From assembly GCF_001889545.1 (NCBI RefSeq), contig NZ_CP018194.1, positions 248,001 through 312,000 of the forward strand: a DNA stretch of 64,000 bases, in the 5' to 3' direction. Below are positions 1 to 64,000 of the stretch, piece after piece (position 1 is the first letter of the stretch; each line of letters begins with the position of its first letter). Made by a program: the position numbers and the translations under genes. Under the pieces are notes generated by a model. The model did no database searches. It was not told the DNA's origin and saw only the letters and a list, made by a program, of their open reading frames with translations. This DNA is from Granulibacter bethesdensis. Lineage in GTDB: Bacteria; Pseudomonadota; Alphaproteobacteria; Acetobacterales; Acetobacteraceae.

Positions 1-680
1 CGGCTCTGGTGCTGCGTCGGTTGCTGCGTGCTACTGGCTGCCGTCGTGTTGTATTCTCGGCCAATGGTCTGCGCGAGGGCTGGTATATGCGCACGATCCC
101 GCCAGAGATTGCCGCGCGTGACCCATTGCGCGCGGCGGCCGAGGAAGATGCGCGCCTGTATAGCCGTGATCCTGCTCTGCCTGGCCGTCTTTGTGCCTGG
201 ACGGATGGATTATTTCCCGATGAGACCGAGGAACAGAGGCGGCTGCGCGAAGCCTGCTGTCTGATGTCCGATATCGGGCATCATGATCACCCGGAATTCA
301 GGGCCGAGCAGGCGTTTCATTATCTGCTGCGTCAGCCGGGCAGCGGTCTGGATCACCATGGCCGGGCTTTTCTGGGTTTGACGATTGCCATGCGGTATGA
401 GGCCGATCCGGCTTCTCCCTGGCTGCTGCCGGCGCGTTTGCTGCTGGATAGTGCTGCCGCGCTGCGGGCTGAGATTCTGGGGAACGCCCTTCGGCTGGCC
501 TATACATTGTCCGGTGGCACTCCGGCCCTGCTGGCGCTGGCAGGTCTGGACGTCCGGAATGGAGCACTGGAACTGCGGCTGCATCGCGGTGGGGGTGTTT
601 TTGCCGGTGAAAGCGTGGTGCGCAGGCTGGAGCAACTGGCCCAGATCATGGGCCTGAACCCTCTGATTGCAGAGGGATAA
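1..680 (+). CDS. Ppx/GppA-family phosphatase, C-terminal part (partial)
   Basis: The reading frame is open to the left edge (frame of position 3), so this is the 3' end of a gene that starts outside the window; about 225 residues are visible. The motif VVFSANGLREGWY near its beginning is the conserved 'S-x-x-G-(L/V)-R-E-G' segment that closes the second actin-like ATPase domain of exopolyphosphatase/guanosine pentaphosphate phosphatase proteins. It is followed by the helical HD-like C-terminal extension seen in alphaproteobacterial Ppx (histidines in a GHHDHPEF stretch). These enzymes hydrolyse terminal phosphates of polyphosphate and/or pppGpp in the cytosol. The gene converges with rnd, with 17 bases between the two stop codons. 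Ppx and GppA cannot be told apart from this fragment. Confidence 0.8.
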   Translation, partial: ALVLRRLLRATGCRRVVFSANGLREGWYMRTIPPEIAARDPLRAAAEEDARLYSRDPALPGRLCAWTDGLFPDETEEQRRLREACCLMSDIGHHDHPEFRAEQAFHYLLRQPGSGLDHHGRAFLGLTIAMRYEADPASPWLLPARLLLDSAAALRAEILGNALRLAYTLSGGTPALLALAGLDVRNGALELRLHRGGGVFAGESVVRRLEQLAQIMGLNPLIAEG

Positions 681-697
681 GTGATCGGGGTGCCTGA

Positions 698-1888
698 TCA
701 GGCCGTTGTGGTGATCAGTTTGATCTGCTTCCCGTCCACACCAAGACAGATCTTGCCGTTTTTCAGGGCAAGAGCATCCTGACCGAATACATCCCGCCTC
801 CATCCGGTCAGAGCGGGCACATCCGGTTCCGCCTCGGTTGCCAGCCGGTCCAGATCCTCAGAGGAAGCCAGCAGCTTCGGAGCGACGTTATGCTGCTCGC
901 TTTTGGCCGCAAGCAGCACTTTCAGCAATGAGACGAGCGCGGGAGAAGGGCGCGACCCATTCTCCCGGCCGCGTGGAATCGCGGGAAGATCAGACTCCGG
1001 CAGGGCCCTGGCCTCGGCAATGGCCGCCAGCAGGGTGGCGCCTGACCGGCCTTCCGCAAAGCCACGCCCGACTCCACGGGCCTGTGCCAGAGACTCTGCA
1101 TCGGCAGGAGAGGTCGCGGCGATTTCCAGCAGGCTTTCATCCTTGATCAGGCGCTGACGCGGAATGTTCAGGCGCTGGGCCTCAATCTCGCGCCAGGCGC
1201 ATATGGCGCGCAGCAACCCCAGATAGCGGCGGTTATTGGTGCGGGGCCGCAGCCTTTCCCACATCGTGACCGGATCAGTGCGATAGGTTGCAGGATCGGT
1301 CAGCACCGCCATTTCCTCGGATACCCAGGCAAGGCGGCCTTCTTTTTCCAGCCGGTCGCGAAGGGTCTCGTACACGCCACGCAGATAGGTGACGTCGGCG
1401 GCAGCATAGTCGATCTGGGCCTGAGACAGGGGACGGCGGGACCAGTCGCTGAACCGGTGCGCCTTGTCGATATGACCGCCGGTCAGTGATGAGACGAGCG
1501 TGTCATAGCCGACCTGATCACCAAACCCGGCGACCATGGCGGCGACCTGCGTATCGAACATGGGTTGCGGGATGGAGCCGAAGCGCAGCAGGAAAATTTC
1601 GATATCCTGCCGGCAGGCATGAAAAACTTTGATCACCGCCGGATCAGCCAGCAATTCTCCCAGAGGGGCGAGGTCCAGTTCCGGCGCCAGCGTATCGATC
1701 ACGGCAACGGAATCCACGCCGCCAAGCTGGACGACGCAAAGTTCCGGCCAGTATGTGCGTTCCCGCATGAACTCGGTATCAATCGTGACGTACTGCTCTC
1801 TGCGCAGGGTTGTGCATAGCGCTGCGAGGTCTTCGCTTTTTGTGATCAGGGTGGGGCCTGGAAATCTGGAGCGGGGCTGGCGGGACAT
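698..1888 (-). CDS. rnd: Ribonuclease D
   Basis: This is a 3'-5' exoribonuclease of the DEDD superfamily, expected to trim tRNA 3' ends in the cytosol. The exonuclease domain occupies about the first 200 residues. Visible are the Exo I motif (D and E in IDTEFMRE, about residue 34), the Exo II Asp in the HACRQDIEIF segment, and Exo III with YAAADVTYL (about residue 161) supplying Tyr and Asp. A C-terminal HRDC-like helical domain follows, giving 396 residues, normal for alphaproteobacterial RNase D. A longer frame begins at 1990, but the added residues are Arg/His-rich, unlike the family and overlap the start of the next gene, so the ATG at 1888 is chosen. The CorA-type gene is divergent, starting near 1989. 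Confidence 0.93.
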   Translation of the reverse strand: MSRQPRSRFPGPTLITKSEDLAALCTTLRREQYVTIDTEFMRERTYWPELCVVQLGGVDSVAVIDTLAPELDLAPLGELLADPAVIKVFHACRQDIEIFLLRFGSIPQPMFDTQVAAMVAGFGDQVGYDTLVSSLTGGHIDKAHRFSDWSRRPLSQAQIDYAAADVTYLRGVYETLRDRLEKEGRLAWVSEEMAVLTDPATYRTDPVTMWERLRPRTNNRRYLGLLRAICAWREIEAQRLNIPRQRLIKDESLLEIAATSPADAESLAQARGVGRGFAEGRSGATLLAAIAEARALPESDLPAIPRGRENGSRPSPALVSLLKVLLAAKSEQHNVAPKLLASSEDLDRLATEAEPDVPALTGWRRDVFGQDALALKNGKICLGVDGKQIKLITTTA

Positions 1889-1988
1889 AGGGCTGCTTTT
1901 ATACCCGTGTGTGCGGGGGCGGAAGGACCAATGGCGTGGTTGATGCTCCGAAATGCGATGGAACAGAAGGGTTTGAGGGTATGCTGCC

Positions 1989-2963
1989 ATGTTGAGGATA
2001 TTCCCGGCGGCTCAAGCAGGCCAGTCGGGACAAATTGCTCCTGACTGTCTGTCGCAGGCTAGCTGGATCGATCTGCATAATCCGACGGAAGAGGAAATCC
2101 GTCTGGTGTCTCAGGAAACCGGTCAGGCCATTCCCTCACGTCAGGCGCTGGAAGAGATCGAAAACTCGAGTCGCCTGCGCCTTGATGAAGAAACCCTGTA
2201 TCTCAGCATGCCGCTGGTCAGTCGCTCCAGCGAAGAACCGGTGGTCGGTCCGCTCGGGCTGGTGGTGAACCGGGAACGTCTGATCACGGTCCGGTTTCAG
2301 GACGCACAGGTTTTTGATCGTCTGCATGAGGCATTGGCGCCCCGGCAGGTCAGAAGCGGCTCCGGTTTCCGGCTGATGGTTTCACTGATTGAGGCCATCG
2401 TTGACCGGCTGGCCGATGTACTGGAGATGACGGCGACCGATATTGATCATGTCTCGGGCACGATTTTCAGGGAAAGCCGTCAGACGTCCCGCAGACCGGC
2501 CCGTGCTGATCGTATGTTGCAGGCATCCCTGCGCCGGATCGGCCAACTGGGTGACAGGCTGGGCAAGATTCGTGACACCTTGCTGGGGGTCGGGCGGATC
2601 GTACCCTATGTGATCACGAACGCGCAGGACTGGTTGTCGGATGCGCTCACGGCGCGGCTGGAATCGTTGAAGGCCGATATTGCCTCTCTGAATGACTATG
2701 AGAATCATCTGAACATGAAGCTCAATTTTCTGCTCGATGCGACGCTCGGGTTCATCAATATCGAGCAGAGCGTGATCGTGAAGGTGCTGACCATCGTGTC
2801 TGTTGCGGGCATCCCTCCGGTACTGATTGCGGGCATTTATGGGATGAATTTCAAGCTGATGCCGGAGCTGGACTGGCATTACGGCTATCCGATGAGTCTC
2901 GGGCTGATGGTGCTGAGTGTCCTGCTGACGCTGGCGTGGTTTCGAATACGGGGATGGTTCTGA
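1989..2963 (+). CDS. corA: CorA-family magnesium/divalent cation transporter
   Basis: A 324-residue protein with a large soluble N-terminal domain rich in acidic residues, a long coiled helix (about residues 150-270), and two C-terminal transmembrane helices. The signature YGMNF (G-M-N around residue 285) ends TM1 and forms the selectivity loop of CorA channels; TM2 follows and the chain ends in a short basic tail. CorA pentamers import Mg2+ (sometimes Co2+/Ni2+) across the inner membrane, gated by cytosolic Mg2+. The assignment to the superfamily is firm; preference for Mg2+ rather than Zn2+ (ZntB) is inferred. The gene is divergent from rnd and 142 bases upstream of aspS. Confidence 0.9.
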   Translation: MLRIFPAAQAGQSGQIAPDCLSQASWIDLHNPTEEEIRLVSQETGQAIPSRQALEEIENSSRLRLDEETLYLSMPLVSRSSEEPVVGPLGLVVNRERLITVRFQDAQVFDRLHEALAPRQVRSGSGFRLMVSLIEAIVDRLADVLEMTATDIDHVSGTIFRESRQTSRRPARADRMLQASLRRIGQLGDRLGKIRDTLLGVGRIVPYVITNAQDWLSDALTARLESLKADIASLNDYENHLNMKLNFLLDATLGFINIEQSVIVKVLTIVSVAGIPPVLIAGIYGMNFKLMPELDWHYGYPMSLGLMVLSVLLTLAWFRIRGWF

Positions 2964-3105
2964 TGCGGTTTTTCGGGGCATTATGGGCTTTGCCTGATGG
3001 CGGCCATCGGCTACTCAGTCGCGCCCCGGCTTTTTCGGGGGTGCCTGATAAAGATGTGTCGCTTCTGCCTGTCCGGCGGAGGTAGACGCCGCGAGGATTG
3101 ACCCG

Positions 3106-4893
3106 ATGCACGCCTATCGCAGCCATGATTGTGGTGCCCTGCGCGCCGCCGATACCGGAACGGAAGCCCGTCTGTCCGGCTGGATTCACAGCAAGCGCGA
3201 TCATGGCGGCCTGCTGTTTATTGATCTGCGTGATCATTATGGTCTGACCCAGTGCGTTTTCGCCTCCGGTACCGATGTATTTGCGGCGGTCGAAAAGCTG
3301 CGCCCCGAAAGCGTGATCACCGTGACCGGGCAGGTTGTTGCACGTGAAACAGGGACGGTGAATCCGAAACTGCCGACCGGGCAAATTGAACTCCGTGTGA
3401 CTGCGCTGGACGTTCAATCCTCGGCCGAGGTGCTGCCTTTGCAGGTGGCGGGCACTGAATCCTATCCCGATGAGCTGCGGCTGAAATACCGCTATATCGA
3501 CCTGCGGCGGGAGCGTGTGCACCGGAACATGATGCTGCGTGCCCAGGTCATTGCCAGCCTGCGTCGCCGTATGATCGAGCAGGGCTTTACCGAATTTCAG
3601 ACTCCGATCCTGACGGCATCCTCCCCTGAAGGTGCGCGCGACTTTCTGGTGCCGGCTCGTCTGCATCCGGGCAAGTTCTATGCGCTGCCGCAGGCGCCGC
3701 AGCAGTTCAAGCAGTTGGCGATGGTGGCGGGCTTTGATCGTTACTTCCAGATCGCCCCGTGTTTCCGTGATGAGGCCAGTCGTGCTGACCGTTCTCCCGG
3801 CGAATTCTATCAGCTCGATTTCGAGATGAGCTTCGCTACGCAGGAAGACGTGTTCGCTGCACTGGAACCGGTGATGGCGCAGGTGTTCGAGGAGTTCTCC
3901 AACGGTCGGGCGGTGACCAAGCCGCCTTTTCCGCGGATTCCCTATGAAACCGCGATGCTGGAATACGGCTCCGACAAGCCGGATCTGCGTAATCCATTGC
4001 GGATCACCGATGTGACGGCCCAGTTCGACGGCTCCGGTTTCGGGTTGTTTGCCAAGATCGCGGCTTCGGGCGGGATCGTCCGTGCTATTCCGGCACCGGG
4101 TGCTGCCGGAAACCCGCGCAGCTTCTTCGATAAGCTGAACGACTGGGCGCGGGCGGAAGGGGCCGGTGGCCTCGGCTACATCATTTTTGATGCGGAAGGC
4201 CCGAAAGGCCCCATTGCCCGCAATCTGGAGCCGGAGCGCGCGGAAGCCATCCGTGAGGCGTGCGGCTTAAAGGCAGGCGATGCGGTATTCTTTGCCGCAG
4301 GACAGAAGCTGGAAGCAGCCAAATTCGCAGGTGCCGTCCGGACTCGGTTGGGGCAGGAGTTGAATCTGATCGCACAGAACGAGTTCCGCTTCTGCTGGAT
4401 CATCGATTTCCCGATGTATGAGCTGAACGAGGAAACCGGCCAGATCGATTTCAGCCATAACCCGTTCAGCATGCCCCAGGGTGGGCTGGATGCGCTCAAC
4501 AATCAGGATCCGCTGACGATCAAGGCGTATCAGTACGATATCGTGTGCAACGGGATTGAGCTTTCATCGGGCGCTATTCGTAACCATCGTCCTGATCTGA
4601 TGATCCGTGCGTTCGAGATCGCAGGCTATCCGGCCAGCGAGGTCGAAGCACGGTTCGGCGGCATGCTGAATGCGTTCCGCTACGGCGCCCCCCCGCATGG
4701 TGGGGCCGCGCCGGGAATTGATCGTATGGTGATGCTGCTGGCGGATGAGCCGAATATCCGCGAGGTGATCCTGTTCCCGCTCAATCAGCAGGGCGAGGAT
4801 CTGATGATGGGGGCCCCGGCCGAGGTCGAGCCTGCCCGGTTGAAAGAACTGTCACTGCGGATCGAGAAGCCGCCTGTGGTTAAAAAGGGGTAA
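3106..4893 (+). CDS. aspS: Aspartyl-tRNA synthetase
   Basis: A class II aminoacyl-tRNA synthetase of 595 residues, normal length for the bacterial type. It has an N-terminal OB-fold anticodon-binding domain ([11 protein letters not shown] and FIDLRDHYG motifs), motif 2 around FRDE (about residue 221) with the [12 protein letters not shown] aspartate-binding region, the GAD insertion domain in the middle, and motif 3 GAAPGIDR near residue 534. It charges tRNA-Asp and, in alphaproteobacteria that use GatCAB, often tRNA-Asn as well (non-discriminating enzyme, an inference here). The ATG at 3106 gives the expected N-terminus ([10 protein letters not shown]). The gene stands alone after a 142-base gap. 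Confidence 0.97.
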
Positions 4894-4978
4894 TATTGGT
4901 CCCCTTCTCCTGCCTGAGCAGTATTTTCCGCTCTGGCGGGGGTTGGCGATCGTGGCAGGAGGCTCTTATCCTCCCCAC

Positions 4979-5980
4979 ATGGCACGTATCCGCGATTTTC
5001 TCCTTCTGTCCCGTATCCATGCAGCGCAGGAGGGCGCGCCTGTCCTGAAGGCCCAGCCGGTCAATGGGTTTTCCATGGCGCTGGTCGGGCTGATACTGGG
5101 GGGCGGGATCAGTCTGGCAGCCATCCAGCCAGCTTTTGCGGCTTCAGCCGGAGGGGGGGAAGAAAAGTCTTCTTCCCATAGTATCGTGCAGACTGCGCAA
5201 GCGGCTTCTGCCATCACGCCCACGGAGCATCCTACTCAGGCCCAGATTTTTAAGATCGCCTCCGGGATGGCGGCGCATCGCATCCATTATGATCTGACGC
5301 TGGATGGCACCCCGACAGGGGATGTGATTGGCGCTCGCGGCGGCATGGATTACGAGGTCATTGATGCCTGTGACGGCTGGGCCACACGGCAGCGTCTGGA
5401 GATGACCATTTCCAATCGGGATGGTCAGGATATCCAGATGGTTTCGGATTACACCACCTGGGAATCCAAAGACGGCACCCACATGCGTTTTCACATGCGG
5501 CAGACTACGGATACCGCCGTATCGCAGGAAACGGCAGGTGAAGCCTCTATGAACGGTTTCGGTCAGAGCGGGACGATCCGTTACGATCTGCCGCGTCCGA
5601 TGACCAAGCCAATTCGGGCCGGTACGTTCTTCCCGATGATGCATACCGCGGCACTGTTGGCCGCGGCGGAGAACGGGATCAAATTTTCTGCCCTGCCCCT
5701 GTTTGATGGAACATCGGCAGATGGAGTGCAGGATACATTTGTCGTAGCGCTCGATTGGAAAAAATCGGTTCCGGTCGAGATCAACCTGCTGAAGGACATG
5801 CCGAGCGCCAAAGTGCTGGTGTCCTTCTTCGACACCGACAAGGCGAGGATCGAGCCTGCTTATCAGGCCGGTATGCGATACTGGCTGAATGGCGTGGCGG
5901 ATGACCTCACCATGAATTTCGGTGATTTCAAACTGAAAGGCAGCATCGCATCCTTCAAGTCACTACCGCATAAATGCTGA
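4979..5980 (+). CDS. eipB: EipB-like periplasmic envelope-integrity protein (DUF1849)
   Basis: An exported protein of about 333 residues. A hydrophobic segment starting at the internal Met (5075) and ending in PAFAAS looks like a signal peptide with a signal peptidase I site. The mature part carries DUF1849 hallmarks: YDLTLDGT, a MDYEVIDACDGW segment, TTWESKDGTHMRF, and a Cys as the last residue (LPHKC). In Brucella EipB these two cysteines form a disulfide that closes a spiral beta-barrel, and the protein supports cell-envelope integrity; here both cysteines are kept. Start choice is uncertain: TTG 4943, ATG 4979 and ATG 5075 are in frame. A GGAGG at 4958-4962 is paired with CCTCC at 4970-4974 in a small hairpin ahead of the 4979 ATG. 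Confidence 0.78.
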   Translation: MARIRDFLLLSRIHAAQEGAPVLKAQPVNGFSMALVGLILGGGISLAAIQPAFAASAGGGEEKSSSHSIVQTAQAASAITPTEHPTQAQIFKIASGMAAHRIHYDLTLDGTPTGDVIGARGGMDYEVIDACDGWATRQRLEMTISNRDGQDIQMVSDYTTWESKDGTHMRFHMRQTTDTAVSQETAGEASMNGFGQSGTIRYDLPRPMTKPIRAGTFFPMMHTAALLAAAENGIKFSALPLFDGTSADGVQDTFVVALDWKKSVPVEINLLKDMPSAKVLVSFFDTDKARIEPAYQAGMRYWLNGVADDLTMNFGDFKLKGSIASFKSLPHKC

Positions 5981-5992
5981 TCTGGTCGCCGC

Positions 5993-7408
5993 TTATGGCG
6001 GTGGTGCGGCAGTGACGGTCAGCTTCTGTTTGTGAAAGAACTGCATAATCCCGGTCGGAATCCAGTTCTGTGTTTGTCCCAGGATGTAATTGCCTGCTGG
6101 CAGATAGCCATTATGGACGATCATGCCATCCGGCTGCTGATAAAAAGTCATTGCTTCAGCGTGGGCTGTGCCGGACACCCATGTCGCTGCTTTCGCCGCA
6201 GTGACCTGATCAATGAGCGCATGATCATGCTGGAGCGCTGGCAGGCGAACAGGCAGCGCGATCAGAAGCGCCACGGCGAATGGCAACGCTGACACGGCCC
6301 GCAGATATCGTGTGTCGATCAGGGACCAGCGGGCTGATGCAAATCCAAGGGCCATAACCGCCAGCAGGATATAGCTTTCACGGATCGTGGCGTGCCGGGC
6401 GCAGCAGACATAATCAAATTGATAATAGGCTGCGAGGATGGAGATATAAGCGGCTGAGAGCAGGGCGAGAGCAAAGCCTGTCAGAAGCCCCGCTCGAATC
6501 CGGGCTCCATCGCGGCGCATGCTGCTCCAGCACCAGCGTGCTCCCAGAAAAAACAGCAGATGAATCCAGCCGAGCGGCATTTGGCTCTGTGTTGAAAAGC
6601 CAAGCTCCTCCATCAGAACGCCTGTCGCCGCCTGTGCGCTGGGAAGAACATGGTGAATATAGTGCCCTGTCTGGATGGGAAGTTCGGGGGTACCAACCCT
6701 CCCCAGCAACAGCAGAAACAAAATCAGTCCTGATCCCAGCAGAGGCAGACTCCAGCGAAAAAATACAGGCGGCTGCGGTTGCTCGGAAAAGGCGAACGGA
6801 GCATTCATGATGGTGAAGAGGAAGACGAAAAACGCGCCGGTTTCACTACTCCATGCGGCAATGATCAGCAGCACGATGGATCGGGTGGAGGTAATGGGTG
6901 TGTTGCTGGCGATCTCCCAGAACAGCAAGGTGATGGCTGCCAGTGTCGTGACATAAGCAACGGCTGATTGAGGCCAGAAAAACACCTCGGTCGGATCGGT
7001 ATCGAGCAGATAGAAGGCGGGCAGCGCCAGACAGAGACAAAGCTGGAGCAGTTTTTTGTTGCTGCTGCGCCTCAGGATGGCCAGCCCGCTGATGATCAGA
7101 ACCGCCCATAAGCTTCCGATGATCGCGGTGATCATGGGGCGATGTAAAGCGGTTGATGCAAGATAGTACAGCCAGAGAATGAACTCGGAGACCGGCCTGG
7201 GACTCCAGTGGAAAAAACGATCCAGAAGAAACGGCAGGCCGGTATCCCGATTATGGGCAAATGTAATGAACTCGTCAGCCTGCCATCGGCTGAGCGGGAT
7301 CAGGCGGGCATAAATGGCAATGGAGACAGTCAAAAAAAGCGATATCACCGCTGCAATTGATAGTTCCAGAAAATCAGTAAGAGATTTTTTGGTGATGTGT
7401 GCCTTCAT
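5993..7408 (-). CDS. Polytopic membrane protein, possible GT-C-like glycosyltransferase
   Basis: A 471-residue protein with roughly ten hydrophobic helices. After the first helix it has a short loop with RWQADEF (D45, E46); acidic pairs in this first periplasmic loop are typical of GT-C glycosyltransferases that use polyprenyl-phosphate sugars. I do not recognise the family with confidence, so this role is a suggestion from topology only. The C-terminus is a small soluble tail with hydrophobic/aromatic residues. It lies downstream of the DUF6311 gene on the same strand, separated by 128 AT-rich bases that hold a perfect 16-bp inverted repeat. It is convergent with the EipB-like gene, with 12 bases between stops. 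Confidence 0.6.
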   Translation of the reverse strand: MKAHITKKSLTDFLELSIAAVISLFLTVSIAIYARLIPLSRWQADEFITFAHNRDTGLPFLLDRFFHWSPRPVSEFILWLYYLASTALHRPMITAIIGSLWAVLIISGLAILRRSSNKKLLQLCLCLALPAFYLLDTDPTEVFFWPQSAVAYVTTLAAITLLFWEIASNTPITSTRSIVLLIIAAWSSETGAFFVFLFTIMNAPFAFSEQPQPPVFFRWSLPLLGSGLILFLLLLGRVGTPELPIQTGHYIHHVLPSAQAATGVLMEELGFSTQSQMPLGWIHLLFFLGARWCWSSMRRDGARIRAGLLTGFALALLSAAYISILAAYYQFDYVCCARHATIRESYILLAVMALGFASARWSLIDTRYLRAVSALPFAVALLIALPVRLPALQHDHALIDQVTAAKAATWVSGTAHAEAMTFYQQPDGMIVHNGYLPAGNYILGQTQNWIPTGIMQFFHKQKLTVTAAPPP

Positions 7409-7468
7409 CGTTCTATTATACGGTGAAATTTTTTCGTAATTCCAGCTCTTCCATTCAAGATCAAGAAA

Positions 7469-7506
7469 AATATCCTTATAAGATATTGCAATCTTATAAG
7501 GATATT
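7469..7506. repeat. Perfect 16-bp inverted repeat, 6-base loop
   Basis: Arms 7469-7484 (AATATCCTTATAAGAT) and 7491-7506 are exact reverse complements around the loop ATTGCA. The stem is AT-rich. On the minus strand it is followed by five T residues, so it may terminate the DUF6311 transcript. It also sits 60-100 bases upstream of the start at 7408, so an operator role is possible. Confidence 0.6.
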
Positions 7507-7536
7507 CCTGATATTCTATGAAGAGAAAATTTTTTA

Positions 7537-9624
7537 TTATCGTTCTGAAACCGTCACAGCTTCCAGTCCGAACCCGATCTGACCGTCAAAAGACCATGAT
7601 TGACGTTCCGTGGGCGAGATCGGACGGGCAATCCGGAAGGTCAGGCGGCGCAGGCCAGTCACGGGTGGCAACTCAGCCTGATAGGTTTTGATCTGCATAT
7701 CGGTCAGATCCCATTCCGCGACAGGCACACCGTTTTGTAAAACGGTGACATGCTGGGTGCCTCCGCTGACGGGGGCAAAGCCCTGTGCCTGAACAACCAG
7801 ATGCAGGGCGCCGTTGCCGATGGCAGGAAGAAGGAGATCGGCTTGCGGGCCGACGCTCCATGTTCCCCACCCTGCCGGTTCAAGCCAGCCCTGAACCAGC
7901 AGGGTGGATAGCATATGCCCGGCGCTGGCAGGCAGACGCTCCCCACTTATGGCGTGAGGCAATCGGATGGCAGGCAGCCCCTCCAGCCTGGCTGTATCAG
8001 CAGTGCAGACCCCGAGCGCACCCAGCGCCCTGCATTGCTCCGCAGCATGATCGACCAGAAATGCAGAAGCCTGATGATTGGGCAGGAACAACTTGACCTC
8101 ACCCGTTGCTAGCGTGGCTCCTCCGGCGGCGTCCAGTGAACATCCGGCGGCATTGTTGGTGCGGGCCGTATACATCGTGTTCACGGCAATGGGGACTTGG
8201 GCGGCAACCCACAGAACCTGCATCAGATCATTGATGTCGTTGTTCCAGCAACGGGCAGGCATATAGATGTTCAATCTGTTTTGCCCGGCAAGGATCTCCC
8301 GCAGCTTTATGCTGTCGAACGGTGACGCAACCTGCTGATGGGTTTCGGTGCGGACTCCTGCACGCAGTTGCGAGGTATCCAGAAACTGAAGCCCTGCCGC
8401 CAGTATGATCAGAGCCATGCCGATGGTGTGCCGATAGATCCCTTTCCACGCAGCAATCGCCGCGATGCTGACAGGCAGCAGCGTATAGGCCACCGGCCAG
8501 AATAATCGTCCGCTCGCCCTGATTTGTTGCAGGAAGCCGGGTGGCTGAGGAATGATCACCAGCAGACGATAAGGGCCAAGATACCATGTATGAGAGATGG
8601 CCAGCAGGATAAGGCACAGGCAGGCCAGCAGAAGCCCCCCATGCCTGCGCCAGCCGCCATGTACGAAATGATGCCATTCTGTCCGCTTGCTGACAGAAAA
8701 GGCCAGCACGATCAGCAGCAACAGCAATCCCGCTCCCAGATACTGGAAGCCTTCATATTGACCGCCTGTCATATCAATGGCGCCAATCCCGCGATTGGGC
8801 AGAAGGGCGGAAGAGGCTGGATAAAACGGGGCCAGCAGATTCATCGAATAATGGCCATATCCGCCATCTGACTTTGCCCCCCAGAGACTGGCGCCAGAGC
8901 CGGTCAGGACAACAAGAGCACCTGTCAGCACGACAGCGGCTGCGCATTTGCGCCAGCCTTTGTCTCCACGCAGCTTGAGTGTGACAGGAACAGCCAGAAA
9001 CAGGCTGGCCACCATGACCATCAGATAAGGATGGATCAGCAGGCTCAGCACGGTCAGCACACAGCCTGCCAACAGGAGCGACAGGCGCGGCCCGGCACAG
9101 AGCCGGAAATACAGCCCGACCATCAGCAGGATCAGAAAATGCCCGCACAGGGCGGCATGCCCGATGCGGAAGATGAAGGTCGGCATGGAGATGGCCATCA
9201 CCGCAATGGCAAGCGCAGGCAGCAGCCTTTTTTCTCCCAGACCGCGCAGGGCATATATGGCGGCAACCGGTTGCAGCATCCAGCACAGCGTCAGCCAGAT
9301 GGTGACGGTCTCAAATCCTTTCGGCAGCCATGGTTGAAACAGTTTGGCCAGTAAAATGGTCAGAGGAATACTGTCGGTCAGGCTGACCGCCGTATCGGCC
9401 ATTCTGTGAGAGACCAGAGGAGGCCAGTTCCAGGGCTCAGCCAGAAAATACCACTGGCCGACAATGTGCTGGGCCACATCGGCCGAAGTCGGTGCAGCGG
9501 ACTGATAGTGCCCCAGAAAAGCGGAGAGCGGGAACAGGGTGCTGGTCAGCAGGACGCCGATCAGAAGACCCCATAGATAACTGAGACGACCGCTGGCGGC
9601 CGGCTCGGATGAAAAAGGTATCAG
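7537..9624 (-). CDS. DUF6311-type membrane protein
   Basis: A large membrane protein (695 residues from the start chosen here) with about ten transmembrane helices, then a soluble C-terminal beta-rich domain (from about residue 470) containing galactose-binding-like segments. The DVAQHIVGQWYF and EPWNWPP region after the first helix and the LTDSIPL segment match the DUF6311 family as I remember it; such proteins resemble GT-C glycosyltransferases but have no established activity. The first ATG/GTG-type start is GTG 9477, but coding sequence continues 49 codons upstream and supplies the first transmembrane helix. No ATG, GTG or TTG occurs there. CTG at 9624 overlaps the dinB stop as CTGA and follows GGGAG with a 7-base spacing, so it is the likely start. 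Confidence 0.72.
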   Translation of the reverse strand: MIPFSSEPAASGRLSYLWGLLIGVLLTSTLFPLSAFLGHYQSAAPTSADVAQHIVGQWYFLAEPWNWPPLVSHRMADTAVSLTDSIPLTILLAKLFQPWLPKGFETVTIWLTLCWMLQPVAAIYALRGLGEKRLLPALAIAVMAISMPTFIFRIGHAALCGHFLILLMVGLYFRLCAGPRLSLLLAGCVLTVLSLLIHPYLMVMVASLFLAVPVTLKLRGDKGWRKCAAAVVLTGALVVLTGSGASLWGAKSDGGYGHYSMNLLAPFYPASSALLPNRGIGAIDMTGGQYEGFQYLGAGLLLLLIVLAFSVSKRTEWHHFVHGGWRRHGGLLLACLCLILLAISHTWYLGPYRLLVIIPQPPGFLQQIRASGRLFWPVAYTLLPVSIAAIAAWKGIYRHTIGMALIILAAGLQFLDTSQLRAGVRTETHQQVASPFDSIKLREILAGQNRLNIYMPARCWNNDINDLMQVLWVAAQVPIAVNTMYTARTNNAAGCSLDAAGGATLATGEVKLFLPNHQASAFLVDHAAEQCRALGALGVCTADTARLEGLPAIRLPHAISGERLPASAGHMLSTLLVQGWLEPAGWGTWSVGPQADLLLPAIGNGALHLVVQAQGFAPVSGGTQHVTVLQNGVPVAEWDLTDMQIKTYQAELPPVTGLRRLTFRIARPISPTERQSWSFDGQIGFGLEAVTVSER

Positions 9625-10904
9625 GATCGTCTCCCTGGAACTGGCGGGGGTAGTATCATTCCGCGTCCGTGCTGAATAACACGGTCTCCGAATTTATCAC
9701 GCAGCTGATCCAGCGCTTTCCGGGCTGCGGCGCGTCTGGTGCTGGTCTGGTCCATTAAATCACCGGGATCGGCCAGGGAAGCGCTGACCAGCGGTGAAGC
9801 CCCCAGCCCGATCAGGCGAAAACGGGTGCCATCGGTTTCTTTTTCCAGCAGGTTGCGTCCTGATTCGAACAGTGTTTCGGGCAGGCAGGTCGGCCTGTGC
9901 AGGCGACGACTGCGGGTGCGCTGGGCGAAACCGGCGGTTTTCAGCTTCAGCACGATGCCCGACGCAGCCAGATCCTGCTCCCTCAGGCGGCGCGCCAGTT
10001 TTTCAGCCATACGCCAGAGATGCCGCTCCAATGTCTCCTGGTCGCTGATATCGGCTTCAAAGGTGGTTTCCGCACTGACGGATTTCGTGTCGCGCTCAGG
10101 GGAGATACGACGGGAATCTTCTCCCCTTGCCCTCCGCACCAGGCCTGGCCCGTCATCGCCGAGGCGTCGCCGTGCTTCGCGGTCATCCAGTGCCTGCAAC
10201 TGCCCCAGCAGCACGATGCCCTGCGCAGCCAGATGACTGGCCTGCGCGGCTCCGATTCCAGGCAGCAGGCGGACCGGCTCCGATGCCAGCACCTGTGCGG
10301 CTTCTGCCCCAATGACGCTGAAGCCGCGTGGCTTGTCCCGACCGGCAGCGATCTTGGCCATCAACCGGTTGGCGGCCAGTCCGATGGAGACGGTCACGCC
10401 CAGCTCTGCTTCCACCTGTTGTGCGAACCGTGCCAGCACACAGGCCGGGGACATACCGTGAAGTGCCTCCGTGCCAGACAGATCAAGGGCGGCTTCATCA
10501 ATGGACAAAGGCTGCACCAGAGGCGTCAGCGCCAGCATCATCTCCCGGATACGATGGGCGGCGGCACGATATTTTGGAAAATCGGGCGGCAGAACAACGG
10601 CGTCCGGGCAGGCTTTCAGGGCCTGAAACATCGGCATGGCACTGCGCACCCCCTGCATCCGGGCTATATAGCAGGCAGCCGCGACGACGCCCCGTTTGCC
10701 GCCGCCGACCAGAACGGGCTTCGCGGCCAGTTCCGGGCGATCATGTTTTTCGACACTGGCATAAAAAGCATCGCAATCGACATGCGCGACGGTCAGTTGA
10801 TGCAATTGCGGATGACGAACGATCCGGCGGGAGCCGCAGGTGCAGCGCAGCCCTGCCGGCGCAGCCAGACAGTCCCGGCACAGCGAGGTGGCTGTTGCCG
10901 TCAT
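9621..10904 (-). CDS. dinB: DNA polymerase IV (Y-family translesion polymerase)
   Basis: A 427-residue Y-family polymerase that copies past DNA lesions. The palm begins with AHVDCDAFYASVE, giving the first catalytic Asp; PLSIDEAALDLSG carries the S-I-D-E motif with the second catalytic acid pair; helix-hairpin-helix thumb and a little-finger domain follow. The N-terminus has the extra CRDCL...CTCG cysteine module found in alphaproteobacterial DinB, a likely zinc site. The ATG at 10904 overlaps the ROK kinase stop as ATGA, which supports this start over one 11 codons upstream. The stop overlaps the next gene as CTGA, so three genes are likely co-translated. I see no SOS box directly upstream because the gene is internal to the operon. 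Confidence 0.93.
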   Translation of the reverse strand: MTATATSLCRDCLAAPAGLRCTCGSRRIVRHPQLHQLTVAHVDCDAFYASVEKHDRPELAAKPVLVGGGKRGVVAAACYIARMQGVRSAMPMFQALKACPDAVVLPPDFPKYRAAAHRIREMMLALTPLVQPLSIDEAALDLSGTEALHGMSPACVLARFAQQVEAELGVTVSIGLAANRLMAKIAAGRDKPRGFSVIGAEAAQVLASEPVRLLPGIGAAQASHLAAQGIVLLGQLQALDDREARRRLGDDGPGLVRRARGEDSRRISPERDTKSVSAETTFEADISDQETLERHLWRMAEKLARRLREQDLAASGIVLKLKTAGFAQRTRSRRLHRPTCLPETLFESGRNLLEKETDGTRFRLIGLGASPLVSASLADPGDLMDQTSTRRAAARKALDQLRDKFGDRVIQHGRGMILPPPVPGRRS

Positions 10905-11845
10905 CCCGGCAGAGGCTCTGGCGCCGGCCATAACCATGCCGCACCGCGCACGCCGGAACTGTCACCGTGCCGGTTTTTCAGTACTGGCGTATCGCAGCGG
11001 TCATTGAAAACATGGCGGGCCATCAGGCCGGGCACGATGCTGTAGAGGTGGTCCATGGCCGATAATCCCCCACCCAGCACGATGGCATCGGGGTCCAGCA
11101 CATTGACGATCGCTGCCAGCCCGCGTGCCAGCCGATCCGCATGTCGGTCCAGCGCCTGTTGCGCAGCAAAATCGCCCGCCCGCGCACGCGCAGGCAGGTC
11201 ATGAGCGTCGTGGCAGCCGGGACCATCGCAGGAGGCGGCCAAAGCCGGTCCGCTGAGATAGGTTTCCAGACAGCCATGCTGTCCGCACCAGCAGGCCGGT
11301 AAGGGCAGATCCTCTGCATCGGGCCATGGCAGCGGATTATGCCCCCATTCTCCGGCAATACGGTGGCGCCCGGTCAGGGCATGGCCATTGACCACTATTC
11401 CACCCCCACAACCCGTGCCCAGAATCACACCGAACACGATGTTCATCCCCGCGGCTGCCCCATCAGAGGCCTCGCTGAGTGCAAAGCAGTTGGCATCATT
11501 TTCCACCCTGATCGGGCGATGCAGAAGCTCTGCCAGATCACGATCCAGAGCATGACCGATCAGATAGGTAGAGTTGGCGTTCTTCACCAGTCCGGTCCGG
11601 GCGTCGATGGTGCCGGGAATGCCCATGCCGACACTGCCATGCCCGCCCAGCGCCTGTTCCGCCGCTTCCACCATGGAGGCGATCTGGCGCAGTGAAGGGT
11701 CATAAAATGATGGGGTTATGGCGCGACGGCGGTACAGGATATCGCCATCCCGTCCCAGAGCGACAATCTCCGTCTTGGTGCCGCCAAGATCAATGCCGAT
11801 ACGGAAATCGGGGCCGATACGAAAATCAGGAATGCCATGCGCCAT
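10901..11845 (-). CDS. ROK-family sugar kinase (fructokinase/N-acetylglucosamine kinase-like)
   Basis: A 314-residue ROK protein. It has the N-terminal ATP-binding motif IGIDLGGTKTE, the catalytic-region ENDANCFALSE, the glycine-rich GVILGTGCGGG, and a zinc motif CWCGQHGCLETYLSGP preceded by GEWGHNPLPW. Proteins with this pattern phosphorylate fructose, mannose or N-acetylhexosamines; the exact sugar cannot be read here. There is no helix-turn-helix, so it is a kinase and not a NagC-type repressor. Just before the P-loop the sequence PDFRIG is repeated twice because of an 18-base tandem duplication (11795-11830). Starts at GTG 11851 and ATG 11845 are both possible. Its stop overlaps the dinB start. 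Confidence 0.88.
   Translation of the reverse strand: MAHGIPDFRIGPDFRIGIDLGGTKTEIVALGRDGDILYRRRAITPSFYDPSLRQIASMVEAAEQALGGHGSVGMGIPGTIDARTGLVKNANSTYLIGHALDRDLAELLHRPIRVENDANCFALSEASDGAAAGMNIVFGVILGTGCGGGIVVNGHALTGRHRIAGEWGHNPLPWPDAEDLPLPACWCGQHGCLETYLSGPALAASCDGPGCHDAHDLPARARAGDFAAQQALDRHADRLARGLAAIVNVLDPDAIVLGGGLSAMDHLYSIVPGLMARHVFNDRCDTPVLKNRHGDSSGVRGAAWLWPAPEPLPG
11795..11830. repeat. 18-bp tandem duplication inside the ROK kinase gene
   Basis: Units 11795-11812 and 11813-11830 are identical except for two positions. Each encodes PDFRIG, placed immediately before the nucleotide-binding motif. The duplication keeps the frame and lengthens the N-terminus by six residues. Confidence 0.8.
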
Positions 11846-11959
11846 GATCACGTGATGCCGCAGCTATCGGCCATGCTCAAGCGCCAATGCTGCTTGTTCT
11901 CATGGTCTCTATGGCAGGGCGGGCTTGTCCTGTTGGACAGAAGAGCGGAGAATTACGTC

Positions 11960-12247
11960 ATGGCCGAAACTGTTCTGGATGTCAGGGGCCTCAGTTGCCC
12001 TTTGCCTGTGCTCCGTGCCAACCGTGCCCTACGGGGTATGGCGGCAGGGGACCGTCTGCGGGTGCAGGCGACCGATCGTGCCTCCGTGGCGGATTTCCAT
12101 GCTTTCTGTCGAGAGACCGGCCATGCTCTGGTGGCCTGGAGCGAGGAAGGCGGCGTGTTCAGTTTCGTGATCAGGCGCCGCGGCGATCCTTTCCCTTCCG
12201 GATCGTCCACGGATCGGGGGGAGGGGCAGGGCACCGTTTCCGGCTGA
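11960..12247 (+). CDS. TusA/SirA-like sulfurtransferase family protein
   Basis: A 95-residue protein. MAETVLDVRGLSCPLPVLRA contains the CPxP motif of TusA-family proteins, with the Cys that carries persulfide sulfur; the rest follows the two-layer alpha/beta fold (LRVQATDRASVADF, FCRETGH). TusA relays sulfur for tRNA 2-thiouridine or for molybdenum cofactor and sulfur metabolism; which process applies here is unknown. The C-terminal 20 residues are charged and not part of the usual domain. The ATG at 11960 is preceded by GGAG about ten bases away. It is divergent from the ROK-dinB operon and 105 bases before xseB. Confidence 0.85.
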   Translation: MAETVLDVRGLSCPLPVLRANRALRGMAAGDRLRVQATDRASVADFHAFCRETGHALVAWSEEGGVFSFVIRRRGDPFPSGSSTDRGEGQGTVSG

Positions 12248-12352
12248 TCAGAGACGCAGGCGGCGGGGGCTGAAGGCTCTATCCAAAACGCCGCACAGCC
12301 GCTACGAGACTGGCCCTTCGATGCCCGCGGCAGGATAGAGGCAGGAATTGGC

Positions 12353-12619
12353 ATGAGCGACGCGAAAAGCGGACCGTCATCTGTGTCTTCCGCTCCCATC
12401 GAGTCCTTGTCTTTCGAGGATGCGCTGGCCGAGCTGGAGCAGATTGTGCGTACCCTTGAAGGCGGCCAGCAGAAACTGGAACACGCTATTGCCGCGTATG
12501 AGCGTGGCAATGCACTGCGTCGCCACTGCGAGACGAAGCTTGCGGATGTCGAGGCGCGGGTGGCGGCGATTGTGGAATCAGCGGATGGCGTCACCGGTAC
12601 CCGTCCTCTGAGCGACTGA
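12353..12619 (+). CDS. xseB: Exodeoxyribonuclease VII small subunit
   Basis: An 88-residue protein with the typical two-helix XseB core: LSFEDALAELEQIVRTLE, then KLEHAIAAYERGNALRRHCETKL. The small subunit binds several-fold to XseA to form the enzyme that degrades single-stranded DNA from both ends. In alphaproteobacteria xseB commonly precedes ispA and dxs, as seen here, which supports the call. xseA itself is not in the window. The Ser/Pro-rich first 16 residues are variable in the family. Confidence 0.95.
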   Translation: MSDAKSGPSSVSSAPIESLSFEDALAELEQIVRTLEGGQQKLEHAIAAYERGNALRRHCETKLADVEARVAAIVESADGVTGTRPLSD

Positions 12620-12675
12620 GAGTTCGACCGGAAACGGATTATGATGACCATCATCCATACGGGAATGAAGCGGAT

Positions 12676-13605
12676 ATGACCGTGGCGACGCCTGAGCTTG
12701 CCCATACGCTGCCGGCCTCGGCTTTAAAGGAGGCCCTGACCCGTCGCGCCCATGAGGTCGAGGCGACGCTGGATCGTCTGCTGCCTGTTCCTCCCGGCCC
12801 GGAGTCACGGGTGGTGGAGGCGATGCGCTATGCGGTTCTGAATGGTGGCAAGCGTCTGCGGGCGTTTCTGGTGCTGGAAAGTGCTGCCCTGTTCGATGGG
12901 GTCGCCGCTGAATCCGGTGTGCGGACCGCGGCCTCGGTCGAAATGCTGCATGCTTATTCTCTGGTGCATGATGATCTTCCGGCGATGGATGATGACGATC
13001 TGCGCCGAGGCAAACCCTCTGCTCATCGCGCTTTTGATGAGGCAACCGCGATTTTGGCCGGTGATGCCCTTCAGACCAGTGCGTTCGAATTGCTGGCGGA
13101 TGCGGCCACGCATCCTGATCCTGCCGCGCGCTGTGCGTTGGTGCTGGCGTTGGCCCGGGCTGTGGGTGCGGATGGCATGGTCGGTGGTCAGATGATCGAT
13201 ATGGCATCGGAAGGACGGGCGCTGACGGCGGAGCAGGTGGGGCGTCTGCATGCCCTGAAAACCGGGCGGCTGATTCAGTACAGTGCTGAGGCAGGCGGTA
13301 TTCTCGGCGCGGCCACGCCAGCTCAGCAGGAAGCTCTGGCCTCTTACGGGCGTGATCTCGGGGCGGCGTTCCAGATTGTGGACGATATTCTGGATACTGA
13401 AGGCACGGCGGAAGAACTTGGTAAGACCGCCGGTAAGGATGAAGCCGCCGGCAAGGCGACGTTCGTTGCTGTGCTCGGTATCGACGGGGCAAAGCGCGAA
13501 GCACAGGCTCTGGCCGACCGTGCGAAGGCGGCTTTGTCCGTGTTCGGTGGGCGGGCGGCGATGCTGACCGCTCTGGTCGATTATGTTCTGGCGCGCCGTA
13601 GCTGA
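12676..13605 (+). CDS. ispA: Farnesyl diphosphate synthase (polyprenyl synthetase)
   Basis: A 309-residue trans-prenyltransferase. The first Asp-rich motif is DDLPAMDDDD (about residues 100-109), followed by LRRGKPS; the second is VDDILD in the C-terminal half. NGGKRLRAFL is the conserved isopentenyl-diphosphate binding segment. It condenses IPP with DMAPP and GPP to make C15 farnesyl diphosphate, the precursor of hopanoids, ubiquinone and undecaprenol. It lies 56 bases after xseB and 69 bases before dxs, so precursor supply and condensation are encoded together. Geranylgeranyl synthase activity cannot be excluded by eye. Confidence 0.93.
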   Translation: MTVATPELAHTLPASALKEALTRRAHEVEATLDRLLPVPPGPESRVVEAMRYAVLNGGKRLRAFLVLESAALFDGVAAESGVRTAASVEMLHAYSLVHDDLPAMDDDDLRRGKPSAHRAFDEATAILAGDALQTSAFELLADAATHPDPAARCALVLALARAVGADGMVGGQMIDMASEGRALTAEQVGRLHALKTGRLIQYSAEAGGILGAATPAQQEALASYGRDLGAAFQIVDDILDTEGTAEELGKTAGKDEAAGKATFVAVLGIDGAKREAQALADRAKAALSVFGGRAAMLTALVDYVLARRS

Positions 13606-13674
13606 AGCGCTTTTTGATGAGGCGCCCTTCCGGTGTCCCGGAATGGACGCGTCGGTGTGAGTGAGACTGACTTT

Positions 13675-15681
13675 ATGACTGATACAACCCCTGGCCGTCG
13701 CCATGAGACTCCGACCCTGGACCGTGTTCGTTACCCGTCTGATTTACGGAACATGTCATCGGAGCAACTGCGCGCGGTTGCGGATGAGCTTCGTGCGGAG
13801 ACGGTAGACGCTGTCTCGGTCACGGGCGGGCATCTTGGCGCGGCGCTTGGCGTGATTGAGCTGACGGTGGCGATCCATGCGGTGTTCGACACGCCGTCTG
13901 ACCGTCTGATCTGGGATGTTGGTCATCAGGCTTATCCTCACAAGATCCTGACAGGTCGCCGGGATCGTATTCGCACGCTGCGGATGGGTGGGGGTCTGTC
14001 CGGCTTTACGAAGCGTTCGGAGAGCGAATACGACCCGTTCGGCGCGGGCCACAGCTCGACCTCGATCTCGGCTGGACTTGGCATGGCGGTGGCGCGCGAT
14101 CTGCGGCGTGCGGCGGGCGAGGTCGGGGCGGGACCGGAGCATGTGATCGCTGTGATCGGCGACGGGGCGATGAGCGCGGGGATGGTGTATGAGGCGATGA
14201 ACAACGCCGGCAGCCTGAAGTCGCGTCTGGTGGTGATCCTGAACGACAATGACATGTCGATTGCGCCTCCTGTGGGGGCGATGTCGGCATATCTGTCGCG
14301 TCTGCTGTCATCGCGGAGCTTCCTGAACCTGCGTGATCTGGCTGGGAAGATGGCGCGCCATTTCCCGCGGGGGATCGAGCGGACGGCGCGCCGTGCGGAG
14401 GAATATGCCCGCGGCATCCTGACGGGCGGCACGCTGTTCGAGGAGCTGGGCTTCTATTACGTAGGCCCGATTGACGGTCATAATCTGGATCATCTTCTGC
14501 CGGTTCTGCGCAATGTGCGGGATGCGGAGGAGACGGGTCCGATCCTGGTGCATGCGATCACGCGGAAGGGGCATGGCTATGCCCCTGCGGAGGCGTCTGC
14601 GGACAAATATCACGCGGTGAGCCGGTTCAATGTTGTGACGGGCGAGCAGATCAAGCCTGCGCCTGTTCCGGGCGCGAAGCCTGCGCCGCCGACCTACACG
14701 AAAGTCTTTGCAGAGGCGCTGATTGCGGCGGCGGAGGATAATCCCCGGGTGGTTGCGATCAATGCGGCGATGCCGTCGGGCACGGGTCTGGATGCGTTTG
14801 AGAAGCGCTTCCCGGATCGTTGCTTTGATGTCGGGATCGCGGAGCAGCATGCGGTGACGTTTGCGGCTGGTCTGGCGGTGGAGGGGATGGTTCCGTTCTG
14901 CGCGCTGTATTCGACCTTCCTGCAACGCGGTTATGACCAGCTGGTGCATGACGTTGCGATCCAGAACCTTCCGGTTCGCTTTGCGATTGACCGTGCGGGT
15001 CTGGTGGGTGCCGATGGCGCGACGCATGCTGGCAGCTTCGACATGGCGTATCTGGGCTGTCTGCCCGGGATGATGATCATGTCTCCGTCTGATGAGGCGG
15101 AGCTCGTGCATGCTGTGGCGACGGTTGCGGCGTATGATGCGGGGCCGAGTGCGGTGCGTTATCCGCGTGGTGAAGGCGTGGGTGTTGCGCTGCCGCGTGA
15201 TGGGAAAGGTCGCCTGCGCGGGGATATCCTGCCGATCGGTCAGGGCCGCATCGTGCGGGATGGCCGGAGCGGGATCGCGATCCTGAGCATAGGCACTCGG
15301 TTGCAGGATGCCCTGCTGGCAGCGGATGATCTTGCCACGCATGGCCTGACGGTGACGGTGGCGGATGGCCGCTTTGTGAAGCCGCTGGACACGGCGCTGG
15401 TGGAGCGTCTGGCGCGGGAGAACGACGTTCTCGTGGTCGTTGAGGAAGGCTCGATAGGCGGCTATGCCAGCCACGTGATGCAGCATCTGGCGCAGTCCGG
15501 CCTGCTGGATGGGCGCGATGGCCATGCCCTGAAAATCCGCTCCATGATCCTGCCGGATCGCTATATCGACCATGATACACAGCCAAACCAGATCAGACAG
15601 GCCGGACTTGACCATCAGGCAATTCGCGATACCGTCCTGAAACTGGCTGATGTCAATGTAACGGCGCCGCAGCCCGCCTGA
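13675..15681 (+). CDS. dxs: 1-deoxy-D-xylulose-5-phosphate synthase
   Basis: A 668-residue thiamine-diphosphate enzyme that condenses pyruvate and glyceraldehyde 3-phosphate, the first step of the MEP isoprenoid route. Visible are [18 protein letters not shown], the TPP-binding [18 protein letters not shown] ending in LNDNDMSI, and the transketolase pyrimidine-domain segment [16 protein letters not shown] with the catalytic Glu. The last third is the transketolase C-terminal domain ([14 protein letters not shown]). ATG 13675 gives the usual N-terminus ahead of [14 protein letters not shown] starts at 13633 and 13657 are also in frame. The stop shares its last base with the tlyA start. Confidence 0.96.
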
Positions 15682-16421
15682 TGGCCAAGAAGCGTGCTGA
15701 TCAGCTTCTGGTGGAGCGCGGTCTGACGGAAAGCCGCTCCAGGGCGCAGGCCGTGATCATGGCCGGGCTGGTTTTCTCGCAGGAGCGCCGGATCGCCAAG
15801 GCTGGTGACCTGCTGCCGGAAGAGGCACCGCTGGAACTGCGTGGTCAGGATCATCCCTGGGTCTCGCGCGGGGGGCTGAAGCTGGCCCATGGTCTTGAGC
15901 ATTTCGGCCTGTCACCGCAGGGGCGCATTTGCCTCGATGTCGGGGCTTCTACAGGTGGCTTTACGGATGTACTGCTGAGCCATGGCGCGCTCAAAGTTCA
16001 TGCGGTTGATGTCGGCCATGGTCAGTTGGCCTGGAAATTACGGGCTGATGACCGTGTTGTGGTACGCGAAAAAACCAATGCCCGTCACCTGACCCCGGAG
16101 AGTCTCGGCGGTGACCGGATCGAGGTGGTGGTGTGTGATGCCAGTTTCATCGGCCTGCGCACTGTCCTGCCAGCCTCGCTGGAGATGGTCGTTCCCGGCG
16201 GATGGGCTGTTGCTCTGATCAAGCCCCAGTTTGAAGCCGGAAGAGACGCGATCGGTGCCAAGGGAGTGGTGCGCGACCCTGCTGTGCATGAGGCGGTCTG
16301 TAGCATGATTCAGGAGTGGTGGCAGGGCTTGCCTGGCTGGCGCGTGCTTGGAATCGAGCCCAGTCCGATCACCGGCCCTGAAGGCAATCGCGAATTTCTG
16401 ATTGCGGCGGTAAAGGAATAA
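15681..16421 (+). CDS. tlyA: TlyA-family rRNA 2'-O-methyltransferase / S4-domain protein
   Basis: A 246-residue protein with an N-terminal S4 RNA-binding domain (KKRADQLLVERGLTESRSRAQ) and an FtsJ-like SAM methyltransferase domain. In the latter CLDVGASTGGFTDVLL is the SAM-binding motif I and VVCDASFI is motif IV. In mycobacteria TlyA 2'-O-methylates cytidines in 16S and 23S rRNA. The alphaproteobacterial homologues sit beside dxs as here, and their exact nucleotides are less certain. The start ATG overlaps the dxs stop by one base (TGATG), so translation is probably coupled. A strong hairpin terminator follows the stop. Confidence 0.92.
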   Translation: MAKKRADQLLVERGLTESRSRAQAVIMAGLVFSQERRIAKAGDLLPEEAPLELRGQDHPWVSRGGLKLAHGLEHFGLSPQGRICLDVGASTGGFTDVLLSHGALKVHAVDVGHGQLAWKLRADDRVVVREKTNARHLTPESLGGDRIEVVVCDASFIGLRTVLPASLEMVVPGGWAVALIKPQFEAGRDAIGAKGVVRDPAVHEAVCSMIQEWWQGLPGWRVLGIEPSPITGPEGNREFLIAAVKE

Positions 16422-16426
16422 AAAAA

Positions 16427-16455
16427 GCCGGGATGCAGCGGCATCCCGGCTTTTT
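16427..16455. terminator. Rho-independent terminator, probably bidirectional
   Basis: GCCGGGATGC (16427-16436), loop AGCG, GCATCCCGGC (16441-16450), then five T. A run of A precedes the stem, so the minus strand also ends in T. It separates tlyA from the convergent NRPS gene and can serve both. Confidence 0.93.
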
Positions 16456-16472
16456 GGGTTCCAGTCCGGATG

Positions 16473-19400
16473 TCAGCTTTGCCGGCGTGCCGGAGAACCG
16501 GCCCAGACTGTGCCGGCCGGGATGGATTCTCCCTTCATGACCAGAGAAAGCGGCCCGATCCGGGCATCATCATTCACCGTGCTGCCATACAGCGCGATGG
16601 ACATGGTGCCGAGCGAGGTGCGTGCGCCCAGCCGGACCAGACCGATTTTCATGACCCGGTCCTCGAACAGATGGGTCTGCGGCCCGCAATTTGTGTCCAG
16701 TGCGGCATCGTCACCGATTTCCACCATATCGAATTCGGTCAGGTCGGTGGTGTCGGCGCAGATACGGTGTCCTACTTTCGCACCCAGCAGTTTCCACGAC
16801 CATGGCAGGAAAGGCGTGCCGCGGAATGGGTCGAGCAGGAACGGCACGGTCAGCCCTTCATAGGTGGCAGTAACCGCCTCGCTGAGCCACACGAACGGCG
16901 TCCACATCGGTACTTCCGCCGATTTATAGCGCCCGATCAGCACCCATTTCATCAGGGCGACACTCAGCAGGGACGGAACACCCATCACCGCGAAGTAGAT
17001 AAACGGCACCGCCGCGTAGGAGGCCAGCAATCCGTAATGGTCATAGGTCCAGTCGAAACAGCTCATCGCATGACCCAGCATGGCGATGAACAGCGCAGGT
17101 GGCAGCAGCACCCGAATACCTTCGATCAGCAGCCTCATACCGATGCGGATTGGCCCAGGACGGAAGGTCAGAGTCTCGGCATGGCAGGTAAAGCTCTGGC
17201 GTGTAGGAAGGATGAAGGAGGGGCTGCCGAGGCAGGTCTGACCGTCCTTGAGCGGTGCCTTGTCGGTTGCGGGCGGCACTGACAGACAGCCGACCAGACA
17301 CTCATCGGGGATGGAGGTGCCATCCGGCAGCAGGGCGGAGTTACCGACGAAGCTACGGCGGCCGATGATGGTCTTGCGCAGGTATAGCCTGCCATGGCGG
17401 ATATCGGCATCCCCCAGCATCACGCCATCGGCGATGAAAGCTTCCGGCCCGATGTCCAGCAAATCATGCGTGACGGAGGTTGCGGTAGAAATCTCGGTAT
17501 ATTCGCCGATTTTGGCACCCAGCGCCCGCATCCAGGGGACGACATAAAGCGTGGCGTAAATGGCATGGACAGCCCCCAGCGCCAGCTCCATCAGATGATC
17601 GACGAACCATTTCCGCAGGAAGAAAGCTGAGCGCACATCATATACGCCTGCCTTGACCCGCCCGAGCAGCAGCCAGCGGAGGATCACGATTTCGGCCAGC
17701 ATGAAGCTGATATACATGACCGACAGCAGCGGGATCAGGGCATAAAGCGGCACCGCGCCGATACTCCAGCGACCATCATGGAGCTGATCATAGATCACCA
17801 TGCCGGGCAGCAGTGGCACGAAGGCGATAACCGGGAATACAGCCATCACCAGTGACAGGGCGGTATCAAACACCACGCGGCGCAATGGGGTGACTTGTTC
17901 CGGCTGTGTTTCCGGTGCGGCTTTCGCAGTGAAGCTGGCGGGGGAGCCGGTCCAGATCTCACCGGCCGGGATTGTGCGGTCTGCGGACAGGGCAGACAAA
18001 TTGCCCAATTCGGCCCGGTCTTCCATCACCGCATCGCGTTCGACCACGGCGCGGGAACCGACATAACAATCCGCGCCGATCCTTATATGGCCGATATGAA
18101 GCATACCGCCTTCGATCGACACGTTGTTGAGGAACACCTCGTTGCCGATGCTGGTATCGGCGCCGATTTCGATCAGATCGGCAGCTCCGAATCCGACCGA
18201 ACCGAGATGGGCATCCTTGCCGACTTTCATCCCGAGCAGACGGCAATAAATACTGTAGGCAGGCGTGTCGGCCATGAAAGCCGCCGGCACGACCTGAAGC
18301 ATCCGCGATACGAACCACCAGCGGAAATAATAACTGCCCCATAGCGGATAGCTGCCGGGTTTATAGCGCCCGATCACCAGCCATTTCGCGGCAATGGCGA
18401 TGGCGGTAATGACCAGCGGCGTCAGCACGAAGGTGAATAATGTGCCGAGAATGGCCTGACGCAGCGTCCACTCGAATTCCATCAGGGCGGAGAAGACCAG
18501 GTACGGCACAATGTCCCGAATGGCCTGAAGGCCGAAAATCGGGATCAGGGCTACAGACTGGGCTGCGCCGCACAGGCGGTGACGCCATGGCGGCACGGTC
18601 TGGAAAGGTGGCAGGGCGGCGGTTGTGTCCCCGCTTGCCGTGTCGGCAAATTTGGCTGCCAGCCGGTCCAGTGTGCGGCACTCGTACAGATCCTGAATGG
18701 ACACAGAGCGGAACCGCTCATCCTGTCGCAGCCGTGAGACCAGCCCTGCCGCTGAAAGTGAATGGCCGCCGAGATCCTGAAAGAAATCGTCGGTGGTGCT
18801 GACCTGAATATGCGGAAACACGGCTTGCGCCGCCTCCACCAGTGCTGCCTCAGCCGGGGTGCGCGGCGCTACGATATCGCGTTTTTCCGGCGCAATGGTT
18901 TCAATGACGGCGGGAAGCGCCTTGCGGTTGATCTTACCGCTGGGCAGGCGGGGAATCTCGTCCAGCGCCAGAAACACGGTTGGCAGCATATAGGCGGGTA
19001 ATCTGGCCGCGAGCGCGGCGCGGATCGTTCCGGCATCGGGTGTTGTACCCTCGGCATAGGAAATGAACGCGACCAGATGTTGTGTGCCGGCGCTATCCTC
19101 ACGCAGCACGACCGCGGCCGCCCGCACCGCATCCAGCTTGCCGAGTTCGGCCTCTATTTCCCCGGTTTCAATGCGGTAGCCACGGAATTTGATCTGGTCG
19201 TCAATGCGGCCATGAAAGACGATGCGACCTTCCGTATCAAAGCTGGCCTTGTCGCCGGTGCGATACAGGACAGGGTCAGGAATGTCCGATGCATCCGCAG
19301 CCGCGAGAGGATTGCGGATGAACTTTTCAGCAGTCAGCTCAGGGCGGCCGATATAGCCGAGGGACACACCGGGGCCACCGATCAGTAACTCCCCGCTCTC

Positions 19401-20429
19401 ACCGGCAGGAACAGGGGCCAGCGTCGTTTCGTCCAGAATATAAGCGGTATAGCCGGGGAGCGGATAGCCGATGGTGATCGGATCGCCCGGCTCCAGCTCT
19501 GCCGCCGTGGCGGTGACGGTGGTTTCAGTCGGACCGTAGGTGTTCAGCAGGCGACGCCCCGGCTTCCACCAGCGATCCACCAGTACGGCGGGACAGGCCT
19601 CCCCACCCATATTGATCAGACGCAGGGAGGGAACATCACGGTCCAGCATGGCCAGCAGAGTCGGCACGCAATGCAGGACGGTGACGTTTTCCTCGGTCAG
19701 CACGTCCGGCAGTGCATCGGAGGCGCGGACGAGTTCCGGCGGTGCGACGACCAGTGTCGCCCCGGCGAGGTAGGAGATAAACACCTCTTCCAGCGACATA
19801 TCGAAAGCAGGGGAGAAACCCTGGTAGACGATATCATCCTCGCGGATGCCCAGAACCGCATTTTCGGACTGCAGCAGATGGCGAATATTGCTCTGGCAGA
19901 CGGCGATGCCTTTCGGCTTGCCGGTCGAGCCCGATGTGTAGATGGCATAAGCCGGATCACCTGGAGAAGGCCGCTGAAACGCATCGGCACCCGGCGCGAT
20001 GGCAGGTGCGGTTTCATCCAGCGTATCGGTCGTCATCACGGGAACACTCAGCCCATCGGCCAGTGTCAGATGGGCGGCATCGACCAGCACGGCGGCGGCC
20101 TGGCAGTCCTCGACGCTGATATCCACGCGTTCACGCGGCGCTTCGGGGTCAAAGGGCAGATAGGCCGCACCGGTTTTCAGAACCGCGAGAACGGCGGCAT
20201 GCAGGGCAATGGAGCGTGTAATCCAGATGCCGACGAAACGACCCGGCCCGATGCCACGTGCCGCCAGAACGGCCGCCCAGCGGCTGCTGAGCGCGTCCAG
20301 CTCTGCATAGCTGATGGTCTGCCCGCGAAAGCGGATGGCGGTTTTTTCAGGTAAACGAGCGGCGGTAAAACGGAAAACATCTGCCAGAGAGCCGTCATCC
20401 GGTGTGATCGGAGCAGGAATATCACGCAT
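16473..20429 (-). CDS. Pls/PosA-type membrane NRPS (poly-amino-acid synthetase-like)
   Basis: A 1,318-residue single-module synthetase. The first ~520 residues are an adenylation domain (YTSGSTGKPKG, TYGPTETT, YRTGD, and KINRKALP at its end). A carrier domain follows with FFQDLGGHSLS, whose Ser takes phosphopantetheine. The remaining ~700 residues alternate membrane helices with three soluble beta-helix blocks (for example IEIGADTSIGNEVFLNN and GSPA endings). This A-T-membrane/three-soluble-domain plan and length match Pls, the Streptomyces poly-epsilon-lysine synthetase, and PosA-like proteins. By manual alignment to GrsA the specificity residues read D-M-E-H-I-M-T-V-T-K; an acidic residue at position 239 suggests a basic amino acid. 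The frame extends to TTG 20507, with ATGs at 20501 and 20480; 20429 is preferred because domain homology starts just after it. It is monocistronic. Confidence 0.85.
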   Translation of the reverse strand: MRDIPAPITPDDGSLADVFRFTAARLPEKTAIRFRGQTISYAELDALSSRWAAVLAARGIGPGRFVGIWITRSIALHAAVLAVLKTGAAYLPFDPEAPRERVDISVEDCQAAAVLVDAAHLTLADGLSVPVMTTDTLDETAPAIAPGADAFQRPSPGDPAYAIYTSGSTGKPKGIAVCQSNIRHLLQSENAVLGIREDDIVYQGFSPAFDMSLEEVFISYLAGATLVVAPPELVRASDALPDVLTEENVTVLHCVPTLLAMLDRDVPSLRLINMGGEACPAVLVDRWWKPGRRLLNTYGPTETTVTATAAELEPGDPITIGYPLPGYTAYILDETTLAPVPAGESGELLIGGPGVSLGYIGRPELTAEKFIRNPLAAADASDIPDPVLYRTGDKASFDTEGRIVFHGRIDDQIKFRGYRIETGEIEAELGKLDAVRAAAVVLREDSAGTQHLVAFISYAEGTTPDAGTIRAALAARLPAYMLPTVFLALDEIPRLPSGKINRKALPAVIETIAPEKRDIVAPRTPAEAALVEAAQAVFPHIQVSTTDDFFQDLGGHSLSAAGLVSRLRQDERFRSVSIQDLYECRTLDRLAAKFADTASGDTTAALPPFQTVPPWRHRLCGAAQSVALIPIFGLQAIRDIVPYLVFSALMEFEWTLRQAILGTLFTFVLTPLVITAIAIAAKWLVIGRYKPGSYPLWGSYYFRWWFVSRMLQVVPAAFMADTPAYSIYCRLLGMKVGKDAHLGSVGFGAADLIEIGADTSIGNEVFLNNVSIEGGMLHIGHIRIGADCYVGSRAVVERDAVMEDRAELGNLSALSADRTIPAGEIWTGSPASFTAKAAPETQPEQVTPLRRVVFDTALSLVMAVFPVIAFVPLLPGMVIYDQLHDGRWSIGAVPLYALIPLLSVMYISFMLAEIVILRWLLLGRVKAGVYDVRSAFFLRKWFVDHLMELALGAVHAIYATLYVVPWMRALGAKIGEYTEISTATSVTHDLLDIGPEAFIADGVMLGDADIRHGRLYLRKTIIGRRSFVGNSALLPDGTSIPDECLVGCLSVPPATDKAPLKDGQTCLGSPSFILPTRQSFTCHAETLTFRPGPIRIGMRLLIEGIRVLLPPALFIAMLGHAMSCFDWTYDHYGLLASYAAVPFIYFAVMGVPSLLSVALMKWVLIGRYKSAEVPMWTPFVWLSEAVTATYEGLTVPFLLDPFRGTPFLPWSWKLLGAKVGHRICADTTDLTEFDMVEIGDDAALDTNCGPQTHLFEDRVMKIGLVRLGARTSLGTMSIALYGSTVNDDARIGPLSLVMKGESIPAGTVWAGSPARRQS

Positions 20430-20717
20430 CTCGTTCAAACCGACTCTCCATTGCACGGAGCAGGCAGCGGACTCTGTCATTCCACCGCGCAAATTCCGCA
20501 TGTTCAATAATATGCCTGCCTGGCGTCATGGCTGGTGGCTGGCTGGGTATGTTAAATGGTAAGGGATAACCTGTCGCAGCAAGCAAGCTCATTTCACGGT
20601 ATCTGATGACAGGAAGCAATGTTGTTCTGACGTAATAATATTAAATCCGCATTAAGACTGCTGTCGCTTATCAGGATATTGCTTGCCCCTGCCGTGCCAG
20701 GTCAAGGTAGGGTCAGG

Positions 20718-21806
20718 TCACCGCAGGCCGTTCTGTGCCCGATCACGCAGCAGGTGGTCAGCCAGCACACAGGCGACCATGGCTTCACCAACCGGCACGG
20801 CGCGGATGCCGACACAGGGATCGTGGCGGCCTTTGGTGATGATCTCGACCGGCTGTCCATCCCGTCCGACCGAACGGCGGGGGATCAGGATAGAGCTGGT
20901 CGGTTTAACCGCGAACCGCACTATGACCGGCTGTCCGCTGGAAATGCCGCCGAGAATGCCACCTGCATGGTTGGAGCCGAAAATATGGGTTCCTCCGGCT
21001 TCATTGGGGGCAGCAAGGATTTCATCGGCGTTTTCTTCACCCGTCAGGGTGGCTGCGTCGAATCCATCTCCAATCTCCACGCCCTTGACGGCATTGATGC
21101 TCATCAGGGCTGCGGCCAGATCGCTGTCCAGCTTCCCGTAAAGCGGCGCGCCGAGGCCGGCCGGCACCCCTTCGGCAATGACTTCCACCACGGCTCCGAC
21201 CGAGGAGCCGCGTTTGCGGATCTCATCCAGATAGGCCGTCCATTGCTCAGCAGCGACCGGATCAGGGCAGAAAAACGGATTGGCCTCAATCTGTGACCAG
21301 TCCCAACGTGATCGGTCGATCCCGTGCGGCCCTATCCTGACCAGAGCCGCCCGGATGGTGATTGCCGCGCCCAGGATTTTACGGGCGACTTCTCCGGCGG
21401 CGACCCGGCAGGCGGTTTCACGGGCCGAACTGCGACCACCACCGCGATAGTCCCGGATGCCGTATTTCAGATCATAGGTCAGATCGGCATGGCCGGGCCG
21501 GTAACGCTGGGCGATGTCTCCGTAATCCTTTGATCGCTGATCAGTGTTCTGGATTTCCAGCGCGATCGGGGTACCGGTTGTCACACCCTCAAACGTGCCG
21601 GAAAGGATGCGCACCTGATCGGCTTCCCGGCGCTGGGTCGTGAAGCGTGACTGGCCGGGGCGGCGGCGATCCAGCGCTGGCTGGATATCGGCTTCGGTCA
21701 GCGGAATGCCGGGGGGGCAGCCATCCACGACACAGCCAATCGCCGGGCCATGGCTTTCACCCCAGGTGGTGACGCGGAACAGATGGCCGAAGCTGTTATG
21801 GGACAT
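20718..21806 (-). CDS. aroC: Chorismate synthase
   Basis: A 362-residue FMN-dependent enzyme that converts 5-enolpyruvylshikimate-3-phosphate to chorismate, the last common step of aromatic amino acid synthesis. The N-terminus [20 protein letters not shown] contains the first AroC signature with the catalytic-region His; [15 protein letters not shown] and the [17 protein letters not shown] segment are the other family signatures. The ATG at 21806 matches the family start. fabI lies directly upstream on the same strand with 18 bases between stop and start, so the two are probably co-transcribed. Confidence 0.97.
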
Positions 21807-21824
21807 GGGGCAACCGTGAGGCTT

Positions 21825-22658
21825 TCAGTCTGAAACCACTGCAATGTCGGGGGCGAGGGGATTTTTCATGCCAACAATATTATAGCCGCAATCGACATGG
21901 TGATTTTCCCCGGTTACGCCGCTGCTGAGATCAGACACCAGATACAGGCCGGCGCTACCGACCTCAGCCAGAGTGACATTGCGGGCCATGGGCGCGTTCA
22001 ACTCGTTCCAGCGCAGGATATAGCGAAAATCGCCGATTCCACTCGCGGCCAGTGTTTTGATCGGGCCGGCGGACAGGCTGTTCACCCGGATGCCATTCCC
22101 ACCCAGATCGGCAGCCATATAACGCACGCTGGCTTCCAATGCGGCCTTGGCCACGCCCATCACGTTATAATGCGGCATCCAGCGTTCCGCCCCCAGATAG
22201 CTGAGTGTCAGCATGGAGCCACCATCGCTCATCAACTCTGCTGCACGGCGACAGACAGCGGTGAAGCTGTAGCATGAAATGTCCAGTGCCTGCAGAAACG
22301 CATCGCGCGGAATATCCAGATAGCGGCCGCGGAGGAAATTCTTGTCGGCCCAGCCAATGGCATGGACCAGAAAGTCAATTCTGCCACCGAAATGATCGGA
22401 CACCTGTGTGAAGGCCTGATCCATCGAGGCATCATCACCGACATCACACGGAACAATCAGGGAGCTGCCAACACTTTCCGCGAGCGGAATGACCCGCTTG
22501 GCCAGAGCATCCCCCTGATAGGTGAAGGCAAGCTGCGCGCCCTGTGCCGCACAGGCCTGCGCGATGGCCCATGCGATGGAGCGGTCATTGGCGACACCCA
22601 TGATCAGGCCACGCTTTCCCTGCATCAGAGTTCCGGTCTGGGGTCCGCTCTGTGTCAT
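21825..22658 (-). CDS. fabI: Enoyl-[acyl-carrier-protein] reductase (NADH)
   Basis: A 277-residue short-chain dehydrogenase-like reductase that completes each cycle of type II fatty acid elongation. LIMGVANDRSIAWAIA is the FabI cofactor-binding signature; the catalytic Tyr-x6-Lys is present in YNVMGVAK, and the upstream Tyr of the FabI pair is in LSYLGAERW. HHVDCGYNIVG ends the chain as in other FabI. It is divergent from pdxH (223 bases between start codons) and reads into aroC. Confidence 0.95.
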   Translation of the reverse strand: MTQSGPQTGTLMQGKRGLIMGVANDRSIAWAIAQACAAQGAQLAFTYQGDALAKRVIPLAESVGSSLIVPCDVGDDASMDQAFTQVSDHFGGRIDFLVHAIGWADKNFLRGRYLDIPRDAFLQALDISCYSFTAVCRRAAELMSDGGSMLTLSYLGAERWMPHYNVMGVAKAALEASVRYMAADLGGNGIRVNSLSAGPIKTLAASGIGDFRYILRWNELNAPMARNVTLAEVGSAGLYLVSDLSSGVTGENHHVDCGYNIVGMKNPLAPDIAVVSD

Positions 22659-22881
22659 GGTGCGAGGTTCCTCATCATGGGACGGTCAGTCCTGGCAAAG
22701 AGAGCCATGGGTGTTGAAAACGGGCAGGCATTGATACTGTCAGGCATAGTGGTCCCGGGCGGCGGACTTGACGAAACAGCAGGGCAGGGCAGAAGCACAG
22801 TATTGCTACGGTCCGGCGCCTGATGGGTGGTGGCACAGGGCTGGCGCTTTCGGCAAGGGATCGGCGGGGAAGGAAGATCGC

Positions 22882-23523
22882 ATGAGCATGGATAGTGACG
22901 CAAAATCCCCATTTCAGGCACCGGAACTGGCGTTTGCAGACCCGTTTGCAGCCTTTGCCCTGTGGATGGAAGAGGCCAGAGCAGCGGAGCCGAATGACCC
23001 GAATGCCATGACGGTGGCGACGTCTACACCTTCCGGCGCTCCCTCGGCCCGGATCGTGCTGCTGCGTAATGTCGATGGGCCGCAGCATCCGGAACGGGGA
23101 TTCGTGTTTTTTACCAACACGGAAAGCCGGAAAGGGCTGGAGATCGGGGCTAATCCGCAGGTTGCCCTGTTGTTTCACTGGAAATCTCTGGGGCGGCAGA
23201 TCCGTATTGAGGGTAAGGCCGTGCCAGTTGCAGTGGAGGAAGCGGATTCCTATTTCCATACGCGTCCCCGCATCTCCCGTCTGGGAGCACGCGCATCGGA
23301 TCAGTCCCGCCCCCTTCCTGACCGGAGGACATTGCAGAAGCGCGTGGAGGAGGAGGAAGCGCGTTATCCGGGAGATGATATTCCTCGTCCGGCCTACTGG
23401 TCGGGATATCGCGTGATTCCGACAGCGATAGAATTCTGGCAGCAGATGCCGTTCCGGTTGCATGACCGGCTGGTTTTCAGGCGTCAGGGTAAAAGCTGGG
23501 GACAGGAGAGACTGTATCCCTAA
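22882..23523 (+). CDS. pdxH: Pyridoxamine/pyridoxine 5'-phosphate oxidase
   Basis: A 213-residue FMN enzyme that makes pyridoxal 5'-phosphate. Seen are SARIVLLRNVD, FVFFTNTESRKGLEIGANP with the FMN-phosphate contacts, FHWKSLGRQIRIEG, and the C-terminal dimerisation segment WSGYRVIPTAIEFWQ with RLHDR. The ATG at 22882 has a good ribosome binding site (AAGGAAGA) and gives the usual length; the frame extends further upstream without family similarity. PLP made here would serve, among others, the serine palmitoyltransferase encoded at 39.6 kb. Confidence 0.94.
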   Translation: MSMDSDAKSPFQAPELAFADPFAAFALWMEEARAAEPNDPNAMTVATSTPSGAPSARIVLLRNVDGPQHPERGFVFFTNTESRKGLEIGANPQVALLFHWKSLGRQIRIEGKAVPVAVEEADSYFHTRPRISRLGARASDQSRPLPDRRTLQKRVEEEEARYPGDDIPRPAYWSGYRVIPTAIEFWQQMPFRLHDRLVFRRQGKSWGQERLYP

Positions 23524-23568
23524 GCGCTTCTTTAATCGTCCAGGTTAATATAAATTGCTTTAATGATA

Positions 23569-23608
23569 CTCCTGATCATGATAATCGGGAGATATTCGCG
23601 CATTTTTT
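23569..23608 (+). terminator. Possible terminator after pdxH
   Basis: CTCCTGAT (23569-23576) can pair with ATCGGGAG (23584-23591) with one G-U pair; a T6 run follows only 11 bases after the stem, so function as an intrinsic terminator is doubtful. Confidence 0.3.
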
Positions 23609-23668
23609 GAAGAATGTGTTTTTAATACTAATAATATTAATTAAATTTACGTTTGAAGGGACTTTTTG

Positions 23669-24001
23669 ATGATCACTGGCACCTTGTATGATGGAGAAGG
23701 TATCCGGCTTGAAGGGAATGGTCCGGATCTGTCACCCGCTTGGGTTGATGATATGCCGTTCAAGATACTGCTGCAGAATTCTGATGAGCAGAACCCTGAA
23801 ATGCTGAAGGAAGACCGTTACTGGTATTTGGCAAAAGAGGGGAATGCCCCTGTCGTGGTTCCCAAGCACTATGTTGAAATGTTGGCCGGGCATCTGAAAT
23901 CCGGAAAAAAGCTTGCCGTGATCTCCGACGATCCAGAATCAGCGTCCGGTATCTGCAATATGATTCTGCTGATTTGCCGCAGCCCTGGAGGTACTGCCTG
24001 A
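23669..24001 (+). CDS. Hypothetical protein, 110 residues
   Basis: I do not recognise this protein. It is acidic, soluble-looking, without a signal peptide or membrane helix except a mildly hydrophobic C-terminal stretch (ICNMILLICRS). It contains DRYWYLAKEG and VVVPKHYVEMLAGHL segments with no known motif. The ATG at 23669 has a good ribosome binding site (GAAGGGA, about eight bases upstream); a TTG directly before it is also in frame. The upstream 140 bases are very AT-rich and probably hold the promoter. It is 28 bases upstream of the GT4 glycosyltransferase and likely in the same transcript. Base composition is more AT-rich than the flanking housekeeping genes. Confidence 0.65.
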   Translation: MITGTLYDGEGIRLEGNGPDLSPAWVDDMPFKILLQNSDEQNPEMLKEDRYWYLAKEGNAPVVVPKHYVEMLAGHLKSGKKLAVISDDPESASGICNMILLICRSPGGTA

Positions 24002-24029
24002 GCCTGGGGCAGGTGGGAAGGATGGCAAG

Positions 24030-25634
24030 ATGATCGGCCATGTCGATTCAGTAACCCGAAGGAAGGTCAAGGGCTGGGCTTTTAATCCGGATGATCCCCA
24101 TGTGCCACCAAAATTACGGTGCCTTTGCAATGGAGAGTTCATTTCCATTATTGTTGCCAACAGTTATCGCCCTGATCTTGAGCAGGCCGGTATCGGGAAC
24201 GGCTATCATGGGTTTGAGCTGGAGTGGGACATTGCCCTTGATCCGGTCAAAAGGCATGTTATCAGCCTGGTTGATGAAGCCAGCGGACAGGAGCTTAAAA
24301 ACTCGCCCCATATGCTGGAGGCTGAAAACTGTTTTGACGAGGAATTCAAAAACGGTCTGTCCGGTCTTCTTCGCAGTATTGAAAGTAGGGAGGGGCAGGA
24401 ACAGGCTGCCGGTTTCCTGCTGGATCAGGCAGAGCAGCTTGCACAGCGTATGGTTGAAACAGAATCCCTTTGTCGGGAAGATGATTTTCTGGATCGCTTA
24501 CCGGCTGAGAAAATTCATCCTTTCACCGGATGCCGTGTGCTTGTTCTGGATGAAGTAGTTCCGGCAAAAAATCGTGATGCCGGCTCCAACGCGATCGTAT
24601 CGCATATTGAATCTCTCCAGCGTCTGGGGATGGAAGTCAGTTTTGCAGCGGTGCAGTACGATGCTGCGCCTGATCTCCTGACGGGTATAGGGGTTCATTT
24701 TTATGCACCGCCGCTTTTTCGCAGTATTGAAGACGTACTGCGCAGGAATGTCGGGCAGTTCGATGCGGTTTATATCCATCGCACTTCAATGGCGATACGG
24801 TATATCCCCTTGATACGGTACTGGAATCCACATGCCGTCATTGTCTATCTGGTAGCTGATCTTCACGCTGTGCGCATGATGCGGCAGGCCGAGATGACAC
24901 AGGATGAACTGTTGTGGCAGGATGCTTTCCGTACACAGAAAGCTGAGTTGGCAGCAGCATGGCAGGTTGACACTGTTATCACGCATTCTTCTTACGAACG
25001 CGATGTTCTTCGGACTCATGTGCCTGCCGCCAATGTTCATGTCATTCCATGGGCGGTTGATGCAGACCCGGTATCCGCCACATTTTACCAGCGCCATGGC
25101 ATTGCTTTCATTGGCAACTACAAGCATGCGCCCAATCGTGATGCCGCAGAGTATCTTATCAATGAGGTGATGCCGCAGATATGGGCGATCGATCCGACAA
25201 TCGATTGTCGGATATATGGTACGGGCCTTCCCAAACATCTGGTTGGCGTGCGCCATGGACGGGTTCACTTTATCGGACCTGTCCCTGACCTTCGCGATGT
25301 TTTTCTGACGGCGCGGTTGACAGTCGCGCCCTTGCGCTATGGGGCTGGCCTTAAAGGGAAGGTTCTCGACAGTTTTGCCGCTGGCGTTCCCTGTGTCTGC
25401 ACCCCGATTGCTGCAGAAGGCATGGACCTGCCATTATCCATGAATGCCTTGTTAGGCGGGGATACGCAAAGCCTCGTCACAGTGATACTCAATCTGCACA
25501 ATGATCCGGAACTATACAATAAAATTTCAGAGCGTTGCCTTTCTTATATCCAGAAAAACTGTTCGCGTGAGCGAATCGACGCTTTAATAAAAGCAGCTTT
25601 TGTATCTGCTGGTTTGCAAGAGAATGAGTTGTAA
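24030..25634 (+). CDS. GT4 glycosyltransferase with N-terminal accessory domain
   Basis: A 534-residue protein. The C-terminal ~360 residues are a GT-B fold of family 4: IAFIGNYKHAPNRDAAEYL opens the nucleotide-sugar domain, followed by YGAGLKGKVLDSFAAGVP and AAEGMDL, the donor-binding region. The N-terminal ~100 residues (GHVDSVTRRKVKGWAFNPDD, RPDLEQAGIGNGYHGFEL) form a small beta-rich module that I associate with polysaccharide glycosyltransferases but whose role is unknown. It probably adds a sugar to a cell-surface glycan; donor and acceptor are not readable. It is paired with the upstream orphan small gene and ends at a strong terminator. AT content is higher than its neighbours, suggesting transfer. 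Confidence 0.82.
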   Translation: MIGHVDSVTRRKVKGWAFNPDDPHVPPKLRCLCNGEFISIIVANSYRPDLEQAGIGNGYHGFELEWDIALDPVKRHVISLVDEASGQELKNSPHMLEAENCFDEEFKNGLSGLLRSIESREGQEQAAGFLLDQAEQLAQRMVETESLCREDDFLDRLPAEKIHPFTGCRVLVLDEVVPAKNRDAGSNAIVSHIESLQRLGMEVSFAAVQYDAAPDLLTGIGVHFYAPPLFRSIEDVLRRNVGQFDAVYIHRTSMAIRYIPLIRYWNPHAVIVYLVADLHAVRMMRQAEMTQDELLWQDAFRTQKAELAAAWQVDTVITHSSYERDVLRTHVPAANVHVIPWAVDADPVSATFYQRHGIAFIGNYKHAPNRDAAEYLINEVMPQIWAIDPTIDCRIYGTGLPKHLVGVRHGRVHFIGPVPDLRDVFLTARLTVAPLRYGAGLKGKVLDSFAAGVPCVCTPIAAEGMDLPLSMNALLGGDTQSLVTVILNLHNDPELYNKISERCLSYIQKNCSRERIDALIKAAFVSAGLQENEL

Positions 25635-25673
25635 TTGGATTGCTGACAAAATAAAAACTCTGTCCATTATATC

Positions 25674-25710
25674 AATCCGCCCGACCTTATGGCCGGGCGG
25701 ATTTTTTATT
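25674..25710 (+). terminator. Rho-independent terminator
   Basis: AATCCGCCCG (25674-25683) pairs with CGGGCGGATT (25694-25703), followed by T-rich sequence ATTTTTTATT. It ends the glycosyltransferase transcript and separates it from the convergent RND operon. Confidence 0.9.
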
Positions 25711-25712
25711 GT

Positions 25713-27311
25713 TCAGTGTGTATTCGCTGAAGGTATGTAAGGCGTCGTCAGATTTTCAAACTTCTCGGGATTGGCTTCCACCGGAATGCCGCCAATGTCC
25801 TTGGGATGACGTAGTCCGTCATATTGGAAGACATCGAAGGACTGGAGCTGGTCTTTTGGCGGAATTTGGGCCGTGCTCCAGCCTCCACCGACAGATCTGA
25901 TCAGTTCCACTACCGATTTTTCATATTTCACATGCACTTGCACCTTGGACATCAGTGCATCAAGCTTTGCTTCCTGGGCGATGATCGCATCCAGATAGTT
26001 GGATAGACCACCCGTATACAGCGTCATGGTGATCACCTGCATCTGTGAAGCTGTCTTGACAGCTTCTGCCAGCTTGACGACTTCCTGTTTGTAGAGGGTC
26101 GTTTTGGAAAGTCCGTCTTCCACTTCCTTGAATGCAGACAGCACCTTGGAGCGGTAAGCATCCCGTGTTTCGCGATAGACGGACCATGAGTTTTGCAATT
26201 CGGCCCGTCGCAGCCCGCCTTCAAAAATCGGGATGTTCACGGCTGCACCATAGGACCACATGCTGTTCTGGAGCGTTCCAAGATTGAAACCGCTGGCATC
26301 AAAGCCACCATTCGCTGCCAGGGATACATCCGGATAGAATGCAGCCCTCGCCACACCGATCATACGATTGGCTTCAGCCATTTTGCGTTCCGAGGAAGCA
26401 ATGTCCGGGCGACGTTGCAACAGCAGAGAGGGCACGCTGACCGGCACATCCACATTTGGAAAGTCAAAGTGGTCTTTCGCTGGAATGTGGAACGTGCTGG
26501 GTGAGGCGTTGGTCAGAATTGCGATTGCATGTTCAACCACTTGCCGCTCTGCACGAATATCAAGTTCCTGAGCCTGCGTGACATACAGACGGTTTTTGGC
26601 ACGGATCAGATCCAGTGGCGGCGCTGCCTGATTGCTGACCTGGGCACCCGTAATTTCAATCGCTTTATTATAATAGGCGATTGCCTGACGCAGAATTTCC
26701 TCCTGCGCATCCAGTCCGCGCAGCATAATGTATTCGGATGCCAGTTCGGCCTCCATGCTCAGCCTTGCCGCGGCATAGTCGGCGGCACGCTGTTGCACGA
26801 AATTTTCCGTGGCACGAATACGGTTACGGATTCTGGACCAAAAGTCAGGTTCCCATGATGCGACCGCGCCATAGAACGTGTCGCTCTGGTTGAGTGGGCT
26901 GCCCGGTGCATAGAACAGGCTGTCAGCCGACTGCCTGTTATTTGAGGCTCCGGCCTGAATCCCGACATGCGGCAGAAGCTCTGACCGCACCTTCATGATC
27001 ATCGAGCGTGCCTGCAGGAATCGTTCGGCCGCTGCCTGCAGATCGGCGTTGTTGACGACGGCGCGCTCCTCCAGATCATTCAGGGTTGGATCCTGGAACA
27101 GGACCCACCATTTCTGTGGAATTTGCGTGTCGGCAGGTTTTGCTTCCTTGAATGGACCTTGTCCGTGCCAGGAAGCCGGAACGATGAAATTCGGCACTTT
27201 ATAGTCCGGTGCGAGATTGCAGCCCGCGACGATACCGGAACAAATAAGGGCGCTACTTGCCTTCAGAAGGGACCGAAGTCCCTTCTGCAATATCTGGAGA
27301 GAGGGCATCAT
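25713..27311 (-). CDS. RND efflux outer-membrane lipoprotein (NodT/OprM family)
   Basis: A 532-residue TolC-like outer-membrane channel. The N-terminus has a signal with lipobox (GIVAGC), so the mature protein is lipid-anchored; APDYKVP and WWVLFQDPTLN are typical of the OprM/NodT group. Two repeated coiled helical segments and two beta segments follow (LLQRRPDI, VNIPIFEGGLRRAELQ). It forms the outer-membrane duct of a tripartite RND pump with the two upstream gene products. Its start overlaps the stop of the membrane fusion protein gene by four bases, indicating coupled translation. GTG/ATG choices at 27311 and 27308 are equivalent in practice. Confidence 0.92.
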   Translation of the reverse strand: MMPSLQILQKGLRSLLKASSALICSGIVAGCNLAPDYKVPNFIVPASWHGQGPFKEAKPADTQIPQKWWVLFQDPTLNDLEERAVVNNADLQAAAERFLQARSMIMKVRSELLPHVGIQAGASNNRQSADSLFYAPGSPLNQSDTFYGAVASWEPDFWSRIRNRIRATENFVQQRAADYAAARLSMEAELASEYIMLRGLDAQEEILRQAIAYYNKAIEITGAQVSNQAAPPLDLIRAKNRLYVTQAQELDIRAERQVVEHAIAILTNASPSTFHIPAKDHFDFPNVDVPVSVPSLLLQRRPDIASSERKMAEANRMIGVARAAFYPDVSLAANGGFDASGFNLGTLQNSMWSYGAAVNIPIFEGGLRRAELQNSWSVYRETRDAYRSKVLSAFKEVEDGLSKTTLYKQEVVKLAEAVKTASQMQVITMTLYTGGLSNYLDAIIAQEAKLDALMSKVQVHVKYEKSVVELIRSVGGGWSTAQIPPKDQLQSFDVFQYDGLRHPKDIGGIPVEANPEKFENLTTPYIPSANTH

Positions 27312-28504
27312 TCTTCGGAAACCTCCTCATCCGCCGGGGAGTTATTGCCCTCATATCCGTTCATCGGCTTGGTGATCCGGACAGTCTGTCCTTCCAGCAG
27401 GTCGGAGGGAGGATTTTTGATCAGCACATCATCTTCTTTCACGCCTTCGGTCACGGTCGTCGATGTATCAGCCATCGTTCCGACCTTGATGTCTTTGAAA
27501 TGGACGTGATTGTTCTTGTCGATCACCGCAACCTGTAGTCCGGGCTCCTGGAAGACCAGGGTCGCCGTTGGAATCTCGAAGCTCTTGTAAGGCACGGGAG
27601 CCGTAAAATGCACAGAGGCGAAAGTGCCCGGCCACAGGGCATGATCAGGATTATCCAGTACGAATTCTGTAATCGCCGTTCTGGTATCGGAGTTGAAGCT
27701 GCGGGCGATTGTCAGGAAATCAGCCTTATATACCTTGCCCGGATCCTGAGGCAGGGTGATGTTCGCTGTCATGCCGGGTTGAAGAATGGTGGCAAAGTTC
27801 TGAGGCACGGAGACGAACAGACGCATCTTGTGCATGTCTGAGACTGTGAACATCTGTGTCGCTTCGTCTTCCTCGCCGTGTTCACCGGTGCCGGAGCGGA
27901 CGTAGTCGCCGACATTGATGTTACGAGCTGTCACAACGCCATCAAACGGAGCAACGATGGTCTTGAACCGTTCCAGTGCTTCATACTTGGCAACAGTATG
28001 GGCTGCTGCCTGCATTTCCGCGTAACCGGATTGCAGATTGGCATCAGCAACCGAGACGGACTGGCCGGAGACAGCATTGGCCTTCTTCATGTTATGCCAG
28101 CGTTCTGCACTGATCTTGGCCAGATTGTATTTGGCCACCTTGGCTTCGTAGTCAGCTTTCGCCTGATTATACTCTGCATCCAGCATGGGTGTATTGATTT
28201 CGGCCAGCACATCGCCTGCTTTGACGACTGCGCCATAATCCTTGTACCACATTTTCACATAACCAGTGGCCTGAGGATAAATCTTGGCCTGATACCACGC
28301 GTCCAGAGTGCCGGGCAGCGTCAGCTTGTGCTGGTTGGAGGCCAGTTTCGGCTTCACCACCGTCACATCGGGGATGGCGTTGTAGTCGGTCTCATCCTTC
28401 AGGGATGAGACCTTGGTCAGTTGTTCCTTGAACAGGGTGAACGCATAGACACCAAGCGCACAGCCGCCAAGCAGGACAATAACGTAGGGGAGTCTTATTT
28501 TCAT
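27308..28504 (-). CDS. RND efflux periplasmic adaptor (membrane fusion protein)
   Basis: A 398-residue adaptor with a single N-terminal membrane anchor (YVIVLLGGCALGVYAF). The hairpin and lipoyl domains flank residues 75-220: AKIYPQATGYVKMWYKDYGAVVKAGDVLAEI and VAPFDGVVTARNINVGDYV. The beta-barrel and membrane-proximal domains follow. It links the inner-membrane pump to the outer-membrane channel. Its ATG overlaps the pump gene stop by one base (TAATG). The acidic C-terminal tail (NSPADEEVSEE) is unusual but plausible. Confidence 0.92.
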   Translation of the reverse strand: MKIRLPYVIVLLGGCALGVYAFTLFKEQLTKVSSLKDETDYNAIPDVTVVKPKLASNQHKLTLPGTLDAWYQAKIYPQATGYVKMWYKDYGAVVKAGDVLAEINTPMLDAEYNQAKADYEAKVAKYNLAKISAERWHNMKKANAVSGQSVSVADANLQSGYAEMQAAAHTVAKYEALERFKTIVAPFDGVVTARNINVGDYVRSGTGEHGEEDEATQMFTVSDMHKMRLFVSVPQNFATILQPGMTANITLPQDPGKVYKADFLTIARSFNSDTRTAITEFVLDNPDHALWPGTFASVHFTAPVPYKSFEIPTATLVFQEPGLQVAVIDKNNHVHFKDIKVGTMADTSTTVTEGVKEDDVLIKNPPSDLLEGQTVRITKPMNGYEGNNSPADEEVSEE

Positions 28505-31500
28505 TATGCCGCTCCTTTGGAAGCAGAACGCCGGCCATAAATAATTGCGTAAACACAGGGGACGAACACGAGGGTGGAAATCGTGGCCATGATCAGGCCA
28601 CCGATCACGGCTTTACCCAATGGCGCATTTTCCGAGTTGCTGGTGGCCATCGGGATCATGCCCACGATCATAGCGCTGGCCGTCATGATCACCGGACGGA
28701 TACGCCCGTAGCCCGCTTCGAGGGCAGCCGTAAGCGCTTTGCCGTGTATTTCCATCCTTTCACGAGCATAGGACACCACCAGAATGGAGTTGGCGGTGGC
28801 TGTGCCCATGCACATGATCGCACCTGTCAGGGCAGGCACCGAGATATTGGTTTTAGTCAGGAACAGGCTCCAGGCAATCCCGGCAAGCGCGCCTGGCAAG
28901 GCGGTGATGATGATGAACGGATCCATCCAGGACTGGAAATTCACCACGATCAGCAGATAGATCACCGCAACTGAGACGAATAGACCACCGATCAGCTGGG
29001 CATAGGCTTGGCGCATTGTGGGGGCCTGACCCTGTATCTGCACAATGGCGCCACGGGGCAGTGTGCTGGCATTTTCATTAACGATTTTGTCGACATTTTT
29101 CAGAACCGTGCCAAGGTCGATCCCTTCTGTAGAAACATAGATGTCGAAGCTCGGCATAGAGTTGTAGCGGGTCACTTCTCCAGGTGTGCCGATCGGGCCG
29201 ACATGGCTGACGCCACCCAGAAGCTGGATTTTGGAATGAGGGTTGTTTGCGGATCCGCCAACCGGAACAGTCAGCAGATTGTTGAAGTGAGTGAGCTGCG
29301 GCTGTGGAACATAGGTGTTGAGGGTGAAGGTGACACCCCAATGCGGATCGAACCAATATTGAGGATCGACCGTCGAGCTGCCGGACAGTGTCATCAGTTC
29401 ACTGTCGGCAAGATCGCCAGCGGTGATATCCGTCTCGCTGCCGAAGGTTCGGTCATTCCGGACGAAGAGCGTAGGATTCCGCATGGTCTGCTGCAGAACC
29501 ACGTCTGATGCGCCTGGAATGCGACGGAGCTTGTTCACGAGCATCCGTGCGTACTCATAGCTCTTTGCCAGTTCCGGTCCCTGCACCTTAAGGTCGATCG
29601 GAGACGGAGAACCGAAGTTAAGGATTTTTGCCGTCAGTTCGGCAGGCTGGAAGGTAAAGACTGTGCCGGGGAAACTGGCAGACAGTTCCTTACGCAGGAG
29701 TCTGCGATAATCCCAGACCGGAGATTCAGGATTGTTCAGCATGACTGTGAAGTCACAATCCTGAGTGCCGATGGTTGGGGTCGGAATAAAGGCCTGGTTG
29801 TGCGGTGCTTCAGCCATACCACAGTTGGCGACGGCATCGGCAACCTGGCCAGGCAGCAATTCATGCATCCGGTCGATAACCAGTGCTGCGATACGGCCTG
29901 CGACCTCGATACGTGTGCCGAGCGGTGCACGCATATGCATCTGCAACTGACCGGCTTTTACTTCCGGAAAGAAATCCCGGCCCATAATTCCGAACAGTCC
30001 GAGCGAGGCGACAGAAAACGCCAGCATGGAGAGAACGACCGTTCCCCGTCGCCTGATGGCGACTTCCAGAAATCGTCCATATCCTTCCCGGAAGGCGCTG
30101 AACCCTCTCTCGAAGCCTTTCTGGAAGCGGGTAAAGAAGCCCGGCGGTTTGGGCGGATGGGCATGACCATGGCCTTCCTCGTGGCCGTGACCTTCCTGAT
30201 GTCCATGCCCGGCCAGCAGATACTTTGCCATGGTCGGCACCAGTGTGCGGGACAGGATGAACGAGGCCGCCATGGCCAGAATGATGGCTTCAGCCATCGG
30301 CATGAACAGCCAGCCTGCCACGCCGCTGAGGGCGAACAGGGGCAGCCAGACGATGCAGATACAGGTGGTGGAGACGAAGGTCGGGATTACGATCTGGTTG
30401 GCGGCATCGACAATGGCTGTTTCCAGATCTTTTCCCATTTCAAGATGGGTATCGATATTTTCGATCATCACGGTGGCGTCGTCCACCAGGATGCCGACAG
30501 CCAGCGCCAGACCGCCGAGTGTCATCACGTTGATGGTCTGACCAAGCCAGCCAAGCCCGATCAGGGAGCAGAGAATAGCCAGCGGAATCGATGTCGCGAT
30601 GATGACCGTGGGACGCCATGAGCCAAGGAACATGATGACCACGAAGCCGGTGAGTGCTGCTGCGGTCGTCATTTCCCGCAACACGTCCGTGATCGCGCCT
30701 TTCACGAAACCGGCGGCGTCGCTGAACACGCTGATATGGCTGCTGGCGGGAATAACTTTTTCCAGACGTGGAAGAAGATTACGCACGCCGCTGATCACGT
30801 CCAGGGTTGAGGCTTCACCGCTTTTCATGACAACCAGCAGAACTGCCTGCCGTCCATGCACCAGGACGAGGTTGGTCTGTGGATGGCCGCCGCGGTACAC
30901 TTCGCCGAGATCGTGAATATAAACGACCGCGTTGCCGACACGTTTAACCGGAATATTGGCGATTTCCTCGACCGTTCTGGGGGTGGCGTTCGTCTGCACC
31001 ATCCAGTCTGTCGGGCCTATTTTCTGGTCACCCGCCGGACGCACGACGTTCTGGGTATCCAGAACCTTCTGCACGTCCATGGCCGAGATATGGTGCGCCT
31101 GCAACTGTTCCTGATTCAGGCTGATCATGACGAAACTGTCCATACCACCGTAGGGGTGGGGGACGATCGCGCCCGGAACGGTTACCAGCATGGGGCGGAT
31201 ACGGATCTGCGCCAGTTTGAACAGATCCGAAGGAGTCATATTGTCGGATGTCAGCTTCAGCGTGATCACTGGAACCGAGGAGGCTTCCAGCTTCATGATC
31301 ATCGGCGCTGGCGTATGTTCCGGCAGCTGTATCAGCACGGTCTGGGAAATAGCGACCACGTCTGCTTCAGCAGAGCCGATTTCAGTGCCGGGCTGGAAGA
31401 AAATATTAACAACCGCGCGACCGTAGTAGGAATCGGACTGCATATGTTCGATTCCCTCGACGGTCGAGGTAACGCCCTGTTCGAAATTGTAGATAATTCG

Positions 31501-31686
31501 ACCGGCGACTTCATCAGGGAGCAAGCCCCCATACGTCCATACGACGGCGATAACCGGAATGCGGATGGTCGGAAATACGTCTGTTGGTGTTTTGAGGATG
31601 GACAGAATACCAAAGAAAACAATGGCAATCGACAAAACAACGAAAGTGTATGGTCGTCTAAGAGCAACAAGAACGAGTGCGTTCAT
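28504..31686 (-). CDS. RND efflux transporter, inner-membrane pump
   Basis: A 1,060-residue AcrB/MdtB-superfamily proton antiporter with 12 transmembrane helices and two large periplasmic loops. The proton-relay motif GILVDDATVMIEN (two Asp in TM4) is present. A distinctive feature is a histidine-rich cytosolic stretch at about residues 488-506 (GHGHQEGHGHEEGHGHAH) between TM6 and the amphipathic helix; this could bind metal ions. Sequence style is that of the hydrophobe or uncharacterised RND class and lacks the CusA methionine cluster as far as I can see, so the substrate is unknown. It is first in a pump-adaptor-channel operon; no regulator gene adjoins it. Confidence 0.93.
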   Translation of the reverse strand: MNALVLVALRRPYTFVVLSIAIVFFGILSILKTPTDVFPTIRIPVIAVVWTYGGLLPDEVAGRIIYNFEQGVTSTVEGIEHMQSDSYYGRAVVNIFFQPGTEIGSAEADVVAISQTVLIQLPEHTPAPMIMKLEASSVPVITLKLTSDNMTPSDLFKLAQIRIRPMLVTVPGAIVPHPYGGMDSFVMISLNQEQLQAHHISAMDVQKVLDTQNVVRPAGDQKIGPTDWMVQTNATPRTVEEIANIPVKRVGNAVVYIHDLGEVYRGGHPQTNLVLVHGRQAVLLVVMKSGEASTLDVISGVRNLLPRLEKVIPASSHISVFSDAAGFVKGAITDVLREMTTAAALTGFVVIMFLGSWRPTVIIATSIPLAILCSLIGLGWLGQTINVMTLGGLALAVGILVDDATVMIENIDTHLEMGKDLETAIVDAANQIVIPTFVSTTCICIVWLPLFALSGVAGWLFMPMAEAIILAMAASFILSRTLVPTMAKYLLAGHGHQEGHGHEEGHGHAHPPKPPGFFTRFQKGFERGFSAFREGYGRFLEVAIRRRGTVVLSMLAFSVASLGLFGIMGRDFFPEVKAGQLQMHMRAPLGTRIEVAGRIAALVIDRMHELLPGQVADAVANCGMAEAPHNQAFIPTPTIGTQDCDFTVMLNNPESPVWDYRRLLRKELSASFPGTVFTFQPAELTAKILNFGSPSPIDLKVQGPELAKSYEYARMLVNKLRRIPGASDVVLQQTMRNPTLFVRNDRTFGSETDITAGDLADSELMTLSGSSTVDPQYWFDPHWGVTFTLNTYVPQPQLTHFNNLLTVPVGGSANNPHSKIQLLGGVSHVGPIGTPGEVTRYNSMPSFDIYVSTEGIDLGTVLKNVDKIVNENASTLPRGAIVQIQGQAPTMRQAYAQLIGGLFVSVAVIYLLIVVNFQSWMDPFIIITALPGALAGIAWSLFLTKTNISVPALTGAIMCMGTATANSILVVSYARERMEIHGKALTAALEAGYGRIRPVIMTASAMIVGMIPMATSNSENAPLGKAVIGGLIMATISTLVFVPCVYAIIYGRRSASKGAA

Positions 31687-32130
31687 TCGTCTAATCCCGG
31701 CGGTCGTTCATATTGGGAAACTTTCCTCACGTGTAGTCGGTCAGTTGCCTTTATGCCGAAATACGTTCGGCTGCACCTGTTTTGCTCTCGTGAAATTTTT
31801 TATCCTGAGAGCCAACGGGCTGATAATCCCGGAGAGAAGTCAAGGTAGGCAGATGACAAGGCATTAATAGTTGAAGGCGGTGCATGTTATTTTCCTTAGC
31901 TCGCAGGGACTTCTGCATAAAAGTAATCAAATGAGTAACTAAAATCGTGTTTAAGATTGCCTTCGCAAGCAATGACCGAAATTTATTTTTACTGTCATTG
32001 TAATTTAGGACCGTTTGTTTTTTATTATGAATAAATACCTAGGAAAGGATAATTTGTTTACTTGAATATCAGATGCGGTATTGACAGGCTTCTATAGAAT
32101 CATCGAAGCGATATCAGAACGATTATCGTC
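31687..32130. other. Gene-free AT-rich upstream region of the RND operon
   Basis: No convincing gene in 444 bases. It should carry the RND operon promoter (minus strand). Seen in it are CAATGAC (31970-31976) and GTCATTG (31994-32000), a perfect 7-bp inverted pair with 17 bases between; TTGC-CTTC-GCAA (31957-31968); the palindrome TTCTATAGAA (32089-32098); and CGATATC...GATTATCG (32108-32127) next to the stop of the HpnL-like gene. Any of these could be regulator sites, but none can be assigned. Confidence 0.5.
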
Positions 32131-33153
32131 TTAATGCAAGTCTTTTACAGATCGAATGGTCGGAGGGGCGCATTGATCGGGGGGAAGCGGGCGACGCTGC
32201 AGCAGGGCGCGTCGGCCTTCAGCCCATTGCCATAACAGCAGGGCGGGAATACCGATGGCCAGATCACGTCCGCGCTTGATCAGTGATACGGCAAGGGCGG
32301 CTTCTCCGCCGAGGCCGAAGAGGCCGCCCAGAAAGATCAGGCCGCCTTCCTGCACGCCAATTGCGTTCGGGATCATGAAGGCAAGGCTTCGTATGCCATA
32401 GAGCAGGCTGTCGATGGCAATGGCGCTGGTAACGGGCAGGTCAATGCCGAGCAGGCGGATGGTCAGCCATGTTTCCAGCCCGCTGATGATCCAGCACAGG
32501 AGATGCAGCGCTCCGGCCAGCAACAGGCGGGAAGGTGTTGCATAAATCTGGCGGATATCATCCTGCACCACGGCGGAGCGGGCCAGTGCCTGCCCCAGCA
32601 GATGGCGGGAGAGGGATGCCCCGATCCGGTCGGTGCCCTTCAATCCTCTGGCTTGCAGAATAATGAACAGGGACACCAGTACGCCCATGCCCGATACGGC
32701 GTAGAGCAGGGGTGTGACCAGCCCGCTATCGGGGCGGATCCATGACAGCAGGGTGAGGCCGATCAGGGTGTAGATCAACTGTGCCACCAGTTCCGTCGTA
32801 ACGTCGACGACGGTGGATGCCGCGGCAAAAGCCCCGGGAATGCCGGCCAGCGTTGCTGCCCGTCCGCCCAGCACGTAGCCGCCCAGCTGTGACAGGGGCA
32901 GGGTTTCGGCGGCTGAATCGCGGATCAGGCGCCCCCATGCGAACTGCCATGGCCGCCCTTTGTTCCGCCCCAGCAGGCACCATGCAAGGCCCATCAGACC
33001 GATCAGGATCAGATGATAAAGGACGATGATGCCGAAGCCTTCCCAGCCGATGGCAGTCAGGCTGTGCCAGACCGCCCCTGCATTCTGCTCCAGGACCAGC
33101 AGGGTGACGATGGCAAGCCCTGCCAGCAGGCCGAGAAGGACGGGGGTGTTCAT
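32131..33153 (-). CDS. hpnL: HpnL-like membrane protein (lysylphosphatidylglycerol synthase TM-domain family)
   Basis: A 340-residue protein with about eight transmembrane helices belonging to the UPF0104/LPG-synthetase membrane domain family. The RLIRDSAAETLPLSQLGGYVLGGRAATLAG region and SLLYGIRSLAFMIPNAIGVQEGG are what I associate with the hopanoid-associated HpnL group. HpnL proteins occur with hopanoid genes and are thought to act in lipid transfer or flipping; biochemical activity is not settled. No squalene/hopene cyclase is in the window. The start ATG at 33153 follows the ferritin-like gene stop by 10 bases, so the two are an operon next to the sphingolipid island. Confidence 0.78.
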   Translation of the reverse strand: MNTPVLLGLLAGLAIVTLLVLEQNAGAVWHSLTAIGWEGFGIIVLYHLILIGLMGLAWCLLGRNKGRPWQFAWGRLIRDSAAETLPLSQLGGYVLGGRAATLAGIPGAFAAASTVVDVTTELVAQLIYTLIGLTLLSWIRPDSGLVTPLLYAVSGMGVLVSLFIILQARGLKGTDRIGASLSRHLLGQALARSAVVQDDIRQIYATPSRLLLAGALHLLCWIISGLETWLTIRLLGIDLPVTSAIAIDSLLYGIRSLAFMIPNAIGVQEGGLIFLGGLFGLGGEAALAVSLIKRGRDLAIGIPALLLWQWAEGRRALLQRRPLPPDQCAPPTIRSVKDLH

Positions 33154-33163
33154 GGCGGTCCGG

Positions 33164-34150
33164 CTAAGCCGCTGCTTTCTGCTTTGGTTTGCGTATGAAG
33201 CGGCAGGCCAGCCGGGTCAGGGCTGGCATGGTGGTGGGGCGGCGCAGGCGTTGGTCATAACCGGCAAAGCGGCGGTCATTTTCGGACAGGCACAGCTCCA
33301 TCAGCTCCCGCACACTGACATCGACGTCACTGACGGCTTTGGTGCCGGTGACGGTGAAATTATTATCCTGTGCTTTGGCGGCTTTTCCGTCGCCATCCAT
33401 GCCGCGCGCCAGTCCGATCCGTTCCCAGCCCAGGAACACCCACACGGCAGCCACCTGCATTTCAAACCAGATCCGGCGCCAGATGGGCAGGTTACGGCGA
33501 TGTGCCGCCAGCCAGTTGGCGAACAGCAGGATATGTCTGCATTCCTCCTGCATGACAGGCTCGAATGTATCGACCAGCTCGGGCGGGAAGAAGCCGGATC
33601 GCTGCGCGACCGCGAACAGGCCGAACGCGAAGAAGCTGTCGATGCATTCACTGAAACCCGTGACCAGATAAGCCCACTCCGTATGTTTCGGCGGAGGGTA
33701 GGGCGGCTCCGGCTCCAGCACGATACCGTATGCCTGCACCAGGTTGGACAGCACTACCTTGTGCCGCCCTTCCTCCCATCCGTTCAGGGCGATGGCTTCC
33801 CGCCAGGCCGGATCGCGGAGGCTCTCGGCATAGGATGCCATGCGGATGCGCGCCTTGCCTTCTGTCTGAACGGCGATGTCCCAGATCGGCAGGCTGGTCA
33901 GCCGGTCCCGTTCCTCATCGCTCAGCTTCGGCCAGTCGATGATGGTTGGTTTGTAGGGGTTGAAGGTCTCCAGAAACATGCGCAGCGTCGCCTGTTTGTG
34001 GGCTTCAGAGCCAGGGGTGAGCTTGCCCTTGAAAGGGCTGACCCAATGCCGGGCCGCCTGATCGGCAGCCGCGATGATCCCGGCATCGTCTGCGCCGCTG
34101 CTGGCAAGCTTAAGACCGCTGGGCGGAGGAGAAAGTTCGGAAAGGGACAT
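33164..34150 (-). CDS. Ferritin-like diiron-carboxylate protein
   Basis: A 328-residue soluble protein, mostly helical. Two E-E-x-x-H type motifs are visible: GWEEGRHKVVL (about residue 130) and MQEECRHILLF (about residue 210), the pattern of diiron oxygenases and ferritin-like enzymes in which two Glu and one His per half coordinate iron. Substrate is unknown. The position between HpnL-like and fatty-acid-hydroxylase genes suggests a lipid hydroxylation or desaturation step, which is inference. A longer frame reaches 34321 but its extra 57 residues look non-coding; ATG 34150 starts MSLSELSPPPS. A Fur-box-like sequence lies upstream at 34393-34407. Confidence 0.7.
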   Translation of the reverse strand: MSLSELSPPPSGLKLASSGADDAGIIAAADQAARHWVSPFKGKLTPGSEAHKQATLRMFLETFNPYKPTIIDWPKLSDEERDRLTSLPIWDIAVQTEGKARIRMASYAESLRDPAWREAIALNGWEEGRHKVVLSNLVQAYGIVLEPEPPYPPPKHTEWAYLVTGFSECIDSFFAFGLFAVAQRSGFFPPELVDTFEPVMQEECRHILLFANWLAAHRRNLPIWRRIWFEMQVAAVWVFLGWERIGLARGMDGDGKAAKAQDNNFTVTGTKAVSDVDVSVRELMELCLSENDRRFAGYDQRLRRPTTMPALTRLACRFIRKPKQKAAA

Positions 34151-34392
34151 GCGGGCGAGAGACTCCTGACGCCGGACGTTATCCGCGGATGAGGATGGTG
34201 GGAATAGCAGGCTCCCGTCACTGGCGTATGATGCACCTGAGGCTCTGACTATTAACAGGAGTGCGGCAGGGAGGCCAAATCCATGCCGCCGCTCTATCGG
34301 GAAGAGGGCATGGGAAGACATCCCCGTCCGCCAGGGCCAATGCGGGCAACTGTCTCCAGAAGGCTGGCAGCCACCTTTATGTCAGCATATCA

Positions 34393-34407
34393 TGATAATG
34401 ATTCTTA
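34393..34407. promoter_or_regulatory. Fur-box-like sequence
   Basis: TGATAATGATTCTTA matches the 7-1-7 Fur consensus (TGATAAT-N-ATTATCA) at 12 of 14 defined positions. It is 243 bases upstream of the diiron-protein ATG and 249 upstream of the hydroxylase GTG. Match by eye only. Confidence 0.4.
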
Positions 34408-34534
34408 GAAAGGTGAATTACCTGCGGACGTATGTCAAACCTGTTCTGGTACATGTGACAGGCTTATGTCATATGCGCAGAATGCATTGACCCGAGACTG
34501 TCATCTGAAAGGGACACAGCTTATTACCTGTCTG

Positions 34535-34550
34535 CTGACCGCTCGGTCAG
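34535..34550. promoter_or_regulatory. Perfect palindrome, TetR-family-type operator
   Basis: CTGACCG-CT-CGGTCAG is an exact 7-2-7 palindrome. The GACCGNNCGGTC core resembles operators of many TetR-family repressors that respond to acyl-CoA or drugs. It lies 105 bases upstream of the hydroxylase start; no TetR gene is in the window. Confidence 0.5.
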
Positions 34551-34655
34551 AGCGATGGAGTACCAACGCATTCCTTGGATGACAGAGCGCATCGCGCTGA
34601 TGGCCATTCTGTCGGCCTGATGTGGTCATGCCAGGTATTGAAGGGGGACAAATCG

Positions 34656-35423
34656 GTGGGATGGGGCAGGCTCTGGGGCGGCCGAAGCTATGATCTGGGC
34701 AAAATGACCTTGCCCGAATTATGGATCGCCTATTTAACCTATCCGGCGATACAGCTTTACTTTGCCCTGATGGCAGGCTGTGCGCTGCTGGCGGCTATCT
34801 TTTATCAGGGCGCGGGCGGCGTATTGCTGGGTGTGCTGGCTGCGATCCTGATCTATCCCTTTGTCTGGTACGGCATTCACCGCTTTATCCTGCATGGTCG
34901 TTGGCTCTATCGCATGCGCTGGACAGCCCGGCTCTGGAAGCGGGTGCATTTCGATCATCATCAGGATCCGCATCGGCTGGAGGTGCTGTTTGGTGATCCC
35001 CTGAATACCATTCCGACCATGGCAGTGATCACGGTACCGGTCGGCGCATGGTTGGGCGGTATGGCAGGCGCTGTCTCGGCCTTGGGTGGGGCGCTGATGA
35101 TGACATGCGTCTATGAGTTCTTTCATTGCATCCAGCATCTGAACTACAAGCCGAAATCACGTATTCTCCAGTATATGAAGCGTGTACATCTGCTGCATCA
35201 TTTCCATGATGAAAGCGGCAATTACGGCATCATCACCTTTCTGCCGGATATTCTGGCGGGCACTTATTACCGGGATACCCGGGCTCGGCCACGCAGTCCG
35301 CATGTGTTCAATCTGGGTTATGATATAGAGGAGGCACGCCGCTATCCATGGGTGATGCAGGCCACGGGGGCTCCCCCGCGTGACCGTCCTCTGCCTGCAT
35401 CGGCGCTGGCGAAGCGGGTATGA
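34656..35423 (+). CDS. Fatty acid hydroxylase / sterol desaturase family protein
   Basis: A 255-residue integral membrane diiron enzyme. The histidine clusters typical of the superfamily are present: HRFILH (about residue 75), HFDHHQDPH (about 102), HCIQHL and HLLHHFHDE in the C-terminal third, between four hydrophobic segments. Such enzymes hydroxylate fatty acids or sphingoid bases at the membrane; acetic acid bacteria are known to make dihydroceramide with 2-hydroxypalmitate, so acyl 2-hydroxylation of ceramide is the favoured role. GTG 34656 is chosen because AAGGGGG lies about seven bases upstream; the frame begins at TTG 34575 and has ATGs at 34620 and 34704. The stop overlaps the GNAT gene start (ATGA). 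Confidence 0.85.
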   Translation: MGWGRLWGGRSYDLGKMTLPELWIAYLTYPAIQLYFALMAGCALLAAIFYQGAGGVLLGVLAAILIYPFVWYGIHRFILHGRWLYRMRWTARLWKRVHFDHHQDPHRLEVLFGDPLNTIPTMAVITVPVGAWLGGMAGAVSALGGALMMTCVYEFFHCIQHLNYKPKSRILQYMKRVHLLHHFHDESGNYGIITFLPDILAGTYYRDTRARPRSPHVFNLGYDIEEARRYPWVMQATGAPPRDRPLPASALAKRV

Positions 35424-36574
35424 TCTCCCCTTTCATCAATCCGGTTTCAGACATTGAGGTCATCCCTGTGCGCAGCAAAGCGGACAGGGAGCGTTTCATA
35501 GCGTTTCCCGACCGGCTGGCGGTTGCGGATCCCTGTTATATTGCCCCCCTCCGGATTGATCAGAGAATGTTGCTGTCGCAGTCCCGGAACCCGTATTTCC
35601 GCCATGCAGAGGCTGCGTTCTGGCTGGCCAGGCGCGATGGACGTGATGTGGGGCGTATCAGTGCGCAACATGACTCGCTGGAGCAAAACGGGGCCGGGCA
35701 TTTCGGCATGCTGGCGGCCGAAGATGATGCAGCCGTTTTTGCAGCCCTGCTCAGGACGGTGGAGGCATGGCACCGGGAACGGGGCGTGCGGGAGGTACTG
35801 GGGCCGTTCAATCTGTCGATCAATGAAACGGCAGGTGTTCTGATTGATGGCTTTGATACGCCGCCCATGCTGATGATGGGCCATGACCAGCCTTATACGG
35901 GATCACGGCTGGAAGAACAGGGCTATGAGAAGGCCCAGGATCTGCTGGCTTATCTCTATGACACGGAAGCGCCTTTGCCGGCTTTTGTCGGCAGGATGCT
36001 GAACCGGCCTTTGCCACAGGGCTTGTCGATCCGACACCTCGACTGGTCGCGTTACAGGGAGGAAGTGGCCTCGATCACGGCGATCTTCAATGATGCATGG
36101 TCGGATAACTGGGGGTTCGTGCCACTGACCGAGAATGAGACCGATGCCATGGCGCAGCAACTCAAACTGCTGCTGCATGATAAAATGATCTGGTTTGCAG
36201 AATATGAAGGCAAACCAATTGCTTTTATCGTGGCTCTTCCGAATCTGAACGAGGCCATCCGTGATCTTCACGGAAAACTATGGCCTTTTGGTCTTGTCAG
36301 ATTGCTGTGGCGTCTGAAAATACGCGGTGTCAAAACCGCTCGTGTGCCTTTGATGGGTGTCAGGCGCAGCTTCAATCATGGGTTGCTGGGCAGTCTGGTC
36401 CCTTTTCTGCTGGTTGATGCGGTGCGCCGGGAAAGCGCGAAACTGGGAATGTGTTCGGTTGAGCTTTCATGGGTTCTGGAAAATAATGATCCCATGCGGC
36501 GTATGAACGAGGCACTGGGCGGCAGTATCTACAAGACCTACCGTGTCTATCGAAAATCGCTTGTGGAGGAGTGA
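35420..36574 (+). CDS. GNAT-fold acyltransferase, candidate ceramide synthase
   Basis: A 384-residue protein with features of the GNAT-fold group often misnamed dATP pyrophosphohydrolase: FPDRLAVADPCYIAPLRID at the N-terminus, GPFNLSINETAG, GHDQPYTGSRLEEQGYEKAQDL, NDAWSDNWGFVPLT, and the C-terminal SWVLENNDPMRRMNEALGG followed by KTYRVYRK. The bacterial ceramide synthase of Caulobacter belongs to this kind of GNAT protein, and here the gene is within 3 kb of a complete serine-palmitoyltransferase operon. N-acylation of a sphingoid base is therefore the best inference, not proven. The ATG overlaps the hydroxylase stop (ATGA), so the two are likely made together. Confidence 0.75.
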   Translation: MISPFINPVSDIEVIPVRSKADRERFIAFPDRLAVADPCYIAPLRIDQRMLLSQSRNPYFRHAEAAFWLARRDGRDVGRISAQHDSLEQNGAGHFGMLAAEDDAAVFAALLRTVEAWHRERGVREVLGPFNLSINETAGVLIDGFDTPPMLMMGHDQPYTGSRLEEQGYEKAQDLLAYLYDTEAPLPAFVGRMLNRPLPQGLSIRHLDWSRYREEVASITAIFNDAWSDNWGFVPLTENETDAMAQQLKLLLHDKMIWFAEYEGKPIAFIVALPNLNEAIRDLHGKLWPFGLVRLLWRLKIRGVKTARVPLMGVRRSFNHGLLGSLVPFLLVDAVRRESAKLGMCSVELSWVLENNDPMRRMNEALGGSIYKTYRVYRKSLVEE

Positions 36575-36629
36575 GCGGACAATGTCGCATGTCAGCAGGT
36601 TGATTTTGGAAATTCTGCCGCCGACAACT

Positions 36630-36643
36630 TAAAAATATTTTTA
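36630..36643. repeat. AT-only 14-bp palindrome upstream of the inositol genes
   Basis: TAAAAATATTTTTA is a perfect palindrome 135 bases before the inositol-3-phosphate synthase start and 56 bases after the GNAT stop. It could be part of a promoter or a weak terminator; function is unknown. Confidence 0.4.
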
Positions 36644-36777
36644 GGCCACGATGCTTTCCACCACGATAAATCCGGTCATAGGATGGAAGTATTGTTGCCG
36701 TCTTGGTTGCCTAAAATTCTGCAAGCCGGGTGGACATATCAACTTCTCCTATACTTGCAGCCGTGAACAGGGAATTT

Positions 36778-37926
36778 ATGATTATGTCTGAAAAATCCAT
36801 CCGCATTGCGGTCGCAGGTATAGGCAATTGTGCCAGTGCCCTGATTCAGGGGCTGCATTATTATACGCCGGAGCGCTGTGATCAGGGTGTTGCCGGGTTG
36901 ATGCATACCGAGATCGGCGGTTTTCGTCCCTGTGATATACGGGTCGTTGCGGCGTTCGATGTTGATGCGCGCAAGGTTGGGCAGGATGTCAGCCGGGCGA
37001 TTTTTGCCAAGCCAAACTGTACTACCATTTTCCAGGCAGACATTCCTGATAGCGGCGTGATCGTGCAGATGGGACAGGTGCTGGATGGAATCTCCGACCA
37101 CATGGCGCATTATGCGGATGACAGGACGTTCCTGCGCGCGGATGTCCCTGAACTGAGCAAGGCCGAGATCGTCGCGGAACTGCGTCGCAGCGAGGCAGAG
37201 GTCCTGCTCAACTATATGCCGGTAGGGTCGGAGCAGGCGGCACGGTTCTATGCCGAATGCGCGCTGGAGGCCGGGATCGGCTTCATCAACAACATGCCGG
37301 TTTTCATAGCCTCTGACCCCGTTTTTGCGGCGCGTTTCAAGGCTGCCAACCTGCCCATCATCGGCGATGACATAAAATCCCAGCTGGGGGCCACGATTTC
37401 CCATCGTGTGTTGACCGATCTGTTTGCAAAGCGCGGGGTCAAGCTGCTGAGGACGTATCAGCTCAATACCGGCGGCAATACCGACTTCCTGAATATGAAA
37501 AATCAGGATCGTCTGGTCTCGAAGAAGAAATCGAAAACCGAAGCTGTGCAGGCCGTGGCCAAGAAGCGTATGGATGATACCGATATCCATGTGGGCCCGA
37601 GCGATTATGTGCCCTGGCAGAATGACAACAAGGTCTGCTTCATCCGCATGGAGGGGCATCTGTTCGGTGACGTGCCGATGAATCTGGAAATGCGTCTGTC
37701 GGTCGAGGATTCTCCCAACTCGGCCGGTGTGGTGATCGATATGATCCGCTGTTGCAAGCTGGCGCTGGATGCCGGAGTGGGCGGCGTTCTGGAAGGGCCG
37801 AGCGCCTATTTCTGCAAACATCCGCCTGTGCAGTTCACCGATGACGAAGCGTTCCAGGCGACCGAGCAGTTCATTCTGGATCATGCAGGGCTCAAGGCAA
37901 AGGTGAAGGTCTCTGTCGTCGCATGA
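36778..37926 (+). CDS. ino1: Inositol-3-phosphate synthase
   Basis: A 382-residue NAD-dependent enzyme that cyclises glucose 6-phosphate to 1D-myo-inositol 3-phosphate. The Rossmann motif is IAVAGIGNCASALIQG; GDDIKSQLGAT, LNTGGNTDFLNM and DSPNSAGVVIDMIRCCKLA are the signature segments of the short bacterial/archaeal-type enzyme. The start is uncertain by a few codons: ATG 36778 with AGGGAA just upstream, ATG 36784, or a GTG at 36730. The stop overlaps the next start as ATGA. Most proteobacteria lack this enzyme; beside two genes for activation and transfer it points to an inositol lipid. Confidence 0.93.
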   Translation: MIMSEKSIRIAVAGIGNCASALIQGLHYYTPERCDQGVAGLMHTEIGGFRPCDIRVVAAFDVDARKVGQDVSRAIFAKPNCTTIFQADIPDSGVIVQMGQVLDGISDHMAHYADDRTFLRADVPELSKAEIVAELRRSEAEVLLNYMPVGSEQAARFYAECALEAGIGFINNMPVFIASDPVFAARFKAANLPIIGDDIKSQLGATISHRVLTDLFAKRGVKLLRTYQLNTGGNTDFLNMKNQDRLVSKKKSKTEAVQAVAKKRMDDTDIHVGPSDYVPWQNDNKVCFIRMEGHLFGDVPMNLEMRLSVEDSPNSAGVVIDMIRCCKLALDAGVGGVLEGPSAYFCKHPPVQFTDDEAFQATEQFILDHAGLKAKVKVSVVA

Positions 37927-38639
37927 AATGCCTGATTGTTGCGGCCGGTCAGGGTGTCAGGCTGCGCGCGAAGGGGGCGCTGAAACCGCTTATCCCCCTT
38001 CGTGGAGTTCCGCTGATTGAATCTGTGATGACCCGCGCCATGCAGGCTGGCGTCGATGAATTTTTCGTCGTTAGCGGCTATCGTGGGGATGAGCTGAGGG
38101 CGTTCCTCAACAGCTATGCAGCACGGGAAACCGTTCGTGTCACGCATGTGATCAATCGTCAGTGGGATCGGGCCAATGGTTATTCCGTGACCATGGCCCG
38201 GCAGTTTCTGGATGATCGGTTTCTGCTGGTGATGTGCGATCATCTGGTGGACCCGGATCTGATCCGTGCCCTGATCGCGCATGGCACGCCGGAGGATACG
38301 GTGACGCTGGCGGTCGATTACAATCTGGACAGCCCGCTGAACGATCCCGACGATGTGACGAGGGTTCAGGTCAAGGATGGCCGCATCCTCCATATCGGCA
38401 AGGTGATCCGTACATATAATGCCTACGATACGGGTGTTTTCCTGTGTACGCCTGCCATGTTCGCTGCGCTGGAAGAAAGTCAGGCGGCCGGGGATGACAG
38501 TATTTCCGGGGCGATGAACGTTCTGGCCGGCTGGGGCCAGGCGCATGTCTTTGATATAGGCGACCGCGTCTGGGTGGATGTCGATGACCCGCTGGCTTTT
38601 GGAAAGGCCGAGCAGTTGCTGGCGGAGGGGCGGCTCTGA
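37923..38639 (+). CDS. Sugar-phosphate nucleotidyltransferase, probable CTP:inositol-phosphate cytidylyltransferase
   Basis: A 238-residue MobA/GlmU-like nucleotidyltransferase. MKCLIVAAGQGVRLRAKG is the nucleotide-binding loop and LKPLIPLRGVPLIESV supplies the conserved Lys and Pro; MCDHLVDPDLI has the metal-binding Asp, and WVDVDDP near the end has the second. The order inositol-3-phosphate synthase, nucleotidyltransferase, CDP-alcohol phosphotransferase mirrors the archaeal/thermophile di-myo-inositol-phosphate pathway, where this enzyme (IPCT) makes CDP-inositol. Substrate identity here is inferred from that order. It overlaps the inositol synthase stop by four bases and its own stop overlaps the next start (CTGA). 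Confidence 0.82.
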   Translation: MKCLIVAAGQGVRLRAKGALKPLIPLRGVPLIESVMTRAMQAGVDEFFVVSGYRGDELRAFLNSYAARETVRVTHVINRQWDRANGYSVTMARQFLDDRFLLVMCDHLVDPDLIRALIAHGTPEDTVTLAVDYNLDSPLNDPDDVTRVQVKDGRILHIGKVIRTYNAYDTGVFLCTPAMFAALEESQAAGDDSISGAMNVLAGWGQAHVFDIGDRVWVDVDDPLAFGKAEQLLAEGRL

Positions 38640-39535
38640 ACGCCATTCCACCCCCCTCGACCTATGCGCGCCCACAGGCTGAGCCAGTTCGCCGGACGAC
38701 CGAGATCGAGGAAGCTACCAATCGCTGGATCGTGCATCCTCTTGCGGCAAAGCTGGTGCCGATCTGTGCGCGTCTGGGCATCCATCCGAATGCTGTTTCG
38801 CTTAGCGGCATGATCTGCGGTGTGGCTGCCGGTTTTGCCTATGCGCAGTATCCGCGCCTGCCTTTTATCATCTTTGGTTTTTTGCTGATGGTGGCATGGC
38901 ATGTGCTGGATGGAGCAGATGGTCAGCTTGCCCGCCTGACCTCAAAGCAGTCCGAGCTTGGCAAATTACTGGATGGTATCTGCGATTATATCACTTTTAT
39001 CGCGGTTTATATTGGACTCGGCTTTTCTCTGACGCCGCTTCATGGTGGCTGGATATGGGGGCTGATTGCGCTGGCGGGCATCGCGCATGCGGTGCAGGCG
39101 GCCTCGTATGAGGCACAGCGACAGGATTATGAGGCGTGGGGCAAAGGCTTGATTCATAAACGCTTTACTGTGTCTGCGTCAGGCGGAGGCTGGTTATATG
39201 CAGCCTATCTGCGTCTGCAATGGATGGTGGCGGGGGATATAGTGGCACTGGATCGGGTCATGGCGGATGCCATGATGCATGATCCCGCGCAGAGTTCGTT
39301 TTTACAGGCCCGCTATCAGGAGATTTTTGCAGCGCCTGTACGCCGCTGGGGGGTGATGTCGGCCAACTGGCGGACGATCAGCCTGTTTATATTCTGTTTG
39401 ATCGGCCTGCCAGCGGGTTATTTTCTGATGGAGATCATTGGCTTCAGCATGGTCTGTGCGATGCTGCTGCGTGCCCAGCGGCGTCGTCGCGCCGCGTTTG
39501 TGGATATGATCCGTTCTGCCAGCCTGCCAGCCTGA
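38636..39535 (+). CDS. CDP-alcohol phosphatidyltransferase family protein
   Basis: A 299-residue integral membrane enzyme with about six helices. The catalytic CDP-binding motif D-G-x2-D-G-x2-A-R-x8-G-x3-D-x3-D is complete (DGADGQLAR, D92 onward, then GKLLDGICD). It moves a phospho-alcohol from a CDP carrier to a hydroxyl. The first ATG/GTG-type start is GTG 38732, but the frame upstream encodes conserved-looking residues (EIEEATNRWIVHPL) and has no ATG, GTG or TTG before the previous stop. CTG 38636 overlaps that stop as CTGA and is preceded by GGAGGGG at ideal distance, so CTG is the probable start. With CDP-inositol as donor, the acceptor could be ceramide, a glycerolipid or inositol. Confidence 0.83.
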   Translation: MNAIPPPSTYARPQAEPVRRTTEIEEATNRWIVHPLAAKLVPICARLGIHPNAVSLSGMICGVAAGFAYAQYPRLPFIIFGFLLMVAWHVLDGADGQLARLTSKQSELGKLLDGICDYITFIAVYIGLGFSLTPLHGGWIWGLIALAGIAHAVQAASYEAQRQDYEAWGKGLIHKRFTVSASGGGWLYAAYLRLQWMVAGDIVALDRVMADAMMHDPAQSSFLQARYQEIFAAPVRRWGVMSANWRTISLFIFCLIGLPAGYFLMEIIGFSMVCAMLLRAQRRRRAAFVDMIRSASLPA

Positions 39536-39551
39536 CAGGCTCCGCCACCCT

Positions 39552-40751
39552 TCAGAGCGGAAAGCCTATGTCGGCGGCGGCAGCCTTGAAACGTGCGATG
39601 GCGTTGCCAATCATCTGTTCTGTGTGGCTGGCCGTCACGCTGGAACGCAGCAGAGGATGGTCATCCGGCGTTGCGGGTGGCAGGGACAGATTGACATAAA
39701 CTCCACGTGCCAGCAGCGCATTCCAGAAAGCGATGGCGGTGGGAATATCCGGCATTGTCACTGCTACGATGGGACTGACCTGCGGTCCCACTGTGAAACC
39801 GGCCTGTTTCAGACCGCCATGGAGTGTTTCGGCATTGTGCCGCAGCGTTGCCTGCAACGCCGGCCTTTGCTGCATCTGCCGCAGGGCGGACTGGACGGAC
39901 GCAATCACCGAGGCCGGTAATGAAGCGGTAAACATATAAGGGCGGCAGGCAACACGCAGAATGTCGAAGCCGTCTATGTCGGTCACGCAGAAACCGCCGA
40001 CGCTGCCGAGACTTTTCGAGAATGTGCCGACGATGAAATCGGTATCAGCCTCCACTTTCTGTGCTTCCGCCAGCCCGCGCCCACGGGCGCCAAGCACACC
40101 GAGCGAATGGGCCTCATCCACCAGAAGCCATGCACCGGCCTCGCGTTTGACAGCGGCAATCTCGGCAAGGGGACAACTGTCGCCGAGCATGGAGTAAATG
40201 CCTTCGACCACCACCAGCTTTGCGCCCGGTGTGCCATCCAGACGGCGCAGACGGCGGGCCAGATCTTCCGGATCGTTGTGACGGAAACGGATCACCTGCG
40301 CCTGACCAAGGCGGCTGCCATCATAGATGCTGGCATGGCTGTCAGCATCCAGCAGCAGATAGTCATCCTTGCCTGCCAGCGTAGAGAGAATGCCGAGATT
40401 GGCCTGATAACCGGTGCTGAACACCATGGCATGTTTGCGGCCATAGAATGCAGCCAGCTCATGTTCCAGTGCGGTGTGCAGTGCTGTGGTGCCATTGGCG
40501 ATACGGGAGCCGGTGGTGCCGGTTCCATGCTCCCGCACCGCCTCGGCGGAAGCGTTTATTCCGGCCGGGTCCAGATTGAGACCAAGATAGTTGTTGGTCC
40601 CGAACAGCAGGGTTGGCTGTCCATTGATCATGCCTTCACTGGCCGAGGGGCCTGGCTCGATCACCACGCTGAACGGATCATGCCCGGCGGCGGTCAGGGC
40701 GCGCCGCGCTTCGGCGAGGGGAGCGAATTTGGCGAGAATGGAACGGCTCAT
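39552..40751 (-). CDS. spt: Serine palmitoyltransferase (AONS family)
   Basis: A 399-residue PLP enzyme of the alpha-oxoamine synthase family. The Schiff-base Lys lies in GTFSKSLGSVGGF (about residue 246), the motif that separates bacterial serine palmitoyltransferase from KBL/AONS; DADSHASIYDG has the His that stacks on PLP, and LLVDEAHSLGV the pyridine-binding Asp. It condenses L-serine with an acyl thioester to give 3-ketosphinganine, the committed step of sphingolipid synthesis, soluble in the cytosol. It is last in the operon ligase-reductase-carrier-synthase, the same set and order as in Caulobacter. It converges with the CDP-alcohol phosphotransferase, 16 bases between stops. Confidence 0.93.
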   Translation of the reverse strand: MSRSILAKFAPLAEARRALTAAGHDPFSVVIEPGPSASEGMINGQPTLLFGTNNYLGLNLDPAGINASAEAVREHGTGTTGSRIANGTTALHTALEHELAAFYGRKHAMVFSTGYQANLGILSTLAGKDDYLLLDADSHASIYDGSRLGQAQVIRFRHNDPEDLARRLRRLDGTPGAKLVVVEGIYSMLGDSCPLAEIAAVKREAGAWLLVDEAHSLGVLGARGRGLAEAQKVEADTDFIVGTFSKSLGSVGGFCVTDIDGFDILRVACRPYMFTASLPASVIASVQSALRQMQQRPALQATLRHNAETLHGGLKQAGFTVGPQVSPIVAVTMPDIPTAIAFWNALLARGVYVNLSLPPATPDDHPLLRSSVTASHTEQMIGNAIARFKAAAADIGFPL

Positions 40752-40794
40752 AAGAAATCCGGGAACGCTGGAGATAAGGAAGAGGGCGGTGTCT

Positions 40795-41046
40795 TCAAGG
40801 CGCGGCGGTTAACTCGGCCAGACAGGCGGCCAGATCGTTGATGGTGCGGATTCCTGCCAGTCGGTCCAGCGGCACGGAGACATCAAGACGATCTTCGATG
40901 TCCATGACGAAATTCATGACAGCGAGGGAGTCCAGCCCGAGATCATCGACGATCACCGTTTCTCCGTTCACCGGCTTCGCCGTTTTGGAGCGGGCAGCCA
41001 GCGTATCAATGATCAGAGCTTTGATGGAGGACAGATCGGTGCTCAT
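40795..41046 (-). CDS. Acyl carrier protein of the sphingolipid operon
   Basis: An 83-residue acidic helical protein. DDLGLDSLAVMNFVMDIEDRL contains the phosphopantetheine Ser (about residue 39) followed by the acidic recognition helix. It is a dedicated carrier between the acyl-AMP ligase and serine palmitoyltransferase genes, so it probably presents the palmitoyl thioester to the synthase. It is distinct from housekeeping AcpP, which typically has GADSLD and stands near fabD/fabF. Gaps of 43 and 54 bases to its neighbours are consistent with one operon. Confidence 0.9.
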   Translation of the reverse strand: MSTDLSSIKALIIDTLAARSKTAKPVNGETVIVDDLGLDSLAVMNFVMDIEDRLDVSVPLDRLAGIRTINDLAACLAELTAAP

Positions 41047-41100
41047 GAGAGGTGGCTCCGTGGACGATCGGTGTGGTGGGTTGATATCTGGATCATGTCT

Positions 41101-42072
41101 CTAGCGGGGAGCGTGCGCCGGGGCCAGCCAACCCGCGGCACGATACCATGCGACCGTGCCGGAAAATCCATGATCAAGGGAGATACGGGGCCGGGCAATG
41201 GTATCGGGCAGTAATTCAGCCGGGGAGACCGACCAGTCGGGATGCAGCATCTCCCGGGCCTTGCCCGTATTGAAAATGGCGGGTCGGCGGGAGAGCAGAC
41301 CGTAAAGACTGCCGGCCAGCCCGGCCCCCCATATGGAGGCCGCCGGCAGCCGGACATAGCGGGGATGGTTGCCGAGCGCCTGCGCGGCGGTCTGCATGAT
41401 CTCCTGCGGTGTATAACCTTGCGGGTTGCCATCAGCGAGCGTGCAGAGAGAGGGCGGTGCCGTGTGCACGGCCAGAGCCGCGATCGCATCGGCGGCATCA
41501 GCAACATGGATCATGGCGATTCTGGAACGCGGATGGCCTGCGACAGGTACGATCCCTGCCGCGGCGCTCCTGAAAATGGACAGGGTGGCGGTATCCCACG
41601 GGCCATAAATGACCGGTGGGCGCACGATGCACACATCGCCGTTGAAGCCGTCACGCAAAGCCTGTTCTCCGGCGGATTTGCTGGCGGCATAGGCGGATAG
41701 ATGCGGCGTCCGTGCGGCAAGGGAGGAGATGCCGATCAGCCGTGCCGCCGGTGTGCAGCGTTGCAGCATGGAGGCGACCATGGCCGCGCCATCACGGTTG
41801 ACAGCCAGAAATGCTTTGCGTGAACGTGCCCGCACCAGCCCTGCCAGATGCAGGACCACATCAGCACCCGTCAGCAGACGTCGCAGCGCGGTTTCATCCG
41901 ACAGATCGCCCGGAACAGTTTCGATCTCTCTGTCCCTCCACAGCGGATGCGGTTCGGGCCTGCGGATCAGGGCGCGGACGTGAAATCCGCGCTCTGCCAG
42001 AGCAGCCACGGTATGGCAGCCCAAAAACCCGGTGGCCCCTGTTACCGCCGCGATGGGTCTTCGGGCCATCAT
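41101..42072 (-). CDS. NAD(P)-dependent reductase of the extended SDR family (CerR-like)
   Basis: A 323-residue Rossmann protein. VTGATGFLGCHTVAALAERGF is the cofactor motif; YAASKSAGE gives the catalytic Tyr and Lys; VRPPVIYGPWD is the epimerase-type substrate loop. In Caulobacter the corresponding gene (cerR) reduces the 3-oxo group of the sphingoid base or ceramide. The same gene neighbours occur here, so that role is inferred. It starts with ATG 42072, nine bases after the ligase stop. Confidence 0.85.
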   Translation of the reverse strand: MMARRPIAAVTGATGFLGCHTVAALAERGFHVRALIRRPEPHPLWRDREIETVPGDLSDETALRRLLTGADVVLHLAGLVRARSRKAFLAVNRDGAAMVASMLQRCTPAARLIGISSLAARTPHLSAYAASKSAGEQALRDGFNGDVCIVRPPVIYGPWDTATLSIFRSAAAGIVPVAGHPRSRIAMIHVADAADAIAALAVHTAPPSLCTLADGNPQGYTPQEIMQTAAQALGNHPRYVRLPAASIWGAGLAGSLYGLLSRRPAIFNTGKAREMLHPDWSVSPAELLPDTIARPRISLDHGFSGTVAWYRAAGWLAPAHAPR

Positions 42073-42081
42073 CCAGCCCGT

Positions 42082-43830
42082 TCAGGCGACGGAGGAGACA
42101 GGATCGCTCTCGAAAGCGCCAGCCAGCAGCATCTGCCTGGCCCGTGCGCGGCTGAGCTTGCCGGAGGAAGTTTGTGGCAGGCTGCGCGGCGGCACCAGAA
42201 TGACGGATACCTCTACGCCATGCTGGCGCAGGAACAGGGAAGCCGCTTCCTGTTGAAGGGCCTCCCGTGCCGCCGGATCGCTGAGCCTGCATTGCAGCAG
42301 CGCCACAACTTTTTCCTGCGCGTCATTGTCGATGGAGAATACCACGACATCACGGCTGCGCAGGGCAGGAATATGGCTCTCGGCCGACCATTCCAGATCC
42401 TGCGGCCAGATATTGCGACCATTGACGATAATCAGATCCTTGGCGCGTCCGGTGACGACAATCTGCCCGTTCAGCAGATAGCCGAGATCACCGGTATTGA
42501 GCCATCCATCAGCCGAGAGCACCGCTGCGGTTGCTTCGGGCTGGGCGAAGTAGCCGGTCATGATGCTCGGCCCCCGCGCATAGATCACGCCCACGCGCCG
42601 CTCCGGCAGGACGGTTCCATCCTCGCCACGTACCTCGATGGCGTAGCCGGGCAAAGCAGGGCCGCACAGGACAAAGTCGCGGCCCTGACCGGGGTGCTCC
42701 TCTGGTACGCTGGCAAGGGCGAGTCCCTGATGCTCCAGCGGTCCGCGCGCCACGACATCGGTATGCAGCCCCTCACCATGTGGGGAGAAGCTGAGGGCCA
42801 GTGTGACCTCGGCCATGCCATAGCTGGGGACAAAAGTCCGATCACTGAAACCCCGTGTTGCGAAGCTTGCTGCGAAGTCGCGCAGAACCTGCGGGCGGAT
42901 CATGTCGCCGCCGATCCCGGCGATGCGCCAGCTGGACAGATCCAATGTTTCCGGTGCGCTTTCAGCCCGGCGGGCGCACAGCTCATAGCCGAAGGAAGGG
43001 CTGTAGGAGAGCGTGCCACGATTGCGGCTGATCAGATCCAGCCAGACCAGCGGACGGCGTGCGAATTCCCGCGTTGGCAGAAAATCGACTGAAATCTGGC
43101 AGGTCAGCGGGGTCAGCAAAAAGCCGACCAGCCCCATATCGTGATACAGCGGCAACCAGGAAACGCCCCGATCCCCATCCCTGAACGCCAGCCCGTGCTG
43201 GCTGATAGCGGCGGCGTTGGCCATGGCGGCGCGCTGTGTGACGGCCACGCCGAGCGGAAACCGGGTGCTGCCGGAGGAAAACTGTAGATAGGACAGCGCA
43301 TCCGGATCAATCACCGGCAGGTCCATGCCTGGGACCGGCATGGTGTGCAGCATGGTGGCGGTGCCGGTGAAGACGAGGTTCAGACCCTCGGTCGCTTCCT
43401 GCAACCATTCGTGCAGCAGATCGGGCGCAAAAGCGGCGCTGGCCTGTGCGCTTTCGATCATGCGGCGGAGATTGGCGATATATCCTTCCCGTCCGGCAAA
43501 GGCGGCGGGCAGCGGCAGGGGGGCGGGCACCAGCCCGGCATACTGGCAGGCCCAGAAGATGCGGACGAAATCACCGTCATTTTCGGCAATCAGCGCGATG
43601 CGCTCACCCGGATTCAGACCGAGGGCCAGCAGGCGGCGGGCATCATCCTGGGCCTGACGACGCAATGCCCGATAGGGCAACGCTTCCTGTAACACACCGC
43701 GTCCGGAGTAGAAGTTCAGCCCGGCTTCTCCGGTGGCGGCATAATCCAGCGCATCGGGCAGGGTGGAAAAATCAGCAAGCCGACGGGGAGTGCCAGGGTC
43801 TGACGGTGTGGGGATGACGGAATGATGCAC
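42082..43830 (-). CDS. Fatty acyl-AMP ligase / acyl-ACP synthetase
   Basis: A 582-residue ANL adenylating enzyme. YLQFSSGSTRFPLGV is the P-loop-like motif, SWLPLYHDMGLVGFLL and VPSYGMAEVTLALSFSP the family signatures of the FAAL type, and WLNTGDLGYL with VNGRNIWPQDLEW closes the core; LPQTSSGKLSR holds the terminal catalytic Lys. It should activate a fatty acid as acyl-AMP and load it on the carrier protein encoded two genes downstream, feeding serine palmitoyltransferase. It is the first gene of the four-gene operon, so the promoter lies in 43831-43976. Confidence 0.88.
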   Translation of the reverse strand: MHHSVIPTPSDPGTPRRLADFSTLPDALDYAATGEAGLNFYSGRGVLQEALPYRALRRQAQDDARRLLALGLNPGERIALIAENDGDFVRIFWACQYAGLVPAPLPLPAAFAGREGYIANLRRMIESAQASAAFAPDLLHEWLQEATEGLNLVFTGTATMLHTMPVPGMDLPVIDPDALSYLQFSSGSTRFPLGVAVTQRAAMANAAAISQHGLAFRDGDRGVSWLPLYHDMGLVGFLLTPLTCQISVDFLPTREFARRPLVWLDLISRNRGTLSYSPSFGYELCARRAESAPETLDLSSWRIAGIGGDMIRPQVLRDFAASFATRGFSDRTFVPSYGMAEVTLALSFSPHGEGLHTDVVARGPLEHQGLALASVPEEHPGQGRDFVLCGPALPGYAIEVRGEDGTVLPERRVGVIYARGPSIMTGYFAQPEATAAVLSADGWLNTGDLGYLLNGQIVVTGRAKDLIIVNGRNIWPQDLEWSAESHIPALRSRDVVVFSIDNDAQEKVVALLQCRLSDPAAREALQQEAASLFLRQHGVEVSVILVPPRSLPQTSSGKLSRARARQMLLAGAFESDPVSSVA

Positions 43831-43976
43831 GGGTGGTCCACATCCTTGAGTGCTGACGCGCCACTCCCGGTGGCGGTAGGTGCAGGTTGGTCGGGCGGCG
43901 GGGTGACAGGATCAGCCCCCTGAAAGGCGGGACAATCAGGGCGTTTGAAGGCGATCCGTCAAGTCCGAAGGGCGGT

Positions 43977-44471
43977 TTAGTAGTATTTCATTCTGATATC
44001 GACCACGTTATCGCCGGGGTGGGTTGCAAATCTGACAGCTGACAGGTCAGGCGGCCCCAGCAGAAGAACCGGGTTGCGGGAGAAACCGAACCCTTCGGCA
44101 GGCAGGCCCAGCATGGTCGTGTCGAAATGACCGTTCCGGTTGGCGTCGTGAAACATGGCGACGGCGTAGAATCCGGTTGCGGGCAATGCGATGCAGGCAT
44201 GCGTCACAGGAAGGGAAACCGGCAGGTTGACACGGGCAAGTTTGTATTTTCCATCCAGAAAATGCGTGGCCTCATCCGGATAGACAGTGATGGTGATCAC
44301 GCCTTCTGCCGAATTCATGCCATGGACAGAGATCACAAGGCGTGTCTGGTGCGGATCATCCGGCTGACACTGATCGGTCCCTGCGTGACTATGGTGGGGC
44401 CAGATTGCCAGACTCAGAAGGACCAAAATACTAAAAAGCCGTTTCAATATGGCTGGTCTGTTCCGATCCAT
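43977..44471 (-). CDS. DUF2141 exported protein
   Basis: A 164-residue secreted protein with a clear signal peptide (basic RPAILKR, hydrophobic stretch, cleavage near HSHAG). The mature domain has the DUF2141 pattern: YAVAMFHDANRNGHFDT, GLPAEGFGFSRNP, GPPDLSAVRFAT. The function of the family is unknown; the fold is likely a beta-sandwich of the periplasm. Two cysteines (DQC, HAC) may form a disulfide. It is upstream of and codirectional with the sphingolipid operon, 146 bases away, and may share regulation. Divergent from the GT4 gene. Confidence 0.82.
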   Translation of the reverse strand: MDRNRPAILKRLFSILVLLSLAIWPHHSHAGTDQCQPDDPHQTRLVISVHGMNSAEGVITITVYPDEATHFLDGKYKLARVNLPVSLPVTHACIALPATGFYAVAMFHDANRNGHFDTTMLGLPAEGFGFSRNPVLLLGPPDLSAVRFATHPGDNVVDIRMKYY

Positions 44472-44648
44472 GACGCTGCTTCCTGCCAGTCTTGTGATGA
44501 AGTGCGACTTCCGGTTAGGTCTGACGGGTCGCCACCGCCTATCATGCCGGGTATTTCTGCATGAGCAGGCTGTACGGGCATGGAGCGGTCAAGTCCAGCC
44601 GACCGCAGGAGAGAGTCGAGGAGGAAGGGAAACGTCCTCCGGCATGAA

Positions 44649-45785
44649 ATGCGTCAGATCCTGATTTTCCGCCATAACCTGTTCCGTGTTTCGGAGCCGT
44701 TCGTCACCGAACCGGCTGAAGCACTGACGCGCTATCGCCCGCTTTACATGGGCTGGTTGCGCTATGGGGAGGCACCGTCGGGGGCGGAGTCCATTGTGCT
44801 GGGGCGTTGTTCCGGTACGCGTCCTTCTGCCGCGGTAGGCTGGCAGATGCTGTCCCGCGATCCCGGCCCCTATCTGCGGCGGCTGGGTGAGCGCAGGCCA
44901 TCGCTGATTCATGCCCATTTCGGGGTTGATGGCAGCTATGCCCTGCCGCTGGCCAGGCGGCTCGGTGTGAAGCTGATCACGACATTTCATGGATTCGATG
45001 CGACCCTGTCTCTGGCCGGGCTGATGACATCTCCTCCCTGGGCCTGGTACGCGCTGATGCGGCGCAGACTGGCGCGGGAGGGCGCGTTGTTCCTCTGTGC
45101 CTCCGCGTTTATTCGCCGGAAAGTGCTGGCACTGGGTTTCCCCTCTGAGCGCACGCGGGTTCACTATATCGGTGTTGATTGTGCCGGAATCATGCCTCGT
45201 GTGCCGGAGGAGGAGACCAGAACCATCCTGCATGTCGCCCGGCTGGTGGACGTCAAGGGCACAGCTTCTTTGATCCGAGCTTTTGCCCGGCTGAATGGCC
45301 GGCATAAGGATGTCAGGCTGGACATTATCGGGCAGGGGCCGTTGCTGTCGGGGTTGCGTGATCTGGCGCGCGCGCTTGGAGTTGAAGCGCGGGTGCGGTT
45401 TCTGGGTGCATGGCCGCATGAGGCTGTTCTGCACCACATTCGGCAGGCGGCGATGCTGGTGCAGCCGAGCGTGCGGACCCATAGCGGGCGGGAGGAAGGG
45501 TTGGGCATGGTGCTGCTGGAAGCCGCGGCAAGTGGCGTGCCTGCGATCGGCTCGCTCAGTGGAGGTATACCGGAAGCCGTCCGGGATGGTGAAACCGGTT
45601 TCCTGACGCCGGAGCGGGATGTGGAGGCGCTGGCCCGCCGGATGAATGATCTGCTGGATGACGACACGCTTCGCCGGCGCATGGGCCATGCTGCCCGGCG
45701 CATGGCCGAGCAGGAATTCGACCGCCAGCGTCAGACGACCCGTCTGGAAACCCTGTATGATTCGGTGCTCGACCATGCAGGCTGA
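44649..45785 (+). CDS. GT4 glycosyltransferase
   Basis: A 378-residue GT-B glycosyltransferase. The acceptor domain starts QILIFRHNLF and has HAHFGVDGSYALPLAR and TTFHGFDAT; the donor domain has ILHVARLVDVKG, and EEGLGMVLLEAAASGVPAIGS with the E-x7-E nucleotide-sugar motif. Such enzymes retain configuration and include GlcNAc transferases to inositol phosphates (MshA) and lipids. The next gene encodes a PIG-L deacetylase, so an N-acetylhexosamine donor is likely; this is inference. ATG 44649 is chosen over ATG 44580, whose extra 23 residues are Arg/Ser-rich. It overlaps the deacetylase gene by 11 bases. Confidence 0.87.
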   Translation: MRQILIFRHNLFRVSEPFVTEPAEALTRYRPLYMGWLRYGEAPSGAESIVLGRCSGTRPSAAVGWQMLSRDPGPYLRRLGERRPSLIHAHFGVDGSYALPLARRLGVKLITTFHGFDATLSLAGLMTSPPWAWYALMRRRLAREGALFLCASAFIRRKVLALGFPSERTRVHYIGVDCAGIMPRVPEEETRTILHVARLVDVKGTASLIRAFARLNGRHKDVRLDIIGQGPLLSGLRDLARALGVEARVRFLGAWPHEAVLHHIRQAAMLVQPSVRTHSGREEGLGMVLLEAAASGVPAIGSLSGGIPEAVRDGETGFLTPERDVEALARRMNDLLDDDTLRRRMGHAARRMAEQEFDRQRQTTRLETLYDSVLDHAG

Positions 45786-46608
45786 AGCGGATGTGGTTCC
45801 AGAGGGAGCAACGATCGTCGTCGCACACCCGGATGATGAATGTCTCTGGCTGAGTTCCGTACTGCCGACGGCCCGTCATGTGGTGTTCGTATTCGGCGAT
45901 TCCTTTACACGTCCGCAGCGTGCGGCCGCCCGGCGGCGGGCGGTGGCGGCCTTGCATCTGCCGGGGCTGGTGAATCTGGCGATCCCCGAAAGCGGGGCAG
46001 GATTCAAGGTTGACTGGGCGGATGAGCATCTCGACACCGTGCTGACCCGGTTCGGTATTACGATCAACGAACCAGCGGCGCGGGCGCGCTACGAGGCCAA
46101 TTTTGACCGCGTGCTTGCCGGGTTGAGGCCGCATCTGACCGGCGCGCTGCATGTCTGCACCCATAATCCATGGGGTGAGTATGGTCATGCCGAGCATTTT
46201 CAGGTTCATCGTGCCGTGATGCAGTTGCAGGCGGAGCTGGGCTTTACGGTTTGGTACAGCAATTACGTGGATGCGCGCAGCCTGACCCTTGCGGCCCGGA
46301 TTGGCGCATCTCCCTGTTATGCACAGCGAAGGACTGTCCCCACGGCGCCGGGGGTTGCGCGGGGGCTGATGCGGGTTTATCGCCGCTACGGAGCCTGGAC
46401 CTGGACACGCTGGCATGTCTGGCCGGAGCGGGAGACGTTGTTTTCGGTTCCGCCGGAAGGGTGTCACTCGACACTGGCGGGCGAGGCATTGCTGGATGTC
46501 GCGGGATTACGCCTGTGGCCACCGCCCTGGCGCCGTGCTCTTCGTGTTCTGCCGGCTCAGCCGCCTTTATCGTCCCTGTTTCGCCCGCCGGTGGCGGGGC
46601 AGGCATAA
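45775..46608 (+). CDS. PIG-L family N-acetylglucosaminyl deacetylase
   Basis: A 277-residue zinc-dependent deacetylase. VAHPDDE (about residues 16-22) gives the zinc His and catalytic Asp; HNPWGEYGHAEHFQVHR gives the second zinc His pair. The family includes GPI-synthesis PIG-L, mycothiol MshB and teicoplanin deacetylases: all remove acetate from an N-acetylhexosamine attached to another group. The start overlaps the glycosyltransferase stop by 11 bases, so the two proteins probably act in sequence: add a GlcNAc-like sugar, then deacetylate. No signal peptide, so cytosolic. Context with inositol genes 6 kb away suggests an inositol-containing acceptor as one option. Confidence 0.88.
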   Translation: MQAEADVVPEGATIVVAHPDDECLWLSSVLPTARHVVFVFGDSFTRPQRAAARRRAVAALHLPGLVNLAIPESGAGFKVDWADEHLDTVLTRFGITINEPAARARYEANFDRVLAGLRPHLTGALHVCTHNPWGEYGHAEHFQVHRAVMQLQAELGFTVWYSNYVDARSLTLAARIGASPCYAQRRTVPTAPGVARGLMRVYRRYGAWTWTRWHVWPERETLFSVPPEGCHSTLAGEALLDVAGLRLWPPPWRRALRVLPAQPPLSSLFRPPVAGQA

Positions 46609-46624
46609 CCAGTCCGGGAATTCC

Positions 46625-47620
46625 ATGGCGAAGCTTCCTCTGTCGAAGAAACTCAAGGGCCTCCGGTCGGGCCTGCGCTTTCTCGGTCTTGTCGCCGGTT
46701 CCCGTTATAATCCTCTGCTGGCGCAGGTGGTGGTAACGCGGCGCTGCAACCTGGCCTGCGGATACTGTAACGAATACGATACGTTTTCTCCCCCCGTGCC
46801 GTTGCCGGAACTGCTGGCGCGGATTGATCATCTGGCGAAACTCCGCACAGCCTCCATCACTTTTACCGGAGGCGAGCCGCTGCTTCATCCGCAACTGGAT
46901 GAGGCCATCCGGGCGGCGCGGCGTCATGGCATGATCGTGACCATGATCACCAACGGGTTCCGTCTGACCAAAGCCTGGATCGACCGTCTGAATGCGGCCG
47001 GATTACAGGGTATGCAGATCAGCATCGACAATCTGGAACCGGATGAGGTGTCGATGAAAAGCCTGCATTCGGTGGAAAAGAAACTCGGATTGCTGGCGGA
47101 GCATGCGCAGTTCAAGGTCAACGTCAATTCGGTGCTTGGGATCAGTGATGAACGCACACCGGATGTGATCGAGGTTGCGCGCACCGCTGCCAAATATGGG
47201 CTCCAGCATTCTGTCGGCGTGCTGCATGACCATACCGGAACGCTGAAGCCGCTGAGCGCGCTCCAGATGGCGGCCTATGCGACGGTCACGAAAATCTCGC
47301 CGTCTCTGGTGCATGGTCTCAATTACCGCCTGTTTCAGCGGAACCTGATGCAGGGGCAGCCCAATCAATGGAAATGCCGTGCCGGCGCGCGGTACCTGTA
47401 TGTGACCGAGGACGGGCGGGTACACTGGTGTTCACAGCAGCGGGGCTATCCGGCCATTCCGTTGCTGGAATACACGCGGGAGGATCTGCGGCGCGAATAT
47501 CATACGCCCAAATCCTGTGCGCCGACCTGCACTTTATCCTGCGTTCATCAGATGAGCATGTTCGATGGCTTCCGTGGGGCGCAGACCTTGCCGGAGCCTG
47601 CTCCTGTGGCGGCTGAATAG
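46625..47620 (+). CDS. Radical SAM protein with C-terminal cysteine cluster
   Basis: A 331-residue radical SAM enzyme. TRRCNLACGYCNEY has the CxxxCxxC cluster (C41, C45, C48), ITFTGGEPLLHP the GGE SAM motif. After residue 245 a SPASM/twitch-like region has cysteines in KCRAG, HWCSQQ and SCAPTCTLSC, likely holding an auxiliary Fe-S cluster. It is not HpnH or HpnJ by sequence style. The reaction is unknown; position 16 bases after the deacetylase gene suggests modification of the same sugar or lipid. ATG 46625 is preceded by a plausible start context and longer forms have no family features. Confidence 0.83.
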   Translation: MAKLPLSKKLKGLRSGLRFLGLVAGSRYNPLLAQVVVTRRCNLACGYCNEYDTFSPPVPLPELLARIDHLAKLRTASITFTGGEPLLHPQLDEAIRAARRHGMIVTMITNGFRLTKAWIDRLNAAGLQGMQISIDNLEPDEVSMKSLHSVEKKLGLLAEHAQFKVNVNSVLGISDERTPDVIEVARTAAKYGLQHSVGVLHDHTGTLKPLSALQMAAYATVTKISPSLVHGLNYRLFQRNLMQGQPNQWKCRAGARYLYVTEDGRVHWCSQQRGYPAIPLLEYTREDLRREYHTPKSCAPTCTLSCVHQMSMFDGFRGAQTLPEPAPVAAE

Positions 47621-47622
47621 GT

Positions 47623-49062
47623 TTATCCGGTGGAGGAAGGCCCTTTTTTCCGCTGAGAGAGCGGCAGCAGGGAGCCGATCGTGATGATGGCGGCAATCAT
47701 CACCAGCCGAAGCATGGGAGGCGCCGTTCCTGCCAGTGTTTCCAGACCGATCACGACCAGCACCAGAACGGTCGCCCGCTCCACAGACCCCCGTATGGTG
47801 TGCAGCCATATCCACGGTGACCAGCCCCAGCGTCGGTGCACATAGCGGGACGCCCAGAGCAGGGCGCAGGGATAGATCGCAAGCCATGATGCGGCGGCGG
47901 CGATCACACCCTGTTCCGGCGGCAGGACCAGCCCGGACCCCAGAATACCGAGGCTGAGCAGCGTCAGGGTCGTCGCTGAAAGTTTTGCCGCCATACCGGG
48001 CTGCCCGGTGGCCAGCATCAGCGGAAACATCAGTTCCAGCATCACACGCAACAGGGCGGCCCCGGCCAGAAGCTGAAGGGGCAGAGCGGCGGCGGCATAG
48101 CTTCCGCCATGACCGTCTTTCAGAAGCGCCAGCAGCGGATGCGCGGCGAGGATCAGTCCAATCGTGACCGGCGTGACCAGCATCAGCAGGCGGCGCAGCG
48201 CCCAGGTAACCCCTTCCTGAAGCGCGGGTGGCGTGTGCGCCATGCGGGAAAAAACCGGTAGCGTCGCACGCTTGATCAACTGGCTGACGGCCATGGCCGG
48301 TTCCATCGCCACATCGAAGGCGACCCGGTAGAGGGCCAGCGATGCCGGACCATATAATCCGCCCACCAGCAGGAAATCGATATTGCGGAACACCTGATCG
48401 AGCAGGCTGGCCGAGGCCGAGCGGATACCGAAACGCAGGAGAAAACGGATGGTGATGAACCGGAAGCGCAGACGCGGCCGGAAGGGATGCGCCATGAGGG
48501 ATGCCGTCAGAATGCATGCGCCACTGATCGTATAGGCTGCTACCAGTGCCCAGCTTCCGGCCCCGCAGACCGCCAGCCCGGCGCGGGTGAGGGCACCGCC
48601 GAATGTGCCTGCCAGTCCGACGGCGGCAATGCGTTCATACTGCAAGGCACGGTTCATCTGTGCCAGTGGAATGACCGCTCCGGCCACCAGAGGCTGTTTC
48701 AGCGCCACCGCCGCGAAATATCCGGCTATGCCGCCAATGCCGAACAGCGATCCGCTCTCTTTGGCCAGCAACCATGTCAGCAGGCCGATCACGGCAGCGG
48801 CGGTCATGACGAACCAGAACAGGCTGTCATACTGGGTGCGGCTGATACGGGGGGCCTGTACCAGCGCTTCGGCAGCGCCGATTCCGTCCAGCGCCTCGAT
48901 CACCATACCGGTGGCGATCACCATGGCGGCGATGCCGACCTGCTCCTTGGTCAGAAACATCAGGGCGATCACCGTGCTGGCAATGTCCATGACTCTGGCG
49001 GCGATGGCGGCTCCGCCCAGCCAGTTGAAGCCACGGGCCAGATGCTGCCGGTGGTTATCCAT
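47623..49062 (-). CDS. Oligosaccharide flippase (Wzx/MOP superfamily)
   Basis: A 479-residue polytopic protein with about 12-14 transmembrane helices. FNWLGGAAIAARVMDI at the N-terminus, ALVQAPRISRTQYDSLFW and FGIRSASASLLDQVFRNIDFLLVGGLYGP are typical of the polysaccharide-transporter family that flips lipid-linked glycans. It probably moves a glycolipid made by the neighbouring glycosyltransferases across the inner membrane. ATG 49062 overlaps the upstream glycosyltransferase stop by eight bases. Converges with the radical SAM gene, two bases between stops. Confidence 0.87.
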   Translation of the reverse strand: MDNHRQHLARGFNWLGGAAIAARVMDIASTVIALMFLTKEQVGIAAMVIATGMVIEALDGIGAAEALVQAPRISRTQYDSLFWFVMTAAAVIGLLTWLLAKESGSLFGIGGIAGYFAAVALKQPLVAGAVIPLAQMNRALQYERIAAVGLAGTFGGALTRAGLAVCGAGSWALVAAYTISGACILTASLMAHPFRPRLRFRFITIRFLLRFGIRSASASLLDQVFRNIDFLLVGGLYGPASLALYRVAFDVAMEPAMAVSQLIKRATLPVFSRMAHTPPALQEGVTWALRRLLMLVTPVTIGLILAAHPLLALLKDGHGGSYAAAALPLQLLAGAALLRVMLELMFPLMLATGQPGMAAKLSATTLTLLSLGILGSGLVLPPEQGVIAAAASWLAIYPCALLWASRYVHRRWGWSPWIWLHTIRGSVERATVLVLVVIGLETLAGTAPPMLRLVMIAAIITIGSLLPLSQRKKGPSSTG

Positions 49063-50323
49063 GCGGTGGGGTTTCCGGGGCGGGCAGTACAGGTGGGCGT
49101 GGCGGCAGCACCCATGAACGGGTTCTGAGCAGGTGTGCAAACCACTGTCGGGACTGACCAAGCCATTGACGCCAGTGCCGGGCTGTCCAGCGGGATGAGC
49201 GTGGAGGAGGAGCCTGCATCCTGGTTTGCAGGATGGTGGCGATGCGGCTGGCGCGGGCCTCCCAGGTCAGGCTCTGGCTGTCGGCCTGAGCGGTCTGCGC
49301 CAGCCTGTGCGCCCGTGCCTGATCAGTGGTCAGGGTCGTGAGGCCCTCTGCCAGCGCCTCGATATCGTCCGCCCGGCAGAGCCATGCATTACGGTCATGT
49401 TCCAGTAACTCCCGGACATCCGGAGTATCACCCGCCAGAATAGGCCGCCCGGAGGCCAGATACAGAAACAGCTTCAGCGGCAGTACCGTGGAGCCAAACT
49501 GCATCAGCGGGCTGGAGGAGGGAGGAATCACCAGTACATCCGCGGCAAACAGATAGAGGGAGAGGGTGGCCTCGGTCTGCCAGGGGATGAATGCCACATT
49601 GGCAAGACCAGCCGCCATGGTCTCGATCGGGCCATGCCCCGTGGAGCCGACCAGCAGAAACTGGATCTGTGGCAGCCGGCGTGCGGCCTCGATCAGCAGC
49701 GGCAATCCCTTCTTGTGATTGATGCGGCCGGTATAGATTGCGGTGATCTGCGTCGGATCGAGGCCGAGGGCGCGTTTCGCATCTTCAACCGGCATGGGGT
49801 CGCGCAGTCGGTCCGGCTCGAACCCGTTATGCACGCAGAGCAGTTTTTCCGGTGGGATTCCCAGCGCCAGATATTTTTGCCGTGTGTATTCGGAATGACA
49901 GATATGGATCAGGACATTGCGGTGGGAGAACAGGCGAAACAGCCATCGCTGCAAAGGGGGAATCTGGTCTGGCCACGGGCGGTAATGATCGAAGGCAACG
50001 CGCTTTCCGCGCAGCACGGCCATCCAGGTGACGAACAGGTTGCGCGAATAGACCATATCGGCTTCCCGGAAAGCCCGGCGCAGCACGATGGTCAGACCAC
50101 AGGCCAGATGCCGGAACAGTCCTGGTCCATGCGGTGCCCATGCGCGGATGATGTCCATGCCTGCGAGTGTTTCGCTGGCCTTTAAACCCTCCGGTGTGGC
50201 GACAGGAACATGCAGCCAGCATCTGTCGAGGTGCCGGGACAGATAACGGGCGGTGGTGGTAAAGACTTCGGCATCGGCTTCCCGGCTGGGCAGGGGATTT
50301 TCGAACGCAAAAAGGATTTTCAT
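49055..50323 (-). CDS. GT4 glycosyltransferase
   Basis: A 422-residue GT-B glycosyltransferase: ILFAFENPLPSREADAE begins the N-terminal domain; AIYTGRINHKKGLPLLIEAA and LPLKLFLYLASGRPILAGDTPDVRELL form the donor site. The C-terminal ~60 residues after TWEARA are Pro/Arg-rich and lack domain similarity. ATG 50323 has GGAG a few bases upstream; further ATG/other starts at 50341 and 50389 are in frame. It overlaps the flippase gene and is divergent from lptF. Sugar and acceptor are unknown. Confidence 0.85.
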   Translation of the reverse strand: MKILFAFENPLPSREADAEVFTTTARYLSRHLDRCWLHVPVATPEGLKASETLAGMDIIRAWAPHGPGLFRHLACGLTIVLRRAFREADMVYSRNLFVTWMAVLRGKRVAFDHYRPWPDQIPPLQRWLFRLFSHRNVLIHICHSEYTRQKYLALGIPPEKLLCVHNGFEPDRLRDPMPVEDAKRALGLDPTQITAIYTGRINHKKGLPLLIEAARRLPQIQFLLVGSTGHGPIETMAAGLANVAFIPWQTEATLSLYLFAADVLVIPPSSSPLMQFGSTVLPLKLFLYLASGRPILAGDTPDVRELLEHDRNAWLCRADDIEALAEGLTTLTTDQARAHRLAQTAQADSQSLTWEARASRIATILQTRMQAPPPRSSRWTARHWRQWLGQSRQWFAHLLRTRSWVLPPRPPVLPAPETPPHG

Positions 50324-50433
50324 CGGCTCCGGCGCTTTCATCCTGACCACGGGTCGATTGCTGGCCGTGTGATGACGATCCAGCGGCATAGCCGCCGGGC
50401 GGCCTGCCCTGCAATGCGGCGTTTGCGCAGCAG

Positions 50434-51648
50434 ATGTTTCGGATTATAGCTGGCGCGATCATGGCCGGTCGATCAACGATGACCGGTGTAACGATGGCCC
50501 GCTGTTTTCGTCCTTTTGGCCGCCTTCTGGATCAGGCTTTTGTACCGTTGATCATCCAGACCTACCTGATCCGTGAGATCATGCGTCCTTTCGTGCCGGT
50601 GCTGGTTGTGCTGGCAGGCTTGTTCGGCAGTTTCAGCGCGGCTGGTTTCCTGTCCGATGCGGTGAACGGTCTGCTGCCGGCTGGCTCGATCATCCAGATG
50701 GTCAGCCTGAAAGTTTTGATTGCGCTGGAAGTGCTGATCCCCATTTCGCTCTATCTGTCCGTGCTTCTGGCGTTCGGGCGGTTGAACAGTGATCAGGAAA
50801 TAATCGCCATGGCTGCGCTGCGCGTCCAGCCGGAGCGCATATGGCGTATTGTGCTGAGCCTGTGTCTGGCTATGGCGGTGGTGGTGGGGGCCTTGTCCCT
50901 TTTTACCAGACCATGGGCTTATGCGCGGCTGCATGCCCTGTCGGATCAGGCGCATGTGTCGCTCAATACTGATGCGATGGAGGCGGGGACTTTTTATATC
51001 GGTCCCAAAGGCAATCGGGTGATTTTCTTCACCCATCGCGCAGGGCCTGAGGAACCGGCCAGCGGTGTTTTTGTGCAGCTCTGGTCGCCTGATCGGATGG
51101 AGATCATCTCCGCACGGCAGGCTATGACCCTGCGGCCGGGTTCGCCGGATATAAAATCACAAATCCTGTTGAGTGATGCTCATATTTATCGTTTCAACCG
51201 CTCCGGTGAGGGCAATGACGAGATGCTGGATGCGGCTGAGACCGTCCTCGATATCCAGCCGAACAAGGCTGAGGCCGCGGCTTACAGTGCTGTTGCGACT
51301 GCGACTTCCACTTTGCTTGGATCATCCAGTCCGGCGGATATTGCCGAGCTTCAGTGGCGTTTTTCGACGTCTGTTTCCACCTTGCTGCTGGGGTTGCTGG
51401 GAGTTCCGATGAGCCGTTCGAAGCCTCGCCAAAGCCGCTATGCGCGTTTTGGGGCGGCGATTCTGGCTTATTTCGGGTATTATTTACTGTCTACTTCGGC
51501 GCGGACATGGGTTCAGCACGGGGTTGTGCCCCCTATTCCCGGCATCTGGTGGGTACCAGCGCTGCTGGGTGTTGTACTGCTGGGCCTGCTGTATGCGCCT
51601 CGCTGGCGCCTGGCCATCCGTCGCCGCAGCGTCCGGGTGTCAAGATGA
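50434..51648 (+). CDS. lptF: LPS export ABC transporter permease LptF
   Basis: About 404 residues: three N-terminal helices (YLIREIMRPFVPVLVVLAGLF, then LIPISLYLSVLLAFGRL), a periplasmic beta-jellyroll domain (EAGTFYIGPKGNRVIFF), and three C-terminal helices. This is the YjgP/YjgQ fold. With LptG and the ATPase LptB it extracts lipopolysaccharide from the inner membrane. Starts at ATG 50434, 50461, 50479 and 50491 are in frame; the family N-terminus fits any, and the last two are the more usual length. The stop overlaps the lptG start (ATGA). Confidence 0.92.
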   Translation: MFRIIAGAIMAGRSTMTGVTMARCFRPFGRLLDQAFVPLIIQTYLIREIMRPFVPVLVVLAGLFGSFSAAGFLSDAVNGLLPAGSIIQMVSLKVLIALEVLIPISLYLSVLLAFGRLNSDQEIIAMAALRVQPERIWRIVLSLCLAMAVVVGALSLFTRPWAYARLHALSDQAHVSLNTDAMEAGTFYIGPKGNRVIFFTHRAGPEEPASGVFVQLWSPDRMEIISARQAMTLRPGSPDIKSQILLSDAHIYRFNRSGEGNDEMLDAAETVLDIQPNKAEAAAYSAVATATSTLLGSSSPADIAELQWRFSTSVSTLLLGLLGVPMSRSKPRQSRYARFGAAILAYFGYYLLSTSARTWVQHGVVPPIPGIWWVPALLGVVLLGLLYAPRWRLAIRRRSVRVSR

Positions 51649-52712
51649 GGAAAGAGCGCTACGCAGCCATGGCGGCGCTGAAAGCAGTTGGTCTCTCTGC
51701 TGCCGCATTGACAGCACTGTTCAGCCTGCTGGAATTTGTGCAGCAACTGGCCTCCGTGGGGCAAGGGCGTTACGGTATGCTCGATGCCACGATTTACGTT
51801 GCCCTGACAGCGCCTTATCGATTGTTGCAGGTTGTGCCTGTCTCCATGCTGATCGGCACTCTGCTGGGGCTGGGCGGCCTTGCCCGCAATGGAGAGCTGA
51901 CCGCGCTGCGCGGCCTCGGCATGTCAGAGCGACGGATCATCCTGTCGGTGATCGCTTTTTCCATACCGCTGATGGTTATTCTCTTTCTGATGGCCCAGTT
52001 TGTGATTCCGCCAGCGCAGAGAGAAGCCCAGACATGGCGCAGCAACGCGTTGCCGGATACTACGGCCCTTCGCAGCCAGGACAGTTTCTGGGCTTACGGG
52101 GACAGGCATTTTCTCAACGTTCAGCATTTCGAACATAATGATGAACCTTATAATATCGACATCTTCTCCTTTGCGGTGGATGGAGAACTGCATCGTTATC
52201 TGCATGCGCAAAGCGCCGATATTATGCCGAATGATCGCTGGGTTCTGCATGATGTACTGAGCAGAACTCTTGTGGATGGGCAACTCCGCAAGGATCATCT
52301 GGATCGTCTGGACTGGACCCCGTTTCTGACTCCGCAGCAGACTCAGTTTTTGCGCTTGCGGCCGGATGCAATGCCGCCGCTGGCATTATGGCGCTATGTA
52401 AGCAGTCTGAAGCAGCGGGGCTTGCAGGCTATACGTTATGAGCAGGAATTGTGGGCCAAAATCAGTATTCCGTTGACGATGATGGCGATGGTGATTGCGG
52501 CGACACCTTTTGTTTTTGGCGGTGGCCGTGTGCAGAATACAGGGGCCTTCATTGCGCTGGGGGCTGCGATTGGCGTCGTGTTCACGCTTGTTCAGCAGAT
52601 TTCAGGTCATCTGGATGTTTTGCTGAACCTCAATCCCGCAGTGACGGCATTGACGCCGCCGGTGTTATTGATGTGGCTGGGAATTGACCTGTTCTACCGG
52701 CGGCAAAGATAG
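51645..52712 (+). CDS. lptG: LPS export ABC transporter permease LptG
   Basis: A 355-residue partner of LptF with the same six-helix plus jellyroll architecture. ARNGELTALRGLGMSERRIIL is the coupling-helix region that contacts LptB. Periplasmic strands include YNIDIFSFAVDGE and DRWVLHDV; the last three helices end in LFYRRQR. ATG 51645 overlaps lptF by four bases, so equal production is expected. The next feature is the tRNA on the opposite strand. Confidence 0.92.
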   Translation: MRKERYAAMAALKAVGLSAAALTALFSLLEFVQQLASVGQGRYGMLDATIYVALTAPYRLLQVVPVSMLIGTLLGLGGLARNGELTALRGLGMSERRIILSVIAFSIPLMVILFLMAQFVIPPAQREAQTWRSNALPDTTALRSQDSFWAYGDRHFLNVQHFEHNDEPYNIDIFSFAVDGELHRYLHAQSADIMPNDRWVLHDVLSRTLVDGQLRKDHLDRLDWTPFLTPQQTQFLRLRPDAMPPLALWRYVSSLKQRGLQAIRYEQELWAKISIPLTMMAMVIAATPFVFGGGRVQNTGAFIALGAAIGVVFTLVQQISGHLDVLLNLNPAVTALTPPVLLMWLGIDLFYRRQR

Positions 52713-52749
52713 GAACCTGAGCCAGCGGTTCATGTTGTAAGGCCCATAA

Positions 52750-52779
52750 AACAAAACGGCGACCCCGCTGGTCACCGTT
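52750..52779 (-). terminator. Terminator for tRNA-Gly
   Basis: On the minus strand AACGGTGAC pairs with GTCGCCGTT (one mismatch) around a 7-base loop, followed by TTGTTTTAT. Position just after the tRNA fits a Rho-independent terminator. Confidence 0.75.
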
Positions 52780-52808
52780 CAAACAGCAAGACATTATTTT
52801 TGAAAAAC

Positions 52809-52883
52809 TGGAGCGGGCGAAGGGATTCGAACCCTCGACCCCAACCTTGGCAAGGTTGTGCTCTACCCCTGAGCTACGCCCGC
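52809..52883 (-). tRNA. tRNA-Gly (anticodon GCC)
   Basis: Read on the minus strand, the 75-base gene begins GCGGGCG, has the D-arm GCTCAGGGGTAGAGC, the anticodon loop TTGCCAA flanked by the AACC/GGTT-type stem, the T-arm GAGGGTTCGAATCCCTT, and closes with CGCCCGC. The 3' end TCCA is genomically encoded. Anticodon GCC reads GGC/GGT glycine codons. Confidence 0.97.
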
Positions 52884-52918
52884 ATCCGTGACCGTGCCGA
52901 AGCAGCGGTGGGCGGGCT

Positions 52919-52946
52919 TCTATAGGGGGATGAAAAGCTTGGCAAG
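52919..52946 (-). promoter_or_regulatory. Probable promoter of tRNA-Gly
   Basis: On the minus strand CTTGCC (52946-52941) and TATAGA (52924-52919) are separated by 16 bases, about 36 bases ahead of the tRNA, a spacing and sequence common to alphaproteobacterial stable-RNA promoters. Confidence 0.55.
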
Positions 52947-53061
52947 CCCCTTTTTGTCATGATTTTGACAATCGCGAAAAACAGCCTGCTCCGGGTTGTT
53001 TCCTAACCGGTCGCAAACATCTATCAATCCGGTCTTGTCGTGCTGCTGAGGGATGCGAATC

Positions 53062-54093
53062 ATGAGCCTGATCATTGGCGCTGGAGGAAATTCTGCCGGA
53101 GGGGCAGGCGCATCCCGACGAGGCCCTTCCGCTCAGGGGAGCGGTCTGGTCGGCGCATCCGGTCAGGGCGTCTCCAGCCAGAATGCCGCGACTCTCTCCG
53201 CGCAGGAGATGATCATCGATGGCTCTCAGGACACGTTCATGGAGGACGTGATTGAGGCATCACGCACCACCCCTGTTGTGGTGGATTTCTGGGCGACATG
53301 GTGCGGTCCCTGCAAGCAATTGACCCCGGTTCTGGAAAAGGCCGTTCGTGCGGCACAGGGGCGTATCAAGCTGGTGAAGATCGATATCGATCAGAACCGC
53401 TCTCTGGTGCAGCAACTGGCCCAGCTTGGTCTGCCGGTGCAGTCGGTGCCGACCGTGGCCGCATTCTGGCAGGGGCAGATTGCCGATCTGTTTCAGGGGG
53501 CGGTGCCGGAATCGGAAATCAAACGCTTCGTTGAAGCTTTGCTCAAGATGACGGGTGGAGAGCTGCCCGGTGCGGATCTTCTGGCCGAAGCCAAACGCGC
53601 GACCGAGGCAGGCGAGCATGAGATGGCGGCCCAGTTCTATTCCGCCCTGATCCAGCAGGATGCGGAAAAGCCGGAAGGCTGGGCCGGTCTGGCCCGCAGC
53701 CTGCTGGCGCTGGATCAGCCGGAGGAGGCCGTCGCCGTGCTGGATCAGGCTCCGCCCGCGATTGCGGCGCATGCAGAGATTGAAGGCGCGCGCTCCGCGG
53801 TTGCGGTAGCTGAGGAAGGCCGTCAGGCCCGCGCCAGACTGGCCGAGTTGCAGGCCGCCCATGAGGCCAACCCCGATGATCGGCAGGCCGCCTATGATCT
53901 CTCTGCGGCGTTATCGGCGGCTGGAGAACGGGAGCAGGCGGCCGCTCTGCTGCTGGACATCATCCGGCATGATCGCGCCTGGAACGATGATGCAGCGCGT
54001 CTGCAATTGTTACGCTTTTTCGATGCATGGGGGCAGGGCGATCCGGCCACCCTGGCAGCGAGGCGCAAACTCTCCGCATTGCTGTTCAGCTGA
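53062..54093 (+). CDS. ybbN: Thioredoxin-domain TPR co-chaperone (YbbN/CnoX-like)
   Basis: A 343-residue cytosolic protein. Residues 1-45 are a Gly/Ser-rich low-complexity lead. The thioredoxin domain (about 50-160) has [14 protein letters not shown] with the C-G-P-C active site kept. From about residue 170 the protein is TPR-like ([50 protein letters not shown]). E. coli CnoX protects substrates from oxidation and passes them to GroEL; its motif is SQHC, whereas this protein keeps CGPC, as many alphaproteobacteria do, so it may be redox active. ATG 53062 is favoured by GAGGG upstream; ATG 53053 is in frame. Confidence 0.88.
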
Positions 54094-54124
54094 TCCGGCT
54101 GTCCCCCTGACTGGAGCGATTGCC

Positions 54125-54364
54125 ATGACTGACAATACTCTTCCTTCGCTGTCTGATCCTGCGGTGACTCCGGAGCGCGGGTCTGTCGCGGAAACTGTTG
54201 ATCCACGACTGCTGGAAATTCTGGTCTGCCCGTTGACGAGGGATACGCTGATCTATGATGCCGCCGCCGGAGAACTGATCAGCCGGAAGGCCGGTCTGGC
54301 CTACCCGATCAGGGATGGTATCCCGATCATGCTGCCGGAAGAGGCAAGGCGGTTGCCGGAATGA
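54125..54364 (+). CDS. Trm112/UPF0434 family protein
   Basis: A 79-residue protein whose core [21 protein letters not shown], then [18 protein letters not shown], is the Trm112-like fold. Only one Cys of the usual CP-x-C motif is present (CPLT), as in many bacterial members that do not bind zinc. Bacterial versions are of unknown role; some stabilise methyltransferases. It begins 31 bases after the co-chaperone gene and overlaps the next start as ATGA. Confidence 0.9.
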
Positions 54365-54750
54365 CCGGCATGCCGCCTTTGGGGCAGACATCTGATGGGG
54401 CGGCTGTGACGCCGACCGAAATCAGGCTGGATCGTGGTGAGGCATTGCTGCACGTCACATTCGAGGATGGCACTGCCTACAGTCTGCCTGCCGAATATCT
54501 CCGTGTCGAAAGCCCCAGTGCTGAGGTGCAGGGCCATACTCCGGCAGAGCGCCGTACTGTCTCCGGCAAGCGTCATGTCGGGATGCGGGGGTTGGAGCCG
54601 GTGGGGCATTACGCCGTCCGGATCATCTTCGATGACGGGCATGATACCGGTATTTACACATGGGACTATCTGCGCCGACTCGGTCGGGAGCAGACGGAGC
54701 GCTGGGCGGCGTATCTGCATCGGCTCGCGGACAAGAAGCTGACGCGCTGA
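54361..54750 (+). CDS. DUF971 protein (gamma-butyrobetaine hydroxylase N-terminal-like)
   Basis: A 129-residue protein: [39 protein letters not shown], and [25 protein letters not shown] match the DUF971 domain, which is also the N-terminal domain of gamma-butyrobetaine hydroxylases. No zinc-binding Cys/His set is obvious. Related small proteins have been linked to iron-sulfur assembly, but I cannot assign a role. The start overlaps the Trm112-like stop (ATGA). Confidence 0.88.
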
Positions 54751-54836
54751 CCGTCGGTTGCAACGCATCCAGGGCCACCCATATGGGGCAAGGCGGGTTT
54801 TGCCCGCCTACCTATCATCGCTGAGGGGAGCAAGCC

Positions 54837-55718
54837 ATGAGCCAGCCCAGTGCTGCCGGATCCGGGATTTTCAGGATTGGCGGGGATCTGCCAGTTCATC
54901 GACTGGGTTTCGGTGCGATGCGTATCACCGGAAAGGGAATCTGGGGTGAGCCTGCCAATCCCGATACTGCACGTGCAACGCTGCGCCGCCTGCGTGATGT
55001 TGGTGTCGACCTGATCGACACGGCTGATAGTTACGGACCTTTTGTCAGCGAAGACCTGATTGCGGAGGTTTTGCATCCCTATACCGGCCTGGTGATCGCG
55101 ACCAAGGGCGGCCTGACGCGCCATGGACCGGATATCTGGCGTCCCGTGGGACGGCCCGAGTATCTGCGTCAATGCGTGTTGATGAGTTTACGCCGCCTGC
55201 GGATAGAACAGATTGATCTGTGGCAGCTGCACAGGATTGATCCCAAAGTTGATCGGGCAGAGCAGTTTGAAGCCATTGCCGGTTTCGTCAGGGAGGGCCT
55301 GATCAGGCATGTGGGCCTCAGTGAGGTCTCAGTGGAGGATATTCAGGCGGCACAGAATTACTTCCCCGTGGCGACGGTGCAGAACCGGTACAATCTGGTG
55401 GACCGCACCAGTGAGGATGTGCTGCGCCATTGCGAGGCTCATGGCATCGGTTTCATTCCCTGGGCACCGCTTTCTGCGGGAAGTCTGGCGCAGAGCGGTT
55501 CTTTGCTGGATCGGCTGGCGCATGGAATGGGTAAGACCTCCGGGCAGATTGCGCTGGCATGGCTGTTGCAGCGGTCGCCTGTCATGCTGCCCATTCCAGG
55601 AACCGGCAGCCCGTCCCATCTGGATGATAATGTCATGGCTGCCGACATTCATCTGGATGAAAGCGACTTCAGGGCTCTGGATGAACAAGGGAAAGCCGCC
55701 TGGGCGGCTACCCGATAA
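54837..55718 (+). CDS. Aldo/keto reductase
   Basis: A 293-residue TIM-barrel oxidoreductase. The catalytic tetrad is readable: Asp and Tyr in DTADSYGPF, Lys in IATKGGL, His in WQLHRID. NADPH contacts include the C-terminal [14 protein letters not shown]. It reduces aldehydes or ketones, substrate unknown. ATG 54837 follows GAGGGGAGCAAGCC, a good ribosome binding site. It stands 86 bases after the DUF971 gene and converges with the histidine kinase gene, four bases between stops. Confidence 0.92.
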
Positions 55719-55722
55719 GCAA

Positions 55723-58158
55723 TCAGTTTTGATCAAGCAGGCGGGGGAGGTAGATGGAAATCATTGTGCCTGCCCCGGGCCTGCTGTCGATGCTGATATG
55801 GCCGCCTGTCTGCTTGACGAAGCCATAGACCATAGACAGGCCCAGCCCGGTACCAACCAGCCGTTTGGTGGTAAAAAACGGCTCGAAGGCACGCTCCATG
55901 ACATCCGGAGTCATGCCTGTTCCGCTATCCTTGACAGTCACGCAGATATAATCGCCGATTGGCAGGATTGACATATAATTATCGGACTGATCCGGATCAT
56001 TTCGGAAATTGCATGTTGTGATCTGTAAAGATCCTCCGTCTGGCATGGCATCCCGTGCATTGATCGCCAGATTCAGCACGGCATTGTCCAGCTGATGAGG
56101 GTCGCATAATGTCAGCCATAAATCAGACTGCAATTCGGTAATCACGTGAATCGAGGCGCCAAGTGTACGACTGAGAAGATCATCCAGCTCGACGATCAGG
56201 CTGTTGATGTTGACGGAAGAAGAATTGAGAGGCTGACGGCGGGAAAAAGAGAGCAAACGATCAATCAGGGAAGATGCCTTGTCAGCAGCGTTCAGGGCAG
56301 ACTGGATGTATTTCCCGGTTTCTTCATTGTCGGTTTTCTCTGTTTTGATCTGCAACAGCTCCAGATTGCCGATAATGCAGGCCAGGATATTATTGAAGTC
56401 GTGAGCAATCCCGCCTGTCAGTTGCCCCACAGCTTCCATTTTCTGGGCTTGACGTAGTTGTTCCTGCGTCTCGGTATTTTCACGCAGTGCTTTCTGTAAG
56501 GCCAGTGTCCGTTGCTGTACCAGAGTTTCAAGGGCTGATGCATCCCGCTTTAAAATCTCTCTTGCCTGCACAGAGTGTTCGATGTCTGTGCAGCTTCCAT
56601 ACCAGCGTGTGACGGCGCCGGTCTCTTCGTTGCTGATTGCATGGGCCTGCGTTAAAATCCACCGCCATTGCCCATCTGCACGTTGCATGCGGTGTTCGAT
56701 TTCATATGACTGACTGCTTGCAATGCTATGATTCATGTGAGCAAGCGTGGCATCCCGATCATCGGGATGCAGCAATGTGGTCCAGCCATGCCCGATCAGT
56801 TCGTTGGTCGGCAGACCAGAAAATTGGACCCATCTTTGATTGAAAAAATCATGGTACCCGTCAGCCCGCGCCGACCAGATCATCTGGGGCATTGTGTCCA
56901 TGATCGTGCGCAGCTCATGATCGGCTTTTATGCGGTCATGAATGTCTGTCCCGATGCCAATCCATAATTTGGGTGTTCGTTCGGAACTCAGGGAAATGCT
57001 GCGAATTAAAAACCAGCGATATTCCCCGTCAACCCGACGCATCGGTACTTCGATGTCATAATGCATGCCATCATTGAAAGTAGTTTCCCGGTGATGAACG
57101 ACTTTCGTCACGTAATCGGGGTGAAAAGCCATTTCCCATAATGGTCGGAGATCAATATCCTTCTCATCATGACTGGAAGTGACGGAGATACCGGTAAAAT
57201 CCTGCCAGAATCTGTTCAGATATATGATGCGCCTGCTGCCATCACTGATCCAGATCGGCTGGGTCGTGATTTCCATCATATGTTGTTGCAGAAGGGATTT
57301 ATAATAATCCTGTTGTGGGAAAATCTCCGGTGAAAATTCTTTTTCGATAACCAGTAAGACACGGCTGGGAGTATTGTTTTCATTATGCAGGATTTTAATC
57401 AGTACAAAAAAAGCAATCGGATTTCCCGAATGTGATTGATGCTCCACCCACTGTCGTGTGCATCCCACGCCATGTGAAATGGCTCTCTGAACAAGACTGT
57501 TGAATACGGTTGGTGCATCTGGCAGACAATGTCTGTCACCCAATTCGAAAAGCTTGTCCGCTGCCTGGTTGGCTCTCAGCAACCGGCCTGATCCTGTTTC
57601 AAGAATCACGAGACCGGATGGATTGTTTGTAAAAGCAAGCCATATGTCTGACGGATTATGATCCGCTGTATTCTGATTGACAGCGAATTGTTCCTGCGGG
57701 GGCACGGACTGTGCAGTCAATGCATGGCGCAGCAACCGGGTGGTCAGGTGCAGAACATTCTGCTCGGTCAGGGAGAGTGTATCGGGACGAAGAGTGCTGC
57801 TGAACCCGATGATCGCCCCTGTGGGTGCGCCTTCTGAACCGCCCAGTGCCATGACGCAGCACATGCTGAAACGAGCCATGAAAGGCTTGCCGGCCTGGCT
57901 GTGAAAGATGTTTTCCTGATCAAGCCGGTGCCATGAAGGCTCTGATCCTGCCAGTGAAATCAGCCGTGTCAAAATCGGGTGGCTGGCTGGTGGCCGGGAT
58001 GGAAAAAAGACCATTTTTTCATCCACAGGACATGCATGACCAAGTAAAGAAAAATGATCATTTTCCTGTAGAACGATAAAAACAGCAGCCAGTCCACATG
58101 TTTCAGCGACAAGCTGAGCGTAATCATCATAAAGCGTACTGTTTTTATGAATGGCCAT
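55723..58158 (-). CDS. Soluble PAS-domain sensor histidine kinase
   Basis: An 811-residue kinase without transmembrane segments. The first ~150 residues look like a GAF domain; PAS modules follow (about residues 175-275, 290-400 with WQDFTG, 405-525 with QRWVQFSGLP and PDDRDATL). The HisKA box TGGIAHDFNNIL has the phospho-His at about residue 586; the ATPase domain has LNLAINARDAMPDGG (N box), DSGTGM (G1), FFTTK and GTGLGLSMVYG. There is no receiver domain, and no response regulator lies beside it, so it is an orphan. A long coiled linker precedes HisKA. Its DNA is more AT-rich than the neighbours. Signal unknown. Confidence 0.9.
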   Translation of the reverse strand: MAIHKNSTLYDDYAQLVAETCGLAAVFIVLQENDHFSLLGHACPVDEKMVFFPSRPPASHPILTRLISLAGSEPSWHRLDQENIFHSQAGKPFMARFSMCCVMALGGSEGAPTGAIIGFSSTLRPDTLSLTEQNVLHLTTRLLRHALTAQSVPPQEQFAVNQNTADHNPSDIWLAFTNNPSGLVILETGSGRLLRANQAADKLFELGDRHCLPDAPTVFNSLVQRAISHGVGCTRQWVEHQSHSGNPIAFFVLIKILHNENNTPSRVLLVIEKEFSPEIFPQQDYYKSLLQQHMMEITTQPIWISDGSRRIIYLNRFWQDFTGISVTSSHDEKDIDLRPLWEMAFHPDYVTKVVHHRETTFNDGMHYDIEVPMRRVDGEYRWFLIRSISLSSERTPKLWIGIGTDIHDRIKADHELRTIMDTMPQMIWSARADGYHDFFNQRWVQFSGLPTNELIGHGWTTLLHPDDRDATLAHMNHSIASSQSYEIEHRMQRADGQWRWILTQAHAISNEETGAVTRWYGSCTDIEHSVQAREILKRDASALETLVQQRTLALQKALRENTETQEQLRQAQKMEAVGQLTGGIAHDFNNILACIIGNLELLQIKTEKTDNEETGKYIQSALNAADKASSLIDRLLSFSRRQPLNSSSVNINSLIVELDDLLSRTLGASIHVITELQSDLWLTLCDPHQLDNAVLNLAINARDAMPDGGSLQITTCNFRNDPDQSDNYMSILPIGDYICVTVKDSGTGMTPDVMERAFEPFFTTKRLVGTGLGLSMVYGFVKQTGGHISIDSRPGAGTMISIYLPRLLDQN

Positions 58159-58216
58159 GCCACTATTTTGCTGGGATGGCTTTTAAAGACAAGTTTCTAT
58201 TTTAGAGTATCGCTAA

Positions 58217-58249
58217 AAAAGGGAAAAGCTAGTTTGGCTTTTCCCTTTT
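58217..58249 (-). terminator. Rho-independent terminator after ssuD
   Basis: AAAAGGGAAAAGC (58217-58229) and GCTTTTCCCTTTT (58237-58249) pair perfectly; on the minus strand the stem is followed by further T. It lies between the ssuD stop and the kinase start. Confidence 0.85.
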
Positions 58250-58275
58250 GAAGATACGGGCCGTTGAAAATTGTT

Positions 58276-59460
58276 TCAGCTGGCGGAGATACGATGGGTT
58301 GGGGCCGTGACATTGGCGATGACCTCGCCGAAGGGGCCGGCATTGCGTGCTGTCCCGAGGGTATGGTTACCCGTTGTTTCCCGCAGCGGCAGCAGGGGGA
58401 AAACCAGCTCGGCAAAGCGATAGCACTCTTCCAGATGCGGGTAGCCGGAGAGGATGAAGCGGTCGATGCCCAGTGCCATATATTCCTTCATCCGGTCTGC
58501 CACCTGTTGCGGACTGCCGACCAGCGCCGTGCCTGCACCGCCGCGAACCAGTCCCACGCCAGCCCAGAGGTTAGGGCTGATTTCCAGTTTCTCCCGGCGG
58601 CCGCTATGAAGTCGGGCCATACGCTGCTGCCCGACGCTGTCGAAATGCGCGAAGGCTTTTTGGGCCGTCTCGATGGCTTCGTCGGTGACATGCTGAATCA
58701 GATTATCGGCTGCTGCCCAGGCTTCCTCGGCGGTTTCACGCACGATGACATGCAGGCGGATACCAAAGCTCAGCTTGCGACCCCGTTTTGCAGCCCGTGC
58801 CCGCATATCGGCGATTTTTTCAGCGACATCCTCGGGCGGTTCACCCCAGGTCAGATAGACATCGCACTGCTCGGCGGCGACCTCCTGGCCGGCTTCGGAA
58901 GATCCGCCAAAATAAAGCGGCGGATAAGGCGTCTGGACCGGAGGGTACAGCAATTTCCCCTGTTTGGAACGTACATGTTTGCCTTCGAAATCCACCGTCT
59001 CCCCCTGTAGCAGGGCACGCCAGACCTGAAGATACTCGGCGGTTGCTTCGTAACGTTCGCTGTGATCGAGGAAGACCCCGTCACCCTGCAATTCCTTTGG
59101 ATCACCGCCGGCGACGACGTTGATCAGCAGACGACCGCCGGACAGACGGTCAAGCGTTGCTGCCATGCGTGCCGTCATGGAGGGTTCGGACAATCCGGGC
59201 CGAACGGCCACCAGAAACCGTGTCCGCTGTGTCAGGGGAACCATGGCAGAGGCGATGATCCAGGAATCCTCACAGGATTTCCCGGTCGGCAGCAGCAATC
59301 CGTAATAGCCGAGTTCATCAGCCGCACGGGCAATCTGGCTGAGATAATTCAGAGTGACGTGACGTGCACCGACCTGGGAAGCCAGATACCGCCCATCACC
59401 ATGTGTGGGCAGGAACCACAGAACATCCGCAGCCTCGGCAGCGTGGCTGGAGTGGGACAT
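58276..59460 (-). CDS. ssuD: FMNH2-dependent alkanesulfonate monooxygenase
   Basis: A 394-residue bacterial-luciferase-like enzyme that releases sulfite from alkanesulfonates. [27 protein letters not shown] (active-site Cys region), [27 protein letters not shown] and [17 protein letters not shown] are SsuD signatures; [21 protein letters not shown] matches the C-terminal half. The flavin reductase SsuE is not adjacent. It is divergent from ssuA with a shared 135-base control region containing an 8-3-8 inverted repeat. The C-terminal ~30 residues ([15 protein letters not shown]) also fit the family. Confidence 0.93.
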
Positions 59461-59477
59461 CGGTCGGGAAACTCCAT

Positions 59478-59496
59478 TCAGAAATCGTATTTCTGA
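59478..59496. promoter_or_regulatory. Inverted repeat in the ssuD-ssuA intergenic region
   Basis: TCAGAAAT (59478-59485) and ATTTCTGA (59489-59496) are exact reverse complements around CGT, 17 bases upstream of ssuD. In the same region ATAAAACGTG (59511-59520) and ATATAACGTG (59541-59550) are direct repeats exactly 30 bases apart. Both are candidate sites for a sulfur-responsive LysR (CysB/Cbl-type) regulator. Confidence 0.5.
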
Positions 59497-59595
59497 TCAA
59501 GAAAAACGTTATAAAACGTGTTGATGATTTATATTCACATATATAACGTGCAATCAAGCGGTTGCGCTAAAAATTACAATGCTGAGAGATTATAT

Positions 59596-60594
59596 ATGTC
59601 GGATGGCCGGACTATTCCACAAAAATTAACATTAGGAAGGCGTGGTTTTATCGCCTCTGCTCTGGCAGTATCCGCGATGGGTAGTCTGACGGGGATCGTA
59701 TCGGCCTCTGCGGCGGATGGGCCCACCACTATCAGGATTGGTTTTCAGAAATACGGTACGCTGGTTCTGTTGCGTCAAAAAGGATGGCTGGAGAAAGCGC
59801 TCGAAAGTTCCGGCCATCAGGTGGTGTGGAGCGAATTCCCGGCAGGTCCACAGCTGCTGGAAGCCATGGCCGCGGGAGCGATCGACTTTGGCAGCACGGG
59901 TGAGACCCCGCCTGTTTTTGCGCAGGCTGCCAATGACAGCATCCTGTATGTCGGGGTGGAGCCTCCCGCGCCGCATGGCGAGGCTATTCTTGTTCCCGGT
60001 AACAGCCCGATCAAGACAGTCGCGGATTTACGAGGCCGTACAGTGGGTCTGAACAAAGGCGCCAATGTGCACTGGCTGCTGCTGAAGGCATTGCAGAATG
60101 CAGGGCTGATGATGAAGGACATTCACGTCTCCTATCTTGCCCCGGCGGATGGTGCAGCGGCGTTTGACAGTGGTCGGCTGGATGCATGGGCGATCTGGGA
60201 TCCGTATCTCTCGTCTGCGCAGGAACGTACGGATGCACGTGTGCTGGTCGATGGAGCCGGACTGGTGGAGAATCGGGAGTTTTTTCTGGCTGGTCGCTCT
60301 TTTGCACGCAAAGCGCCCGGCCTGGTGCGTGCGGTACTTGATCAACTCGCCCTCTTGGATCACTGGGCAGAGACGCATAAGGAAGAGGTCGCCCTGACGC
60401 TTTCAGCAGGCACCCGTCTGCCGTTGCCTGTTGTGCAACGTGCGGTGAAGCTCCTGCCGTTCGGGGTGTCCCCGATCACGCCGGATGTCGTCGCCTCACA
60501 GCAGGCCATTGCTGATGCTTTTGCGGATCAGCATCTTCTGCCGGGCCGGATCCGGGTTGCCGATGCGGTCTGGCATGAAGGCCAGTCTGGCTGA
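59596..60594 (+). CDS. ssuA: Aliphatic sulfonate ABC transporter substrate-binding protein
   Basis: A 332-residue periplasmic binding protein. The N-terminus has GRRGFIAS then a hydrophobic stretch ending in SASAAD, a probable Tat-type signal. IRIGFQKYGTLVLLRQKGWLEKAL, EFPAGPQLLEAMAAGAIDFGSTGETPPVFAQAA and NKGANVHWLLLKAL are typical of SsuA/TauA. It captures sulfonates for an SsuBC transporter. No permease or ATPase gene follows, because the next gene is on the other strand. ATG 59596 gives a proper signal; the frame extends upstream to 59518. Confidence 0.9.
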   Translation: MSDGRTIPQKLTLGRRGFIASALAVSAMGSLTGIVSASAADGPTTIRIGFQKYGTLVLLRQKGWLEKALESSGHQVVWSEFPAGPQLLEAMAAGAIDFGSTGETPPVFAQAANDSILYVGVEPPAPHGEAILVPGNSPIKTVADLRGRTVGLNKGANVHWLLLKALQNAGLMMKDIHVSYLAPADGAAAFDSGRLDAWAIWDPYLSSAQERTDARVLVDGAGLVENREFFLAGRSFARKAPGLVRAVLDQLALLDHWAETHKEEVALTLSAGTRLPLPVVQRAVKLLPFGVSPITPDVVASQQAIADAFADQHLLPGRIRVADAVWHEGQSG

Positions 60595-60600
60595 GCCTTG

Positions 60601-60945
60601 TCAGTCCTGTTGGTCCGGCAGAACATACGGAACGGGCATCAACTCCATCCGGCCCAGAATAGCGCCGGTTTCGGTTTTGGCGGGGATCACCAGTATCGTC
60701 TCCGCCATACCGGTCCGCAGGGCGCAGACCGCTTTTTTCGGGCAGACGCCGAAACAGCCTGTTTCAGCCACGTGGATGGTGCGGCGTAGGCCCAGCTGTC
60801 GTAAACCGGTTTTCAGGGCGGTTTGCAGGCTGTCACGCGCATTTTTCCCGAAACCGCGTTTTCTGAGCTTTTTATTGCACTTGGCACAGATCAGCAGAAC
60901 ATCATGCCATGGTGTCGACACGGATTTGATCGGCCTGTCAGCCAT
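60601..60945 (-). CDS. Thioredoxin-like [2Fe-2S] ferredoxin-domain protein
   Basis: A 114-residue protein with four cysteines: LLICAKCNKKL and ETGCFGVCPKK, spacing C-x2-C...C-x3-C, as in the thioredoxin-like [2Fe-2S] ferredoxins and the small ferredoxin domain of hydrogenase subunits. It probably carries an electron or stores Fe-S in the cytosol; partner unknown. It is codirectional with recR, 41 bases after the recR stop, and converges with ssuA (six bases between stops). Confidence 0.78.
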   Translation of the reverse strand: MADRPIKSVSTPWHDVLLICAKCNKKLRKRGFGKNARDSLQTALKTGLRQLGLRRTIHVAETGCFGVCPKKAVCALRTGMAETILVIPAKTETGAILGRMELMPVPYVLPDQQD

Positions 60946-60986
60946 GGTGCATGAGCCTTAACTGAGTGTGGGTAAAAAGAGGGGTA

Positions 60987-61595
60987 TCATGCAGACCGCC
61001 TCGCCCGCATGGCGGCGGCAAGGGTACCGTCATCCAGAACATCCAGCGCCCCGCCAATGGGAATCCCCTGTGCCAGCCGCGTGACGGAGACCCCCATTGG
61101 TCGCAGTTGCTCGGCCAGCCAATGTGCAGTGGTGGCGCCATCAACAGTGGCGCCCAACGCAAGAATGACTTCGGTGACCGGGGTTGAGGATGTACGGGAA
61201 GACTCGATACGCCGCATGAGCGCGGGCCAGTTGAGGGCATCCGGACCGGTCCCGGCCAGAGCAGACAGCACCCCGCCCAGCACATGGTAAAGCCCGCGAT
61301 AGATGCCCGCCCGGTCCATGGCCCACAGATCGCCGACGCTTTCGACGACGCAGATCAGTCCATTTTCCCGGGTTGGGTCAGTGCAGACAGAGCATGGATC
61401 AGCACTGTCCAGATTGCCGCAGACCCGGCAGGTTTTGACGGCGCGGGCAGCGTTCTGCATGGCGGATGCAAGGGGCAGCAACCGGGTCTCCGGCTGCTGC
61501 AACAGGCGCAGGGCGGCCCGGCGGGCGCTGCGCGGACCAAGTCCGGGCAGTCGGGCCAGTAAGGCGATCAGTTGCTCCAGTTCCGGTCCGCCCAT
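60987..61595 (-). CDS. recR: Recombination protein RecR
   Basis: A 202-residue protein: LARLPGLGPRSARRAAL is the helix-hairpin-helix, CRVCGNLDSADPCSVC the four-Cys zinc finger, and ICVVESVGDLWAMDRAGIYRGLYHVLGG begins the TOPRIM domain with the catalytic-type Glu. With RecO and RecF it loads RecA at gaps. The order dnaX-ybaB-recR on one strand is the standard arrangement. Confidence 0.97.
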   Translation of the reverse strand: MGGPELEQLIALLARLPGLGPRSARRAALRLLQQPETRLLPLASAMQNAARAVKTCRVCGNLDSADPCSVCTDPTRENGLICVVESVGDLWAMDRAGIYRGLYHVLGGVLSALAGTGPDALNWPALMRRIESSRTSSTPVTEVILALGATVDGATTAHWLAEQLRPMGVSVTRLAQGIPIGGALDVLDDGTLAAAMRARRSA

Positions 61596-61666
61596 GCAAC
61601 TCCCTTACCGGTGCTGCCGGATGACAATCTCATTCGGATAATAACGGTTCAGCACGAAGGACCGTT

Positions 61667-61990
61667 TCAGAACGGCAGCTTCAAACCGGCGGGAAGATTC
61701 AGCCCTCCTGTGACTTTCTGCATTTCTTCGGCGGCCATCGTCTCAATTTTTTTCTTGGCATCGTTATGCGCAGCGACGATCAGGTCTTCCAGCATCTCGG
61801 TTTCCGCCGGATCGGCCAGTTTCGGGTCGATATGCAGGCGGCGCATTTCGCCCTTGCCATTCAGGGTCACGGTGACCATGCCTGCGCCGGCTGAACCTTC
61901 CGCCTCGACGGTTTCCAGTTTGGCCTGCATTTCCCCCATTTTCGCCTGCATCTGTGATGCCTGTTTCATCAGGCCTGCCAGATTTTTCAT
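61667..61990 (-). CDS. YbaB/EbfC nucleoid-associated protein
   Basis: A 107-residue DNA-binding dimer protein. [32 protein letters not shown] has the N-terminal helix and [22 protein letters not shown] the beta core. It sits between dnaX and recR as in many bacteria. The role is global DNA binding, with no specific target known here. It starts 20 bases after the dnaX stop. Confidence 0.95.
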
Positions 61991-62010
61991 TCTTGTTGCT
62001 CCAGAAGTGG

Positions 62011-64000
62011 TTAAGACTGTTCTGATTGTGTCGACCGATTGATCCCCGGAAAGGCGTCTCCGGAAGGATCATCGGCCAGTTCTGCATCCAGCGGTGCAAA
62101 GCCGGGTCCGTCATCGGGGTCGCCTGGTATTTCATCCAGAGAATCGAACCGGTCGCCATGTCCGCCACCCAGCATGGGGGAGGGGGGCATCATGCCCGGA
62201 TCGGCATGGGTTTCCCGTGTCAGCCCGTAGACATCAACGGTGCTGTCGATCACCGTTCCCAGCCGCGCACCGGGAAAAGCGTTCAGAATGGCACGGACAA
62301 CAGGATGGTTGCCGGCCTGTGCCAGCCGGGATTCGCCTGCGGCCCGGCCCTGTTCTGCCAGAGTGGGTTCTCCGGGGGCAGAGGACAGGGCAATGGTCCA
62401 GCGCTGACCATTTGCTTCACCCAGCAGTGCTGCAAGCTGGGCAGGAAGATCACGCGGCACATTACTCTCAAGCCGCAATTCGATCACCGGCGGCGCAAAA
62501 CGGACCAGATGAACATTATGCAGCAGATGGGCGTGCAGCATTGCTTCGCGGCGTGACTCTACGAACTGCGCGACATCCCGGAAACTGTGAAAGACCGGGA
62601 CGGGAACATCGGGTACGGAGTCAGCCATGGCTTGCGGCTGGCGCGCTGTGGCGGCGCTGCTCCCCCCGGACATACCGCCTCCGGCAATGGCACGAAAGCC
62701 TGCTTGTGAGGTGGGTGAGGGTGATGACGGTGTGGGCGGCGCGGCGCCCCCCCCTTGATGAGCCGGGTGTTGGCTACCCGCTCCGCCGGTCAGGCGTCGT
62801 ACCAGCTCTGCGGGGGGCGGCAGATCGGCAACATAACACAGGCGGATCAGCACCATTTCCGCGGCAGCACGCCGGTCCGGAGCGGCCTCGACCTCCGCAA
62901 TGCCTTTCAGCAGCATCTGCCAGGCGCGGCCAAGCACCGGCATGCTAAGTCGATCTGCCAGAGCACTGCCCCGCAGTCGTTCTGCTTCCGCCATACCCGG
63001 TGCGTTGCGCAGCTCAGGAATGGTTTTCAGGCGGGTCAGCGTATGGATCAGCTCCAGCAGATCCTGAAGCACCATGCCCAGATCGGCCCCCCGTGCATGA
63101 GCGGTGTCGGTGACCGCCAGAGCACTGGCGGTGTTGCCTGCCATCAGTGCTTCCAGCAGATCGAGCACCATGCCGCGATCCGCCAGACCCAGCATGTCTG
63201 CGACCTGTGCCTCGCTGATGGGGATGCCGGGATCGTTCTGGGCGATGGCCTGATCAAGCAGGGACAGTCCATCCCGCACTGATCCATCGGCGGCACGGGC
63301 GATCAGGGCAAGGGCCTGCGGGCTGGCGCTGACGCCTTCCTGTTCCAGAATCCGGCTGAAATGCGCGCTGAGCACCGCCGCATCAATGCGCCGCAGGTCG
63401 AAACGCTGGCAGCGGGACAGTACCGTGACCGGGACTTTCCTCAGCTCCGTGGTGGCGAAGATGAAGGTGACGTGCGGCGGTGGTTCTTCGAGAGTCTTGA
63501 GCAGCGCGTTGAAGGCATTGCGTGACAGCATATGCACTTCATCGATAATGAAAACCTTGGTGCGAGCCTGCAATGGCCGGAACCGGGTGGCCTCGATGAT
63601 CTCGCGCACGTCATCCACACCGGTACGGCTGGCGGCGTCCATCTCCACGACATCAGGATGGCGGTCAGCCAGAATGGCGGTGCAATTGGGGCATACGCCG
63701 CAAGGATCGGCGGTGGGACCACCCTGACCATCGACCCCGGTGCAGTTCAGGGCGCGGGCGATGATGCGGGCGGTGGTGGTCTTGCCGACTCCGCGCACGC
63801 CGGTCAGCATGAAGGCATGGGCGACGCGGTTCAGCGCAAAAGCATTGCGCAGGGTCCGGACCAGCGCATCCTGACCGATCAGGTCATCAAAATGGCGGGG
63901 GCGGTACTGACGTGCCAGCACGCGATAAGGCTGCGCAGGGGCGTTCTGTGCAGGAGAGGCAACCGCGGCAGAGGCATCGCCGAACAGGCCTGGGCCGGAG
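62011..64000 (-). CDS. dnaX: DNA polymerase III subunits gamma/tau (partial, 5' end off window)
   Basis: At least 662 residues, open through the right edge. Near the edge the frame reads an Ala/Pro-rich lead, then [20 protein letters not shown]. The clamp-loader ATPase has Walker [14 protein letters not shown], the zinc module CGVCPNC (with nearby Cys), Walker [10 protein letters not shown], and [11 protein letters not shown]. Domain III is followed by a Pro/Gly/Ser-rich linker and a tau-like C-terminal region ([16 protein letters not shown]). It loads the beta sliding clamp and couples polymerase with helicase. I found no clear A-rich slippery site for a gamma-form frameshift. A GTG in frame at 63921 is internal and should not be taken as the start. 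Confidence 0.95.

Follow-up and report, generated by a model that had tools for sequence, protein, structure and literature searches.

A gene island in Granulibacter bethesdensis predicted to route CDP-inositol directly to ceramide

We analyzed a 64,000-nt stretch of the Granulibacter bethesdensis genome (NZ_CP018194.1, GCF_001889545.1; hereafter the window, within which all positions are counted) and identified a gene island that, at a probability of roughly 0.6, makes and exports an inositol-phosphate sphingolipid. As read from sequence, the head group would pass from CDP-inositol directly to dihydroceramide, followed by glycosylation and LptF2/LptG2-type export. This reading draws on gene content, homology, linkage and co-occurrence, all of which were observed in the genomes analyzed.

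Ceramide, glycan and export genes of the island

The first-pass annotation had placed a ceramide operon on the minus strand (43830-39552) and a hydroxylase, GNAT, inositol synthase, nucleotidyltransferase and CDP-alcohol phosphotransferase set on the plus strand, and all the named genes were found on those strands. The two sets are convergent and separated, as had been described, by 16 bases (39535/39552). The ceramide genes are as follows.

42082..43830, minus strand: fatty acyl-AMP ligase, AasR-like (NF006624, 904 bits; cut-off 600)
41101..42072, minus strand: SDR reductase, CerR-like (PF01370)
40795..41046, minus strand: acyl carrier protein (ACP), AcpR type by position (PF00550)
39552..40751, minus strand: serine palmitoyltransferase, SPT (NF047599, 638.8 bits; cut-off 500)
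34575 (TTG) or 34656..35423, plus strand: fatty-acid/ceramide hydroxylase family protein (PF04116, 70.8 bits)
35420..36574, plus strand: GNAT protein, ceramide synthase candidate (PF00583, only 22.9 bits against 20.7)

The ACP gene is flanked by those of SPT and the SDR reductase, an arrangement shared with E. coli BL21, whose ceramide gene set has been named (PMC9386255) and was matched here by gene name and order. Identity to that set was 48% for the ligase, 51% for SPT, 36% for the SDR reductase, 44% over 375 aa for the GNAT protein (against YghO) and 46% over 37 residues for the ACP. Homologues of all five genes of the Rhodobacterial ceramide biosynthesis set (aasR, acpR, spt, cerR/epi and cerS/aca) were present. 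Relatives scoring at least 100 bits were detected in 14 of 80 named loci for the hydroxylase and in 24 for the GNAT protein.

The island proved longer than annotated: its genes and their linkage held up but its extent did not, since it continues to 52712 and the genes at 44580-52712 had been missed. At the other end, HpnL and a neighbour of unknown family (32131-34321), the first two genes of the earlier range, had no match near the CDP-alcohol phosphotransferase gene in any of the 80 named loci and are probably not island members. The genes beyond the ceramide operon are listed below.

43977..44471, minus strand: DUF2141 protein (PF09912; at least 100 bits in 9 of 80 loci)
44580..45785, plus strand: GT4 glycosyltransferase a (PF00534; at least 80 bits in 29 of 80 loci)
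45775..46608 (start by eye), plus strand: PIG-L/LmbE-like de-N-acetylase candidate (AHPDDE and GHxEH motifs)
46625..47620, plus strand: radical SAM enzyme (PF04055)
47623..49062 (start by eye), minus strand: Wzx/MOP-type flippase (PF13440, 155 bits; at least 80 bits in 20 of 80 loci)
49055..50341 (start by eye), minus strand: GT4 glycosyltransferase b (PF00534; at least 80 bits in 33 of 80 loci)
50494..51648 (start by eye), plus strand: LptF2, second LptF paralogue (PF03739; at least 80 bits in 46 of 80 loci)
51645..52712 (start by eye), plus strand: LptG2, second LptG paralogue

The linkage of two glycosyltransferases, a PIG-L-type deacetylase, a radical SAM enzyme, a flippase and a second LptF/LptG pair suggests a glycosylated, exported product. 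PDB matches of GT4 a included BshA, PimB'/PimA and an inositol-3-P glycosyltransferase. The PIG-L candidate had no PDB match at E 0.1 and scored 27.6 bits against PF02585 (cut-off 28.2), with two of three relatives above the cut-off (29.6 and 30.5) and one below (26.3); each of its two motifs was conserved in at least 19 of 20 rows. Against the LptG that E. coli BL21 encodes in an LptF/G pair beside spt, LptG2 scored 151 bits; against the other LptG of its own genome it scored 46 bits. An ORF identified by eye as lptD comes after that other LptF/G pair. A second LptF/G pair likewise adjoins the sphingolipid genes of Caulobacter (PMC11324152). By family and position, the island pair is a sphingolipid-linked LptF2/LptG2, being a second pair, linked and apart from the canonical one. 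It also passes the ordinary LptF and LptG cut-offs (TIGR04407, 263 bits, cut-off 230; TIGR04408, 306 bits, cut-off 240), scores that cover the island pair only.

Predicted inositol activation and transfer

Three genes of the plus-strand set, termed the trio below, would supply and transfer the head group.

36730..37926 (start provisional), plus strand: inositol-3-phosphate synthase, MIPS/Ino1 (PF01658, 121.7 bits)
37923..38639, plus strand: predicted CTP:inositol-phosphate cytidylyltransferase, NTP gene (NF041135, 115.8 bits)
38636..39535, plus strand: CDP-alcohol phosphotransferase, CDP-OH (PF01066, 50.8 bits; cut-off 22)

MIPS resembled M. tuberculosis Ino1 (1gr0, 395 bits, E 4e-117) and scored 431.5 bits against TIGR03450, below its cut-off of 638. 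The NTP protein likewise fell below the NF041135 cut-off of 580, which was set for a bifunctional protein. Its top three solved relatives were 4jd0, 2xme and 4mnd; the latter two carry the name CTP:inositol-1-P cytidylyltransferase, and 4jd0, deposited as 'nucleotidyl transferase', has been called the inositol-1-P cytidylyltransferase of Thermotoga (PMC12275187). These relatives and the adjacent MIPS gene mark the protein as a predicted inositol-1-phosphate cytidylyltransferase, a family to which CpgD (CDP-glycerate) also belongs (PMC12275187). MIPS lay directly upstream of the NTP gene, at less than 250 bases, in 56/56 loci holding both. Of the 80 loci, 47 had the NTP gene immediately upstream of CDP-OH and 17 had it at another place in the stretch; the other 16, 11 of them Emcibacter-type, had CDP-OH with no NTP gene despite at least 1.5 kb of upstream sequence, so the donor may differ there.

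The CDP-OH protein belongs to the CDP-alcohol phosphotransferase family by both its PF01066 match and the motif DxxDGxxARx8GxxxDxxxD, whose eight named residues were invariant in 41 aligned sequences. Annotation of the gene at 38636-39535 stood, with a correction to its start: 38636 has no ATG, GTG or TTG. CTG was the only start-like codon there in all three genomes of the genus, and no ATG, GTG or TTG occurred upstream of 38732 in this reading frame. The protein was rejected as an equivalog of phosphatidylinositol-P or archaetidylinositol-P synthase, all scores being below cut-off (NF040950, 54.8 bits against 180; NF045883, 40.5 against 170; NF052561, 26.5 against 350). We predict that it is a CDP-inositol:dihydroceramide inositolphosphotransferase.

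In the proposed pathway, the acyl-AMP ligase, carrier protein, SPT, SDR reductase and GNAT protein would make dihydroceramide, which the hydroxylase would hydroxylate. MIPS would convert glucose 6-phosphate to inositol 3-phosphate, the NTP transferase would convert this to CDP-inositol, and the CDP-OH protein would move phosphoinositol from CDP-inositol to the ceramide hydroxyl with release of CMP. We infer every substrate here, above all ceramide rather than diacylglycerol as acceptor, as well as the glycan. Such a route would require no phosphatidylinositol, no inositol-phosphate-lipid phosphatase and no AUR1-like step, and as a consequence the phosphate would remain at the position given by MIPS. 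1D-myo-inositol 3-phosphate is identical to 1L-myo-inositol 1-phosphate, and the predicted linkage is presumably the mirror of that in eukaryotic inositol phosphoceramide. A Pfam scan of the island proteins found neither HAD nor PAP2 families; away from the island, the genome encodes a membrane PAP2 protein as well as two DAGK-type kinases, which leave room for an indirect route.

A GT4 and the PIG-L-type deacetylase would probably put an amino sugar on inositol, the radical SAM enzyme and second GT4 may modify or extend the glycan, and the flippase and LptF2/LptG2 would transport the lipid towards the outer membrane. More tentatively, the product could be a bacterial glycosyl-inositol-phosphoceramide, formed directly from CDP-inositol and ceramide in mirror linkage to that of eukaryotes, with glucosamine placed on inositol by GT4 and PIG-L-type enzymes as in GPI anchors, sugar remodelling by radical SAM chemistry and dedicated LptF2/LptG2 delivery to the outer membrane.

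Co-occurrence of the inositol and ceramide genes

We surveyed 200 genomes of Acetobacteraceae, calling CDP-OH at E<1e-60, NTP at E<1e-20 and SPT by its cut-off. CDP-OH was found in 15 genomes, NTP in the same 15 and MIPS in all of them; overall, MIPS was found in 46. This identity of occurrence argues against the CDP-OH protein joining inositol phosphate to CDP-diacylglycerol or CDP-ceramide, with the NTP transferase in another role. Archaetidylinositol-P and phosphatidylinositol-P synthases do use inositol phosphate and a CDP-lipid, their models (in that order) gave the top NCBIfam scores for CDP-OH and each matched 41/41 members at E 1e-4, and the genome has the two DAGK-type kinases. Nevertheless, we consider that reaction very improbable, given also the inositol-phosphate cytidylyltransferases among the best PDB matches of the NTP protein and a scan of the island proteins that turned up no family of CDP-lipid synthases or lipid-phosphate phosphatases.

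The two gene sets occurred together in related genomes, a check that the first-pass annotation had proposed: SPT was above cut-off in 14 of the 15 trio genomes versus 63 of 200 overall (Fisher p 3.6e-7, kinship ignored). The exception (G132) had neither SPT nor the acyl-AMP ligase above cut-off. The radical SAM gene was found in 12 family genomes, all with the trio and at least two with it far from the trio; PIG-L was found in 10, eight of them with the trio. Among the 80 named loci, 78 were testable and 73 of these lay in SPT genomes. The SPT match was local in 29, in one of which it was a fragment of 49 bits where the contig ends; of the remaining 51 loci, 49 were searched and SPT was above cut-off in 44. 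No ceramide gene reached 100 bits in 46 of the 80 stretches. Gene arrangement varied among loci while the gene set was kept.

The trio could instead make another inositol product (a di-myo-inositol phosphate solute, or a decoration of polysaccharide, LPS or hopanoid), the ceramide genes merely sharing a cell-envelope region. The bifunctional di-myo-inositol-phosphate enzyme does have one half resembling NTP and another resembling CDP-OH, and GT4, Wzx and Lpt-type neighbours are typical of polysaccharides. We judge this improbable, since the SPT association persisted where SPT lay outside the stretch, the set was constant across varied arrangements and the Lpt pair resembles the spt-linked pair of E. 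coli BL21 more closely than it does the other pair in its own genome.

Comparison with known systems and biological meaning

Direct CDP-inositol:ceramide transfer had been put forward as new. Its donor chemistry has a precedent: in 2015, Jorge, Borges and Santos (doi 10.1111/1462-2920.12734) reportedly described CDP-inositol-dependent synthesis of an inositol phospholipid in Rhodothermus marinus. Unlike in that pathway, the genes here are tied to SPT and ceramide genes. What is new is this ceramide-linked, alphaproteobacterial version with its linked glycan and export genes, and, as we infer, a ceramide acceptor with no phosphatidylinositol step.

The published CDP-inositol lipid has been worded as dialkylether glycerophosphoinositol (PMC9246714), and a relative of the CDP-OH protein, at 40%, is present in a Rhodothermia genome (L132). 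In Bacteroides vulgatus and Prevotella, an in silico route leads from CDP-inositol to inositol ceramide through phosphatidylinositol (PI-DAG), with a HAD protein beside MIPS, NTP and CDP-OH (PMC9246714). By gene family, the island shares with that cluster MIPS, the NTP transferase, the CDP-alcohol transferase and the CDP-inositol intermediate but has no HAD family. These precedents would suit a Kennedy-type route here, in which CDP-inositol and diacylglycerol give phosphatidylinositol, whose head group is then shifted to ceramide by a phosphotransferase encoded outside the island, for instance the membrane PAP2 protein (one of three PAP2 proteins in the genome, membrane-type by eye). We regard this route as unlikely, as neither HAD nor PAP2 was among the island proteins scanned and a plain phosphatidylinositol synthase would need no SPT, in whose genomes the genes occur near-completely.

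In the B. thetaiotaomicron pathway (BT_1522-1526), inositol dihydroceramide is made from CDP-DAG and inositol phosphate, with a phosphatase and BT_1522 acting in the later steps (PMC9246714). It shares MIPS and a CDP-alcohol transferase with the island, but the CDP-OH protein fell far below the cut-off of its synthase model (NF052561, PIPSynBT1523), and no phosphatase or phosphotransferase family besides CDP-OH was found in the Pfam scan of the island proteins, which compared them at the level of families. The Caulobacter CPG/CPG2 cluster is alike in ceramide genes, cytidylyltransferase (CpgD, related to inositol-P cytidylyltransferase), CDP-alcohol transferase (a domain of CC_1159), LptF2/LptG2 and flippase; its head group is phosphoglycerate, added via ceramide kinase (PMC11324152, PMC12275187), and inositol is unmentioned in PMC11324152. 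Unlike in Caulobacter, no DAGK-type kinase was among the island proteins scanned. The first steps of GPI and mycothiol synthesis (PIG-A/PIG-L, MshA/MshB) pair a GT4 with a PIG-L/LmbE deacetylase on an inositol phosphate compound; in the island the predicted acceptor is inositol phosphoceramide instead, with a radical SAM enzyme as an extra component.

Plants and fungi have inositol sphingolipids among their major lipids, but few bacterial ones have been described. The predicted product resembles the plant and fungal lipids, but the route to it is apparently different. The eukaryotic IPC synthase route passes through phosphatidylinositol. If the acceptor is ceramide, phosphatidylinositol would be bypassed, unlike with the eukaryotic IPC synthase and in the Bacteroides pathway. 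An island of this kind would be a candidate explanation for the inositol-ceramide-like lipid reported from another alphaproteobacterium, Novosphingobium acidiphilum, in which neither Bacteroidetes gene cluster has a homologue (PMC9246714). If the glycosyl-inositol-phosphoceramide reading is true, the lipid would stand as an independent counterpart, in bacteria, to plant GIPC and GPI lipids, with a scattered distribution in Alpha- and Gammaproteobacteria. With its linked genes for GT4, PIG-L and radical SAM proteins, the island would allow a direct test for a bacterial GPI/GIPC-like glycolipid in plant-associated and acidophilic strains that can be grown in culture.

Ceramide and inositol genes in the window

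We analyzed the window by sequence reading and profile scans and recovered all the genes that the first-pass annotation had listed. The genome is 2.74 Mb in one contig. The ceramide operon (43830-39552, minus strand) was convergent with a plus-strand set (34575/34656-39535) from which it was separated by a 16-base gap. By sequence comparison, all five ceramide genes matched the set of E. coli BL21, which is named in PMC9386255. The plus-strand set ends in a trio of inositol-3-phosphate synthase (MIPS), an NTP transferase that is a predicted cytidylyltransferase, and a CDP-alcohol phosphotransferase (CDP-OH). The closest solved structure to the MIPS protein was M. tuberculosis Ino1. The best three solved relatives of the NTP transferase were 4jd0, 2xme and 4mnd; the latter two are inositol-1-phosphate cytidylyltransferases by chain name, and 4jd0 is given as one in PMC12275187. 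Since MIPS adjoins the cytidylyltransferase, the gene order points to CDP-inositol as the donor. A lipid made from this donor would carry a 1D-myo-inositol-3-phospho linkage, against 1-phospho for the phosphatidylinositol routes.

The CDP-OH protein carried its family motif. In the first part of its gene (38636-38732), we found no ATG, GTG or TTG start ahead of 38732 for the conserved N-terminus. A CTG at 38636 overlaps the stop codon of the NTP transferase gene and was kept in all three genomes of the genus (3/3); this codon may serve as a translationally coupled, non-AUG start.

Association of the trio with serine palmitoyltransferase

The first-pass annotation had tied the ceramide and inositol gene sets together, and their co-occurrence was checked in 200 genomes of the family. 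A CDP-OH orthologue (E<1e-60) was present in 15 of the 200. These 15 genomes were also the ones with an NTP transferase orthologue (E<1e-20), and every one of them had MIPS, which occurred in 46/200 overall. Serine palmitoyltransferase (SPT) scored over its curated cut-off in 14 of the 15 trio genomes as against 63/200 overall, a comparison to be read knowing that the Fisher tests ignore relatedness. The gene sets thus do occur together in relatives. The sole trio genome without SPT was G132 (locus L047), in which acyl-AMP ligase was also not over the cut-off and the CDP-OH gene carried an in-frame stop. This would fit decay after ceramide loss, as a single case in which sequencing error is possible. 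A sixteenth genome, G029, had a CDP-OH relative at 38% and SPT, while matches to the NTP transferase and MIPS were absent; the sequence around its CDP-OH relative was masked.

A scan beyond the family, with one genome per species, gave 155 CDP-OH relatives, of which 80 loci were kept. MIPS lay directly upstream of the NTP transferase in 56 of the 56 loci with both. Of the 80 loci, 47 had the NTP transferase immediately upstream of CDP-OH, 17 had it at another place in the stretch and 16 lacked it. An SPT match fell within the stretch in 29/80 (28 at 100 bits or more, and one 49-bit piece at a contig end). For the 51 loci without a local SPT, 50 genomes were entered, 49 were searched and SPT was over the cut-off in 44. 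The five misses were the genomes of L082, L114 (SPT in two fragments), L117 and L133 (1.5 and 1.2 Mb), and L132, a Rhodothermia genome with a 393-bit match. A ceramide gene at 100 bits was absent from 46 of the 80 stretches; ten of these were Gluconacetobacter loci, with SPT elsewhere in their genomes.

The tree had two sides; the branch of the window row was long, and L132 and L135 formed the one long-branch pair that was flagged. Every row of the 55-row side, which includes the window, was accompanied by ceramide or inositol genes. The 26-row side included Emcibacteraceae, Kordiimonadaceae and long-branch rows, and 13 of its rows had neither ceramide nor inositol genes, 11 of them Emcibacter-type. 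Ten Emcibacter-type loci (L134, L122 and eight similar) had CDP-OH relatives with no MIPS or NTP transferase nearby and a recurring gene of ~450-470 aa, directly upstream in L122 and L134, whose L134 copy was without a Pfam match. The donor may be different at these loci. Trio genes also occurred in records labelled Acidobacteriota (L072, a Geothrix MAG) and Nitrospirota (L111, a Nitrospirales MAG), through either horizontal transfer or misbinning.

Since CDP-OH adjoins the cytidylyltransferase gene and is nearly confined to SPT genomes, its distribution points to a sphingolipid as the predicted acceptor. The alternative is a detour in which phosphatidylinositol is made first and an extra transferase then passes on the head group. 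Such a transferase could be sought in the one membrane-type PAP2 protein encoded elsewhere in the genome, but no HAD or PAP2 family member was found among the island proteins scanned with Pfam, and we consider the detour unlikely. A PI synthase among the genome's other three CDP-OH proteins was set aside; by eye these resembled the PgsA, ClsA/PgsA and PssA types.

Predicted glycan and export genes of the island

The island of the first-pass annotation was made of real genes, but its extent was too short, as further genes lie at 44580-52712:

44580-47620, plus strand: GT4 transferase (GT4a), PIG-L-like protein, radical SAM protein
47623-50341, minus strand: Wzx-type flippase, second GT4 (GT4b)
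50494-52712, plus strand: LptF/LptG pair (LptF2, LptG2)

At 80 bits or more, these genes recurred around CDP-OH in the 80 named loci as follows: GT4a 29, PIG-L 20, radical SAM 18, flippase 20, GT4b 33, LptF2 46 and LptG2 46. In Nitrospirillum viridazoti CBAmc (L067), each of the 17 listed parts had a match inside a stretch of about 18 kb, where the gene order was different. Acidocella facilis ATCC 35904 (L062) and Gluconacetobacter diazotrophicus PA1 5 (L091) are further named environmental strains that carry the island. A PF04488 glycosyltransferase of the DXD type (L059:6774-7778), assigned by a Pfam scan in L059 only, was near the trio in 21/80 loci.

Solved relatives of GT4a include BshA, PimB'/PimA and an inositol-3-phosphate glycosyltransferase. 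The PIG-L-like protein, whose gene is next to GT4a, kept the AHPDDE and GHxEH motifs. In the synthesis of GPI, mycothiol and bacillithiol, a GT4 transferase acts first and a PIG-L-type deacetylase second. Because the order of the two genes matches this logic, we propose that GT4a and then deacetylation would place an amino sugar on the inositol. PIG-L orthologues (E<1e-25) were found in 10/200 family genomes, eight of them among the 15 with the trio; the remaining two were G154, at 42% identity, and G198, whose genome is 67% complete. In a congener, the PIG-L gene matched in two pieces, as if frameshifted (G100:C1:288733-289596). Radical SAM orthologues (E<1e-60) were found in 12/200 genomes, all within the 15. 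The association of radical SAM with the trio is not a matter of linkage alone, because the two were about 113 kb apart in G042 and on separate contigs in G187. Deacetylase and radical SAM steps occur in the making of hopanoid cyclitol ethers, and by analogy the radical SAM protein may have a similar role here.

The NCBIfam LptF and LptG models accepted the island pair, which alone was scored, above their cut-offs, and these names suggest the canonical pair. We set that assignment aside, since a separate LptF/LptG pair elsewhere in the genome precedes ORFs that by eye resemble lptD, surA and ksgA, and the island pair, taken as the second, recurs beside the trio. By score, the island LptG was closer to the spt-linked LptG of E. 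coli BL21 (151 bits) than to the non-island LptG of the same genome (46 bits). In Caulobacter, a second LptC, LptF and LptG adjoin the sphingolipid genes and are proposed as transporters in PMC11324152.

On the other side, the range given in the first-pass annotation also covers an HpnL protein and a protein of unknown family (32131-34321), which we considered as pathway parts. No match to them was found near the CDP-OH gene in any of the 80 named loci (0/80), and we set both aside; relatives of the second protein were found in phosphonate-type clusters. This protein (33164-34321) was without a Pfam match and had two ExxH segments by eye. Its relatives at 54-56% (L052, L053, L054) had an HpnL/LPG_synthase_TM-type protein and a further CDP-alcohol transferase match in their vicinity. 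A TPP enzyme and an ORF of the PEP mutase-NTP transferase kind were also present in L052, and a class-V aminotransferase in L054; these surroundings are therefore probably phosphonolipid-type clusters. Farther out in the window, a three-gene set (25713-31686) resembles by eye an RND efflux pump complete with its membrane-fusion protein and outer-membrane factor. At 58276-60594, also by eye, lie a luciferase-like monooxygenase and an ABC substrate-binding protein like those used for sulfonate utilisation.

Relation to known inositol lipid routes

PMC9246714 characterises the inositol lipid route of B. thetaiotaomicron and proposes for B. vulgatus and Prevotella a CDP-inositol route via PI-DAG and a HAD protein; for the use of CDP-inositol as a head-group donor it refers to Jorge et al. 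2015. It also describes an inositol-ceramide-like lipid in Novosphingobium acidiphilum, with homologues of neither cluster, and gives m/z 259 and 241 as inositol-phosphate fragments. PMC10191378 describes the alternative route as predicted in silico, with full characterisation still pending. CpgD, of the same cytidylyltransferase family as the NTP transferase, makes CDP-glycerate, the hypothesised donor for ceramide diphosphoglycerate (PMC12275187). CDP-activated ceramide head groups have therefore already been proposed, and CDP-inositol as a lipid donor is published. In the titles and abstract openings searched on bacterial CDP-inositol, ceramide phosphoinositol and glycosyl inositol ceramides, with most subscription journals outside it, we found neither a CDP-inositol:ceramide enzyme nor a bacterial glycosyl-inositol-phosphoceramide. 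Relative to that literature, an inositol route tied to ceramide genes and accompanied by predicted glycan and export genes appears to be new. The gene island is real, conserved and under-described, and its genes predict a ceramide acceptor and a glycan.
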